Positions 1 through 47,084 of a stretch of DNA of 47,084 nt are shown here, in pieces. The position numbers were made by a program, and so were the translations under genes. Each line of letters opens with the position of its first letter. The first letter of the stretch is position 1. The DNA lies in NCBI RefSeq assembly GCF_024282095.1, contig NZ_JAMWZS010000022.1, positions 1 to 47,084 of the forward strand, written 5' to 3'. Source of the stretch: Nitrosomonas sp. (lineage in GTDB: Bacteria > Pseudomonadota > Gammaproteobacteria > Burkholderiales > Nitrosomonadaceae). Below the pieces are notes generated by a model. It made no database searches and was not told the DNA's origin. It saw nothing but the letters and a program-made list of their open reading frames with translations.

Positions 1-549
1 GTCAATTCAGCGGCATTCAGCATGGACGGCACGCGCGTGGTGACGGCATCCGATGATGGAGCGGCGCAGATATGGGATGCGCAAAGCGGACAAGCGCTGG
101 GTGAAGCAATGCGGCATCAGGGTAAAGTCATCTCAGCGGGATTTAGCGCGGACGGCACGCGCGTGGTGACGGCATCTTGGGTTAAAACAGCGCGGATATG
201 GGATGTATTGCCGGTGCTATCGGATCCGCATAATCTATTGGCAGAGCTGGCGGAAGCGGTAGCCGGGTTAAAACTCGGTGAATACGGTGCGATAGAAACC
301 CTCGATGATCAAATCGAGCGGTTGAATCAATTGCGTCAGCGCACAGCCCATGTGCGATTAGGTGAGCCGACTGCAGAATCGTTTGTGCGTTGGTTTTTGT
401 CCGATCCGTGGACGCGGACGATTTCACCACTGTCCAGAACGACTGTGCCGGAATATATTCAGCGAGAGATTGCTGCCGGGCGCCGTGAGCAAGTGGCGCG
501 AGAATTCCCCGGTCATCCGTTGTTACTCCCGTCCGCTGACCTCAACTGA
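1..549 (+). CDS. WD40-repeat protein, C-terminal part (5' end outside window)
   Basis: The reading frame is open from base 1, so the gene starts upstream; 182 residues are visible. Two beta-propeller blades can be read, each with a 'FSxDGTRVVTAS' strand and an 'A.IWD' end, 42 residues apart. A 27-base stretch is identical in both blades (24-50 and 150-176). After the last blade comes a helical, non-WD40 tail of about 110 residues ending in a proline-rich stretch; I do not recognise this tail. Such propellers often form the C-terminal sensor of large NTPase (nSTAND) or kinase proteins, but the N-terminal effector is not in the window, so the function is unknown. It converges on the MtfA gene with only 46 bases between them. 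Confidence 0.85.
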   Translation, partial: VNSAAFSMDGTRVVTASDDGAAQIWDAQSGQALGEAMRHQGKVISAGFSADGTRVVTASWVKTARIWDVLPVLSDPHNLLAELAEAVAGLKLGEYGAIETLDDQIERLNQLRQRTAHVRLGEPTAESFVRWFLSDPWTRTISPLSRTTVPEYIQREIAAGRREQVAREFPGHPLLLPSADLN

Positions 550-595
550 GTGTATTTGATAGCGAAACCGGTTGTGTACAACGCCGCGACTGGAA

Positions 596-1360
596 CTACC
601 GCCACCGCTGTGCCGGGTCCTGGCGGTAAAACAGCGCCAATTGTTCGTAAACAGAGGGAAAGTGCTGCTGGGTGATGAGCGGCAGTTCAAAAAATACTTC
701 ACTCAGCACCGCGAAGAACTCCGCCGGACTCTCCGCGGCATACGGATCGATGATGGTTTCTTGGCGTTTGTCGACCTGATGGCAGAATTGGGCATAGGCT
801 TGGCTGAATACTTCGTGCCAGGTATAGGCACTCATGTTCGCATGCAATTCCGGGCAACCGTTGGCCCCTTCATGCAGCATGTCAATTTTATGCGCAAATT
901 CATGAATGACTACGTTATGGCCGGACCGGGTGGCCGTATGGATTGTATCCTGCCAGGAAAGAATCACCGGCCCGGCAGACCATGCCTCGCCGGCTGCGAT
1001 CCGATGGATATGATGCACAACGCCAAATTCATCCGCATAATCGTAATCCAGGATAAATTCGCCGGGATAGACAATAATCTCAACCCAGTTCCGGTAATAA
1101 TCCAGATCAAGGTTGAGAATCAGAATGCAAGCCTGAAGCGCGATTGAGGCGCGCATTTCATCAGTAATTTCCAATTCATGTGCGCCGTTGATTTGTTTGT
1201 CGTGCAGAAACAAAGTTGCACATTCGCGCAAGCGCATCAGTTCATCAGGATTGAGTCCCTTCAGGCAGCGCATGCTGATGAGCTTTTGCCAGATGTAATC
1301 GGGAATTCCTTCTCGTTGAAGAATCTGGTTTCGGCGCCAATTTTTTATGCTCCATGACAT
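596..1360 (-). CDS. mtfA: MtfA-type zinc peptidase (M90 family)
   Basis: A 254-residue cytosolic protein, close to the usual MtfA length of about 265. The zinc-binding HExxH motif of the M90 family reads HEFAH, followed by 'KIDMLHEGANG', which is characteristic of the family. In E. coli MtfA binds the repressor Mlc and has aminopeptidase activity; whether this homologue does so here is unknown. The start is supported by an AGGAGA ribosome site just upstream (reverse strand of about 1366-1373). It is divergent from cysK across a 274-base gap and convergent with the WD40 gene. Confidence 0.88.
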   Translation of the reverse strand: MSWSIKNWRRNQILQREGIPDYIWQKLISMRCLKGLNPDELMRLRECATLFLHDKQINGAHELEITDEMRASIALQACILILNLDLDYYRNWVEIIVYPGEFILDYDYADEFGVVHHIHRIAAGEAWSAGPVILSWQDTIHTATRSGHNVVIHEFAHKIDMLHEGANGCPELHANMSAYTWHEVFSQAYAQFCHQVDKRQETIIDPYAAESPAEFFAVLSEVFFELPLITQQHFPSVYEQLALFYRQDPAQRWR

Positions 1361-1634
1361 GATGGTAATCTCCTGGAGGCGTTGTGGATCAAGAGGCCAA
1401 TCGTTGATAACGATTGCTATGATAACTTGCTCTGCATAAAAATTTGCAATTTCGTTGATGCTGAATTAATGAAATAGCAGGCTATGCACTTTCCGCTTAG
1501 GAATGAATGCGCTATAGTGATTTCTTTATGTGGCTACTGTAATGCTGCGGTTATGTGGTGTTATGGTCGCTGGTTTTCTGATTAATAAAATGGTTGGTGC
1601 AGTTGAAATTTGCATCATAGAAAAAAGGAAATTC

Positions 1635-2615
1635 ATGGCAAATTGGTTTGAAGATAATTCGTTGTCGGTTGGGCGCACGCCCTTAGTGCGTCTTAATCGG
1701 GTGACCGATGGTGCATCGGCGCTGGTTTTGGCAAAAATCGAGGGGCGTAACCCGGCGTACTCGGTGAAGTGCCGCATTGGTGTGGCGATGATCGATGATG
1801 CGCAACAGCGGGGATTGCTGGGGCCTGGAAAAGAGATTGTCGAGCCGACCAGTGGCAATACCGGTATTGCATTGGCTTTCGTGGCGGCAGCACGGGGGAT
1901 TCCGCTGACTTTGACGATGCCGGAGACGATGAGTGTGGAGCGGCGTAAATTGCTGGTTGCATTGGGCGCCAAGCTGGAATTGACGGAAGGTGCGCGCGGC
2001 ATGAATGGCGCTTTGGCCAAGGCGGAAGAAATTGTGGCTTCAGATCCGGACCGATATGTGCTGCTGCAGCAGTTCAAGAATCCGGCTAATCCGGCAATTC
2101 ATGAAAAAACTACTGGGCCGGAAATATGGGATGATACCGATGGCGCCGTCGATATTTTTGTCGCAGGCGTGGGGACGGGCGGAACGATTACGGGCGTTTC
2201 CCGCTATATCAAACAAATCAAAGGTAAGGCAATTACCTCGGTGGCGGTTGAACCAACCGCCAGTCCGGTCATGTCGCAAAAGCGCGCGGGTACATCACTG
2301 GCGCCCGGGCCGCATAAGATTCAAGGCATTGGCGCGGGTTTTATACCGGATAATCTGGATCTTTCCTTGGTCGATGAGATCGAGCAGGTCAGTAATGAAG
2401 AGGCGATATTGTATGCGCGGCGGCTGGCGCGGGAAGAGGGAATTCTGGCCGGTATTTCCTGCGGCGCTGCGGTAGCGGCGGCGGTACGCCATGCCAAACG
2501 ACCGGAGAATGCGGGAAAAACCATCGTGGTCATTTTGCCGGATTCCGCTGAGCGTTATCTGAGCAGCATTCTGTTTGAAGGCATGTTTGATGAACAGGGT
2601 TTGATTGCGCTGTGA
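1635..2615 (+). CDS. cysK: Cysteine synthase A (O-acetylserine sulfhydrylase)
   Basis: A PLP enzyme that makes cysteine from O-acetylserine and sulfide; 326 residues, the usual CysK length. The PLP lysine lies in '[11 protein letters not shown]', the substrate loop is '[12 protein letters not shown]', and the phosphate-binding loop is '[10 protein letters not shown]'. The sequence follows E. coli CysK ('FEDNSL', '[15 protein letters not shown]') rather than CysM. The frame is open upstream to 1530, but the ATG at 1635 is preceded by AAGGAA and matches the family N-terminus. The stop overlaps the GTG start of the serine acetyltransferase gene by four bases (GTGA), so the pair is probably translationally coupled and makes both enzymes of the cysteine synthase complex. 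Confidence 0.93.
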
Positions 2616-3562
2616 ACAATACCAAAAGAACGCGCGATACTTTACTGCGCACGACGCATCTGGATGTGGACAGTATTGTTACTGAATTACGCACTTTGCG
2701 CCTGGCGTCGCTGGAGCGCCGCAATCGGCATGATAATCCACCGCGGTTGCCGTCACGAAGGATTTTGGCAAGTGTTACGGAAGGTTTGTGTGCGGCCTTG
2801 TTTCCTAATCGATTAGGTTCGCCGGAATTGGCCGATGAGGGCATTGATCATTACGTGGGACATACGCTGAATATGACGCTGCGGGAGATGATGATGCAAA
2901 TTCAACATGAATTGCATTATAACTCCGGCCTGGAAATCCTCAGTCATGAAGATCGCGAACAGTCAGCGGCGATTACGCAGGCATTTGCCAAACGGCTGCC
3001 GGAGGTTCGGAGCCTGCTGGAAAGTGACATTAAAGCGGCGTATGAAGGTGATCCGGCGGCGCGGAATGTCGATGAAGTGCTGGTTTGTTATCCCGGTATC
3101 ATGGCGATTATGCATTACCGGCTGGCGCATGTGCTGCATGGGTTGGGGGTACCGTTAATCGCACGCATGATTTCGGAAATCGCCCATTCGCAAACGGGCG
3201 TGGAAATCCATCCGGGCGCGCAGATCGGCGGTAGTTTCTTTATCGATCATGGTACCGGCGTGGTGATTGGGGAAACTGCGATTATCGGTCAGAATGTTCG
3301 TCTGTATCAGGCGGTCACACTGGGTGCCAAGCGTTTTCCGGTGGATGAGAATGGCGCGCTGGTGAAGGGCAATTTGCGCCATCCGATTGTTGAGGATGAT
3401 GTGGTGATCTATGCCGGTGCGACGATATTGGGGCGCATTACCATCGGCCGAGGATCGACGATTGGCGGCAATGTGTGGTTGACGCGCAGCGTGCCGCCGG
3501 GCAGCAATATTTCACAGGCGCAGATGCGCCATGAGGTGTTCGAAGGCGGCGCCGGGATTTAA
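2612..3562 (+). CDS. cysE: Serine O-acetyltransferase (long SrpH/EpsC type)
   Basis: Acetylates serine with acetyl-CoA to give the substrate of CysK. It has 316 residues: an N-terminal helical extension of roughly 130, then the SAT helical region ('[16 protein letters not shown]') and a left-handed beta-helix of hexapeptide repeats (about 190-290) with '[17 protein letters not shown]', which holds the catalytic Asp and His. The start is GTG, overlapping the cysK stop. The last residue is isoleucine (...GGAGI). In the E. coli enzyme the C-terminal Ile docks into the CysK active site, so complex formation with the adjacent cysK product is likely. I call it cysE; srpH or epsC are equally used names for this long type. 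Confidence 0.92.
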
Positions 3563-3582
3563 TTTATTTTTCAGAGGCGGTT

Positions 3583-3990
3583 ATGACGGTTAACAAAATA
3601 ATACTCACACTGGATGACGCCAAGAAGATGGCTGCCGCTGCAGAAGCGGAAGCCAAACGAAATGAATGGCAGGTTGTCATTGTGATCGTGGATGACGGCG
3701 GTCACTTACTGTACTTGCAGCGTCTTGATCATGCGCAATTCGGCAGTATCGATGTGGCGATTGAGAAAGCACGTGCTGCGATTGCTTTTCGCCGCCCGAC
3801 TAAAATATGGGAAGAAAATATTGCGCAAGGACAACTGCGTTATTTGAATTTGCCGGGCACATTGCCTATCGAAGGAGGGTTGCCGATTGTTGTGAACGAT
3901 CAATTTGTCGGCGCGATTGGTGTCAGTGGCGTGCGATCATTTCAGGATGCGCAGATTGCCCAAGCCGGGATCGATGCATTGTTGGCATAA
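3583..3990 (+). CDS. HbpS/GlcG-like protein (former DUF336)
   Basis: A 135-residue protein with the family's typical parts: 'LTLDDAKKMAAAAEAEA', the strand 'VVIVIVDDGGHLLYLQRLD', and the end 'LPIVVNDQFVGAIGVSG'. Members include the haem-binding HbpS of Streptomyces and GlcG of the glycolate operon, but no single reaction is established. There is no signal peptide, so it should be cytosolic. It lies 20 bases after cysE, preceded by AGAGG, and may be the third gene of the cysK-cysE transcript. It converges with the DUF2165 gene after 30 bases. Confidence 0.85.
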   Translation: MTVNKIILTLDDAKKMAAAAEAEAKRNEWQVVIVIVDDGGHLLYLQRLDHAQFGSIDVAIEKARAAIAFRRPTKIWEENIAQGQLRYLNLPGTLPIEGGLPIVVNDQFVGAIGVSGVRSFQDAQIAQAGIDALLA

Positions 3991-4020
3991 GCTTCTGTAG
4001 TGCCTACGGATTGTGGCGCC

Positions 4021-4515
4021 TCATGGATGTTTCTCCTCGTCTGTCTGAGTCAGATAGACGAGAACGGCGCCGATAATCATCACTAAACGAAATGCAGCCT
4101 GTTGTCCGTTGGCAACTTCCGATTGCCACATCAGAAACCATTCACCACCGATCGTCATAAATCCTGTGAACCATAGCATAAAGCCCAGTGTTAATCCCAG
4201 GATTGCCAATCTTTTGGCTTGATTGAATGCTGTCGGGCGCTTGATGTTTTTAACTAGACGCCAGCCGCCTAATCCGCAAAGCCCCGCAATGACGATTTCA
4301 GTAACAATGATGAAGCCATAGATCAGATGATGCATAGCCGGGGATTCAATGGCGCGCCAAAGCCCTTGGTTACCCGGAAAGGTCGTATCCATCGTAAGGA
4401 CGTGCTGGATGATGGCAAAATTTGAATCGTAATCGGTGATGTTATTGAACGCTACCAATGCAGCAAATAGCGCGATAGACCAGACCAGTACAACTTTTGA
4501 TAATCTTGTATACAT
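4021..4515 (-). CDS. DUF2165 family small integral membrane protein
   Basis: A 164-residue protein with four hydrophobic segments (starting 'VVLVWSIALFAALVAFN', then about 60-82, 100-122 and 140-157), matching the four-helix DUF2165 family of predicted inner-membrane proteins. The family signature is visible in 'FNNITDYDSNFAIIQHVLTMD' shortened here to its core FNNITDY and in 'GGEWFLMWQS'. The frame is open upstream to 4674, but the residues there are not membrane-like or family-like, so I place the start at the ATG ending at 4515. Function unknown. It follows the Tim44-domain gene on the same strand after 125 bases. Confidence 0.82.
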   Translation of the reverse strand: MYTRLSKVVLVWSIALFAALVAFNNITDYDSNFAIIQHVLTMDTTFPGNQGLWRAIESPAMHHLIYGFIIVTEIVIAGLCGLGGWRLVKNIKRPTAFNQAKRLAILGLTLGFMLWFTGFMTIGGEWFLMWQSEVANGQQAAFRLVMIIGAVLVYLTQTDEEKHP

Positions 4516-4610
4516 AGTGTTAGTGATCTGATGCGACTGAATCAATAAATAACTGCTGGAGATTAACAAACAAGCTGTATGGGTTGGAAAGTTTTGACGG
4601 TGCGTGGAAT

Positions 4611-4631
4611 GTCCGGCCAGCGCGGCCGGAC
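4611..4631. terminator. Possible stem-loop after the Tim44-domain gene
   Basis: A perfect 8-base inverted repeat (GTCCGGCC / GGCCGGAC) with a 5-base loop lies 9 bases past the minus-strand stop of the Tim44-domain gene. It lacks a clear U-tract on either strand, so it is a weak terminator candidate or an mRNA 3'-end stabilising hairpin. Confidence 0.45.
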
Positions 4632-4640
4632 AGTTTATAC

Positions 4641-5501
4641 CTAAGAAGCTTGCTGAATACCAGCCAACAACCAAGTGGCATTGGAATCTTTCAGATCTTT
4701 TTGTACGTGCCAGATTTCATCAAATTCTTCCGGTTCACCATTGGGTACATCGCGTAATTGGCCGGTGAAACGCACGCTGGCGATGGCCAGGTCTTGAGTG
4801 GTTTCTACTTCCAGCAGATTGGCATCAATGAACATGACTTCTGTTTTTTGCTGTGTATCGCCCCGTTCGTTAATCTGCGCGCTAATTTCCGCGAACATTT
4901 CTGGTGTGGTGTAGTCACGAATTTCCTCAACATTGCCATGATCATGCGCAGTCTGCAAGCGGATGAACGAAGCTTTCGCGTTGCGGATAAAGGGTTCCAC
5001 TTTAAAATCTGCCGGAATATTCGGCTGGCGATAGGCTGTTCCGCTATCAGTTGTTGCAGCTTCTGCAGGCGCGGTGAATGGCGGCGTATTGAAGCGCTCT
5101 TGTGTATTTGTATTCATGCCCGAGTACTGCATGGCAGGCGTTGCTTCAGCCTTGGGTTTGCGCAGCATGCGGAAGATAAAGAATGCAGCGCCGATGAGTA
5201 GCGCCAGAATTACCATATCCATCATATTAATATTTTCAAACGCGCCGCCCATAAACAGCGCAGCCAGTAAACCGCCTGCTGCCAGACCCGCCAGTGCGCC
5301 GCCCCATTTGCTTCCGCCAGTGGGCGCTGCCTTAGGCGCTGCGGCAGTTGATTGTTGAGGACTCGGTGTAGCTTGCTGTTGGGATTGACGTTGCGTGCCG
5401 ATATTTTTGCCGCCGCCTATGCGCTTTGCTTCTGCATCAAAAGCAAGCAATCCAAAACTGAAGATAGCCAAAGTCAGAAAGGTGAGTGTTTTTTTCATCA
5501 T
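4641..5501 (-). CDS. Tim44-like domain protein, exported or membrane-anchored
   Basis: A 286-residue protein. The N-terminus is a signal peptide ('MMKKTLTFLTLAIFSFGLLA', then DAEAK), followed by a Gln/Pro/Ala-rich low-complexity linker, a Gly-rich hydrophobic stretch (about 66-84) and a transmembrane helix (about 92-112). The C-terminal 140 residues form the Tim44/MRPL45-type fold ('FIRNAKASFIRLQTAHDHGN', 'FDEIWHVQKD'). Bacterial members are membrane proteins of unknown role. The start could be either of two adjacent ATG codons. The predicted position is in or on the inner membrane. Confidence 0.85.
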   Translation of the reverse strand: MMKKTLTFLTLAIFSFGLLAFDAEAKRIGGGKNIGTQRQSQQQATPSPQQSTAAAPKAAPTGGSKWGGALAGLAAGGLLAALFMGGAFENINMMDMVILALLIGAAFFIFRMLRKPKAEATPAMQYSGMNTNTQERFNTPPFTAPAEAATTDSGTAYRQPNIPADFKVEPFIRNAKASFIRLQTAHDHGNVEEIRDYTTPEMFAEISAQINERGDTQQKTEVMFIDANLLEVETTQDLAIASVRFTGQLRDVPNGEPEEFDEIWHVQKDLKDSNATWLLAGIQQAS

Positions 5502-5630
5502 AATTGTCTCCCAAACTGTTGTTAAGGCATCGAGTATAACATCGGGTTTGCGTTGACAGCTATCATGAATTTTTCGATGTTGGATTCTGTATGATTTATT
5601 CTGTTGCAGCGAGTGCTTGATTGCTTGTTT

Positions 5631-6065
5631 TCAACGCAACAGGATCAAGCGGGGAATGGCATCGCTGCCGATCCATACCATCGCATTCTGATTAAATTGC
5701 TGTCCCAGTGATTTGGCAGTATCCACATCCAGCCCAGGCACGAAAAAGCTTTTTTCTGTCGGCCATATGTTGGTCGGATCAATATTCAGGCTTTCTATCA
5801 TTGGGTAGGAATGGCGGTTCAGACAATGCTTAAGGGATTCGTGTGCGGCCGAATTTTGTTCATCGTTCTGAAGTTGGCTGCATGGATTGTATGCGCTGAT
5901 AATTGCAGCGCAAGGTTGTTTGGATGCGATCAGAAATTTTGCGAGCGCTTCTGAGTATTGATCAATTTGCAGGAGAATTGCATCAGTGCCGGTGCCCATT
6001 TGGTAATGGGTACTGCGATAACTTGCGATAAGGTTTTGGGCGATAACCGATTGAGCCAAAGTCAT
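5631..6065 (-). CDS. DUF3293 domain protein
   Basis: A 144-residue protein with the DUF3293 pattern: a central 'AAIISAYNPCSQ...N' strand-turn and a 'P...FFVPGL' segment. No function is known for the family. The frame can also begin at a TTG at 6092, giving nine more residues; neither start has a clear ribosome site, so the start is uncertain. It lies downstream of the cytochrome c gene on the same strand (56 bases from this start). Confidence 0.78.
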   Translation of the reverse strand: MTLAQSVIAQNLIASYRSTHYQMGTGTDAILLQIDQYSEALAKFLIASKQPCAAIISAYNPCSQLQNDEQNSAAHESLKHCLNRHSYPMIESLNIDPTNIWPTEKSFFVPGLDVDTAKSLGQQFNQNAMVWIGSDAIPRLILLR

Positions 6066-6121
6066 TCGTGTTGATAACGGAAGATCAGACAATGAGGCCA
6101 GTTTGAGTCTCCGTTATTTGG

Positions 6122-6685
6122 CTAATGACTGTGTCCATGATCGCTGTCCTGATGATCATGTGCTTGATTCTTGGCTGAATTGACGAGATTCTCATATTGC
6201 TCGGGTGTCATCTGGCTCATTTTGAGGATAAAGGCCACCATCCCCCAAATCGCATTGTCATCATGACTCAGACCCCAGGCTGGCATGGCGGTCATTTTCA
6301 AGCCATTTTTTATCACCCAGAAATATTCTCTGGCATGCTCCAACCGCTTGGCGGGATCGTTGATCGGCTCACGTTGATGAAATATGGGCGCTTGTGGATA
6401 CAAACCTATCGACAGCTCTGTTGGTTCCAAACCGGGAGCCAGATGGCAGATTGTGCACATGGCGCTATAGTGTTCGGCACCGCCAGCGAGCAATTCCTCG
6501 CCATCCAAAGCAGGTACTTGCAAATCTTTGGCCCGCGCTTCAATGGAACTATCACGTACCCATTCGATAATCTTTTCAGTGATACCCCAGTGTTTTTCCG
6601 TCGCCGCCATGTTGTAAGCGCCTGATCCAAGAGCGATGGTTGCCAATATGAGTGACGCCAATACTAGGCTGACGATTGTTTTCAT
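6122..6685 (-). CDS. Membrane-anchored class I cytochrome c
   Basis: A 187-residue periplasmic electron carrier. The N-terminus (1-22) is a hydrophobic segment that may stay uncleaved as an anchor. The single haem-binding motif is CTICH (about 77-81), and the probable axial methionine lies in 'MTAMPAWG', as in class I cytochromes. The tail is His/Asp-rich (HDHQDSDHGHSH), which might bind metal. The upstream sequence has GAGG before the ATG. Partner proteins cannot be told from the context; the neighbouring genes are unrelated in function. In a chemolithotroph it could serve the respiratory chain. Confidence 0.87.
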   Translation of the reverse strand: MKTIVSLVLASLILATIALGSGAYNMAATEKHWGITEKIIEWVRDSSIEARAKDLQVPALDGEELLAGGAEHYSAMCTICHLAPGLEPTELSIGLYPQAPIFHQREPINDPAKRLEHAREYFWVIKNGLKMTAMPAWGLSHDDNAIWGMVAFILKMSQMTPEQYENLVNSAKNQAHDHQDSDHGHSH

Positions 6686-6743
6686 TTTTTGACCTCATAG
6701 AAAGGTTTATACAGCATCATAGTACTTTCAATTCCCGAGGGAA

Positions 6744-7694
6744 TCAATTTGCATTTTCTGAGTCGCTGTATCGACCGCTTTCCAGCTTAGCCTGGATACT
6801 GGCATGATTGAGATGTGGTGCAAACATTTCGATAAAATCGAAGATGTAGCCACGGATATAATTGTTGCGACTGATGCCGATGCGTGTTGTGCTGGGTTCA
6901 AACAGATGGCTGGCGTCTATGGATCTGAGATTTTTGTCGCGTTTGGCGTCAAAAGCCATGTTGGCCAATATGCCTACACCCAATCCTAATTCTACGTAAG
7001 TTTTAATCACGTCGGAGTCGATCGCGGTCAGTACCACATTCGGTTCCAGTCCGCGGTCTGCAAACGCCTGATTGATTTTTGAGCGACCGGTAAAAGCAAA
7101 GTCGTAAGTGATGATGGGATATTGATTAATGGCTTCCAGCGTGAGTTTTTTTAACTTCAGGAGCGGGTGTTTGGGCGGCACAATGACGCATCGGTTCCAT
7201 TGATAACAGGGCAACATGATCAGCTCATGAAATTGCTCAATGGCTTCGGTGGCAATCGCAATATCCGCTTCGCCTGAGGTGACTAATGCAGAGATCTGCA
7301 TCGGACTGCCTTGCCGCAGGATGAGTTTGATTTTTGGGTAACGTGCGGTAAAACGTTTGATCACGGGCGGTAATGAATAGCGCGCTTGGGTATGTGTGGT
7401 GGCGATAGTGAGTGTGCCGCCCGCTTCATTGGTAAATTCCTGCGCAATTTTTTTTAGGTTGTCGGCATCGCGAAGCATTCGGGTGGCGGTTTTTATGATC
7501 AGTTGCCCGGGTGGGGTGATCTGCACGATACGTTTGCCATTGCGCAAAAAGATATCGACACCGAGTTCGTCTTCAAGCAGCTGAATTTGCTTGCTGATAG
7601 CCGGTTGAGAAGTGTGCAGTTTGATTGCCGCCTTGGATAAGTTCATGTTCTGGTTGGCGGTTTCGCACAAATAGCGAAGTTGCTGTAGTTTCAT
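6744..7694 (-). CDS. cysB: LysR-type regulator CysB
   Basis: A 316-residue transcription regulator, the usual length. The N-terminal winged helix-turn-helix (about 1-60: 'KAAIKLHTSQPAISKQIQLL') matches CysB/Cbl closely, and the effector domain has 'TTHTQARYSLPP' and 'TYDFAFTGRSKI', the acetylserine/sulfate pocket region typical of CysB. It is divergent from the sulfate reduction operon across 430 bases, the usual arrangement for a LysR regulator and its target, so it probably activates that operon when sulfur is scarce. Confidence 0.92.
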   Translation of the reverse strand: MKLQQLRYLCETANQNMNLSKAAIKLHTSQPAISKQIQLLEDELGVDIFLRNGKRIVQITPPGQLIIKTATRMLRDADNLKKIAQEFTNEAGGTLTIATTHTQARYSLPPVIKRFTARYPKIKLILRQGSPMQISALVTSGEADIAIATEAIEQFHELIMLPCYQWNRCVIVPPKHPLLKLKKLTLEAINQYPIITYDFAFTGRSKINQAFADRGLEPNVVLTAIDSDVIKTYVELGLGVGILANMAFDAKRDKNLRSIDASHLFEPSTTRIGISRNNYIRGYIFDFIEMFAPHLNHASIQAKLESGRYSDSENAN

Positions 7695-8124
7695 AAATCA
7701 CATCTGCTCATAATAAATAGTTATATAAATCTAACATAATAGTATTTTGAATTATAGAGATGCATTGTTATCATGCGATAAGTCAAAATGGGTAAAAATG
7801 AGATGCAAGATTTATTCTGGCAAGTTTCTATTGGGTTGGTTTCCTTGTTTATGTCAGTTCGTGTCGACCACTTGTGTTCGGAATGGCGTGTTCGATTCAT
7901 CTGTCATTCATGCGTATAAGACAATCACGGGTTAGTTTTTTGGTAGAATACTCAATTGTTATAAATTGCTATCGTTTGTTCGTAGCAGTAGCGCAATAAA
8001 ATTTAAGGCGACGGCAAGAAGTTGTTTTGTTCAGTATGTCAGGATGATAAGTGGCTGGAATAGTGGGTTGCTGATTCATTGACAGGCTTCGGCAATTTCC
8101 CATTAATGAAACAAGGATTGATTG
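7695..8124. promoter_or_regulatory. Divergent cysB / sulfate operon control region
   Basis: A 430-base, AT-rich stretch without a convincing gene. It must hold the promoters of cysB and of the cys operon and probably CysB sites. A TAGAAT hexamer at 7944-7949 is a possible -10 element, but I could not pair it with a well-spaced -35. The AAGGA at 8113-8117 is the ribosome site for the small gene that follows. Confidence 0.45.
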
Positions 8125-8355
8125 ATGAGTACAAATATTGAGAATAAGCCCAAACAAGTCACATGGTTTAATGGGTGTGGTGGACGTATCGGCATTGTGG
8201 TGGGTGAGAGCGGTGAACATGCCTATATTGGTATGGCGTTAAGGCATGATGAAGATGATGATGTGAACCATATTATGAAATATGGTGCCAAATTTCCATT
8301 GGATGCAGCGCTATTGTTGCCTGTCTCCAAGCAGTATACCCAGACGGAATCCTAG
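8125..8355 (+). CDS. Small protein of unknown function, first gene of the cys operon
   Basis: A 76-residue soluble protein starting at ATG with AAGGA upstream. It is rich in Gly and acidic residues ('WFNGCGGRIGIVVGESGEHA', 'LRHDEDDDVNHI'). There is no signal peptide, membrane helix or metal-site pattern; its single cysteine is in the CGG turn. I do not recognise a family. It lies 68 bases before cysI on the same strand, so it is probably cotranscribed with the sulfate reduction genes and could assist that pathway. That is inference from position only. Confidence 0.7.
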   Translation: MSTNIENKPKQVTWFNGCGGRIGIVVGESGEHAYIGMALRHDEDDDVNHIMKYGAKFPLDAALLLPVSKQYTQTES

Positions 8356-8423
8356 AAATCCCATTGAATTGACTGTGCGTGCCTTATTGAGCATCTTTGA
8401 ACGAATATGCGGGGAAATTAACA

Positions 8424-10166
8424 ATGTATCGCTATGATGAATATGATCAGCAAATAGTGAATGAACGCGTCGAGCAGTATCGTGATCAAGTGCGTCGGCG
8501 TCTTTCCGGTGAACTGACGGAAGAAGAATTTTTGCCTTTACGGCTGCAAAATGGCTTGTATATGCAAATACATGGCTACATGCTGCGTATTGCAGTGCCT
8601 TACGGCTTCATATCTTCAAGACAGATACGCATGTTTGCCCACATTGCACGTAAATATGATCGTGGTTACGGGCATTTCACGACACGCCAGAATATCCAGT
8701 TTAATTGGCTCAAACTGGAAGATACGCCTGATATTCTGACCGATCTCGCTTCTGTCGAAATGCATGCCATCCAGACTTCCGGCAATTGTGTGCGCAATAT
8801 TACCTCGGACGAATATGCCGGGGTTGCGCAAGATGAAGTCGTTGATCCGCGCCCTTATGCTGAGATTCTGCGCCAATGGAGCACTTTTCATCCGGAATTT
8901 GCTTACTTGCCGCGCAAATTCAAAATTGCCATCAGCGGTGGAAAAGAAGACCGTGCTGCGATCTATGCGCACGATATCGGCTTGTCGGTGACTAAAAATG
9001 CGCAGGGTGAAGTGGGCTTCCGTGTGCTGGTGGGTGGAGGATTGGGGCGCACACCTGTCATCGGCAGTGAGATTTGTGAGTTTGTGCCGTGGCAGCATAT
9101 TTTGACGTATGTCGAATCCATTCTGCGGATCTATAATCAATATGGTCGCCGGGATAATAAATATAAAGCACGCATCAAGATTCTGGTAAAAGCGCTGGGA
9201 ATTGATGAATTCAAACGTCAGGTTGAAGCGGATTGGGCGGATCTCAAGGATGGTCCCGGTACTTTAACTGCCGAGGAAGTCGATCGTGTTGCCTCGTTCT
9301 TTACTGATCCGGCTTATGAAACACTGACGGATCATGATTCCGCGTTGAATGAATTCAAAGCGGATAGTCGCTCATTTTCCAACTGGATGTTGCGTAACGT
9401 CAAGCCGCACCGTGTTCCCGGTTACGCAATCGTCGTTTTGTCGTTGAAGAAGCCGGGCACTGTTCCTGGCGATGCCACGGCTGAACAGATGGAAGCAATC
9501 GCAGATCTGGCGGATCGCTACAGCTTTGGTGAATTACGCATCACGCATCAACAGAATCTGGTGTTGGCGGATGTGCGGCAGAAGGATCTGATTCGTTTGT
9601 GGCAAGAAGCGACAGCCTACGAGCTGACAGCGCCCAATATCGGGTTGTTGACCGATATCATCAGCTGTCCCGGTGCGGAATTCTGCACGTTGGCCAATGC
9701 GCGCTCCATACCGCTGGCAAAGTTGATCGCCGAGCGTTTTGAGAGTCTGGATTTTCAGCACGATATCGGTGAGATAACACTGAATATCTCGGGGTGTGTC
9801 AATGCGTGCGGGCAGCATCATATCGGCAATATCGGCATTACCGGTGTTGAAAAGAAAGATCATGATGAGTGGTATCAGGTGTCGCTTGGTGGCGCTGAGG
9901 GTAACAACAGCTCGATTGGCAAGATTATCGGTCCATCCTTTACATTTAACCAGGTGCCGGAGGTGATTGACCGCCTGCTGCAGGTTTATCTGCGTGAACG
10001 TATGGAAGCTGAGCGTTTTATTGATACGGTGCGCCGCATTGGCCATGGGCCTTTTAAAGAGTATGTGTATGCGACGGAATTTGCGGTTGAGGAAGAAGAA
10101 ATTGCCGACAAGCATGTGGTGGTGCCTGCGGAATATTCAGTGCCCTATTATTCTCCAAGGTTTTAA
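8424..10166 (+). CDS. cysI: Sulfite reductase hemoprotein
   Basis: Reduces sulfite to sulfide with six electrons; 580 residues. It carries the siroheme/[4Fe-4S] ligand cysteines in 'SCPGAEFC' and 'GCVNACGQHH', plus the siroheme-contacting 'TSGNCVRNITSDEYAG' and 'RRDNKYKARIKI'. The sequence resembles the Pseudomonas-type CysI ('YDEYDQQIV') more than the E. coli CysJ-dependent one. No cysJ flavoprotein is present, so the electron donor is probably a ferredoxin. The frame is open from a TTG at 8397, but the ATG at 8424 has GGGGA at the right distance and matches homologues. It is followed after 5 bases by the DUF934 gene. Confidence 0.93.
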   Translation: MYRYDEYDQQIVNERVEQYRDQVRRRLSGELTEEEFLPLRLQNGLYMQIHGYMLRIAVPYGFISSRQIRMFAHIARKYDRGYGHFTTRQNIQFNWLKLEDTPDILTDLASVEMHAIQTSGNCVRNITSDEYAGVAQDEVVDPRPYAEILRQWSTFHPEFAYLPRKFKIAISGGKEDRAAIYAHDIGLSVTKNAQGEVGFRVLVGGGLGRTPVIGSEICEFVPWQHILTYVESILRIYNQYGRRDNKYKARIKILVKALGIDEFKRQVEADWADLKDGPGTLTAEEVDRVASFFTDPAYETLTDHDSALNEFKADSRSFSNWMLRNVKPHRVPGYAIVVLSLKKPGTVPGDATAEQMEAIADLADRYSFGELRITHQQNLVLADVRQKDLIRLWQEATAYELTAPNIGLLTDIISCPGAEFCTLANARSIPLAKLIAERFESLDFQHDIGEITLNISGCVNACGQHHIGNIGITGVEKKDHDEWYQVSLGGAEGNNSSIGKIIGPSFTFNQVPEVIDRLLQVYLRERMEAERFIDTVRRIGHGPFKEYVYATEFAVEEEEIADKHVVVPAEYSVPYYSPRF

Positions 10167-10171
10167 GTGTG

Positions 10172-10699
10172 ATGATTATAAAAAATAAAGCAATCGTTGC
10201 GGATGACTGGGTTGTGCTGCGTTTAAGCGAGCAGGAATCAGCAGACAATGTGACGGTTCCGGCGGGCAAAGTGATTGTGCCATTGCAAGTTTGGTTGCAG
10301 CAGCGCGATGCATTACAACAACGTGATGACATAGGCGTGTGGCTCGCCAGCGCTGAACGTCCGGAGGATTTGAAAGACGATGTGCACAAACTTTCCGTGA
10401 TTGCGGTTGATTTTCCGAAATTCTCGGATGGCCGGGGTTATTCCATTGCCTATAATCTGCGCGCGCGTCTGGGTTATACCGGAGAATTGCGGGCGATCGG
10501 CGATGTCTTGCGCGATCAATTATTTTATATGCAGCGCGTCGGATTTGACGCCTTTGCGCCGCGTCCGGATCGTAACATTGAGGATGCGTTAAAAGGATTG
10601 AGTGATTTTTCCGAGGTGTATCAAACTTCTTTTAATCAGAAACTGCCATTATTTCGTCGAGTACAGCGCAAGGGAAATCCGGCTGCAGACATGACATGA
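10172..10699 (+). CDS. DUF934 protein, sulfite reduction-associated
   Basis: A 175-residue cytosolic protein with the DUF934 core 'VDFPKFSDGRGYSIAYNLR' and 'GDVLRDQLFYMQRVGFDAF'. The family is found almost only between cysI and cysH in beta- and gammaproteobacteria lacking cysJ, so a role in electron delivery to, or assembly of, sulfite reductase is a reasonable guess but unproven. The start may be the GTG at 10169 or the ATG at 10172; AAGG lies at 10157-10160. The stop overlaps the cysH start (ATGA), implying translational coupling. Confidence 0.87.
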   Translation: MIIKNKAIVADDWVVLRLSEQESADNVTVPAGKVIVPLQVWLQQRDALQQRDDIGVWLASAERPEDLKDDVHKLSVIAVDFPKFSDGRGYSIAYNLRARLGYTGELRAIGDVLRDQLFYMQRVGFDAFAPRPDRNIEDALKGLSDFSEVYQTSFNQKLPLFRRVQRKGNPAADMT

Positions 10700-11394
10700 G
10701 TGCGCTGCAACAAAAAGTTGAACAGGTCGTTGCGGTGTTGACTGAAACCGTGCGTGATCATGCACCGGTTACGTTTGCCAACAGTCTGGGGGCTGAAGAT
10801 ATGGTGTTGACAGACATCATTGACCGATATCATCTTGCGATTGATATGTTTAGCCTCGATACCGGGCGCTTGCCGCAAGAAACCTATGATTTGATGCAGA
10901 CAGTGCGGGAACGGTACAAGACGCCGCTACGCATCTATTTTCCTAATGTAAAACAGGTTGAAGCGTATGTCACCGAGCATGGCGTGAATGGCTTCTATGA
11001 AAGCATCGAATTGCGCAAGTCATGCTGCCATATCCGGAAAGTGGAGCCGTTGCGCCGCGCTTTACAGGGTAAGCGCGCGTGGGTGACGGGAATACGGCAC
11101 GAACAGGGATCTACCCGGCTGGACTTGAGAGTGTCTGCCTATGATATGGGCAATCGTATGCAAAAGGTTAATCCGCTGCTGGAATGGTCAAATGCGGAAG
11201 TCTGGGAATACCTGAAACAATATGAAGTGCCCTATAACAAGCTGCATGACAAGTTTTATCCGAGTATCGGATGTGCACCCTGCACCCGTGCGATTACACC
11301 CGGAGAGGATATCCGCTCCGGCCGTTGGTGGTGGGAAGCGCCGGAAAACAAGGAATGTGGATTGCATACTGGCAAAGTGATTCCATTAAAATAG
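10696..11394 (+). CDS. cysH: Adenylyl-sulfate (APS) reductase, iron-sulfur type CysH
   Basis: Reduces activated sulfate to sulfite with thioredoxin; 232 residues. The cluster ligands Cys110-Cys111 ('SCCHIRK') and Cys193/Cys196 ('GCAPC') are present, along with the catalytic Cys221 in 'KECGLH'. The CC...CxxC set binds a [4Fe-4S] cluster and marks APS-using enzymes. This fits the absence of an APS kinase (cysC) gene or domain here. The PP-loop nucleotide region begins at 'FANSLGAEDMVL'. It is coupled to the DUF934 gene by a 4-base overlap and precedes cysD by 86 bases. Confidence 0.93.
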   Translation: MSALQQKVEQVVAVLTETVRDHAPVTFANSLGAEDMVLTDIIDRYHLAIDMFSLDTGRLPQETYDLMQTVRERYKTPLRIYFPNVKQVEAYVTEHGVNGFYESIELRKSCCHIRKVEPLRRALQGKRAWVTGIRHEQGSTRLDLRVSAYDMGNRMQKVNPLLEWSNAEVWEYLKQYEVPYNKLHDKFYPSIGCAPCTRAITPGEDIRSGRWWWEAPENKECGLHTGKVIPLK

Positions 11395-11480
11395 GTGCAA
11401 TTGGTCGCAGTATTACGCGTAGTTTTTTGCGGGCAGCCTGTGCGCAGGGTGCTTAATTTTTGTAGGTTGAGAGAAAGAAA

Positions 11481-12386
11481 ATGAGTAACCACCCCTTTAC
11501 CCATCTGGACGCGCTGGAAAGTGAAGCGATCCATATTATGCGCGAAGTTGCGGCGGAATGTGCTAATCCTGTTCTGCTGTTCTCCGGTGGTAAGGATTCC
11601 ATTGTTTTGTTGCGTTTGGCTGAAAAGGCGTTTCGTCCCGGACGTTTTCCATTTCCATTGATGCATATCGATACGGAACACAACTTTCCCGAGGTGATCG
11701 CGTTTCGCGATCGGCGTGTCAAGGAACTGGGCGAACGACTGATTGTGCGCAGCATGGAGGATTCGATTAAAAAAGGCAGAGTGGTGCTACGCTCGGAGAA
11801 TCAGAGCCGCAATGCTTTTCAGTCGGTGACGCTATTGGATGCCATTGCGGAATTCAAATTCGACGCGTGTATCGGTGGTGCGCGCCGGGATGAGGAAAAA
11901 GCGCGTGCCAAAGAACGAATTTTTTCTTTCCGCGATGAATTCGGCCAGTGGGATCCCAAAAATCAGCGCCCGGAATTATGGGATATTTATAATACCCGCA
12001 CGCATCCTGGCGAGAATATCCGGGTGTTTCCGATCAGTAACTGGACCGAATTGGACGTTTGGGAATATATCGCACGCGAAAAACTGGAAGTGCCGCAAAT
12101 CTATTTTGCCCATACGCGTGACGTGATCCGGCGTGCAGCCGGTTTGTTACCTGTTTCGCAGTTGGTGCAACCGCAGGCGGGTGAGAAAATTGAGCACATT
12201 ACCGTGCGCTTTCGCACCGTGGGCGATATGAGTTGTACCTGTCCGGTGGAGTCCGATGCAGCCAGTATCGATGAAATCATTGCTGAGACAGCGATGACGC
12301 GCATTACTGAACGTGGCGCTACGCGCATGGATGATCAAACGTCGGAAGCGTCGATGGAATTGCGCAAGAAAGAAGGATATTTCTAG
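11481..12386 (+). CDS. cysD: Sulfate adenylyltransferase subunit 2
   Basis: The ATP-binding catalytic subunit of ATP sulfurylase, which with CysN makes APS from sulfate and ATP. It has 301 residues, the normal length. The PP-loop motif SGGKDS is at 35-40, and 'MHIDTEHNFPEVIAFRD', 'GGARRDEEKARAKER' and 'SNWTELDVWEYI' are standard CysD landmarks. A GAGAGAAAG site precedes the ATG. The gene is followed by cysN after 118 bases. Confidence 0.94.
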   Translation: MSNHPFTHLDALESEAIHIMREVAAECANPVLLFSGGKDSIVLLRLAEKAFRPGRFPFPLMHIDTEHNFPEVIAFRDRRVKELGERLIVRSMEDSIKKGRVVLRSENQSRNAFQSVTLLDAIAEFKFDACIGGARRDEEKARAKERIFSFRDEFGQWDPKNQRPELWDIYNTRTHPGENIRVFPISNWTELDVWEYIAREKLEVPQIYFAHTRDVIRRAAGLLPVSQLVQPQAGEKIEHITVRFRTVGDMSCTCPVESDAASIDEIIAETAMTRITERGATRMDDQTSEASMELRKKEGYF

Positions 12387-12504
12387 CATTGACGTATCAG
12401 TGGCGGTTTTGACTGAAAAATACCGCATTCTTGGGCATATCAATCAATTTTTAATCATTTATTTCTATATTCTGTGGTAACACGAATTTCCAGAAGGTTT
12501 CCAA

Positions 12505-13788
12505 ATGTCGATCATTGAAAAAATTTCGTTTGATCAAGCCGGGTTATTGCGCTTTATTACTGCCGGGAGTGTGGATGACGGTAAAAGCACTCTGATTGGC
12601 CGTTTATTGCATGACTCAAAGTCTATTTTTGAAGATCAACTTACGTCGATTTCCAATACCACGCGCAAGCGCGGTATGGAGGGTGTGGATCTATCACTGC
12701 TCACCGACGGATTGCAAGCCGAGCGTGAGCAAGGCATAACCATTGATGTGGCCTACCGGTATTTCGCTACGCCCAAGCGCAAATTTATTATTGCCGATAC
12801 GCCGGGGCATGAACAATATACACGCAATATGGTCACCGGCGCGTCAACGGCCAATCTGGCGATTATTCTGATTGATGCGCGCAAGGGCGTGCTGACGCAA
12901 TCGCGCCGTCATGCCTATCTGGCAAGTTTGGTGGGAATTCCGCATCTGGTGGTGGCCGTTAATAAGATGGATCTGGTGGATTACGCGCAACCAGTCTTTG
13001 AGAAGATTTGTCAGGATTTCGCTGCGTTTGCGGAGAAACTCAAGTTGCGCAATATTACCTATATTCCGATGTCGGCACTCAATGGGGATATGGTGGTTGA
13101 ACGCGGTGATCATCTGAGCTGGTATCAAGGCTCTACACTGATGGATCTATTAGAAAGCGTATCGATCGAAGACGATATCAATCGTGACGATTTCCGTTTC
13201 CCTGTGCAATGGGTGTGCCGACCACAAACTAAGGAGTTGCATGATTTTCGCGGTTATATGGGACGTATCGAATCGGGTTCAATACGTGTCGGTGACAACG
13301 TCACGTTGCTGCCATCCGGATTGACTTCGCGCATCAAAGAAATTTTGGTTTACGAGGGGGCCATTGACGAAGCTTCCGCCCCACAATCGGTCACACTGAC
13401 GATTGAAGATCACATAGACATTTCACGTGGTGATATGCTGGTGAAAGCGGGCGATGCACCGCAGGTTATTAAAGCATTTGACGCGATGTTATGCTGGCTC
13501 TCCGAGCAACCGCTGGATCCCGGCCGGAAGTATCTGATCAAACAGTCTACCCGCATGGTGAAAGCCGTCATCAGCCGGATTGATTATCGTGTCGATGTCA
13601 ATACCATGGACCATGAAACAGTGAATACTTTGAAAATGAACGATATCGCGCATATTGGACTGAAAGTGCAAGCGCCGCTGGTTTGTGACGATTATGAACG
13701 CAATCGTGCCACCGGATGTTTTATCGTCATCGATGAAAGCAGTAATAATACGGTTGCGGCCGGGATGATTGCAGCGGCTAAGGAATAG
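12505..13788 (+). CDS. cysN: Sulfate adenylyltransferase subunit 1 (GTPase)
   Basis: The regulatory GTPase of ATP sulfurylase, whose GTP hydrolysis drives APS formation. It has 427 residues. The G1 loop is GSVDDGKST (21-29), G3 is DTPGHEQY and G4 is NKMD, followed by EF-Tu-like beta-barrel domains. The protein stops after the barrels: there is no fused APS kinase (CysC) domain, consistent with direct APS reduction by the iron-sulfur CysH of the same operon. AAGG precedes the ATG. It is the last gene of the sulfate operon; about 220 bases follow before the next gene. Confidence 0.94.
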   Translation: MSIIEKISFDQAGLLRFITAGSVDDGKSTLIGRLLHDSKSIFEDQLTSISNTTRKRGMEGVDLSLLTDGLQAEREQGITIDVAYRYFATPKRKFIIADTPGHEQYTRNMVTGASTANLAIILIDARKGVLTQSRRHAYLASLVGIPHLVVAVNKMDLVDYAQPVFEKICQDFAAFAEKLKLRNITYIPMSALNGDMVVERGDHLSWYQGSTLMDLLESVSIEDDINRDDFRFPVQWVCRPQTKELHDFRGYMGRIESGSIRVGDNVTLLPSGLTSRIKEILVYEGAIDEASAPQSVTLTIEDHIDISRGDMLVKAGDAPQVIKAFDAMLCWLSEQPLDPGRKYLIKQSTRMVKAVISRIDYRVDVNTMDHETVNTLKMNDIAHIGLKVQAPLVCDDYERNRATGCFIVIDESSNNTVAAGMIAAAKE

Positions 13789-14011
13789 GCAGGCATCCAG
13801 GCGTAGCGGAATAGGTGAGTTTGATGTGATAAGTATGCATGTTGGGTCTGTTTCCGGCACCGTAGTGGCAACACAGATCGTTTTGCGCCTGCGGGGGGTG
13901 CCGGCCACATGCAACGAGTGAACTTGCGAGAAGAATCTGTTGTGATTTATTGCGTACGGGATTGCAAGTATAGTGGAAACAGTTAATCATGCAAATTTGA
14001 AAGTGAATTTG

Positions 14012-14395
14012 ATGCGCAATGATCGGGAGCTTACAGGATTTGCTATTTTGGTGGTCGAGGACAATGAGCTGAATCAGCAAGTTATCAAGGAGATACTGGA
14101 ATATTCAGGTGCCACTGTAGCCATTGCAGAACATGGAAAAGAAGCGCTGGACCTTCTGAGCAAGGAATCATTTAATTGTGTGTTAATGGATATTCAAATG
14201 CCCATCATGGATGGTCTGGAAGCTACGCAAATGATTCGAATCAATGCGCATTGGTCGGATTTGCCGATTATTGCGTTAACAGCCAATGCGGATCAACACC
14301 ATAGGGATTTGTGTCAACATGTTGGTATGAGTGATTTTTTAGCCAAACCGATTAATCCCGACTTACTGATTAATACACTTCTGAAATGGCTCTGA
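14012..14395 (+). CDS. Single-domain response regulator (receiver only)
   Basis: About 127 residues, nearly all one receiver domain: acidic pocket in 'LVVEDNELNQQ', phospho-acceptor Asp in 'CVLMDIQMPIMDGLEA', switch 'IIALTAN' and conserved lysine in 'DFLAKPINP'. These motifs are those of receivers in hybrid kinases, not of CheY, so it could be a phosphorelay intermediate or a detached hybrid-kinase receiver. There is no output domain. A GTG at 13973 in the same frame would add 13 residues; neither start has a strong ribosome site. It lies 91 bases before a receiver-EAL gene and about 5 kb before the chemosensory cluster, to whose kinases it might be linked. Confidence 0.82.
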   Translation: MRNDRELTGFAILVVEDNELNQQVIKEILEYSGATVAIAEHGKEALDLLSKESFNCVLMDIQMPIMDGLEATQMIRINAHWSDLPIIALTANADQHHRDLCQHVGMSDFLAKPINPDLLINTLLKWL

Positions 14396-14456
14396 TAGTA
14401 AAAGAATACGTGCTGTAGTGATTTATTGAATGCTCCTGGACGAATTATTAGTAGTT

Positions 14457-14474
14457 GTTAAGTAAGCGCTTAAC
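14457..14474. promoter_or_regulatory. Inverted repeat just before the receiver-EAL gene
   Basis: GTTAAG-TAAGCG-CTTAAC forms a perfect 6-base inverted repeat ending 12 bases before the ATG at 14487. There is no obvious Shine-Dalgarno sequence in the leader, so the repeat could be an operator or a leader hairpin affecting translation. Confidence 0.35.
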
Positions 14475-14486
14475 TAAATTCTTCGG

Positions 14487-15692
14487 ATGGATAAAAAGAA
14501 AAATATACGTGTGTTAGTACTTGATGATGACAAATTTATGCTTGAATTTGTCAGTCATTTGCTTAGAGAATTGGGAGTCAATGAAGTGCTGGTTGCAGAA
14601 GATGGTGCCGCTGGTTTGTTTGCACTGTCTGCTCAAATAGAAGTTGTTGATTTGTTGATCTGTGATATTGAAATGCCAGGAATGGATGGCATTGAGTTTT
14701 TGCGTCATATTGCTGATCAGAAATATAGTGGAAAAGTTGTATTATTTTCAGGTGTTGACGCGGATTTGCTCAAAGCAATAGAGCGTTTAGCCATTGTACG
14801 TGGGTTGAATGTCATTGGCACATTGACTAAGCCGGTGACCATGGGTTCTTTGACAGCGATATTGGAGAAACTGAGTTTACCGATTCAAAAAACTGCTGAC
14901 TCTTCCCAGATAAGACAAATGTTTGATGTGGAGGAGATCCGACAGGCTTTGATGGCTGATCAGATCACGCTATTTTTTCAACCCAAAATTTCCGCTTCCA
15001 GCCGTCGCGTTACCAGTGTCGAGTGTTTGGCACGGTGGCATCACGCGAGATATGGCTATATTTCTCCTGATAATTTCATTTCCATTATCGAGCAAAATGG
15101 CTTGATCAATGATTTTACACGCAATGTTCTGAAGAAATCCGTGCAGCAGTTGGATATCTGGCTACAGAACGGATTGGATTTGAAAATTTCTGTGAATGTT
15201 TCCATGGCAAACCTGGATCGCTTTAATTTGCCGGAGATTTATCAGGAAGCGGTGCAGGATTCCAATGTGCCGATTGAGCGGGTCACGTTGGAAATTACCG
15301 AGGGTAAGCTGGGGAAGGATTTTGCACAAAGTCTGGATATTCTGACGCGTATTCGGCTTAAAGGTTTTGGGTTGTCCATTGATGATTTCGGTACCGGCTA
15401 TGCGTCCATGGAAACGCTTAAATATATGCCTTTTACAGAACTCAAAATAGACCGGATTTTTGCACATAACGCTACGCAAGATCTGGCGACTCGTGTAATT
15501 CTTGAGTCGAGTATAAAATTAGGCAAAGCTTTTGGCTTGAATGTGGTGGTAGAAGGGATTGAAACCCAGGCTGATTGCGAATTGGTTGCAGAACTGGGGT
15601 GCGATGAAATACAAGGATATTTTATTGCAAAACCCATGCTGGCCGATGAATTTGCCCGGTGGCTATGTGATTATGAGAAGAATAGGGAATAA
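14487..15692 (+). CDS. Receiver-EAL response regulator, predicted c-di-GMP phosphodiesterase
   Basis: 401 residues: a receiver domain (about 8-125; Asp in 'LLICDIEMPGMDGIEF', Lys in 'GTLTKPV') and an EAL domain (about 150-395). Catalytic-type residues appear kept: Glu of the EAL motif (written VECLARW, so ECL), Asn in 'VNVSMANL', Glu in 'LEITEGKLG', the double Asp in 'SIDDFGTGYASM', Lys in 'LKIDRIF', Glu in 'VVEGIETQ' and Gln in 'EIQGYFIAKP'. It is therefore likely an active c-di-GMP phosphodiesterase controlled by phosphorylation. The nearby CheA-receiver or hybrid kinase are candidate phosphodonors. The leader lacks a clear ribosome site. Confidence 0.9.
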   Translation: MDKKKNIRVLVLDDDKFMLEFVSHLLRELGVNEVLVAEDGAAGLFALSAQIEVVDLLICDIEMPGMDGIEFLRHIADQKYSGKVVLFSGVDADLLKAIERLAIVRGLNVIGTLTKPVTMGSLTAILEKLSLPIQKTADSSQIRQMFDVEEIRQALMADQITLFFQPKISASSRRVTSVECLARWHHARYGYISPDNFISIIEQNGLINDFTRNVLKKSVQQLDIWLQNGLDLKISVNVSMANLDRFNLPEIYQEAVQDSNVPIERVTLEITEGKLGKDFAQSLDILTRIRLKGFGLSIDDFGTGYASMETLKYMPFTELKIDRIFAHNATQDLATRVILESSIKLGKAFGLNVVVEGIETQADCELVAELGCDEIQGYFIAKPMLADEFARWLCDYEKNRE

Positions 15693-15782
15693 CAGGAAAT
15701 AACGGTTTTAACATTATCACCCAACTAATATAGTACGTTTAGGTTAAGTGATTACACGGATAATAGAATAAAATAATTGATT

Positions 15783-18700
15783 ATGACAAACTCAGATGCA
15801 GCGTTAAGCACTCAGCAGGAAACAATGACAGCTTTATCGAATTTTAATTTTGGTTTTACGATTGCCGATCTTTATCAGCGCAGCGGCTTGGTCAGGCTCG
15901 ATCAGATATTTATGGATTTTCTCCGTACCGGCGATGAAGTGCTGTATAAAAGGCTGGAGCATGCACGTGCGCATCCTGATGAATTGCTACCCAAAGATGA
16001 TTCCGCGTTATTGATCGACATCGCACCTTGGCTGGAAGATTTTATTGCCCGGCTATTCAACATTGAGAATGAAGTGCAACAGTTGGCCGCAAAGCATCAT
16101 GAACTGGCACCGCTGTATTTCTGTAAGCGGCAATTTGTGCAGCGTCGGGCGAAGAGTAAGGTCAGTGATGCAGAACTGGCTGGAATCGATGGTTTGGCGC
16201 TGGAGAAAGAACTGACAGCAGAATTTGGTGAGCCCTTCTCAGAATTGGTTTTTGCCACGAAGGTGATGCAGTGGATGGAAGCGGAAGCAGACAATGAGTC
16301 GCGGCTGAACAAGGCACTGCATTATGCTGCCTGGGCGCTGAGAACGCCGGCTGGACAGCGACATACGCACCAGGGAATTTTATTCAAATCGCCTGCCAAA
16401 CTCGATTTTCAGCATCTGTTGTCGCTGGAGACGGATGAATCAAGAGGATATCCGTTACATCGGCTTGGACATCTGCGTGAACGCAACGGTTTTGCGCTGA
16501 CCGATCAAGGCACTGATCTGATGGGCGCGCTGGATGAGGCCAATTACTGCATCTGGTGTCATGAACAGGGTAAAGATTCGTGTTCAAAAGGTTTGATACA
16601 AAAATCCAAGTTGCCGGATGAGCCGCCTACCTTCAAGAAAAGTGAACTGGGTGCGTTGTTGGCAGGTTGTCCGTTGGAAGAGCGTATTTCCGAATTTCAC
16701 AAACTCAAGACGCAAGGCGTTGCAGTCGGCAGTCTGGCGATGATTACGCTGGATAATCCGATGTGCGCCGGCACCGGTCATCGCATTTGTAACGACTGCA
16801 TGAAATCCTGTATTTATCAAAAGCAGGAGCCTGTGGATATTCCTCAAGCCGAGACGCGGACGCTGAAGGATGTGCTGGCGCTGCCATGGGGATATGAGAT
16901 TTATAGCCTGCTGACGCGCTGGAATCCATTGAATCTGCGTCGACCGGTGCCGAAACCGGCATCCGGTCGCAAGGTTCTGGTGGTGGGCATGGGACCGGCC
17001 GGCTATACACTGGCGCATCATTTGATGAACGAAGGCCACACGGTGGTGGGAATTGATGGGCTGAAGATCGAACCCTTGCCGGAAGAAATTTCGGGGGTTA
17101 ATCAACAAGGCGAGCGCGTACCATTTAAAGCGATTCAACACGCCAGTACACTGGAAGAAAATCTGGATCAGCGCATGCCTTGGGGTTTTGGTGGCGTGGC
17201 AGAGTACGGGATTACGGTGCGTTGGAACAAAAACTTTTTGAAGCTGATCCGCCTGCTACTGGAACGCAGAGAAGAATTCGCTTTGTTTGGCGGCGTGCGT
17301 TTTGGCGGCACATTGACGACCGATGATGCGTTTGCCATGGGATTTGACCATGTGGCTCTGGCTGCCGGTGCCGGACGTCCTACCGTGCTGGATTTGCCGA
17401 ACGGGTTGGCGCGTGGTGTGCGTGCAGCATCTGATTTTCTGATGGCATTGCAATTAACCGGTGCTGCGCAGAGTGATTCCATTGCCAATATGCAGCTACG
17501 CTTGCCGGTGGTGGTGATTGGTGGCGGTTTGACGGCGATCGATACGGCTACCGAAGCCCTGGCTTATTATCCGGTACAGGTGGAAAAATTTTTGCAGCGC
17601 TATGAAATTCTGACGGCTGTGCAAGGAGAAGCTGCCGTTCGTGAGGCCTGGGATGCGGAAGAAAAAGACATCGCTGATGATTTTCTCAACCATGCGCGAG
17701 CCATCCGTGCAGAGCGTCAGGTTGCTGAACGGGAAGGACGTGCGCCGCGTATCATTAAACTGTTGCAATCCTGGGGCGGCGCAACGATTGCCTATCGGAA
17801 ACGCCTGGCAGATAGCCCTTCTTATACGCTGAATCATGAAGAAGTGGAAAAAGCGCTGGAAGAGGGGATCTGGTTCGCTGAGGGTATGACGCCGGTGCGG
17901 GTCAATGTGGATGCATGGGGACATACGCAATCGGTGCAATTTGCGGTGCAAAAACAGGATGAGACCGGGCAGTGGCAAAATGCCGGCGAAGTTGAATTGC
18001 CGACGCGTGCTTTGCTGGTTGCTGCAGGAACTCAGCCCAACACGGTGCTGGCGCGAGAAGATGAGAAGTTATTTAAACTCAACGGCCGTTATTTTGCGGC
18101 TTGCGATGAAGCAGGTAATCCGGTGCAGCCACCGTATGCCAATCCCAAACCTGAAACGCCGATGGTATTGCTGAGCCGCTACAAGGATGATCAGGATGGG
18201 CGTTTCATCAGTTTCTTCGGTGATTTGCACCCGTCGTATTCGGGTAACGTGGTAAAAGCGATGTCCAGCGCCAAGCAGGGTTACCCCGTTGTGAGCCGTG
18301 TGCTGGAGCGCGTCAAGCCGGTCTTGGATCAGTCAGCGCAGCAATTTTTTGCGGGACTGAATAATCAACTGCGGCCAACGGTTTACAAAGTGGAAAGACT
18401 GGCACCCAATATCATCGAAGTGGTGGTGCATGCGCCAACGGCAGCTGAGCATTTTCAACCGGGTCAGTTTTATCGGTTTCAGAATTATGCCACCCTGGCG
18501 ACCATTGCCGGAGATACTCGGTTGGCGATGGAAGGCTTGGCACTGACAGGTGCGTCGGTGGATATTGAACGTGGATTGGTTTCACTCATTGTGTTGGAAA
18601 TGGGCGGATCTTCCAATCTGTGTGCGATGCTGAAACCGGGAGAGCCGGTTGTGCTGATGGGCCCCACCGGCACGCCGACTGAGATTCCATCCGGTCAAAC

Positions 18701-19331
18701 CGTGGTGCTGGTAGGTGGCGGTTTAGGTAATGCGGTACTGTTCTCTATTGGTGCGGCTGCGCGTGCGGCCGGGTCAAAAGTGCTGTATTTTGCCGGCTAT
18801 AAAAAAATGGTGGATCGCTATAAGGTAGCCGAGATTGAAGCCGCGGCGGATATCGTTGTGTGGTGCTGTGACGAATCCCCGGGTTTTACAGCCACACGTC
18901 CGCAGGATAAAAGTTATGTGGGTAATATCGTGCAGGCCATGGTGGCTTATGCCAGTGGTGAATTGGGCGAGCAGCCAGTGGCGTTGGCGGATGCCGATCA
19001 TATTATTGCCATCGGGTCAGATCGCATGATGGCCGCAGTCGGCGTGGCGCGTCATAATCAGCTGAAGTCATATTTGAAAGCCGATCATTTCGCCATCGGC
19101 TCGATTAATTCTCCCATGCAATGCATGATGAAGGAAATTTGCGCGCAGTGCTTGCAACCGCATCAGGATCCGGAAACCGGAAAAATCACGTATGTGTTTT
19201 CGTGTTTTAATCAGGATCAACCACTGGATCAAGTGGATTTTTCCGGATTGGCAACACGCTTACGTCAGAATACGGTACAGGAGAAGCTGACGAATCAATG
19301 GATCGGACGTTGTTTGAACAGCGTGGAGTAG
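15783..19331 (+). CDS. Nfn-like single-chain flavo-iron-sulfur oxidoreductase (GltD-like + PyrK-like fusion)
   Basis: 1182 residues. Residues 1-250: a helical region I do not recognise. About 255-345: a cysteine cluster ('YCIWCHEQGKDSC', then 'MCAGTGHRICNDCMKSC') fit for two [4Fe-4S] centres. About 395-850: a GltD-type FAD/NADPH module with 'VLVVGMGPAGYTLAHHL' and a second Rossmann motif 'VVVIGGGLTAIDTA'. About 862-1182: a PyrK/ferredoxin-reductase-like module with FAD loop 'GQFYRFQNY', nucleotide loop 'VLVGGGLGNAVL', and a four-cysteine set 'CMMKEICAQC...C' for [2Fe-2S]. NfnL and NfnS of anaerobes have this GltD-like plus PyrK-like pair, so NADH/NADPH/ferredoxin electron transfer is likely; bifurcation is unproven. 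ATG 15825 (AGGA at 15817) is an alternative start. It abuts the chemosensory cluster by 27 bases. Confidence 0.85.
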   Translation: MTNSDAALSTQQETMTALSNFNFGFTIADLYQRSGLVRLDQIFMDFLRTGDEVLYKRLEHARAHPDELLPKDDSALLIDIAPWLEDFIARLFNIENEVQQLAAKHHELAPLYFCKRQFVQRRAKSKVSDAELAGIDGLALEKELTAEFGEPFSELVFATKVMQWMEAEADNESRLNKALHYAAWALRTPAGQRHTHQGILFKSPAKLDFQHLLSLETDESRGYPLHRLGHLRERNGFALTDQGTDLMGALDEANYCIWCHEQGKDSCSKGLIQKSKLPDEPPTFKKSELGALLAGCPLEERISEFHKLKTQGVAVGSLAMITLDNPMCAGTGHRICNDCMKSCIYQKQEPVDIPQAETRTLKDVLALPWGYEIYSLLTRWNPLNLRRPVPKPASGRKVLVVGMGPAGYTLAHHLMNEGHTVVGIDGLKIEPLPEEISGVNQQGERVPFKAIQHASTLEENLDQRMPWGFGGVAEYGITVRWNKNFLKLIRLLLERREEFALFGGVRFGGTLTTDDAFAMGFDHVALAAGAGRPTVLDLPNGLARGVRAASDFLMALQLTGAAQSDSIANMQLRLPVVVIGGGLTAIDTATEALAYYPVQVEKFLQRYEILTAVQGEAAVREAWDAEEKDIADDFLNHARAIRAERQVAEREGRAPRIIKLLQSWGGATIAYRKRLADSPSYTLNHEEVEKALEEGIWFAEGMTPVRVNVDAWGHTQSVQFAVQKQDETGQWQNAGEVELPTRALLVAAGTQPNTVLAREDEKLFKLNGRYFAACDEAGNPVQPPYANPKPETPMVLLSRYKDDQDGRFISFFGDLHPSYSGNVVKAMSSAKQGYPVVSRVLERVKPVLDQSAQQFFAGLNNQLRPTVYKVERLAPNIIEVVVHAPTAAEHFQPGQFYRFQNYATLATIAGDTRLAMEGLALTGASVDIERGLVSLIVLEMGGSSNLCAMLKPGEPVVLMGPTGTPTEIPSGQTVVLVGGGLGNAVLFSIGAAARAAGSKVLYFAGYKKMVDRYKVAEIEAAADIVVWCCDESPGFTATRPQDKSYVGNIVQAMVAYASGELGEQPVALADADHIIAIGSDRMMAAVGVARHNQLKSYLKADHFAIGSINSPMQCMMKEICAQCLQPHQDPETGKITYVFSCFNQDQPLDQVDFSGLATRLRQNTVQEKLTNQWIGRCLNSVE

Positions 19332-19358
19332 AGAATCCGAGCCCGGTGAGAAGCGGTG

Positions 19359-19895
19359 ATGGATAATCAGTCGATAGAGCACGCTGCAGCGGCGGTATCT
19401 GAAAGTGACCGGGATATTCCGGATGCAATACTTCAAGTCATTCGTATACGGGCACAGGATACGCACTATGCGATCGCACTTAGGTATGTTGAGTGTGTTT
19501 TACCCTTGATGGAGTTACAACCAGTACCCGGTGGTGCAAATTATCTGGCTGGTTTGATGAATTATCATGGCAAGAGCCTTGCGGTTGTTGATCTGGGCAT
19601 GTGGCTCGGGTTAAAGTCTCCCGCAATGTATCACCTGAATACGCCGCTGGTCGTATGTGGCGACAGATGTGCCCAAATAGCCCTGGTTGTGGATGAAGTG
19701 ATGCAGATTGAAAGGGTGCAACCCAGTGCCATCCATATGCAAGGATTATTCAAGGAAGGTGGCGCACCGTTTGAAGCTTCCTTGAGCTTGAATGCAGGAA
19801 TAGCTTTGTTGCTGGATATGCCGCGCATTTTAAATATCAATTTCACACGAACGGATTCTGTGTCCTCGCAAGTAGCGCATGCGTTCGGAAGCTGA
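19359..19895 (+). CDS. CheW-domain coupling protein
   Basis: 178 residues, one CheW domain (about 28-165): 'YAIALRYVECVLPLMELQ', 'GLMNYHGKSLAVVDLGMWLG', 'ALVVDEVMQIE'. CheW links chemoreceptors to the CheA kinase. The ATG at 19359 follows GAGAAG. It overlaps the cheR gene by 17 bases. It occupies the WspB-like place in the cluster; a second, longer CheW gene lies three genes on. Confidence 0.87.
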   Translation: MDNQSIEHAAAAVSESDRDIPDAILQVIRIRAQDTHYAIALRYVECVLPLMELQPVPGGANYLAGLMNYHGKSLAVVDLGMWLGLKSPAMYHLNTPLVVCGDRCAQIALVVDEVMQIERVQPSAIHMQGLFKEGGAPFEASLSLNAGIALLLDMPRILNINFTRTDSVSSQVAHAFGS

Positions 19896-21396
19896 GTTTA
19901 CTGCGCATCATCCAGTGAGTTTTCTCTCGGCGAGTGAAGAATCCTTATATCATCTGATTATCCACCGAACTGGCATTGTGTTGCGGGATTATCAAATGCC
20001 GGTGCTGCGTAGTGCGCTTGCAGAAGCTTGCACTTACTTTGGTTATAAAGATACCAAAGTGTTGTTGCAGCAACTGAGACGAAATAACAATCCATCGCTG
20101 GAACTTGAGTTCTTACTGATCAGAATAACGATTGGGGAAAGTTATTTTTTTCGTCATACCGAACAAATGTCGCTGCTCCGTGATGAATTGCTGCCTAAGT
20201 TGATCGCCCGCAAACGACTGCATGAGGATTATTCGTTACGCGTGTGGAGCGCGGGCTGTGCAAGTGGTCAGGAAATTTACAGTGTGGTTATCATGCTGCA
20301 TGAGATGCTGCCGGATATCCAGCGCTGGAAGTTACAATTCCTGGCGACCGATATTAATCGGGAAGTGCTGACGGATGCCGTGCAGGGGCGCTACAAGTTG
20401 TGGTCGTTGCGCGCAACACCTGAATCCATCATGCAAAAGTATTTTGCGAAAGATTCTGGGGATTATCAGTTGCGCAGTGATATTTGCCAGCAGGTAAAGT
20501 TCGCTTATCTGAATTTGGCGGAAGATATTTTTCCTGCGATGCATACAGACACCCATGCAACCGATATCATTTTGTGTCGCAATGTTTTTATTTACCTGGA
20601 ACCGAACATGATACGGCGTATCATGAGTCGGTTTGCACAATGTCTGGTGCCGGGTGGCTTGTTATTTTTAGGCCCCGCTGATTTTACGGATGTGCCGGAT
20701 GATCTTGAGTATATCCAACATGACGCGACCTCCCATTTCCGGCGTAAATCAGACGCTCAGCCTGAGTTACCAGCATTAGCAGAGAATAATGCCGATACGA
20801 TCGTTTCACCGGTGATCATCAGGGAACTGAGCAACGTAGAAAAAATACCACCGAAATCAGTGTGTAAGAGCAAGAAGAGTTTTGGGGATATTGCCCTCAT
20901 TCAGGATCTTTTGCGCACTGAGCGTTGGTATGATGCGCTGCTAGTCATTGATGAGATGATTAAGCTGCATGGAAAATCTGCTGAATTATTGCAGGCTAAA
21001 TCCAAGGCGCTGGCCAACCTGGGGCACGTGTCCGAAGCATTGCAAACCTGTGAGGGAAGTCTTACACTCAATCCGACTGAGAAACTTACTTATTTGTTGC
21101 AGGGCACGATTCTTATCGAGAGCGGGCAATTTTTCGATGCTGAAAGTGCTTTCCGTAAGGCGATTTTTTTGGACCATGCATTCTCTGAGGCACACTATCA
21201 GTTAGGATTGTTGCTGATACATCAGGGGAATCGGAAGGCGGGCTTAAAATGTTTGGCGCATGCACTGACGCATGCAAAGCGCGCATCCCCGCAACGTGAA
21301 GTGCACAATGCACCAGGGATGACTTATGCACGCTTTGTTGAAATTATTCAGGATGAGATGAGTATTTATGCCAATACGATATCTAATGGGCGGTAA
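19879..21396 (+). CDS. CheR-type receptor methyltransferase with TPR repeats
   Basis: 505 residues. CheR N-terminal helical part (about 15-85), then the SAM-binding domain with 'RVWSAGCASGQEIYSVVIML', 'FLATDINREVLTDA' and 'DIILCRNVFIYL', all hallmarks of CheR. The C-terminal part (about 335-470) holds TPR-like helices ('ALANLGHVSEALQTCEGSLT', 'HYQLGLLLIHQGNRKAGL'), as in WspC and FrzF, where they guide the methyltransferase to its receptor. It methylates glutamates on a chemoreceptor, most simply the soluble receptor encoded downstream. It overlaps the preceding CheW gene by 17 bases. Confidence 0.9.
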   Translation: MRSEAEFTAHHPVSFLSASEESLYHLIIHRTGIVLRDYQMPVLRSALAEACTYFGYKDTKVLLQQLRRNNNPSLELEFLLIRITIGESYFFRHTEQMSLLRDELLPKLIARKRLHEDYSLRVWSAGCASGQEIYSVVIMLHEMLPDIQRWKLQFLATDINREVLTDAVQGRYKLWSLRATPESIMQKYFAKDSGDYQLRSDICQQVKFAYLNLAEDIFPAMHTDTHATDIILCRNVFIYLEPNMIRRIMSRFAQCLVPGGLLFLGPADFTDVPDDLEYIQHDATSHFRRKSDAQPELPALAENNADTIVSPVIIRELSNVEKIPPKSVCKSKKSFGDIALIQDLLRTERWYDALLVIDEMIKLHGKSAELLQAKSKALANLGHVSEALQTCEGSLTLNPTEKLTYLLQGTILIESGQFFDAESAFRKAIFLDHAFSEAHYQLGLLLIHQGNRKAGLKCLAHALTHAKRASPQREVHNAPGMTYARFVEIIQDEMSIYANTISNGR

Positions 21397-21431
21397 CTGT
21401 GTAGGCAAGCAATTCAGTGAAGTGGCCTGAT

Positions 21432-22160
21432 ATGCCGGTAACGCACCAAGAATCAGGCGTCGAATCCAAGATCATTGGTGTCGTGCAGTTAAAAGGAGGT
21501 GCCGGGCGTTCGACTGTGGCGACCAATCTTGCGGCGGCATTATCACAGCGATCGGCGGTTGCATTGATTGATTGCGATTTGCCCCAGGGTACCAGTGCTG
21601 CGTGGGGATTGATTAGAGAACAGAATGATCGGCTGGGTAATCTGTTGGTCACTACTGCATTAGATCACCACGAACTGGTTGCTAAAGCCAGAGAGCTCAG
21701 TCAAACGCAAGCGTTTATTATCGTTGACGGACCACCGCGCGTCGCGGAGATAACCCGGGCCATTCTGGTTATGAGCGATCTCTGTTTATTGCCGCTTGGA
21801 GCGAGCGCTGCGGAAATCTGGGCACTGTCTGATTTACATACGACAATTGACGAAGCACGGCGGAATCATCATCGAGTGGGTGCGCATATCCTCTGGAATC
21901 GTTATCGCAAGCAAACCCGTTCGGCTAAGGAGCTCAGTGATGCCGTACAAGACGAACTGGCGTTACCGCAACTGCGTTCTCATCTGAGTTTTCGCGTGGC
22001 TTATAGCGATGTGCTGGCAAGAGGTTTGTGGGTGGGTGAATGGCATGATCGGGCAGCCAGGGATGAAATCAATGCATTAGCTGCGGAAGTGGTGGAATTA
22101 TTAGGTGTGCGATCACTTACCGATCTGCAAAAGACTACATCGAGCAAATGGGATGATTAG
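21432..22160 (+). CDS. ParA/MinD-type ATPase of the chemosensory cluster
   Basis: About 242 residues. The deviant Walker A is KGGAGRST: the ParA-signature lysine (21) is present, but the P-loop lysine is arginine (26, codon CGT). Other motifs are present: 'VALIDCDLPQGTSAAWG' (A') and 'FIIVDGPPR' (Walker B region). ParA-like proteins in chemotaxis operons (ParC, PpfA) position cytoplasmic or polar receptor clusters, and the receptor of this operon is indeed soluble. The frame also starts at GTG 21417, five codons earlier. It is followed by the long CheW gene after two bases. Confidence 0.85.
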   Translation: MPVTHQESGVESKIIGVVQLKGGAGRSTVATNLAAALSQRSAVALIDCDLPQGTSAAWGLIREQNDRLGNLLVTTALDHHELVAKARELSQTQAFIIVDGPPRVAEITRAILVMSDLCLLPLGASAAEIWALSDLHTTIDEARRNHHRVGAHILWNRYRKQTRSAKELSDAVQDELALPQLRSHLSFRVAYSDVLARGLWVGEWHDRAARDEINALAAEVVELLGVRSLTDLQKTTSSKWDD

Positions 22161-22162
22161 TA

Positions 22163-22924
22163 ATGGCGGCTAAGAAACCGGAACAGGGCAAACGGGCGAA
22201 TACTAAGCATATCGCTGCCAGCATCAGCAAACCGGTTTTGCCAACATCAAGCAAATTAGACCGGGCGCTTGATTTTGCAGAAACGCAGTTGCCGCTGCAA
22301 ACGCCTGCCGGTGAGCAGATGACAACAGTGTTGTCAGTACCTCCACAACAACCGGCTATCGGTACGATGATCACTGATCATGTTCAGTCTAAAATCAGCG
22401 CATGGTCATTGATGCCCCAATCCGATGAAGCGCAGCAGATCATGCGCGCACGTGCGAAAATTTTTTCGCGGCAGGCGCAACAGCAGACACGCGAAGTCAG
22501 TGAACAATATATACGTTTCAGGTTGGGTAAAGCGGCTTTGTATGGCGTGCCTTACGCGAGTATGAAAGAGATTCTGCCGGCTACCAAAGTGTCTCGCGTA
22601 CCTTGTACGCCTTTGTTTATTGCCGGTATCGTCAATTATCGCGGGGAATTACTCACGGTTCTTGATTTAAGGGAAATTTTTCATATTCAACATGATGAGC
22701 AGCAAGAGAAATGCTGGATTATTGTCGTGGGGGAGGGCAAGTTGAAAGTTGGATTGATAGCGGATGGAATTGATGATAACGATGAATTTGCACCGGCTTA
22801 TTTGGCACCGTCACTGGATGATAATGAATTAATACGCGGTATTCATCAAGGCAAAGTGGTGATACTGAATGTCGGTGCAATCTTTACCAATCCGGCATTG
22901 AGTATTGACGAAGCAATGAATTAA
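22163..22924 (+). CDS. CheW-domain protein with N-terminal extension
   Basis: 253 residues. The first 105 or so form a basic, Pro/Gln/Ser-rich, probably disordered extension; the CheW domain follows ('QYIRFRLGKAALYGVPYASM', 'GIVNYRGELLTVLDLREIF', 'VGLIADGIDDN'). The extension may bind a partner such as the adjacent ParA-like ATPase, as the extended CheW-like partner of ParP does in other systems; that is inference. The ATG lies two bases after the ParA stop, so the two are probably coupled. It sits in the WspD-like position. Confidence 0.88.
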   Translation: MAAKKPEQGKRANTKHIAASISKPVLPTSSKLDRALDFAETQLPLQTPAGEQMTTVLSVPPQQPAIGTMITDHVQSKISAWSLMPQSDEAQQIMRARAKIFSRQAQQQTREVSEQYIRFRLGKAALYGVPYASMKEILPATKVSRVPCTPLFIAGIVNYRGELLTVLDLREIFHIQHDEQQEKCWIIVVGEGKLKVGLIADGIDDNDEFAPAYLAPSLDDNELIRGIHQGKVVILNVGAIFTNPALSIDEAMN

Positions 22925-22969
22925 ACCGTTATTTCTGGTTTGGTATGTAATGTTTTGAGGGATTCGGGA

Positions 22970-25111
22970 ATGAAACATAGGACTGATACAAAAGCAACAG
23001 ACGAAGCACTTGCTGATTATCAAAGTCAGGTTGAAGCGCTGAATAGATTGCACTGCATTATCGAATTAAATCTCGACGGTACGATCATCACGGCTAATTC
23101 CAATTTTCTGGAATTGCTGGGCTATGCGCTGAAAGAGATCGCAGGCAAGCATCATCATGTTTTTCTCGATTCAATTTATGCTGACAGTACCGAATATCAG
23201 GATATCTGGAAAGCTGCACAGCGGGCGGATGGTGCCGCGGGAGATTGCAAGTGGATGAGTAAAAAAGGCAGCGAAGTCTGGCTGCAAGTTTCTTATAACT
23301 TAATTCACGATAAAAATGCCAAACCGCTCAGGATCATGCTGTTAGGCAGAGATATTACGGACAGCAAAATAAAATCCCTGGCGAAAGAGGCTGAGCACGA
23401 GGTACTTACTAATATTGTGAACATGACCAGCATTATTTCCTACGCGGATCTGAGAGGACACATTACCGACATCAATGAGAAGTTTGTGCAGGTTTCCAAA
23501 TACAGCCGGGAAGAATTGATTGGCAGTCCGCACAATATCACCCGTCATCCGGACATGCCGAAAGCTACTTTCAAGGAAGTGTGGAACACGATTGGTCATG
23601 GAAAAATTTTTCGCGGCATGATTAAAAATCGGGCAAAGGACGGAACTCCTTATTATGTCGATGCAGTGATTGCCCCTATTCTTGGGAGTAATGGTAAACC
23701 CAAGCGGTACATGGGCGTCCGTTATGATATTACTGAACAGGAGATTGAACGCCAGAATATGAAAGGCATACTGGCTGCTATTGATGCTTCTTATAACTAT
23801 ATTGAATTTGATCCGAATGGCATCATCCTGACGATTAATGAAAATTTTCTGCAGCTACTGGGGTATCAAAGAGAGGAAGTGATTGGTAAGCATCAACGCA
23901 TATTTGAGGATCCGAGTTATGCAAAAACTTCTGACTATGGCCAGTTCTGGACGGATCTGGGAAATGGTCAGGATAAAAATGACGTATTTAAGAGAATTAC
24001 AAAATCAGGTGATGAAATCTGGATACAGGCAATCTATTCGCCGGTCAAGAATGAAATGGGGCGAGTGGTTAAAGTGGTCAAGATTTCAACAGATATTACC
24101 CAACAGGTGAAAGACAACATCGAATATAAAAATCGCGTCAAAAGGTACAGTGAGTTTATCAGCAAAGTGGCCAAGGGTGATTTGCGTCAACGCATTGATG
24201 CAGACGGTAATAATGAACTTAGTGTGATTGGCGGTAATTTAAATGCAATGGTTGAAAGCCTGACGAATATTACCCATCAAATGGGCGAGGCGAACAGTAC
24301 TTTGCTAATCGCTTTAGAGCAAATACAGTCTACCGTCAATGCGCAAGCAGCTGGTGCTTCTCAGCAAGCTGCTGCAGTTAGTGAGATTACAGTGACGCTG
24401 GAAGAGGTGCGTTCAACTTCTGCACAAAATCTGGTCAAGACAAAACAGTTGGGTGAAGTCGCGGAGCGCGTGCGGCGAGAAGGTGTACAAGGGCAGCAGA
24501 TATTGGAACAGGCGGTAGCCGGCATGGAAGTGATTCGTGAGCGCGTGGAAAATATTGCCCATACTATTTTGGCATTATCGGAACAGACACAGCAGATTGG
24601 TGAAATAACCAATGTGGTATCCAATATTGCCCAGCAATCCAAGATGCTGGCACTGAATGCATCCATTGAAGCGGCTAAGGCCGGTGAAGCAGGCAAGGGA
24701 TTTGCCGTGGTTGCTGCAGAAGTGAAAGAACTGGCCATACAATCGCAGCAATCGACGGCACAGGTGCAAAAAATACTGCAAGATATCCGGCGTGCGACGG
24801 ATCGTGCCGTGATGGCGACAGAAGAAGGTAACAAGCGGGTCGATGCCGGTGTCGTACTGGTTGAAAAAAGTGGTGAAATGATGAAGCAGTTGAGTGAAGT
24901 GATTGATGAAACAGTGCGTGCCAGTAAACAGATTGTTGCGGCGGTACAGCAAGAGGTGATCGGTATTGATCAGGTTTCCACATCCATGAATGAAATCAAC
25001 AAGGTGACCTCGCAGTTTGTATCCAGCACGCAACAGACCAAGGAAGCAGCAACCAATATGGGCAAGGTGGCCGGAAGATTGAGAGAATGTGTCAGTATTT
25101 ACAAAACATAG
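22970..25111 (+). CDS. Soluble chemoreceptor (MCP) with three PAS domains, one Aer-like
   Basis: 713 residues, no transmembrane segment. PAS1 about 25-135, PAS2 about 150-255, PAS3 about 265-375, then a HAMP-like linker ('RYSEFISKVAKGDLRQRI') and the MCP signalling coiled coil with its hairpin tip 'IAQQSKMLALNASIEAAKAG'. PAS2 reads 'GSPHNITRHPDMPKATFKEV', nearly the FAD-binding PAS of the energy sensor Aer ('PHNMVRHPDMPKAAF'), with the RHPD residues and an upstream Asn kept. FAD-based redox sensing is therefore likely. The frame extends to a TTG at 22940, but the ATG at 22970 has GAGG upstream. The receptor acts in the cytoplasm. Confidence 0.92.
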   Translation: MKHRTDTKATDEALADYQSQVEALNRLHCIIELNLDGTIITANSNFLELLGYALKEIAGKHHHVFLDSIYADSTEYQDIWKAAQRADGAAGDCKWMSKKGSEVWLQVSYNLIHDKNAKPLRIMLLGRDITDSKIKSLAKEAEHEVLTNIVNMTSIISYADLRGHITDINEKFVQVSKYSREELIGSPHNITRHPDMPKATFKEVWNTIGHGKIFRGMIKNRAKDGTPYYVDAVIAPILGSNGKPKRYMGVRYDITEQEIERQNMKGILAAIDASYNYIEFDPNGIILTINENFLQLLGYQREEVIGKHQRIFEDPSYAKTSDYGQFWTDLGNGQDKNDVFKRITKSGDEIWIQAIYSPVKNEMGRVVKVVKISTDITQQVKDNIEYKNRVKRYSEFISKVAKGDLRQRIDADGNNELSVIGGNLNAMVESLTNITHQMGEANSTLLIALEQIQSTVNAQAAGASQQAAAVSEITVTLEEVRSTSAQNLVKTKQLGEVAERVRREGVQGQQILEQAVAGMEVIRERVENIAHTILALSEQTQQIGEITNVVSNIAQQSKMLALNASIEAAKAGEAGKGFAVVAAEVKELAIQSQQSTAQVQKILQDIRRATDRAVMATEEGNKRVDAGVVLVEKSGEMMKQLSEVIDETVRASKQIVAAVQQEVIGIDQVSTSMNEINKVTSQFVSSTQQTKEAATNMGKVAGRLRECVSIYKT

Positions 25112-25194
25112 CCTGCTAGTGGATGTATCACGAACTCCCGAGGCAAGCGCAAGCGCTGAAAATTTTCCGGAAATGACTCTGCATTGGGAGATTC

Positions 25195-27525
25195 ATGGTG
25201 GTAATGAAACTCGATCCTGAAATAATGCGTCAGTTGATGCTGATGTTCAAGGTTGAACTGGGTGAGCAGTCACAACTCATCACCGAGGGCTTGCTTGCAC
25301 TGGAAAAGGGAGTTTCCGGCGAGCAGCGTGAGGAATGCCTGGATGGTATTTTTCGTGCTGCGCATAATATCAAAGGTGCAGCACGTGGCATCGACGCGAG
25401 AGATATCGCCAGTATTGCGCATAGCCTGGAGACGCTATTCAGTAAATTCCGCCGGGAGGAAATGGCGGTCAGCTCGGAGTCTATTGATCGATGCTTGTTG
25501 GGTCTGGACCGCATGAAACTGATCATGGCGGCATTGGAATCCAATCAGCCACCGGATTCTGACATTCAGGATCTGCTGGATTTGTTGAATGGACAACCGG
25601 CAGCTCAACTGGAGCCCAAGCCTAAATCCGCGCTTGCGCATGCTGTAGAGGAAGAAATCAGCGGTAACCCAGAGATTTCTGTCGAATCAATCAAGCAACC
25701 TGAGCAGGCAATTTCGATGCCGGCAGCGGCTTCAAATCCACCATCAACCGCGACAGCGGAATTCCCCAGTGCACATGAGAATACCGAGACGATACGGGTC
25801 TCATTGCATAAATTGGATCAGTTTTCCGCCCTCGTGGAGGATTTGCTGATTTCCAAGATTGAGATGGAAGAACACCTGGATGCCACGAAGTATTTATTTG
25901 ACGAATCACAGTCTTTTTATCGTGAGTGGTTACAGTATCTGGAGACACTCAGGAAAGCGAATGCGGTCGCACATGTCGTGCAGGAACATGATCCGCTGGA
26001 AACCATGACAGCTGTTCTTAATCGCTTTAGAACGAATACTCAGCAACTGTATAAGCAAATGCGCGACGGGAATAACCGCGCCGGTCTGACTTTTCTTCGG
26101 TTGCAGGACCAGGTGCGTGCGTTGTACCTGGTGCCTGCTGCGACGCAGCTACAGCCACTAGCGAGATTGGTGCGGGATGTTGCGCAAGAACTGGAGAAGA
26201 AAGTCAATTTTGAGATTATCGGTGGTGACATCGAAATGGATCGTCCCATATTGGAAGGCATCAAGGATCCACTGATACATTTGCTGCGTAATGCTATCGA
26301 TCACGGCATTGAGAGCCCTCAGGAAAGACGTGCCAGAGACAAGCCTGAAATCGGGCGTCTGACAGTTGCAGTCAGCCGGGAAAATGATCGGATTTTGATG
26401 ACGGTTAATGATGATGGGGCTGGCATTGATGCCGATAATGTGGCACGGTATGCGATTAGAAAAAAGATACTGACCCAGAATGAAATTGCTGTACTCAGCA
26501 GGGCGGAGATCATGCAGCTTATTTTTCGCCCAGGATTCTCCAGCAAGGAGATTATTACCGACATCTCAGGGCGAGGAGTCGGGCTGGATGTCGTTTTAAC
26601 CAGCATACGTCATTTGAAAGGCCGCATCACAGTAGATACGGTTGAGGGAAATGGCACCACGTTTGTTCTCAGTTTGCCATTAACGTTATCGGCGGATCGC
26701 GGCTTGTTGGTGCGTGTCAGTGGGAGTGTATTTGCTATTCCGATTGCTGCGATTGAACGTGTGATGGAGATCAGGCAGGATGACTTGGTCGAGATTGGCG
26801 GCAGCCAGGCCATCCTGATTGAAAATAAGGCGATTCCAATTCGTGATCTGGCCGCTGTTCTGGAGATTGGGCAATTCCGCTTTGGCGTTTCGGAACGACT
26901 GCCGCTAGTTGTGGTTTCGAAGGGCTGGCAACGCGTTGCGCTATTGGTTGAGGAAATTATCAGCGAACGAGAAATTGTGATCAAACGTTTGAAACCGCCT
27001 TTAAAATCGGTTCGTAATGTCATGGGAGCGACTTTTATAGGCAGTAGTGACGTGATTGTGGTATTGAATCCTGATCATTTAGTGACTTCTGCGTTACGCT
27101 TAGGCAGTGCCGCACAACTTTCGGTGCAAGAACAAACTGCAGTGGAAAGAGAAATGCATGCATCGCATATTTTAGTGGTGGATGATTCGATTACCATTCG
27201 TACCTTCGAGAAAACGCTATTGGAAGCCTGTGGTTATCAGGTGACAGTGGCGGTTAACGGGCAAACTGCATGGAATTTATTACAGAAGCAGAATTTTGAT
27301 TTGATCATTACTGATATTGAAATGCCACTGATGAATGGTTTTGAACTCAGTGAACGAATTAAGCGTAGCGAGAAATTCAGAAATATTCCAATTGTTATTG
27401 TGTCTTCATTGAGTAGTGAAGCAGAAAAGCGTCGGGGAATTGAGGTCGGTGCCAATGCTTATATTGTTAAGAATCAATTTGAATCAAAGGTGTTGTTGGA
27501 TGTGATCCAGCAATTAATAGGATAA
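25195..27525 (+). CDS. CheA-receiver hybrid histidine kinase (WspE/FrzE-like)
   Basis: 776 residues. HPt domain (about 1-110) with phospho-His57 in 'AAHNIKGAARG'; a Pro/Ala/Ser-rich linker; dimer and ATPase domains (about 200-500) with N box 'HLLRNAIDHGIESPQERRA', G1 'VNDDGAGIDADN' and G2 'ISGRGVGLDVV'; CheW-like regulatory domain (about 500-635); C-terminal receiver (about 655-776) with phospho-acceptor Asp707 in 'LIITDIEMPLMNGFE'. Chemoreceptor signals control its phosphorylation, and the fused receiver may act as sink or output. GGGAG precedes the ATG. The next gene, CheB, starts 27 bases on. Confidence 0.93.
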   Translation: MVVMKLDPEIMRQLMLMFKVELGEQSQLITEGLLALEKGVSGEQREECLDGIFRAAHNIKGAARGIDARDIASIAHSLETLFSKFRREEMAVSSESIDRCLLGLDRMKLIMAALESNQPPDSDIQDLLDLLNGQPAAQLEPKPKSALAHAVEEEISGNPEISVESIKQPEQAISMPAAASNPPSTATAEFPSAHENTETIRVSLHKLDQFSALVEDLLISKIEMEEHLDATKYLFDESQSFYREWLQYLETLRKANAVAHVVQEHDPLETMTAVLNRFRTNTQQLYKQMRDGNNRAGLTFLRLQDQVRALYLVPAATQLQPLARLVRDVAQELEKKVNFEIIGGDIEMDRPILEGIKDPLIHLLRNAIDHGIESPQERRARDKPEIGRLTVAVSRENDRILMTVNDDGAGIDADNVARYAIRKKILTQNEIAVLSRAEIMQLIFRPGFSSKEIITDISGRGVGLDVVLTSIRHLKGRITVDTVEGNGTTFVLSLPLTLSADRGLLVRVSGSVFAIPIAAIERVMEIRQDDLVEIGGSQAILIENKAIPIRDLAAVLEIGQFRFGVSERLPLVVVSKGWQRVALLVEEIISEREIVIKRLKPPLKSVRNVMGATFIGSSDVIVVLNPDHLVTSALRLGSAAQLSVQEQTAVEREMHASHILVVDDSITIRTFEKTLLEACGYQVTVAVNGQTAWNLLQKQNFDLIITDIEMPLMNGFELSERIKRSEKFRNIPIVIVSSLSSEAEKRRGIEVGANAYIVKNQFESKVLLDVIQQLIG

Positions 27526-27552
27526 ATGGCAAAATAATGATTGGGAAACTGG

Positions 27553-28617
27553 ATGATACGGATTCTAATTGTAGAAGACTCCGATGTAGTTAGCCTGTTG
27601 CTCAAGACCATTTTTGAGAGTGAACCCGATATGCAGGTGATCGGACGAGCCAGGGATGGGCGTGAGGCAGTGCAGTTGACGCAAGAACTGAACCCTGATC
27701 TGGTCACGATGGATATTCGCATGCCGATCATGGATGGTTTTCAGGCAACGCGTTTAATTATGTCGACACATGCGGTGCCGATTGTTGTGATTAGTTCCAG
27801 TATTGATGATGAGGAATTAAAAATCACCTTTCGTGCGATTGAAGAAGGTGCCCTGGCTGTGTTGGAAAAGCCGCTGGGATTGAATCACCTCGGTTTTGAG
27901 GCGGTGCGCAAAGAAATGATCGATACCCTGCGTTCCATGGCGGAAGTGAAGGTGGTGCGCCGTTATGGGCATGCGTGCAGGGGCGGATCGAGCATGTCTG
28001 GGGCGGCAGTCATGGCGCAACACAGCAAGCCGTATGAGATTATTGCAATTGGTTGCTCTACAGGCGGTCCGCAAGCACTATTGACAATATTGACGGAATT
28101 TCCTCGGGAGTTTCCGATACCGATAGTGGTCGCACAGCATATCAGCAAGGGGTTTGTCAGCGGATTGGTTGCCTGGCTGCAAGAGAACGTCTCGCTACAG
28201 ATCAGGCTGGCCACGGATGGACAAAAATTGCAGCCGGATACGGTGTATTTTGCACCGGACAACTGTCATTTGCTGGTCGAACGCAATCAAGACGGTTTGA
28301 TTGCAAAATTAAGTGATACACCGGCAGTCAATAACTTTCGCCCATCGGCTACACCGCTATTCAGATCGGTGGCGGAAACCTGTAAAAATCAAAGTGTGGG
28401 CGTGTTGTTGACCGGAATGGGTTCCGATGGCGCCGAAGGGCTACTGGCAATGCGGCAGGCGGGATCGCATACGATCGTGCAAGATGAAGCGAGTGCTGTG
28501 GTTTATGGCATGCCCGGATCCGCCATTGCATTGAATGCCGTGGACCAGGTTGTGCAGTTGCAGGATATGGCATCCTATTTATTGAGTCTGGTAAGAAATG
28601 AGCATACTGACCGGTAG
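27553..28617 (+). CDS. cheB: CheB-type protein-glutamate methylesterase
   Basis: 354 residues: receiver domain (about 1-120; Asp in '[15 protein letters not shown]', Lys in 'VLEKPLG'), linker, and methylesterase domain (about 160-350) with the catalytic Ser in '[11 protein letters not shown]', His in 'VAQHISKGF' and Asp in '[13 protein letters not shown]'. It removes methyl groups added by the CheR-TPR protein, resetting the receptor; its activity rises when CheA phosphorylates the receiver. GGGA lies before the ATG at 27553; a TTG at 27541 would add four residues. It is WspF-like by position. Confidence 0.93.
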
Positions 28618-28697
28618 CATTTGTGGAATTCATGCTGTGCCGCACTGGGTTTATCGAACAGCTGAATGGTTGTGTGAAAAATGAAAGGAGAATATCC

Positions 28698-30686
28698 ATG
28701 CCTGCATTGAATGAAACCGACCGGGAATCGAAGCAATCCGCTGATGGACGCTATAGTATTCTTGTGGTTGATGATATGGCTACTAATCGCATGTTGGTGC
28801 GTGCAGCACTGAATCATTCCGAGTACAACATTCTGGAAGCCAAGGATGGCGAAGAAGCGCTGCAATTATTGAGTGTTCATCCGGTTGATGTGGTGTTGCT
28901 TGATGTGAATATGCCGGGTATGAACGGTTTTGAAGTATGCAAGAGAATTCGGCAAATTGAGCAGATGAGGTTGCTGCCGGTGATCATGCTGACTTCTGAA
29001 GAAGATACTGACAGTATTGTGCATGGCATCAATTCAGGTGCTACGGATTATTTGACCAAGCCTTTTCAACCGAATGAATTAATGGCGCGCCTGGCAGCTG
29101 CGGCGGAACGTAGCCGGTTGAGTGCGGAGTTGATGATGGCGCGCCAGGCTGCGGAATCAGCCAATCAATCCAAAAGCGCATTTCTTGCTACGATGAGCCA
29201 TGAAATTCGAACCCCGATGAATGTCATCATCGGATTGTCGCATTTATGCTTGCAGACCAAGTTGGATAACACACAAAGTAATTATCTGGAAAAGATCAAT
29301 CATGCAGCCAAGTCGTTATTGGATATTATTAACGATGTACTGGATTTTTCGCGTATCGAGGCCGGTAAGCTGGAGTTGTCAAAAGAAGACTTCGATATAC
29401 GTGTATGTCTGGCGCGGGTGGATTCTCTGGTGGGTTATCTGGCGCGTGATAAGGGACTCAGTTTTAGGATTGATATTGCCAATGAGGTTCCCTGTTTTTT
29501 GTATGGAGACGCGGTGCGTTTAGGTCAGATACTCATTAATCTGGCCGGTAACGCGGTCAAATTTACCGAACAAGGATCGGTAACCATTCAGGTCGTTGCG
29601 AACATGCTTAAATCCGGTTCAGTGGAGCTGCAATTCTCCATTCGTGATACGGGCATCGGATTGAATTTTGAGCAAATTGAGCGCTTGTTTAAATCATATA
29701 ATCAGGCTGAAAACTCTATTCATCGTAAGTATGGGGGAAGTGGTCTGGGCTTGGCGATTAGTCGGCAGTTGGTTGAGTTAATGCAGGGGCGTATCTGGAT
29801 TGAAAGTGAATTGGGTCATGGCAGTGTATTCCATTTCACTGCTTGTTTCGGACGCGGGAATGAAGCTAGAGAAAGTTTAGTTCATCAGGCTGACGAGCTT
29901 GAGGCGGCAAAAGCAAAATTACAGGAGGCTTGCATTCTCATTGTTGAGGATAGTCCGTTTAATCAATTGGTGATTCAGGATCTATTGGGATTAGTGGGCG
30001 CAATGACTGTGATTGCGAATAATGGGCAAGAAGCGCTGGAGCGGCTGGCCACTGAAAAATTCGACTTGGTATTGATGGATACACAACTGCCGGTGATGGA
30101 TGGTTTTGAGGCTACGCGACGTATCCGGGCGACAGCAGAACTAGCGGAACAACGCATTGTTGCGATGACAGGTAATGTGACCACAGAAGATCGCAATCAA
30201 TGTTTGGCTGTAGGCATGGACGGCTTTATACCCAAGCCGATCGATCCTCCTCAATTATATCGGATTTTAGCCAAATGGCTGCCCAATAATCCGGTTGCGC
30301 AAAGTAACAGGAGCAATGAAATTGAGGAAAAAAAGGTGCAATCTCCGGTGGATGTCACGATTTTGCATCGAATGTTTCATGACAATAAGACGTTGGTGCG
30401 CAAATTTGCGCTTAAATTTATCGAAGTCTCCAAGGACGTATTGGCCGAGATGTATGTGGCGCAAGCCAAGAGAGATTTACCAGAATTAGGCCGCTTGGGG
30501 CATAAATTAAAAGCTTCTGCCAGAACAATCGGCGCTTCAAGTTTTGCTGATTTATGCGAAGAACTGGAGCAAGCCAATTTGAACAATAGCTGGCCTGATG
30601 CAGAGTCGTTGCTGGCAGAGATTCCGGTATTGCTGGCGCAGATTACGCAGCAGTTACAGCGAGAATTCGGCGCGATGGATAAGTGA
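28698..30686 (+). CDS. Receiver-histidine kinase-receiver-HPt hybrid protein
   Basis: 662 residues, soluble. Receiver 1 about 15-135 (Asp in '[16 protein letters not shown]'), HisKA about 160-225 ('[18 protein letters not shown]'), ATPase about 270-390 ('[14 protein letters not shown]', '[14 protein letters not shown]'), receiver 2 about 410-530 (Asp in '[16 protein letters not shown]'), HPt about 560-655 (His in '[14 protein letters not shown]'). It holds all four steps of a phosphorelay but no final output domain. Its first receiver could be the target of the cluster's CheA. AAAGGAG at 28684-28690 fixes the start, 75 bases inside the longest frame. It takes the place of the WspR cyclase in Wsp clusters. 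Confidence 0.92.
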
Positions 30687-30814
30687 ATTTCTCCACGCTC
30701 CCGGTTCTTGGCTTGTGTGACCACAATTAGCGTATTTGCTCGGATGCGCTATCAGAAAATCAAGTGATATCAAGTTTTTCCTGATCCAAGTAATGCATTA
30801 CGTGCAAATTGATT

Positions 30815-30820
30815 TATAAT
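30815..30820 (+). promoter_or_regulatory. Possible -10 element of the pnt operon
   Basis: TATAAT lies 83 bases before the pntAA start in a 217-base gap after the hybrid kinase gene. The hexamer at the expected -35 distance is poor, so the promoter is tentative. Confidence 0.3.
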
Positions 30821-30903
30821 CCGCAGTTCATTAAAAGAATTCAGCACAATTTCGGTTTTTGTTTTAATTTGCAAGCAGGCTGGTAAGAAAAGGGAGATCA
30901 TCA

Positions 30904-32031
30904 ATGCATATAGGCATACCCGCAGAGATTCGCGGTGGAGAAACGCGTGTAGCAGCTACACCGGAGACCGTGAAAAAATTTACTGCCAAGGGTGTTCATA
31001 AAGTTTCAGTGCAATCAGGAGCCGGCGCAGGTGCCAGCATACCGGATTCAGCATATCAAGAGGCAGGCGCGACTATCGTCACTGATGTGGCTGAGTTATA
31101 TGCACAATCACAAATTATACTCAAGGTACGCGGCCCGGAATCCAACGAATTGGCAATGATGCGTAAGGACGCTGTGTTGCTGGGTCTGCTGTCACCGCAC
31201 CAGAAGGATGGCATAGCGGCATTAGCTCAGCATGGGCTGACTGCATTTGCGATGGAAAAGCTGCCGCGTATTTCTCGAGCGCAAAATATGGATGTTCTAT
31301 CATCACAAGCGAATATTGCCGGCTATAAAGCGGTGATTATGGCGGCTGATGTGTATCAAAGATTTTTCCCTATGTTGATGACAGCGGCAGGTACTGTGAA
31401 AGCGGCGCGGGTTCTGATCCTGGGCGCTGGTGTTGCGGGTTTGCAGGCGATTGCAACAGCGAAAAGGCTGGGGGCTGTGGTAGAAGCCTTTGATGTGCGG
31501 CCAGCAGCTAAAGAACAAGTAGAAAGTCTGGGTGCTAAGTTTGTCGAAGTACCACTGAGCGATGAAGAAAAGGCAAAAGCTGAAACAGCGGGCGGGTATG
31601 CAACGGAAATGTCTGATGACTATAAGCGTCGTCAAGGTGAGCTGGTGCATGAACGCGCGATCGCAGCAGATATTATTATCACCACTGCTTTAATTCCCGG
31701 GCGCCCGGCACCTGTTCTGATCAAAGAAGAAACTGTGCGCGCGATGAAACCGGGTTCGGTGATTGTGGATATGGCGGTTGAGGCAGGTGGTAACTGTCCT
31801 TTATCAGAACTGAACAAAACCGTGGTGAAACATGGCGTGCATCTGATTGGTATCGCAAATATTCCAGGTTTGGTCGCAGCGGATTCCAGCACACTATATG
31901 CACGAAACCTGATGAACTTTCTCAACTTGATGCTTGATCCGGAAAGTGGTGAGCTTAAGATTGACCGTGGCGATGAAATTATTGCCGGAACGTTGGTTTG
32001 TGCGGGCGGTGAAATTATCAGCAAGCCATAA
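30904..32031 (+). CDS. pntAA: NAD(P) transhydrogenase subunit alpha part 1 (NAD-binding domain I)
   Basis: 375 residues, soluble domain dI of the proton-translocating transhydrogenase, which moves hydride between NADH and NADP at the membrane. It shows alanine dehydrogenase-like 'IGIPAEIRGGETRVAATPE', the nucleotide fold 'ILGAGVAGLQAIATAKRLGA' and 'VIVDMAVEAGGNCP'. It ends before the membrane helices, which are encoded by the next gene, so the alpha subunit is split as in many alpha- and betaproteobacteria. AAGGGAG precedes the ATG. Confidence 0.94.
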   Translation: MHIGIPAEIRGGETRVAATPETVKKFTAKGVHKVSVQSGAGAGASIPDSAYQEAGATIVTDVAELYAQSQIILKVRGPESNELAMMRKDAVLLGLLSPHQKDGIAALAQHGLTAFAMEKLPRISRAQNMDVLSSQANIAGYKAVIMAADVYQRFFPMLMTAAGTVKAARVLILGAGVAGLQAIATAKRLGAVVEAFDVRPAAKEQVESLGAKFVEVPLSDEEKAKAETAGGYATEMSDDYKRRQGELVHERAIAADIIITTALIPGRPAPVLIKEETVRAMKPGSVIVDMAVEAGGNCPLSELNKTVVKHGVHLIGIANIPGLVAADSSTLYARNLMNFLNLMLDPESGELKIDRGDEIIAGTLVCAGGEIISKP

Positions 32032-32119
32032 TGAATGGTGAGCTCAAGCAAATTTAACGTATCATCTATGCAATTGTCACGTCTAGAACGTGCAATTAAC
32101 GAATTTAAAAGGAGTAATC

Positions 32120-32428
32120 ATGATTGGTGAAATTGATCCGGTTATTATCAATCTGACAGTTTTTGTACTGGCGATTTTTGTTGGTTATCATGTTGTATGG
32201 AATGTGACACCTGCTTTGCATACCCCGTTGATGTCAGTGACTAACGCTATTTCCGGCATTATTCTAGTGGGTGCGATGCTGGCGGCGGGGCCGACTGAAA
32301 CGGATTGGGGCGTATGGTTGGGCGCTGCTGCAGTAACATTAGCTGCGATTAATGTTTTTGGCGGATTTCTGGTAAGTCAACGTATGCTGGAAATGTTCAA
32401 GAAAAAAGACAAAAAAGGAAACGCGTAA
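32120..32428 (+). CDS. pntAB: NAD(P) transhydrogenase subunit alpha part 2 (membrane)
   Basis: 102 residues with three transmembrane helices (about 10-28, 36-56, 65-86), forming part of the proton channel domain dII. '[20 protein letters not shown]' is the family signature. The start at 32120 has AAAAGGAG just upstream (32107-32114); the frame is open ten codons further. The stop is immediately followed by the pntB ATG. Confidence 0.93.
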
Positions 32429-33808
32429 ATGTCAGCAAATATGGTAGCACTTGCATATTTAGTGGCTTCGGTATTTTTTATACTGGCACTAAAAGGTCTA
32501 AGCTCGCCTGAATCTGCACGCCGTGGAAATTTGTTCGGTATGGTTGGTATGGCGATTGCGGTTGCCACAACCTTGACGCTTACCCAGAACTGGCCTTTGA
32601 TTTTAGGTTGTATCGCAGTGGGCGGTATTATTGGTGCGCTTGTTGCGCAACGTGTGCAAATGACAGCAATGCCGGAATTGGTCGCATTTATGCATTCGCT
32701 GGTTGGTTTAGCGGCGGTATTTATTGCGATTGCAGCGGTTAATAATCCGGTTTCATTCGGTTTGCCGGAAGTCTTGCCCGCAGGCAGTAAATTGGAATTG
32801 TTCCTGGGCACTTTTATCGGTGCCATGACATGGTCAGGTTCAGTCATTGCGTTTCTGAAACTGTCCGGGCGTATGAGCGGCACACCGATCGTTTTTACTG
32901 GCCAGCATATGATTAATTTGCTGCTGGCAATCGCCATGATTGGATTTGGTTTGTGGTTTTTCTTTAGTGAAACAACAAACTGGACCGCATTTATTGCCAT
33001 GACTGCAATTGCTTTCATTCTAGGATTCCTGATTATTATTCCTATCGGCGGTGCTGATATGCCGGTGGTGATATCCATGCTGAATTCCTATTCCGGTTGG
33101 GCTGCAGCGGGTATTGGTTTTTCTCTGGGTAATCCGATGCTGATTATCGCTGGATCATTGGTGGGCAGCTCGGGTGCGATTCTTTCCTATATTATGTGTA
33201 AGGCCATGAATCGGCCATTTCTATCTGTCATACTCGGTGGTTTTGGCAGTGATGGCGGTACGGTGGCTGCTGATGACGGGGTACAGAAAACATATCGCAG
33301 TGGAAGTGCTGAGGATGCAGCTTTCCTCATGGGTAATGCAGACAGTGTGATTATTGTTCCTGGGTATGGATTGGCGGTTGCGAGAGCGCAGCATGCTGTT
33401 AAGGAATTGGCTGAACTGTTACATGAGAAAGGCGTTAATGTTCGTTTTGCGATTCATCCGGTAGCCGGACGTATGCCCGGACACATGAATGTACTGTTGG
33501 CAGAAGCAGAGATTCCTTACGAACAAGTTCAGGAAATGGAAGAAATTAATAGCGATTTCTCAAATACGGATGTCGTGTTGGTGTTGGGTGCGAATGACGT
33601 GGTAAACCCCGCGGCAAATGTTCCGGGCAGTCCAATCTATGGCATGCCGATATTGGATGCACATAAAGCGCGTACGGTAATGGTTGTTAAGCGTAGTATG
33701 GCGGTAGGTTATGCAGGTCTTGATAATGATCTATTTTATATGGATAAGACCATGATGATATTCGGGGACGCCAAAAAAGTCGTTGAACATATGGTCAAGG
33801 CGCTATGA
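32429..33808 (+). CDS. pntB: NAD(P) transhydrogenase subunit beta
   Basis: 459 residues: about eight to nine membrane helices (1-265) forming the rest of the proton channel, then the soluble NADP-binding domain dIII (about 285-459) with 'VIIVPGYGLAVARAQHAVKE', 'HPVAGRMPGHMNVLLAEA' and 'LVLGANDVVNPAA'. The first base directly follows the pntAB stop; the ribosome site AAAGGAAA lies inside pntAB. It ends at a strong terminator at 33831. Confidence 0.95.
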   Translation: MSANMVALAYLVASVFFILALKGLSSPESARRGNLFGMVGMAIAVATTLTLTQNWPLILGCIAVGGIIGALVAQRVQMTAMPELVAFMHSLVGLAAVFIAIAAVNNPVSFGLPEVLPAGSKLELFLGTFIGAMTWSGSVIAFLKLSGRMSGTPIVFTGQHMINLLLAIAMIGFGLWFFFSETTNWTAFIAMTAIAFILGFLIIIPIGGADMPVVISMLNSYSGWAAAGIGFSLGNPMLIIAGSLVGSSGAILSYIMCKAMNRPFLSVILGGFGSDGGTVAADDGVQKTYRSGSAEDAAFLMGNADSVIIVPGYGLAVARAQHAVKELAELLHEKGVNVRFAIHPVAGRMPGHMNVLLAEAEIPYEQVQEMEEINSDFSNTDVVLVLGANDVVNPAANVPGSPIYGMPILDAHKARTVMVVKRSMAVGYAGLDNDLFYMDKTMMIFGDAKKVVEHMVKAL

Positions 33809-33830
33809 TGCCTTAATAGTACTAATGAAT

Positions 33831-33864
33831 AAAAGGGGCAATATTGAGAAATATTGCCCCTTTT
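33831..33864. terminator. Strong bidirectional terminator between pntB and the PAS-EAL gene
   Basis: A perfect 15-base stem (AAAAGGGGCAATATT / AATATTGCCCCTTTT) closes a GAGA loop. It carries A-runs on one side and T-runs on the other, so it can stop transcripts from pntB (plus) and from the PAS-EAL gene (minus), which end 22 and 33 bases away. Confidence 0.92.
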
Positions 33865-33897
33865 ATTTTCAGCTTAAGGTGTTGCGGGGAGTAAGAA

Positions 33898-35400
33898 TTA
33901 TAATTCGAGATCTCTGAATGGATAAGCTTTAGCAATACCAAATCCCTGTGCATAATCAACACCAATTTCTTGTAACTTTGCAATGATGTCGTCAGTTTCC
34001 ACTAATTCTGCAATTGTTTTAATACCGGCTTTCTGAGCTAGTTTATTAATAGCTATTACTTTCGCTAAATCTTCCTCATCGCGAAGAATATTGCAAATCA
34101 GGCTGCCATCAATTTTCAGGTAATTTACTTTCACTTTATCAAGTAGCGCAAGCGAGCTAGGATCATGGTTAAAACTGCATAGTGAAAGTAGGCAACCTAA
34201 TTCATGAATTTTTTGTGAAAAAATAACCGTATCTGTAATGTTTGCCTCTGCATCTGATATTTCAATTTCAAAGCAAAGACTTGAAGCGGCTACATTCATT
34301 TTTTGTAATTGATCTTGGATGAAACCAGGAAAAGCATGATCACTTAAGGTATCTTTAGCAACATTAAGGCAAAATATTGAATTAGTTTGGTGAGTAGATA
34401 ACCATTTTGCGATATGGCCGACTATCCACCGATCCAGTTGTGGCATCATTTTAAATTGATCGACAAAGGGTAAGAATGAGCCTGGTGGCATCAGGTTATT
34501 CTCTTCCTCATTCATGCGAATTAGAATTTCATAGTGTGATGGTGAAGTGGTGGTGGGTTTGACAGAGCTGATTTGTTGGTAATAGAGATTAAATTCTCCC
34601 CCTTCAATTGCTTGTACGATACGTGCGGATGCTGTTGTCATTTCTGCACTGAGTGTTTGGGTGCTTTGAAGGGCTGCATTGTCTCCAGTCGGTGGATTAT
34701 TGGTTCTTCGTGGTTCCGGTTTAACTGAATTTTCTACTTTATTTTTTAAAGAGACGCGACTCTTTTCCTGTGTACGTGGAGTATGCACTGTGTAGAAGCC
34801 AATTGTTTTTCCTTTACTGTCAAGATGTGGAACATATTGCTCAGTGAAAATATAAGGAAAGCCCTTGATTGATTTAAGAGTGCGTTCGTTATGTACGGTT
34901 TTCCCCGCTAAAATCTCTGTAATACAATTTTTAATATCAGTGAAAAATTCTTCGTCGGAGAATTCCATTAAAAGCCGTCCGTCTATTTGATCAGGCTTTA
35001 ATCCAAACCATCGGCGAAAGATTCGGTTATGATAACGGCAGCGTAGATCAACGTTGAAGTAGGCCAGCATCACAGGGATATTTTCATCGATAAATAATGA
35101 TTTTATTTTGCTCTCTGATGCCTTCTTCTCAGCCCATAGTCGGTGCTTTATCTCATTTGAAAGTCTTTCCTTGCTGACTAATAATTGGTCTGAATAGTTT
35201 TTGATATTTTTTTCTGCGCGAGCCGTTTGGATAAATATTGCTATTAGTGCGAATATTAAAGACAGCCATAGTATGGCTGACCAGTGCAATGCGAGTTCAT
35301 TCAAGAAAAATGTACTCATTATTAGAGCGATAGTAAGTATTAATGCAGTGCAAGCAGCTAAATATGGCCTGACAATATTAAATAGAGAGGTTCTGTGCAT
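33898..35400 (-). CDS. Membrane PAS-EAL protein with degenerate catalytic motif
   Basis: 500 residues. Two N-terminal transmembrane helices (about 12-32 and 38-58), a coiled coil (60-98), a PAS domain (about 100-212), a low-complexity linker and an EAL domain (about 255-495). The EAL glutamate (YEILIRM), Asn (CLNVAKD), Lys (LKIDGSL) and the Q of AQGFGI remain, but the DDFGTGYSSL motif has become CSFNHDPSSL, so both metal-binding aspartates are gone. It should lack phosphodiesterase activity and may be a c-di-GMP receptor or have another role. AAGGAA precedes the start. Confidence 0.88.
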   Translation of the reverse strand: MHRTSLFNIVRPYLAACTALILTIALIMSTFFLNELALHWSAILWLSLIFALIAIFIQTARAEKNIKNYSDQLLVSKERLSNEIKHRLWAEKKASESKIKSLFIDENIPVMLAYFNVDLRCRYHNRIFRRWFGLKPDQIDGRLLMEFSDEEFFTDIKNCITEILAGKTVHNERTLKSIKGFPYIFTEQYVPHLDSKGKTIGFYTVHTPRTQEKSRVSLKNKVENSVKPEPRRTNNPPTGDNAALQSTQTLSAEMTTASARIVQAIEGGEFNLYYQQISSVKPTTTSPSHYEILIRMNEEENNLMPPGSFLPFVDQFKMMPQLDRWIVGHIAKWLSTHQTNSIFCLNVAKDTLSDHAFPGFIQDQLQKMNVAASSLCFEIEISDAEANITDTVIFSQKIHELGCLLSLCSFNHDPSSLALLDKVKVNYLKIDGSLICNILRDEEDLAKVIAINKLAQKAGIKTIAELVETDDIIAKLQEIGVDYAQGFGIAKAYPFRDLEL

Positions 35401-35495
35401 GACGGTTCCTTGTTCTTAATATCTGTGAGTTTTAGTAAAAGCTGCTGCTGCAACTTGGTCAAAATAAAAAATAATATTGAAATGTTTTGATTTGT

Positions 35496-36542
35496 TTAGT
35501 GCTTTACTAGATAAAAGGAAAGTGGGTGGGTTACTAGCCAGAATTTCCATAAATTAGAGCGCATGATTACAAAATCCTGAGATGAAGTTTCGTTTAGGGT
35601 CGTGATGGTTAATTGGTCAATTTTTCCCTTTCTCAGGGCCTTATATAGGGGGGAAAACCAACTTTTCTCCAGATTCGTCAAAGTTTCACGCCAGCCATAA
35701 GCATTTCTGTATTTGGCTTTTCCAAGCAGAGTATCTAATACCATCAGATGATTTCCTGCTGTTCCAAGTTGTAGCCATTCATCAGCGTGGGCAGGTAATT
35801 TTGAATGGCTGAGGTTGCTCGCCGCTGCTAATGCACGCGGTAAGTCATGGTCACTCCAGATATGTGTATAAGGAGCTTGTATCGATTGTGGCATATTTCC
35901 TCCTCCCCAGAACCAAACACTATTGATGGATAATTCTCCGCGAGATTCACGTGCTTGATTAACCGGGTGTTCATAAAGCAACATCTGGATTTCATTGAAA
36001 ATCTTGTGCCAAATTATACTTTCACTGCCTGTAGGTAAAAAGCCATTAATGTTCATGCATGTGACTTGACCGAGTGTATATGTCTGGATTTTCGGTACTT
36101 TTGATAATCGGATATACCAACGATCTGGACGCAGTGGTAGGATAGAGAAATCGTAGTGATTACCGATGTTGTGATTTAAATCTTGCACTATTTGCTCGGC
36201 TTCTTCTTTAGAAATTTCGAAAGCTTGATTATCAGCTAACATGATGTGGTTTTGTTCGATTCGTAGATGCACAGGATCGGCTCGCATCCAGAAATCTTTA
36301 CTGGTTTTTGCTAAACCCGGGTTGTCGATGCGCAACATGATTGGTGCAATAGGCCAGCTGTTTTGTTGTTGTGCTATATTAAACGCTTTGCATAGCCACA
36401 TCTCTATTTCCTGTGATGGATGCTGCGTAGAAGTACTTTTTGCTAACAGTATCTCCAAAGATGGTATTGACAAATCACTATAAATTTCTGGCTGCGAAGC
36501 ATCGGGCCAAAATAGGTTGGGTATAAGAAGATTTAAATTCAT
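35496..36542 (-). CDS. RpfE-like protein (phosphoglycerate mutase-related)
   Basis: 348 residues. Landmarks are 'NSWPIAPIMLRIDNP', 'FWMRADPVHLRIEQNHIML' and 'SVWFWGGGNMP', which I recognise from the RpfE-type proteins of Xanthomonas and betaproteobacteria, distantly related to cofactor-independent phosphoglycerate mutase. Their biochemical role is not established. No signal peptide or membrane helix, so cytosolic. No strong ribosome site is seen. It lies 95 bases upstream of the PAS-EAL gene on the same strand and may be cotranscribed. Confidence 0.8.
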   Translation of the reverse strand: MNLNLLIPNLFWPDASQPEIYSDLSIPSLEILLAKSTSTQHPSQEIEMWLCKAFNIAQQQNSWPIAPIMLRIDNPGLAKTSKDFWMRADPVHLRIEQNHIMLADNQAFEISKEEAEQIVQDLNHNIGNHYDFSILPLRPDRWYIRLSKVPKIQTYTLGQVTCMNINGFLPTGSESIIWHKIFNEIQMLLYEHPVNQARESRGELSINSVWFWGGGNMPQSIQAPYTHIWSDHDLPRALAAASNLSHSKLPAHADEWLQLGTAGNHLMVLDTLLGKAKYRNAYGWRETLTNLEKSWFSPLYKALRKGKIDQLTITTLNETSSQDFVIMRSNLWKFWLVTHPLSFYLVKH

Positions 36543-36995
36543 TAATATGATGCGAGCCGTTTATATTAGTATTATGTAGTGTATTGATTTTGTGAATTTA
36601 ATGTGCTTGGATTGTATAAATAGTTGGTAAGGGATTGTACTTGCGGTATCTTGTTGGGTAAATAAGCATGAGCGTGTTTATTGATCGCAATAGAAAGGTA
36701 TCAAGTTTACTCGTATAATAATAAAACTATAAGAATTACGAAGTTTATTCTACCAGTAGCTAAGTTAACGTTAACGCGCAGTGAGCAGGGATGCTTTCTA
36801 CTTAAAATGTGGTACCAATGAGACGAGTGTTCTGCTCGGGATTTCTAGGACTGATTTTTAGCTGGGACGTCTTGAATTTTCTTTGAATGCGGCATGTTAA
36901 ATATACTTACATAAGTAATTGTAAATGTTGTGTGTTATTCTGAGCGTAAGAGATTGATGAGATGATAATTTGATATTCCAATACTTGGAGATGCA
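36543..36995. promoter_or_regulatory. Intergenic region upstream of icd and the RpfE-like gene
   Basis: A 453-base AT-rich divergent gap with no credible gene. It contains the perfect 12-base palindrome GTTAACGTTAAC at 36764-36775, which could be a regulator site. It must hold the promoters of icd and the RpfE-like gene; I could not pick a -35/-10 pair with confidence. Confidence 0.4.
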
Positions 36996-38246
36996 ATGTA
37001 CCAGCATATAAAGGTGCCTGTTGATGGCAAGAAAATTCAGATTAATGATGATAATTCGTTAAGTGTGCCAGATAATCCCATTATTCCTTTTATTGAAGGA
37101 GATGGGATTGGTGTTGATATTACTCCCGTAATGCGGAAGGTTGTCGATGCAGCAGTTGAAAAGGCATATGACGGTCAACGTAAAATCTCATGGATGGAAA
37201 TTTATGCTGGTGAGAAATCAACACGAATTTATGGGGCTGACGTGTGGTTGCCGGAAGAAACTCTAGCGGCAGCAAAAGAGTTTGTGGTTTCAATTAAAGG
37301 CCCATTAACAACACCGATTGGTGGAGGTATTCGTTCGATTAACGTAGCACTTCGTCAACAACTCGATTTATATATTTGCTTGCGTCCTGTGCGTTATTTT
37401 GCTGGTGTCCCTAGTCCGCTAAAGAATCCAGAAAAAACTGAGATGGTGATTTTTCGTGAAAACTCTGAGGATATTTATGCAGGGATAGAGTGGGAAGCCG
37501 AGTCGGAGTCAGTCAAGAAAGTTATTAATTTTCTGATTAAGGATATGGGAGTTGCCAGTATACGTTTCCCTAATACTTCGGGTATTGGTATCAAACCAGT
37601 TTCAAGAGAAGGGACAGAACGCTTTGTTCGAAAGGCAATTCAATATGCGATAAATAATAAACGTAAATCGGTTACTTTCGTTCATAAAGGTAACATTATG
37701 AAGTTTACCGAGGGTGCATTCAAGAAATGGGGATATGCTTTGGCTGTTAAGGAATTCGGAGCAGAGTTACTGGATGGAGGTCCTTGGATGAAACTGTCAC
37801 GAGAAAGTGGCGGTATTGTCATTAAGGATGTAATTGCAGATGCTTTTTTGCAGCAAATTTTGCTACGCCCAGAAGAATATGATGTGGTGGCAACTTTGAA
37901 CTTGAATGGCGATTATATTTCTGATGCATTGGCAGCTCAGGTGGGTGGAATAGGAATTGCACCAGGGGCTAATCTGAGTGATTCTGTTGCAGTTTTTGAA
38001 GCAACACATGGTACGGCACCAAAATACGCTGGAAAAGATCAAGTTAATCCTGGTTCTATTATCTTGTCTGCGGAAATGATGCTGCGGCACTTAGGCTGGA
38101 TAGAGGCTGCGGATATACTTATTAAAGCAATGGAAGCAACCATAAAGGATAAGATAGTCACTTATGATTTTGCACGTCAGATGGGGGATGCTCAGCAAGT
38201 TTCTTGCTCAATGTTTGGCGATTCAATGATTAGGCATATGAATTAG
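36996..38246 (+). CDS. icd: Isocitrate dehydrogenase, NADP-type
   Basis: 416 residues, close to E. coli Icd in length and sequence. It oxidises isocitrate to 2-oxoglutarate in the TCA cycle. The phosphorylatable active-site serine is in '[12 protein letters not shown]'. The cofactor determinants of NADP enzymes are kept: Lys-Tyr in '[12 protein letters not shown]' with the following Val, and Tyr/Arg in 'TYDFAR'. So NADPH is the expected product. TTGGAG precedes the ATG. No kinase/phosphatase gene (aceK) is in the window. The gene is visibly more AT-rich than the cys and Nfn-like genes. Confidence 0.95.
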
Positions 38247-38306
38247 CAGGTTATTGCAAAGGCAAAGACGCAAAGGCGTGTGTGTGGTGGTATGGGAGTA
38301 AAATAG

Positions 38307-38333
38307 CCCCCCTAACCGCTATGGCAAGGGGGG
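38307..38333. terminator. Stem-loop between icd and cspA
   Basis: CCCCCCT / AGGGGGG, a 7-base stem with a 13-base loop, lies between the convergent icd and cspA genes. On the minus strand it is followed by a short T-rich run (CTATTTTA), so it may end the cspA transcript; the plus-strand T-run is poor. Just before it, GCAAAGGC occurs twice in tandem. Confidence 0.5.
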
Positions 38334-38405
38334 TAACTGCTATATGTCTTTATGATCTTACTGTGTCAAAAGTCTACGCCAGTTTTCATTTTTCTGAACA
38401 AACAG

Positions 38406-38609
38406 TTAAGCGGATTGGATATTAGAGGCTTGTTTTCCTTTCGGGCCTTGAGTGACATCAAAGCTCACTTTCTGACCTTCTTTGAGTGTTTTAAATCCAG
38501 ACATGTTGATTGCTGAAAAGTGTGCAAATAAATCTTCACTACCATCATCAGGAGTAATAAAACCAAAACCTTTCGAATCATTAAACCATTTTACTGTACC
38601 TGTTGCCAT
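38406..38609 (-). CDS. Cold-shock domain protein (CspA family)
   Basis: 67 residues, a single cold-shock domain that binds single-stranded RNA and DNA. RNP1 is KGFGFI and RNP2 is DLFAHFSAI; '[10 protein letters not shown]' is the usual start. Such proteins act as RNA chaperones. The roughly 150 bases before it (38610-38760) may be the structured leader common in this family. Which of the several csp paralogues it equals cannot be told, so no symbol is given. Confidence 0.95.
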
Positions 38610-38906
38610 CTCTACTTCCTATATTAAAAACTGGGCCGGAAACCCTAATACTATTTGAATTTCAAGACCATTGACGGATAAAACCGGTACCGCAGAGAAC
38701 TTGAAGCCAAACGCCATATGCCGTTTTACGCAAATCCGGGGTTAAAGTCAAGCGGTTACATCATATTATTTTGTCATGAGGATTGGATGATTATCTCAAG
38801 ATACTTGAAAAAATTGTCGTAATCGTCAAATATGTCCATGGTGAAGTACTTTATACTAATTAATATCCAATTTTTTGATAGAGATTAGTAAGAAAGGAAG
38901 GCAATT

Positions 38907-39221
38907 ATGGCGGGAAGAGATTCTGATACTGCTGTTTATAAAGAAGAAAAGGCTAAAGCTAAAGAGAAAAGTCCTTCAATGTATAAAATCTTATTATTGA
39001 ATGATGATTTTACTCCGATGGAATTTGTCATTGAGGTGTTAAAGATATTTTTTTATATGAATCAAGAAGAAGCAACGGAAACAATGTTAAAGGTGCATAC
39101 AGAGGGGGTCGGAGTGTGTGGCGTGTACACAAGTGATATTGCAAGCACTAAGGTTAATCAGGTGGTTGCATATGCGAGAAAAAATCAACATCCACTTAGG
39201 TGCGTAATGGAGGAAAATTGA
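38907..39221 (+). CDS. clpS: ATP-dependent Clp protease adaptor ClpS
   Basis: 104 residues. The N-degron-binding fold is seen in '[20 protein letters not shown]' and '[17 protein letters not shown]'. ClpS delivers N-end-rule substrates to ClpAP, and the charged N-terminal extension (1-23) is the part that engages ClpA. AAGGAAGG precedes the ATG. ClpA follows one base after the stop, so the two are coupled. A TATACT at 38852-38857 may be the -10 element. Confidence 0.95.
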
Positions 39222-39222
39222 G

Positions 39223-41478
39223 ATGATTGCCCCTGATTTAGAAGTCAGTTTGCATATGGCATTTGTAGAGTCTAGACAAAAGCGCTATGAATTCATTACG
39301 GTCGAGCACTTACTGCTGGCTATGCTGGATAATGCGAGTGCTGCAGAAGTATTAAATGCTTGCTTAGTGGATACTGAAGATCTGCGATCAGTATTGTTGG
39401 ACCATATAGCACGTCATACACCCGTGATTAATGGTAGCGAAGAAGTTGATACGCAACCAACCTTAGGTTTTCAGCGCGTCATTCAGAGAGCCATTCTCCA
39501 TGTTCAATCATCTGGAAAGAAAGAAGTTACTGGTGCAAACGTTCTGGTATCAATATTTGGCGAGAAAGATTCACATGCTGTCTATTTCTTGCATCAAAGG
39601 GGTGTAACACGCTTAGATGTGGTTAATTATATTTCACATAATATTCGGAAAACACCACATGAAAATGATGCTAAAACTGGAAATGAAGGGGATGGGGAAC
39701 ACGAATCCAGCGCTGGAGGAGTGCTAGAGAATTACACAATAAATCTTAATCATTTGGCATTGATCAATAAGATTGATCCATTGGTAGGGCGTGAAAAAGA
39801 GATCGAGCGAGTTATACAAACGTTATGTCGGCGTCGTAAAAACAATCCCTTGTTGGTCGGCGAGGCCGGTGTAGGAAAAACTGCAATTGCAGAAGGTTTG
39901 GCAAAACGCATTGTTGAAGCAGATGTGCCCGATTTACTTTTGAAGCATCAAATTTATGCGCTTGATATGGGAGCTTTATTGGCTGGGACCAAGTATCGAG
40001 GAGATTTTGAACAACGTTTAAAGACACTGTTGAAACAACTGACCGATAATCCGGCGGCTATTTTGTTTATTGATGAGATCCATACATTAATTGGTGCGGG
40101 TGCTGCCTCGGGAGGGGTTTTGGATGCATCGAATCTTCTAAAACCTGTTTTAAGTTCTGGGCAATTACGATGTATCGGTGCCACAACGTTTAATGAGTAT
40201 CGTGGAATCTTTGAGAAAGACCATGCGCTATCTAGGCGTTTTCAGCAGATAGAAGTTAATGAACCTAGTGTTGATGAGACTGTTGCCATTTTGCGCGGCT
40301 TGAAATCACGCTATGAACAGCACCATAAGGTTAAATATACTGCCAGCGCATTGATCTCCGCAGCGGAATTATCAGAGCGCTATATTAATGATAGACATTT
40401 ACCTGACAAGGCAATTGACGTACTCGATGAAGCAGGTGCAGCTCAGCGTATATTGCCAAAATCGAAAAAACGTAAAGTTATTGGTAAAAGTGAAATTGAA
40501 AGCGTGGTTGCCAAGATTGCGCGAATTCCTCCACAAAATATTTCCACCAATGATCGTAACAAGCTGAGAACATTGGAACGTGACATGAAAGCCATTGTTT
40601 TTGGCCAAGATAATGCGATTAATTCATTGACCGCAGCCATTAAAATGGCAAGAAGTGGGCTGGGTAATCCGCGTAAACCAGTAGGCTCTTTTCTTTTTTC
40701 AGGTCCGACAGGAGTTGGTAAAACCGAAGTAGCTAGGCAGCTAGCCTACGCACTGGGTATTCATTTGCATCGCTTCGATATGTCTGAATATATGGAGCGC
40801 CATGCTGTCTCTCGTTTGATTGGTGCGCCACCCGGATATGTCGGCTACGATCAAGGTGGATTGCTGACAGAAGCAGTAATTAAGCATCCCTATTCAGTTT
40901 TATTATTGGATGAAATTGAAAAGGCACATACAGATATTTTTAATATTTTATTGCAAGTCATGGATTATGGGACACTGACGGATAATAATGGACGCAAAGC
41001 AGATTTTCGCAATGTTATTATCATTATGACTACAAACGCAGGTGCCGAATCCCTTACTAAGTCCTCAATTGGATTTACGAAATCAAAATCTGCAGGCGAC
41101 GAGTTGGTTGATATTAAGAGGCTATTTACTCCTGAATTCCGTAATCGGCTTGATGCGATTATTTCATTCACTCCTTTAGATCAGGAAATTATTTTACGAG
41201 TAACTGATAAGTTCCTGATTCAATTGGAAACACAGTTGCAGGAAAAGAAAGTGGAAGCAACATTTACGGAGAAATTGCGCAAATATCTTGCAAAACATGG
41301 TTTTGATCCGCTGATGGGTGCACGTCCTATGGAGCGGCTTATCCAAGATACTATCCGTAGCGCATTAGCAGATGAATTACTGTTCGGGCGTTTAGTCAAT
41401 GGCGGTAAGGTAACTGTTGATATTGATAGTAATGATAAAGTAACGCTGTTGTTTGAAGAAGAGGCTGCAATTATTTGA
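39223..41478 (+). CDS. clpA: ATP-dependent Clp protease ATP-binding subunit ClpA
   Basis: 751 residues, the usual ClpA length. N-domain (1-150), first AAA+ module with Walker A '[15 protein letters not shown]' and Walker B '[14 protein letters not shown]', second with '[15 protein letters not shown]' and '[14 protein letters not shown]', and the ClpP-docking loop 'SIGFTKSK'. It lacks the ClpB middle coiled coil. It unfolds proteins and feeds them to ClpP. GGAGGAA lies at the end of clpS. Codon use is AT-rich relative to the left half of the window. Confidence 0.95.
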
Positions 41479-41592
41479 TCTATAACTTTCTAGCTACTAC
41501 ATATAAGAAACAGTTCTACTGTTATATTTGCCCGGAAAGATAGTGGGATACCTGTCGAAAGCTTTGGTTTGTTTTTGTCACACTGTTTTTTT

Positions 41593-41881
41593 ATGACCTT
41601 GGCGCATCCCGTTGTCGCTCAAACTTACCAATGGCGATTGGCGATGTCTTGGCCGGAAGGCACGCCGTGTGGGGAGAGATGAAGAAAAAAAGCGATATTA
41701 AATTCGTACTTTTCCCGGGGATGTATTGAAAGCTTTCAAACAGGTCAATGATTAATTATTGATTGAAGCTGCTAAGCAATCACTGCTTACTAAGAAAATT
41801 ATTGAGAATCAAAGAGAATTTCTTGGTAAGGCGAAAAATTGACCTAAGATCATCGATGAAGATTATCTGCAATTAAGATAA
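41593..41881 (+). pseudogene. Remnant of a TRAP transporter solute-binding protein gene (DctP family)
   Basis: Two fragments can be translated. From 41593: a signal-peptide end and mature start, 'AHPVVAQTYQWRLAMSWPEG', closed by TGA at 41680. From 41720 in another frame: 'DVLKAFKQVND-stop-LLIEAAKQ', then 'KKIIENQREFLGKAKN', a second stop, and 'IDEDYLQLR' before the final TAA at 41879-41881. The order and motifs match the first and last parts of periplasmic TRAP solute receptors of about 350 residues. The middle (well over 200 codons) is missing, with two in-frame stops and a frameshift, so the gene is dead. No dctQ or dctM remains nearby. The rest of the 538-base clpA-glyA gap shows no gene. 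Confidence 0.65.
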
Positions 41882-42016
41882 ATTCATTTTCTTGAAGAAT
41901 GAGATTCTTTTCTTTTTTATTTAACTGTCTTGTGATCCACTATCTGCGTTTCGGCAGGTAATGGTAATATATGTATTTTCTCGGTTTCCAAAAAATTTCA
42001 AAGGATTGGTATCACC

Positions 42017-43264
42017 ATGTTTTCTCAGAAACACACAATAGAAAATGTCGACCCAGAAGTATGGCAAGCGATTAAAGGCGAAGTGCAACGTCAAGAAGAA
42101 TATATCGAATTAATCGCGTCGGAGAACTATGCAAGTCCTGCTGTTATGCAGGCACAGGGCTCCGTTTTAACCAATAAATACGCCGAAGGCTATCCGACCA
42201 AACGCTATTACGGTGGCTGTATGTACGCCGATCAGGTGGAGCAATTGGCGATTGATCGATTAAAAGCACTCTTCGGTGCTGAATACGTCAATGTGCAGCC
42301 ACATTCAGGTTCTCAAGCCAACGCAGCGGTTTATCTGTCAGTGCTGAAGCCTGGCGATACTTTGCTGGGCATGTCATTAGCGCACGGTGGCCACTTAACG
42401 CATGGCTCCAGCGTTAGTATGAGTGGAAAAATTTTCAATTCAGTTTCCTATGGTTTGCATCCGGAAACTGAAGTGCTTGATTATGATGAAGTTGAGCGAT
42501 TAGCTCACGAACATAAGCCAAAAATGATTGTTGCAGGTGCTTCGTCTTATGCACGAGTTATCGATTGGAAACGTTTTCGCAAAATTGCCGATGCGGTGGG
42601 TGCGTACCTTTTTGTCGATATGGCCCATTACGCTGGATTGGTAGCTGCCGGTTTTTATCCCAATCCGGTGGGCATCGCGGATTTTGTGACGAGTACTACG
42701 CACAAAACCCTACGTGGCCCACGTGGCGGTATTATTATGGCCAAACCTGAGCATGAAAAAGCGCTGAATTCCGCCATCTTTCCACAAACGCAAGGCGGCC
42801 CTTTAATGCATGTGATCGCGGCTAAAGCAGTTGCATTTAAGGAAGCTGCTAGTCAGGAATTTAAGGACTATCAAGAGCAAGTCATTGAAAATGCGCGTGT
42901 CATGGCGAAAGTACTAATTCATCGTGGTTTGCGAATTGTGTCGGGTCAGACGGATTGTCATATGTTTCTGGTTGATTTGCGCGCAATGAATCTGACTGGT
43001 AAGAAGGCAGAGGAAGCGCTTGAGTTGGCGCATATCACGGTTAACAAGAATGCTATCCCTAATGATCCGCAGAAACCGTTTGTAACCAGTGGTATTCGCG
43101 TTGGTTCACCAGCTATAACCACGCGAGGTTTTAAAGAACTGGAAGCAGAACAATTGGCTAATCTCATAGCCGATGTATTGGCTGCGCCTGAAGATGCGTC
43201 AGTTTTGTCACGTGTGGCTACTGAAGCAAAACGATTGTGTGCAAAATTTCCGGTGTATGGATAG
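42017..43264 (+). CDS. glyA: Serine hydroxymethyltransferase
   Basis: 415 residues, the normal length. A PLP enzyme that interconverts serine and glycine and charges tetrahydrofolate with a one-carbon unit. The PLP lysine is in '[14 protein letters not shown]'; '[14 protein letters not shown]' and '[15 protein letters not shown]' are family marks. AAAGGA precedes the ATG. It also consumes serine, as the cysteine pathway does. NrdR follows after 63 bases, the frequent glyA-nrdR-ribD order in betaproteobacteria. Confidence 0.96.
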
Positions 43265-43271
43265 CTCATCA

Positions 43272-43304
43272 AGCTGAGCAGCTATTAAAATGATCTGTTC
43301 AGCT
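43272..43304 (+). terminator. Possible stem-loop between glyA and nrdR
   Basis: AGCTGAGCAG / CTGTTCAGCT, 10 pairs with one G-U, around a 13-base loop, 7 bases after glyA. There is no proper U-run, so it may be a partial terminator or a processing site rather than a full stop. Confidence 0.35.
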
Positions 43305-43327
43305 GATTATTGTTGGTTTGGCGTAGT

Positions 43328-43786
43328 ATGAAGTGTCCTTTTTGCAACGCGGATGATACCAATGTGATCGATTCTCGTGTGAGCGAGGACGGTCAAAAAA
43401 TACGCCGTCGTCGGCGCTGTCAATCTTGTGATAAACGTTTTACAACCTATGAAACCGTCGAATTGCGTTTGCCTCAGGTTGTAAAACATGATGGTAGTCG
43501 AACGGAGTTTGATCGTAATAAATTATTGACGGGATTTAAACGAGCACTGCATAAACGTCCGGTTCCTACCAGTTACGTGGATGCTGCGATCGATCGTATT
43601 GTGCAGAAGTATTTAAGTATGGGAGAACGAGAAGTCTCGTCGCGCAGCATTGGTGAAAGTGTGATGCAAGAACTGCATAAGCTTGATCAAGTGGCTTATA
43701 TCCGGTTTGCATCTGTGTATAAAAGCTTTCAGGACGTCGATGATTTCCGAAATGCAATCAATGACGTACAAAAATCAGAACAGTGA
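43328..43786 (+). CDS. nrdR: Transcriptional repressor NrdR
   Basis: 152 residues. N-terminal zinc ribbon (MKCPFC ... CQSCDKRF, Cys 3, 6, 31, 34) and ATP-cone (about 46-136: '[20 protein letters not shown]', '[14 protein letters not shown]'). It represses ribonucleotide reductase genes in response to ATP/dATP. The longest frame starts six codons earlier at 43310, but homologues start at MKCPFC, here the ATG at 43328. Confidence 0.95.
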
Positions 43787-43885
43787 ATGTAACTGAAGAA
43801 AGTATTCGGGATCAGTCCGAGAGTTTTTTGCTTGTAGTTTTATTAGCATACCGATAGATCCTCAATCATATCTAGCAATTTTCAG

Positions 43886-44971
43886 ATGTTTTCTTCCGCC
43901 GATTATGCCTTTATGTCTTATGCGCTACGATTAGCTGAGAAGGGACTCTATAGTACAACGCCAAACCCGCGTGTGGGTTGCGTGATCACCAGCAATGGTG
44001 AAATTGTGGGCAGCGGATGGCATGAACGGGCGGGGCAACCGCATGCGGAAATTCATGCATTACATGCAGCTGGAAAAGTAGCACGTGGCGCAACAGCCTA
44101 TATAACCCTGGAGCCTTGCAGTCATTATGGACGTACGCCGCCTTGTGCCAATGCTTTGATTGAAGCAGGCATCGCCAGGGTCATCGTGGCCATGGAGGAT
44201 CCTAATCCACTGGTATCTGGACGTGGTTGTGCACTATTGCAACAAGCTGGCATTACCGTACAAATAGGCCTGCTACATGTGCAAGCGCGCGCACTCAATG
44301 TGGGTTTTGTTTCCCGCATGCTTCGTAAAAAGCCCTGGATCAGGTTGAAAATTGCTGCAAGCCTGGATGGTAAGACTGCGCTGAATAATGGCAAGAGTCA
44401 GTGGATCACCGGCGAAGCTGCGCGGCAGGACGGACATCGATGGCGGGCACGCTCATGCGCTATTGTGACGGGTATCGGTACAGTAAAATCCGATAATCCT
44501 CAGCTGACAGTACGTCATATTGAAACATGCCGTCAACCCAAGAAAGTCATCGTGGACAGTCACTTGGCTATTTCATTGGATGCTAAATTACTGCAGGGTG
44601 GGGAGGTATTGATTTTCACTGCTGATAACGGGAATCAGGAGAAAAAAACGGCCCTTGAGAAGATGGGGGTGCGAGTGATTGTTTTACCCAATGCTGAAGG
44701 CGTGGTCGATCTGGGAAAAATGATGGCTATGCTGGCTGATTTTGGAATAAATGAAGTATTGGTAGAAGCTGGGTGTGGGTTGAACGGTGCTTTGGTTAGC
44801 GCGGGATTGGTCGATGAGATGATCATTTATCTTGCGCCGCATCTACTCGGTGATGATGCGCAAGGGATGCTGAAACTACCTGAATTGGTAGACCTGCAGC
44901 AAAAGGCAACACTTGCAGTTCAGGATCTGCGCATGATTGGGCAAGATATACGGGTAATTGCAACGTTATAA
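43886..44971 (+). CDS. ribD: Riboflavin biosynthesis deaminase/reductase
   Basis: 361 residues, bifunctional. The N-terminal deaminase (1-145) has the zinc site 'PHAEIHAL' and 'EPCSHYGRTPPC'; the C-terminal reductase (about 150-361) has 'RLKIAASLDGKTAL' and 'SQWITGEAARQDGHRWRA'. It carries out the second and third steps from GTP toward FMN/FAD. It lies 99 bases after nrdR, and its stop is 12 bases from the stop of regA on the other strand. Its product serves the many flavoproteins encoded in this window. Confidence 0.95.
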   Translation: MFSSADYAFMSYALRLAEKGLYSTTPNPRVGCVITSNGEIVGSGWHERAGQPHAEIHALHAAGKVARGATAYITLEPCSHYGRTPPCANALIEAGIARVIVAMEDPNPLVSGRGCALLQQAGITVQIGLLHVQARALNVGFVSRMLRKKPWIRLKIAASLDGKTALNNGKSQWITGEAARQDGHRWRARSCAIVTGIGTVKSDNPQLTVRHIETCRQPKKVIVDSHLAISLDAKLLQGGEVLIFTADNGNQEKKTALEKMGVRVIVLPNAEGVVDLGKMMAMLADFGINEVLVEAGCGLNGALVSAGLVDEMIIYLAPHLLGDDAQGMLKLPELVDLQQKATLAVQDLRMIGQDIRVIATL

Positions 44972-44983
44972 GATTGTCTCTAG

Positions 44984-45544
44984 TTACTCGCGATGCGGTC
45001 TTTTGGCAAGTTTACGTTGCAATGTGCGGCGATGCATGTTCAATATTCTTGCGGTAACCGATATATTGTTGTCATTTTCCGTGAGAATCCGCTGAATATA
45101 TTCCCATTCCAGTCGGCCTACCGATAAGGGGTTTGCACTGATAGGTATATCCGATTCACCAACGACACGTTCAAAAGCAGCCATAATTTCGTCGGCATCA
45201 ACAGGTTTGGCGAGGTAGTGTGTAGCACCCAGTTTGATGGCCTCAACCGCTGTAGCGATACTGGCATAGCCCGTCAGCATGACGATACGTGTGCCGGGAT
45301 CCAGGGATCTTAGTTTCTCGACCAAAACCAATCCAGACTCACTGGATAATTTTAAGTCGACAATGGCATATTCGGGTGTTGAAGCTTCAACCAAATTCAA
45401 TGCATCTTCGATCGTATGCGCGCATGCCACGCTGAAGCCGCGTTTTGTCATGGCTTTTGCCAGCACATCACAAAAAACGGTGTCGTCATCGACAATCAAT
45501 AGACTGGGATACTCGTTGTTATCGCTTAATGAAGATTCAGTCAT
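44984..45544 (-). CDS. regA: Redox response regulator, RegA/PrrA/ActR family
   Basis: 186 residues, the family's length. Receiver (about 14-130; Asp in 'YAIVDLKLSSESGL', Lys in 'HYLAKPVD') and a Fis-type helix-turn-helix ('VGRLEWEYIQRILTENDNNI', 'TARILNMHRRTLQRKL'). The HTH with RRTLQRKL is the strongly conserved DNA-recognition helix of RegA. It is phosphorylated by RegB and controls respiration and carbon or nitrogen genes according to redox state. It begins 5 bases after regB, so the pair is one operon. Confidence 0.9.
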   Translation of the reverse strand: MTESSLSDNNEYPSLLIVDDDTVFCDVLAKAMTKRGFSVACAHTIEDALNLVEASTPEYAIVDLKLSSESGLVLVEKLRSLDPGTRIVMLTGYASIATAVEAIKLGATHYLAKPVDADEIMAAFERVVGESDIPISANPLSVGRLEWEYIQRILTENDNNISVTARILNMHRRTLQRKLAKRPHRE

Positions 45545-45549
45545 GACAT

Positions 45550-46809
45550 CTACCTTATCAACGGCAAAACGACTTGTGTACAGGCACCACCCTGTTCAAG
45601 ATTAAACAGGCGGACACTGCCACCAAATCGTTCAATATTTGCATTGGCCAGAAATAGACCGATTCCAAAGCCTTGCCCCGGTGTTTTGCTGGAAAAAAAA
45701 GCTTCACCGGCGCGTTGCATGGCTTCTGCGGACAAACCTTCGCCATCATCAATGATTTCAAGATGTAGCATCAGATTCTCCCAATTGCTTTTGATTTCAA
45801 TACATTTTGAAGAAGCATCGGCGGCATTATTAAGCAAATTTAATATCGATTGACTCAGCAATTGATTATCCATAATTTTAGGGACAGGTTGTATGTCTGT
45901 ACTTTGATAGGTGAATTTTACAGAAGGGCGTATTAGCTTCCATTTATCAAGAATCTGACGCAGGAACTCATCGACGGGTAACTCACTGCCATGCTCAGCC
46001 CTGGTTTGGCCGGCTTTCGCCAATAATTGGGTTAGCGTCTGCTTGCAATGAGTAATCTGGTCCCGCAGGATGCGAACGTTATTCTGAAATTCACTATCGT
46101 GTGTGTACTCTTGCTGTAATTCCCGTGTCACCACAGCCATGGTTGAGAGTGGTGTGCCAAGCTCATGTGCGGCACCGGCTGCCAGTGTTCCCAAGGCAAT
46201 AATTTGTTCATTGCGTAATGCATGTTCTCGCGCTTTGGCAAGATCTTGATCCCGCTCTCGAATGGAGGAACTCATTTTAACGACAAACCACGCAATGATT
46301 ACGGTGCTTAATACAAATGCTAACCACATGCCTGACACATGCAATGCGAATTCAATGAGATGATTGCTGTGTTCGTGCGGTAGGGGTACGTAATTAAATA
46401 GTAATAGTGTATAGCAAGCGATTGTGATAATCGCCATGACCCATGTATAGCGCCAGGGTAGTGTGGCGGCAGCGATAGTCAGTGGGAGTAAATATAATGA
46501 AATAAATGGATTGGTTGATCCACCGCTAAAATACAATAACGTGCTGAGTGCTAAGACATCAATTAATAATTGCAAAAAAAATTCTATATGCGATACCGGC
46601 CATTTGCGGTGCAGACGTATCCAGGTCAATAGATTTAATAGTGCGAGTAACGCGACAACTGAGATCATCTGAGTCCAGGGGATTACTATTTCAATCGTCC
46701 AATACACTAAGCCGAGTGTGAGACACTGGGCGATGATGGCGATACTTCGGAGTAGAAATAAGCGTTGTAAGTTTTTGCTGAGAGGTGATTGACTAAGGTC
46801 ACTGAACAT
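45550..46809 (-). CDS. regB: Redox sensor histidine kinase, RegB/PrrB family
   Basis: 419 residues. Six transmembrane helices (about 20-185), with the quinone-site motif 'GGSTNPFISLYLLPL'. The H box is 'GAAHELGTPLSTMA', followed by a cysteine in 'ITHCKQTLTQL' at the place of the redox-active Cys265 of Rhodobacter RegB, then N box 'ILNLLNNAADAS' and G box 'GQGFGIGLFLANA'. It senses quinone-pool or thiol redox state at the inner membrane and phosphorylates RegA. Both known sensing features are kept, so it should be functional. Confidence 0.92.
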   Translation of the reverse strand: MFSDLSQSPLSKNLQRLFLLRSIAIIAQCLTLGLVYWTIEIVIPWTQMISVVALLALLNLLTWIRLHRKWPVSHIEFFLQLLIDVLALSTLLYFSGGSTNPFISLYLLPLTIAAATLPWRYTWVMAIITIACYTLLLFNYVPLPHEHSNHLIEFALHVSGMWLAFVLSTVIIAWFVVKMSSSIRERDQDLAKAREHALRNEQIIALGTLAAGAAHELGTPLSTMAVVTRELQQEYTHDSEFQNNVRILRDQITHCKQTLTQLLAKAGQTRAEHGSELPVDEFLRQILDKWKLIRPSVKFTYQSTDIQPVPKIMDNQLLSQSILNLLNNAADASSKCIEIKSNWENLMLHLEIIDDGEGLSAEAMQRAGEAFFSSKTPGQGFGIGLFLANANIERFGGSVRLFNLEQGGACTQVVLPLIR

Positions 46810-46930
46810 GATGAGGGGAGAGAATGAATTCCTGGCGTGGTTAACAATAGAACATTAGCTTAAATTTTAGTGTATGGCTATGTGACAAATTGTCTCAGGG
46901 CTATTCATAAGGCATTAAAAGCGATATTTA

Positions 46931-47084
46931 GAGACCTTTGCAAAACCATCAGTTTTCGCTGCAGATTCTTTAAATCCCACTTCAATGTTGAAGATCAGGT
47001 AAATTTTGGTGAATTCTTTGCAAAAAACTAAGAGATAAAGGCGCTATTGCGCCATTTCTTGGTTAAAAGACGTACCTTGTCTGT
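46931..47084 (-). mobile_element. Probable end of an IS5-type insertion sequence (runs off the window)
   Basis: From 46931 the sequence GAGACCTTTGCAAAA matches the terminal inverted repeat I remember for IS5-group elements such as IS1106, preceded by TTA, which fits a 3-base TNA target. On the minus strand, bases 47084-47028 are an open frame of 18 codons ending in TAG ('VRLLTKKWRNSAFIS'), as expected for a transposase C-terminus. Only one end is in view, so the call rests on a short match. Confidence 0.4.

Follow-up and report, generated by a model that had tools for sequence, protein, structure and literature searches.

A single-chain Nfn-like iron-sulfur flavoprotein of Nitrosomonas and its link to cys, pnt and ferredoxin genes

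Results

The window, i.e., the entire stretch of 47,084 nucleotides analyzed here, carries a gene for a protein of 1182 amino acids, whose nearest named relatives belong to Nitrosomonas; the source organism appears to be an ammonia-oxidising bacterium. The gene and the features referred to in the text are as follows (residue counts refer to the alignment described below).

8397..10166, + strand: cysI, sulfite/nitrite reductase hemoprotein (nearest NCBIfam models: ferredoxin-nitrite reductase, NirA family; all below cut-off)
10169..13788, + strand: DUF934-like gene (a name we presume; no NCBIfam match), cysH (by NCBIfam), cysD and cysN (from sequence, similar to cysD/cysN of loci L129 and L135)
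15783..19331, + strand: whole gene, 1182 aa; fused NfnL-like and NfnS/PyrK-like flavoprotein, PRK06567-related
15837..16406, + strand: N-terminal helical domain, about residues 19-208
16548..16670, + strand: first cysteine group C256, C259, C267, C296 with CPL motif (89/89)
16788..16811, + strand: second cysteine group C336-N-D-C339-x3-C343, without the PQE segment of NfnL
16962..18317, + strand: FAD/NADPH double-Rossmann module (Pyr_redox_2), about residues 394-845
17220..17222, + strand: R480, aligned with NfnL Arg201 (89/89)
17832..17834, + strand: N684, at the NfnL Arg333 position (Asn in 89/89)
18369..19241, + strand: PyrK/NfnS-like FAD- and NAD-binding module, about residues 863-1153
19122..19205, + strand: [2Fe-2S] site C1114-x5-C1120-x2-C1123-x17-C1141, four cysteines (89/89)
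30904..33808, + strand: pntAA, pntAB and pntB, transhydrogenase

An earlier note on this DNA had described a GltD/NfnL-like module joined in one chain to a C-terminal PyrK/NfnS-like module, and both the domains and the cluster cysteines confirm this. The first half comprises FAD and NADPH Rossmann domains together with an Fe-S domain, as in NfnB, while the second half comprises the FAD barrel, the NAD domain and the [2Fe-2S] extension of NfnA. The best NCBIfam model is PRK06567 (NF005128) with 809.8 bits (best stretch 21-727), which is below its curated cut-off of 1072 bits; none of the 398 phylum genomes passed this cut-off. The fused models PRK12778 and PRK12779 gave 124 and 96 bits, and the GOGAT small subunit models TIGR01317 and TIGR01318 gave 45.4 and 38.4 bits compared to cut-offs of 447.7 and 482.95. 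No PF00175-type reductase domain, by which Fpr is recognized, was matched up to an E-value of 10, and neither GltB nor PyrD was recognized by eye among the open reading frames of the window. Within the literature searched, the name PRK06567 occurred in no paper, and no description of the function of this protein was met. The helical N-terminus is conserved among homologues and is also covered by the PRK06567 model; no solved structural relative of it was detected. In one homologue (L115), most of the NAD-binding segment is lost, while the [2Fe-2S] cysteines are present. As judged from its sequence, the protein is a large iron-sulfur flavoprotein of Nfn-like build that lacks several Nfn tuning residues, and it is best read as a separate branch, in fused form, of the architecture that combines NfnL/GltD with NfnS/PyrK.

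We compared the gene neighbourhood across loci, 34 of which were taken as Nitrosomonadaceae based on their title and an identity of at least 73% (L057 and L058 bear other titles). CysN was found within 2.5 kb upstream of the gene in 29 of 32 of these loci with enough flank, and CysI upstream in 29 of 31, while in 21 of 29 PntAA lies no more than 1.5 kb downstream; chemotaxis-type genes lie between the gene and pnt in the window. The cys operon and pnt, presumably transcribed accordingly, thus form the context of the gene in Nitrosomonadaceae. In a second clade, the order is cysD-cysNC-gene, with a gap of 5 bp in L129 and overlapping genes in L135 (L111 and L121 in the tree are the same genes). 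Among the loci listed from L062 on, cys genes are present near the gene in only a few. Outside Nitrosomonadaceae, Nitrotoga and the clades with cys or FdxA linkage, we saw no neighbour that was both conserved and evidently linked. Where the G+C content of a locus was high, the simple ORF calls included antisense frames.

FdxA is encoded at 8 of 102 scanned loci (100 distinct, two being second copies of the same DNA), in seven cases upstream on the same strand, and these loci fall into three clades. It was located with a profile made from eight sequences first found by motif, which was run on these loci; the remaining 94 loci, including the window and those of Nitrosomonadaceae, gave no FdxA. 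The gene for FdxA lies 16 bp upstream in L148 and directly before the gene on plasmid pTcM1 of Acidithiobacillus caldus. In L083 and its relatives, it lies further upstream, separated by several genes, and is part of a run that also encodes an AprA-like flavoprotein and a sulfonate-type ABC transporter. Overall, the neighbouring genes suggest a connection to ferredoxin and to sulfur reduction.

In order to assess residue conservation, 88 of 128 loci were aligned with the Nitrosomonas protein, resulting in 89 sequences. The alignment omits L001-L030 (best matches of an earlier genome set, mostly of the same genus), the fragments L059, L069, L091, L127 and L128, the duplicates L117 and L118, and L058, L090 and L116, which are shorter than 900 aa as read. 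All 11 cluster cysteines are invariant (89/89). Their spacing on the GltD side, noted before as atypical, was borne out: the first group reads YCx2Cx7Cx28CPL, with a long insert, compared to RCx2Cx4Cx3CPV in NfnB/NfnL, and the second reads GHRICNDCx3C compared to GRVCPQExQCx3C, with PQE falling into a gap of three residues when the two are aligned by HMM (Nfn motifs from PMC6405883). In our own reading, the Glu of the PQE segment is the ligand of the proximal cluster. D338 is invariant (89/89) and is a candidate carboxylate cluster ligand that could replace this Glu. H260, D265, H333, E304 and E357 are likewise invariant and are further candidates for the eighth ligand of the two 4Fe-4S-type clusters. 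The C-x5-C-x2-C-x17-C spacing of the [2Fe-2S] site also held, and a Cys occupies the place of the Asp ligand of the Nfn motif DGTGMCGxCRx10CV in all 89 sequences.

R480 aligns in the HMM alignment with Arg201, which in Pyrococcus NfnL is located at the flavin N5 (PMC12921514). StnC, too, has an equivalent of Arg201, and its FAD is non-bifurcating according to PMC10482914. N684 occupies the position of Arg333, whose conservation is said in PMC12921514 to be restricted to bifurcating enzymes; both Pyrococcus chains agree on this match, and the Thermotoga chain is gapped there. Three of the four features that PMC6405883 and PMC12921514 tie to bifurcation (Asp ligand, CPQE loop, Arg333) are therefore absent, and the Arg201 position is kept. 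The equivalence to Nfn that the earlier note had implied is thus not supported as stated. R672 (89/89) and R674 (87/89) lie in a YRR-type stretch, which we take to be the likely place of the NfnL NADP-phosphate arginines.

These residues bear on whether the enzyme might bifurcate electrons as NfnSL does. NADPH would then be oxidised at the first FAD and the electrons split between ferredoxin on the low-potential arm and NAD+ on the high-potential arm; together with Pnt, the proton-motive force would drive ferredoxin reduction in an aerobe. Consistent with this are the architecture and domain order, which match fused Nfn proteins of pattern C (PMC6405883), R480, the invariant D338 as a possible stand-in for Glu, and the proximity of pnt at 21 of 29 loci. 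Cys in place of Asp, the missing CPQE loop and Asn at Arg333 in all 89 sequences argue against it, as do the Arg201 equivalent in StnC, described as non-bifurcating at that flavin (PMC10482914), and the loss of most of the NAD-binding segment in a homologue that keeps its [2Fe-2S] cysteines. We regard such bifurcation as possible but rather improbable. More doubtful still is its extended form, a widespread bifurcating ferredoxin reductase adapted to aerobes, in which the [2Fe-2S] site would be all-cysteine and the proximal cluster would have an Asp ligand. Together with the proton-driven transhydrogenase, such an enzyme would use proton-motive force to provide aerobic nitrifiers and their relatives with low-potential ferredoxin, taking the role of Fpr, Rnf or Fix.

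Of 250 genomes sampled from the order, 75 carry the gene family. An Fpr match (E 1e-50) was found in 17 of these 75 carriers compared to 122 of 175 non-carriers, and phylum-wide in 1 of 17 carriers compared to 200 of 381 non-carriers, the Fisher tests ignoring shared ancestry. In families f10, f16, f22 and f125, every carrier sampled has Fpr, and 53 of the 175 non-carriers have no Fpr. None of the 37 sampled Nitrosomonas genomes has a match at this threshold, in a search with the profile of Fpr as distinct from ferredoxin reductases of the thioredoxin-reductase type. The only PF00175 protein in the genome of the window is BenC-like and is also its best match to the Fpr profile (1.5e-11). It is solely from this anti-correlation that we infer a function shared with Fpr.

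The earlier note had also placed the gene near a cysJ-less sulfite reductase; indeed, cysI lies in the window and the genome has no cysJ match. Four Nitrosomonas genomes (G001, G021, G035, G036) combine the gene with CysJ over the cut-off and have no window-type CysI match, and in a fifth (G018) the matches to CysJ are two partial ones; a role for sulfite reductase is therefore not exclusive. Conversely, this type of sulfite reductase can do without the gene, since 7 of the 14 gene-less genomes of the same order in this set have window-type CysI and no CysJ (G037, G039, G040, G043, G049, G055, G056). The proposal that the enzyme supplies ferredoxin to the nearby sulfite reductase thus fits the conserved operons and the ferredoxin link, but not as an exclusive task.

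GltD docks to GltB. By analogy, the protein might be a dedicated partner docking directly on CysI, with no free ferredoxin involved. Linkage to cysI, cysH, cysD and cysN in two clades and the genome without a cysJ match would fit. We nevertheless consider this unlikely, given the four genomes that keep the gene with CysJ, the FdxA neighbours at other loci and the small number of loci with cys genes nearby among those listed from L062 on. Even less probable is a ferredoxin-independent NADH/NADPH transhydrogenase or NAD(P)H sink, for which the cys and pnt linkage would reflect NADPH supply only. The pnt linkage and the NADPH-type and NAD-type modules on one chain agree with it, whereas the invariance of both 4Fe-4S-type cysteine groups (89/89), the FdxA linkage in three clades and the anti-correlation with Fpr do not.

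Discussion

On balance, we favor, with some reserve, an NADPH-ferredoxin(-NAD) oxidoreductase that stands in for Fpr, with sulfite reductase as one ferredoxin consumer and Pnt supplying NADPH. Most likely, the enzyme exchanges electrons between NADPH and ferredoxin, one purpose being the formation of sulfide from sulfate. NADPH would reduce the first FAD, from which electrons would reach a ferredoxin of the FdxA type by way of two iron-sulfur clusters, while the second arm, consisting of the [2Fe-2S] site, the second FAD and the NAD(H) site, would exchange with NADH. The enzyme would fill the place of the absent Fpr. In Nitrosomonadaceae, the ferredoxin may serve, among others, the assimilatory sulfite reductase, whose gene shares the operon, and the neighbouring transhydrogenase would provide the NADPH.

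If true, this would explain ferredoxin reduction in organisms such as Nitrosomonas, with its 0 of 37 sampled genomes matching Fpr. The family also provides naturally occurring Nfn-like enzymes whose tuning residues are altered, in which the residue needs of bifurcation can be tested. In line with the apparently aerobic carrier of the earlier note, it is widespread among relatives that we presume, from their names, to be aerobic chemolithotrophs.

With regard to known systems, the protein shares with NfnAB/NfnSL of Pyrococcus and Thermotoga the GltD-like FAD/NADPH module and its two Fe-S sites, the FAD/NAD/[2Fe-2S] module and the Arg201 position. It differs in being a single chain with the NfnL part first and an extra N-terminal domain, and in not keeping the cluster motifs, the Asp ligand, the CPQE loop and Arg333. 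According to PMC6085437 and PMC6405883, a 2018 survey found aerobes almost devoid of bifurcating enzymes except Fix, with Nfn in one aerobe only. Single-chain proteobacterial Nfn homologues of the present domain order are already known as pattern C (Liang 2019, PMC6405883), the only fitting paper on fused Nfn among the matches listed. These proteins, from Actinobacteria, Alpha- and Gammaproteobacteria, carry the NfnA-like part C-terminally and are described as exceeding the fused form of clostridia by about 200 residues; we liken them by description to the Nitrosomonas protein with its 1182 aa and helical N-terminus. The nearest annotated family by far is PRK06567/NF005128, "putative bifunctional glutamate synthase subunit beta/2-polyprenylphenol hydroxylase". 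One half shares its fold with the glutamate synthase small subunit GltD, which ties with NfnL, and the other half with PyrK of dihydroorotate dehydrogenase B, which scores above NfnA; in the Nitrosomonas protein the two halves are fused.

Occurrence of the fused flavoprotein

The features considered here are as follows.

8397-10166 (+): cysI, sulfite reductase hemoprotein
13973-15692 and 19356-30686: a pair of response-regulator genes, plus a cluster of chemotaxis and hybrid-kinase genes
15783-19331 (+): fused flavoprotein gene, an open frame for 1182 residues

The host genome (stated completeness 99.97%) contains a single copy of the fused flavoprotein gene. The top NCBIfam model was NF005128/PRK06567 with 809.8 bits, which does not reach the cut-off of 1072; PRK12778 (124), PRK12779 (96) and the NADPH-dependent glutamate synthase model TIGR01316 (90) ranked lower. 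In Pfam, Pyr_redox_2 matched residues 397-646, and Fer4_20 gave a weak match below cut-off. The closest solved structures, by sequence, are NfnS, NfnA, NfnL, and GltD chains.

We found a match in 36 of the 37 same-genus genomes searched (only a fragment in G014) and none in G022. In other families of the order, 10 of 24 genomes gave a long match. Among the best 80 of 585 stretches, named relatives with at least 74% identity were mainly Nitrosomonas, Nitrosospira, and Nitrosovibrio, and those at 64-70% were Gallionella and Nitrotoga, together with MAGs that bear the title Betaproteobacteria or Burkholderiales, besides a few records with unexpected labels (Alphaproteobacteria, Bordetella parapertussis, and Chitinophaga pinensis). 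Wider draws gave 75 of 250 genomes in the order (E ≤1e-80) and 17 of 398 in the phylum (PRK06567 model, E ≤1e-50). Three genomes (G041, G607, G635) harbor two full-length copies each. The only full-length homologue among 72,556 plasmid records (45% identity) lies on Acidithiobacillus caldus pTcM1 (L187, 7007-10468), a plasmid typed as mobilizable.

Genomic neighborhood

The typical order in loci assigned to Nitrosomonadaceae is cysI-(DUF934-like)-cysH-cysD-cysN-fused flavoprotein gene-pntAA-pntAB-pntB. Upstream of the gene, CysI occurs in 29 of 31 loci and CysN, at a distance of up to 2.5 kb, in 29 of 32; downstream, PntAA is found at up to 1.5 kb in 21 of 29. In the window, this order is split by the response-regulator and chemotaxis genes, whereas the spacing is tighter in many relatives. 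Locus L110 has a comparable chemotaxis insertion downstream of the gene. Upstream of the gene in L041, L046-L056, and L058, a sulfite-reductase-like protein of ~700 aa replaces the 580-aa CysI of other Nitrosomonadaceae, and in Nitrosomonas sp. HPC101 (L098, 1-1410) an NADPH-type CysI (PRK13504) is divergent from cysH-cysD-cysN-fused flavoprotein gene-pnt.

The pnt genes also directly follow the gene in three Nitrotoga loci, L082, and L088. In L129 and L135, it closes a cys run, with a 5-bp gap and an overlap, respectively; these loci (L111 and L121 in the tree) are sisters in a clade other than Nitrosomonadaceae. A ferredoxin gene, fdxA, lies nearby in 8 of 102 loci (100 distinct) from three clades, upstream on the same strand in seven of the eight, and only 16 bp away in L148. 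On pTcM1, fdxA immediately precedes the gene, and an APS-reductase-like module is also located ahead. The run in L083 comprises, in this order, gntR, an AprA-like flavoprotein, a 4Fe-4S protein, a HEAT protein, FdxA, sulfonate-type ABC transporter genes, and the fused flavoprotein gene. Downstream of the gene, L104 encodes an RnfB-type protein, and L087 and L143 encode proteins of the same cluster. No conserved context was seen around the gene in the remaining loci examined.

Relation to Fpr and putative function

Searches with PF00175 and an Fpr profile (11 sequences, E ≤1e-50) revealed no Fpr in the host genome; its one PF00175 protein is a BenC-like reductase of 351 aa. In the order, Fpr occurred in 17 of 75 carriers vs 122 of 175 non-carriers (Fisher p 6.6e-12, uncorrected for ancestry), the direction being unchanged at thresholds from 1e-30 to 1e-100. 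The phylum draw gave 1 of 17 carriers, eight of them from a single family, vs 200 of 381 non-carriers (p 9.5e-5, likewise uncorrected). Within family f18, Fpr is missing from three carriers and present in at least three non-carriers. Strict replacement of Fpr is nevertheless disfavored, because every sampled carrier in f10, f16, f22, and f125 (3, 1, 2, and 3) also has Fpr, and 53 of the 175 non-carriers have neither.

Based on the ferredoxin linkage, the Fpr anti-correlation, and the sulfur-reduction gene runs, the fused flavoprotein is best read as a putative NADPH-ferredoxin oxidoreductase. The highest-scoring models for the window's CysI were ferredoxin-nitrite reductase and NirA, all below cut-off. 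Four Nitrosomonas genomes retain the gene despite having CysJ and no match to this CysI, and in seven genomes of the same order that lack the gene, window-type CysI is present without CysJ; therefore, sulfite reduction would be at most one use of the enzyme.

Comparison with Nfn

All 11 cluster cysteines are invariant in 89 aligned sequences, as are H260, D265, E304, H333, D338, E357, R480, R672, and N684. The distant homologue L115 (41% identity, 1023 aa, genome G399) has lost most of the C-terminal NAD-binding segment and kept all cluster cysteines, including those for [2Fe-2S]; L126 deviates from the glycine motif in this segment.

Reference Nfn features were taken from PMC6405883 and PMC12921514. 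The Arg201 position of Nfn is retained as R480. In contrast, Asn occupies the position equivalent to Arg333, the CPQE segment is deleted, and a cysteine takes the place of the Asp in DGTGMCGxC. According to PMC12921514, changing the Glu ligand of NfnSL to Cys seems to uncouple the two arms, and PMC10482914 describes an Arg201 equivalent in StnC, although its FAD is reported to be non-bifurcating. By this comparison with Nfn and StnC, the sequence of the fused flavoprotein is compatible with an Nfn-like electron path but not with the known bifurcation tuning.
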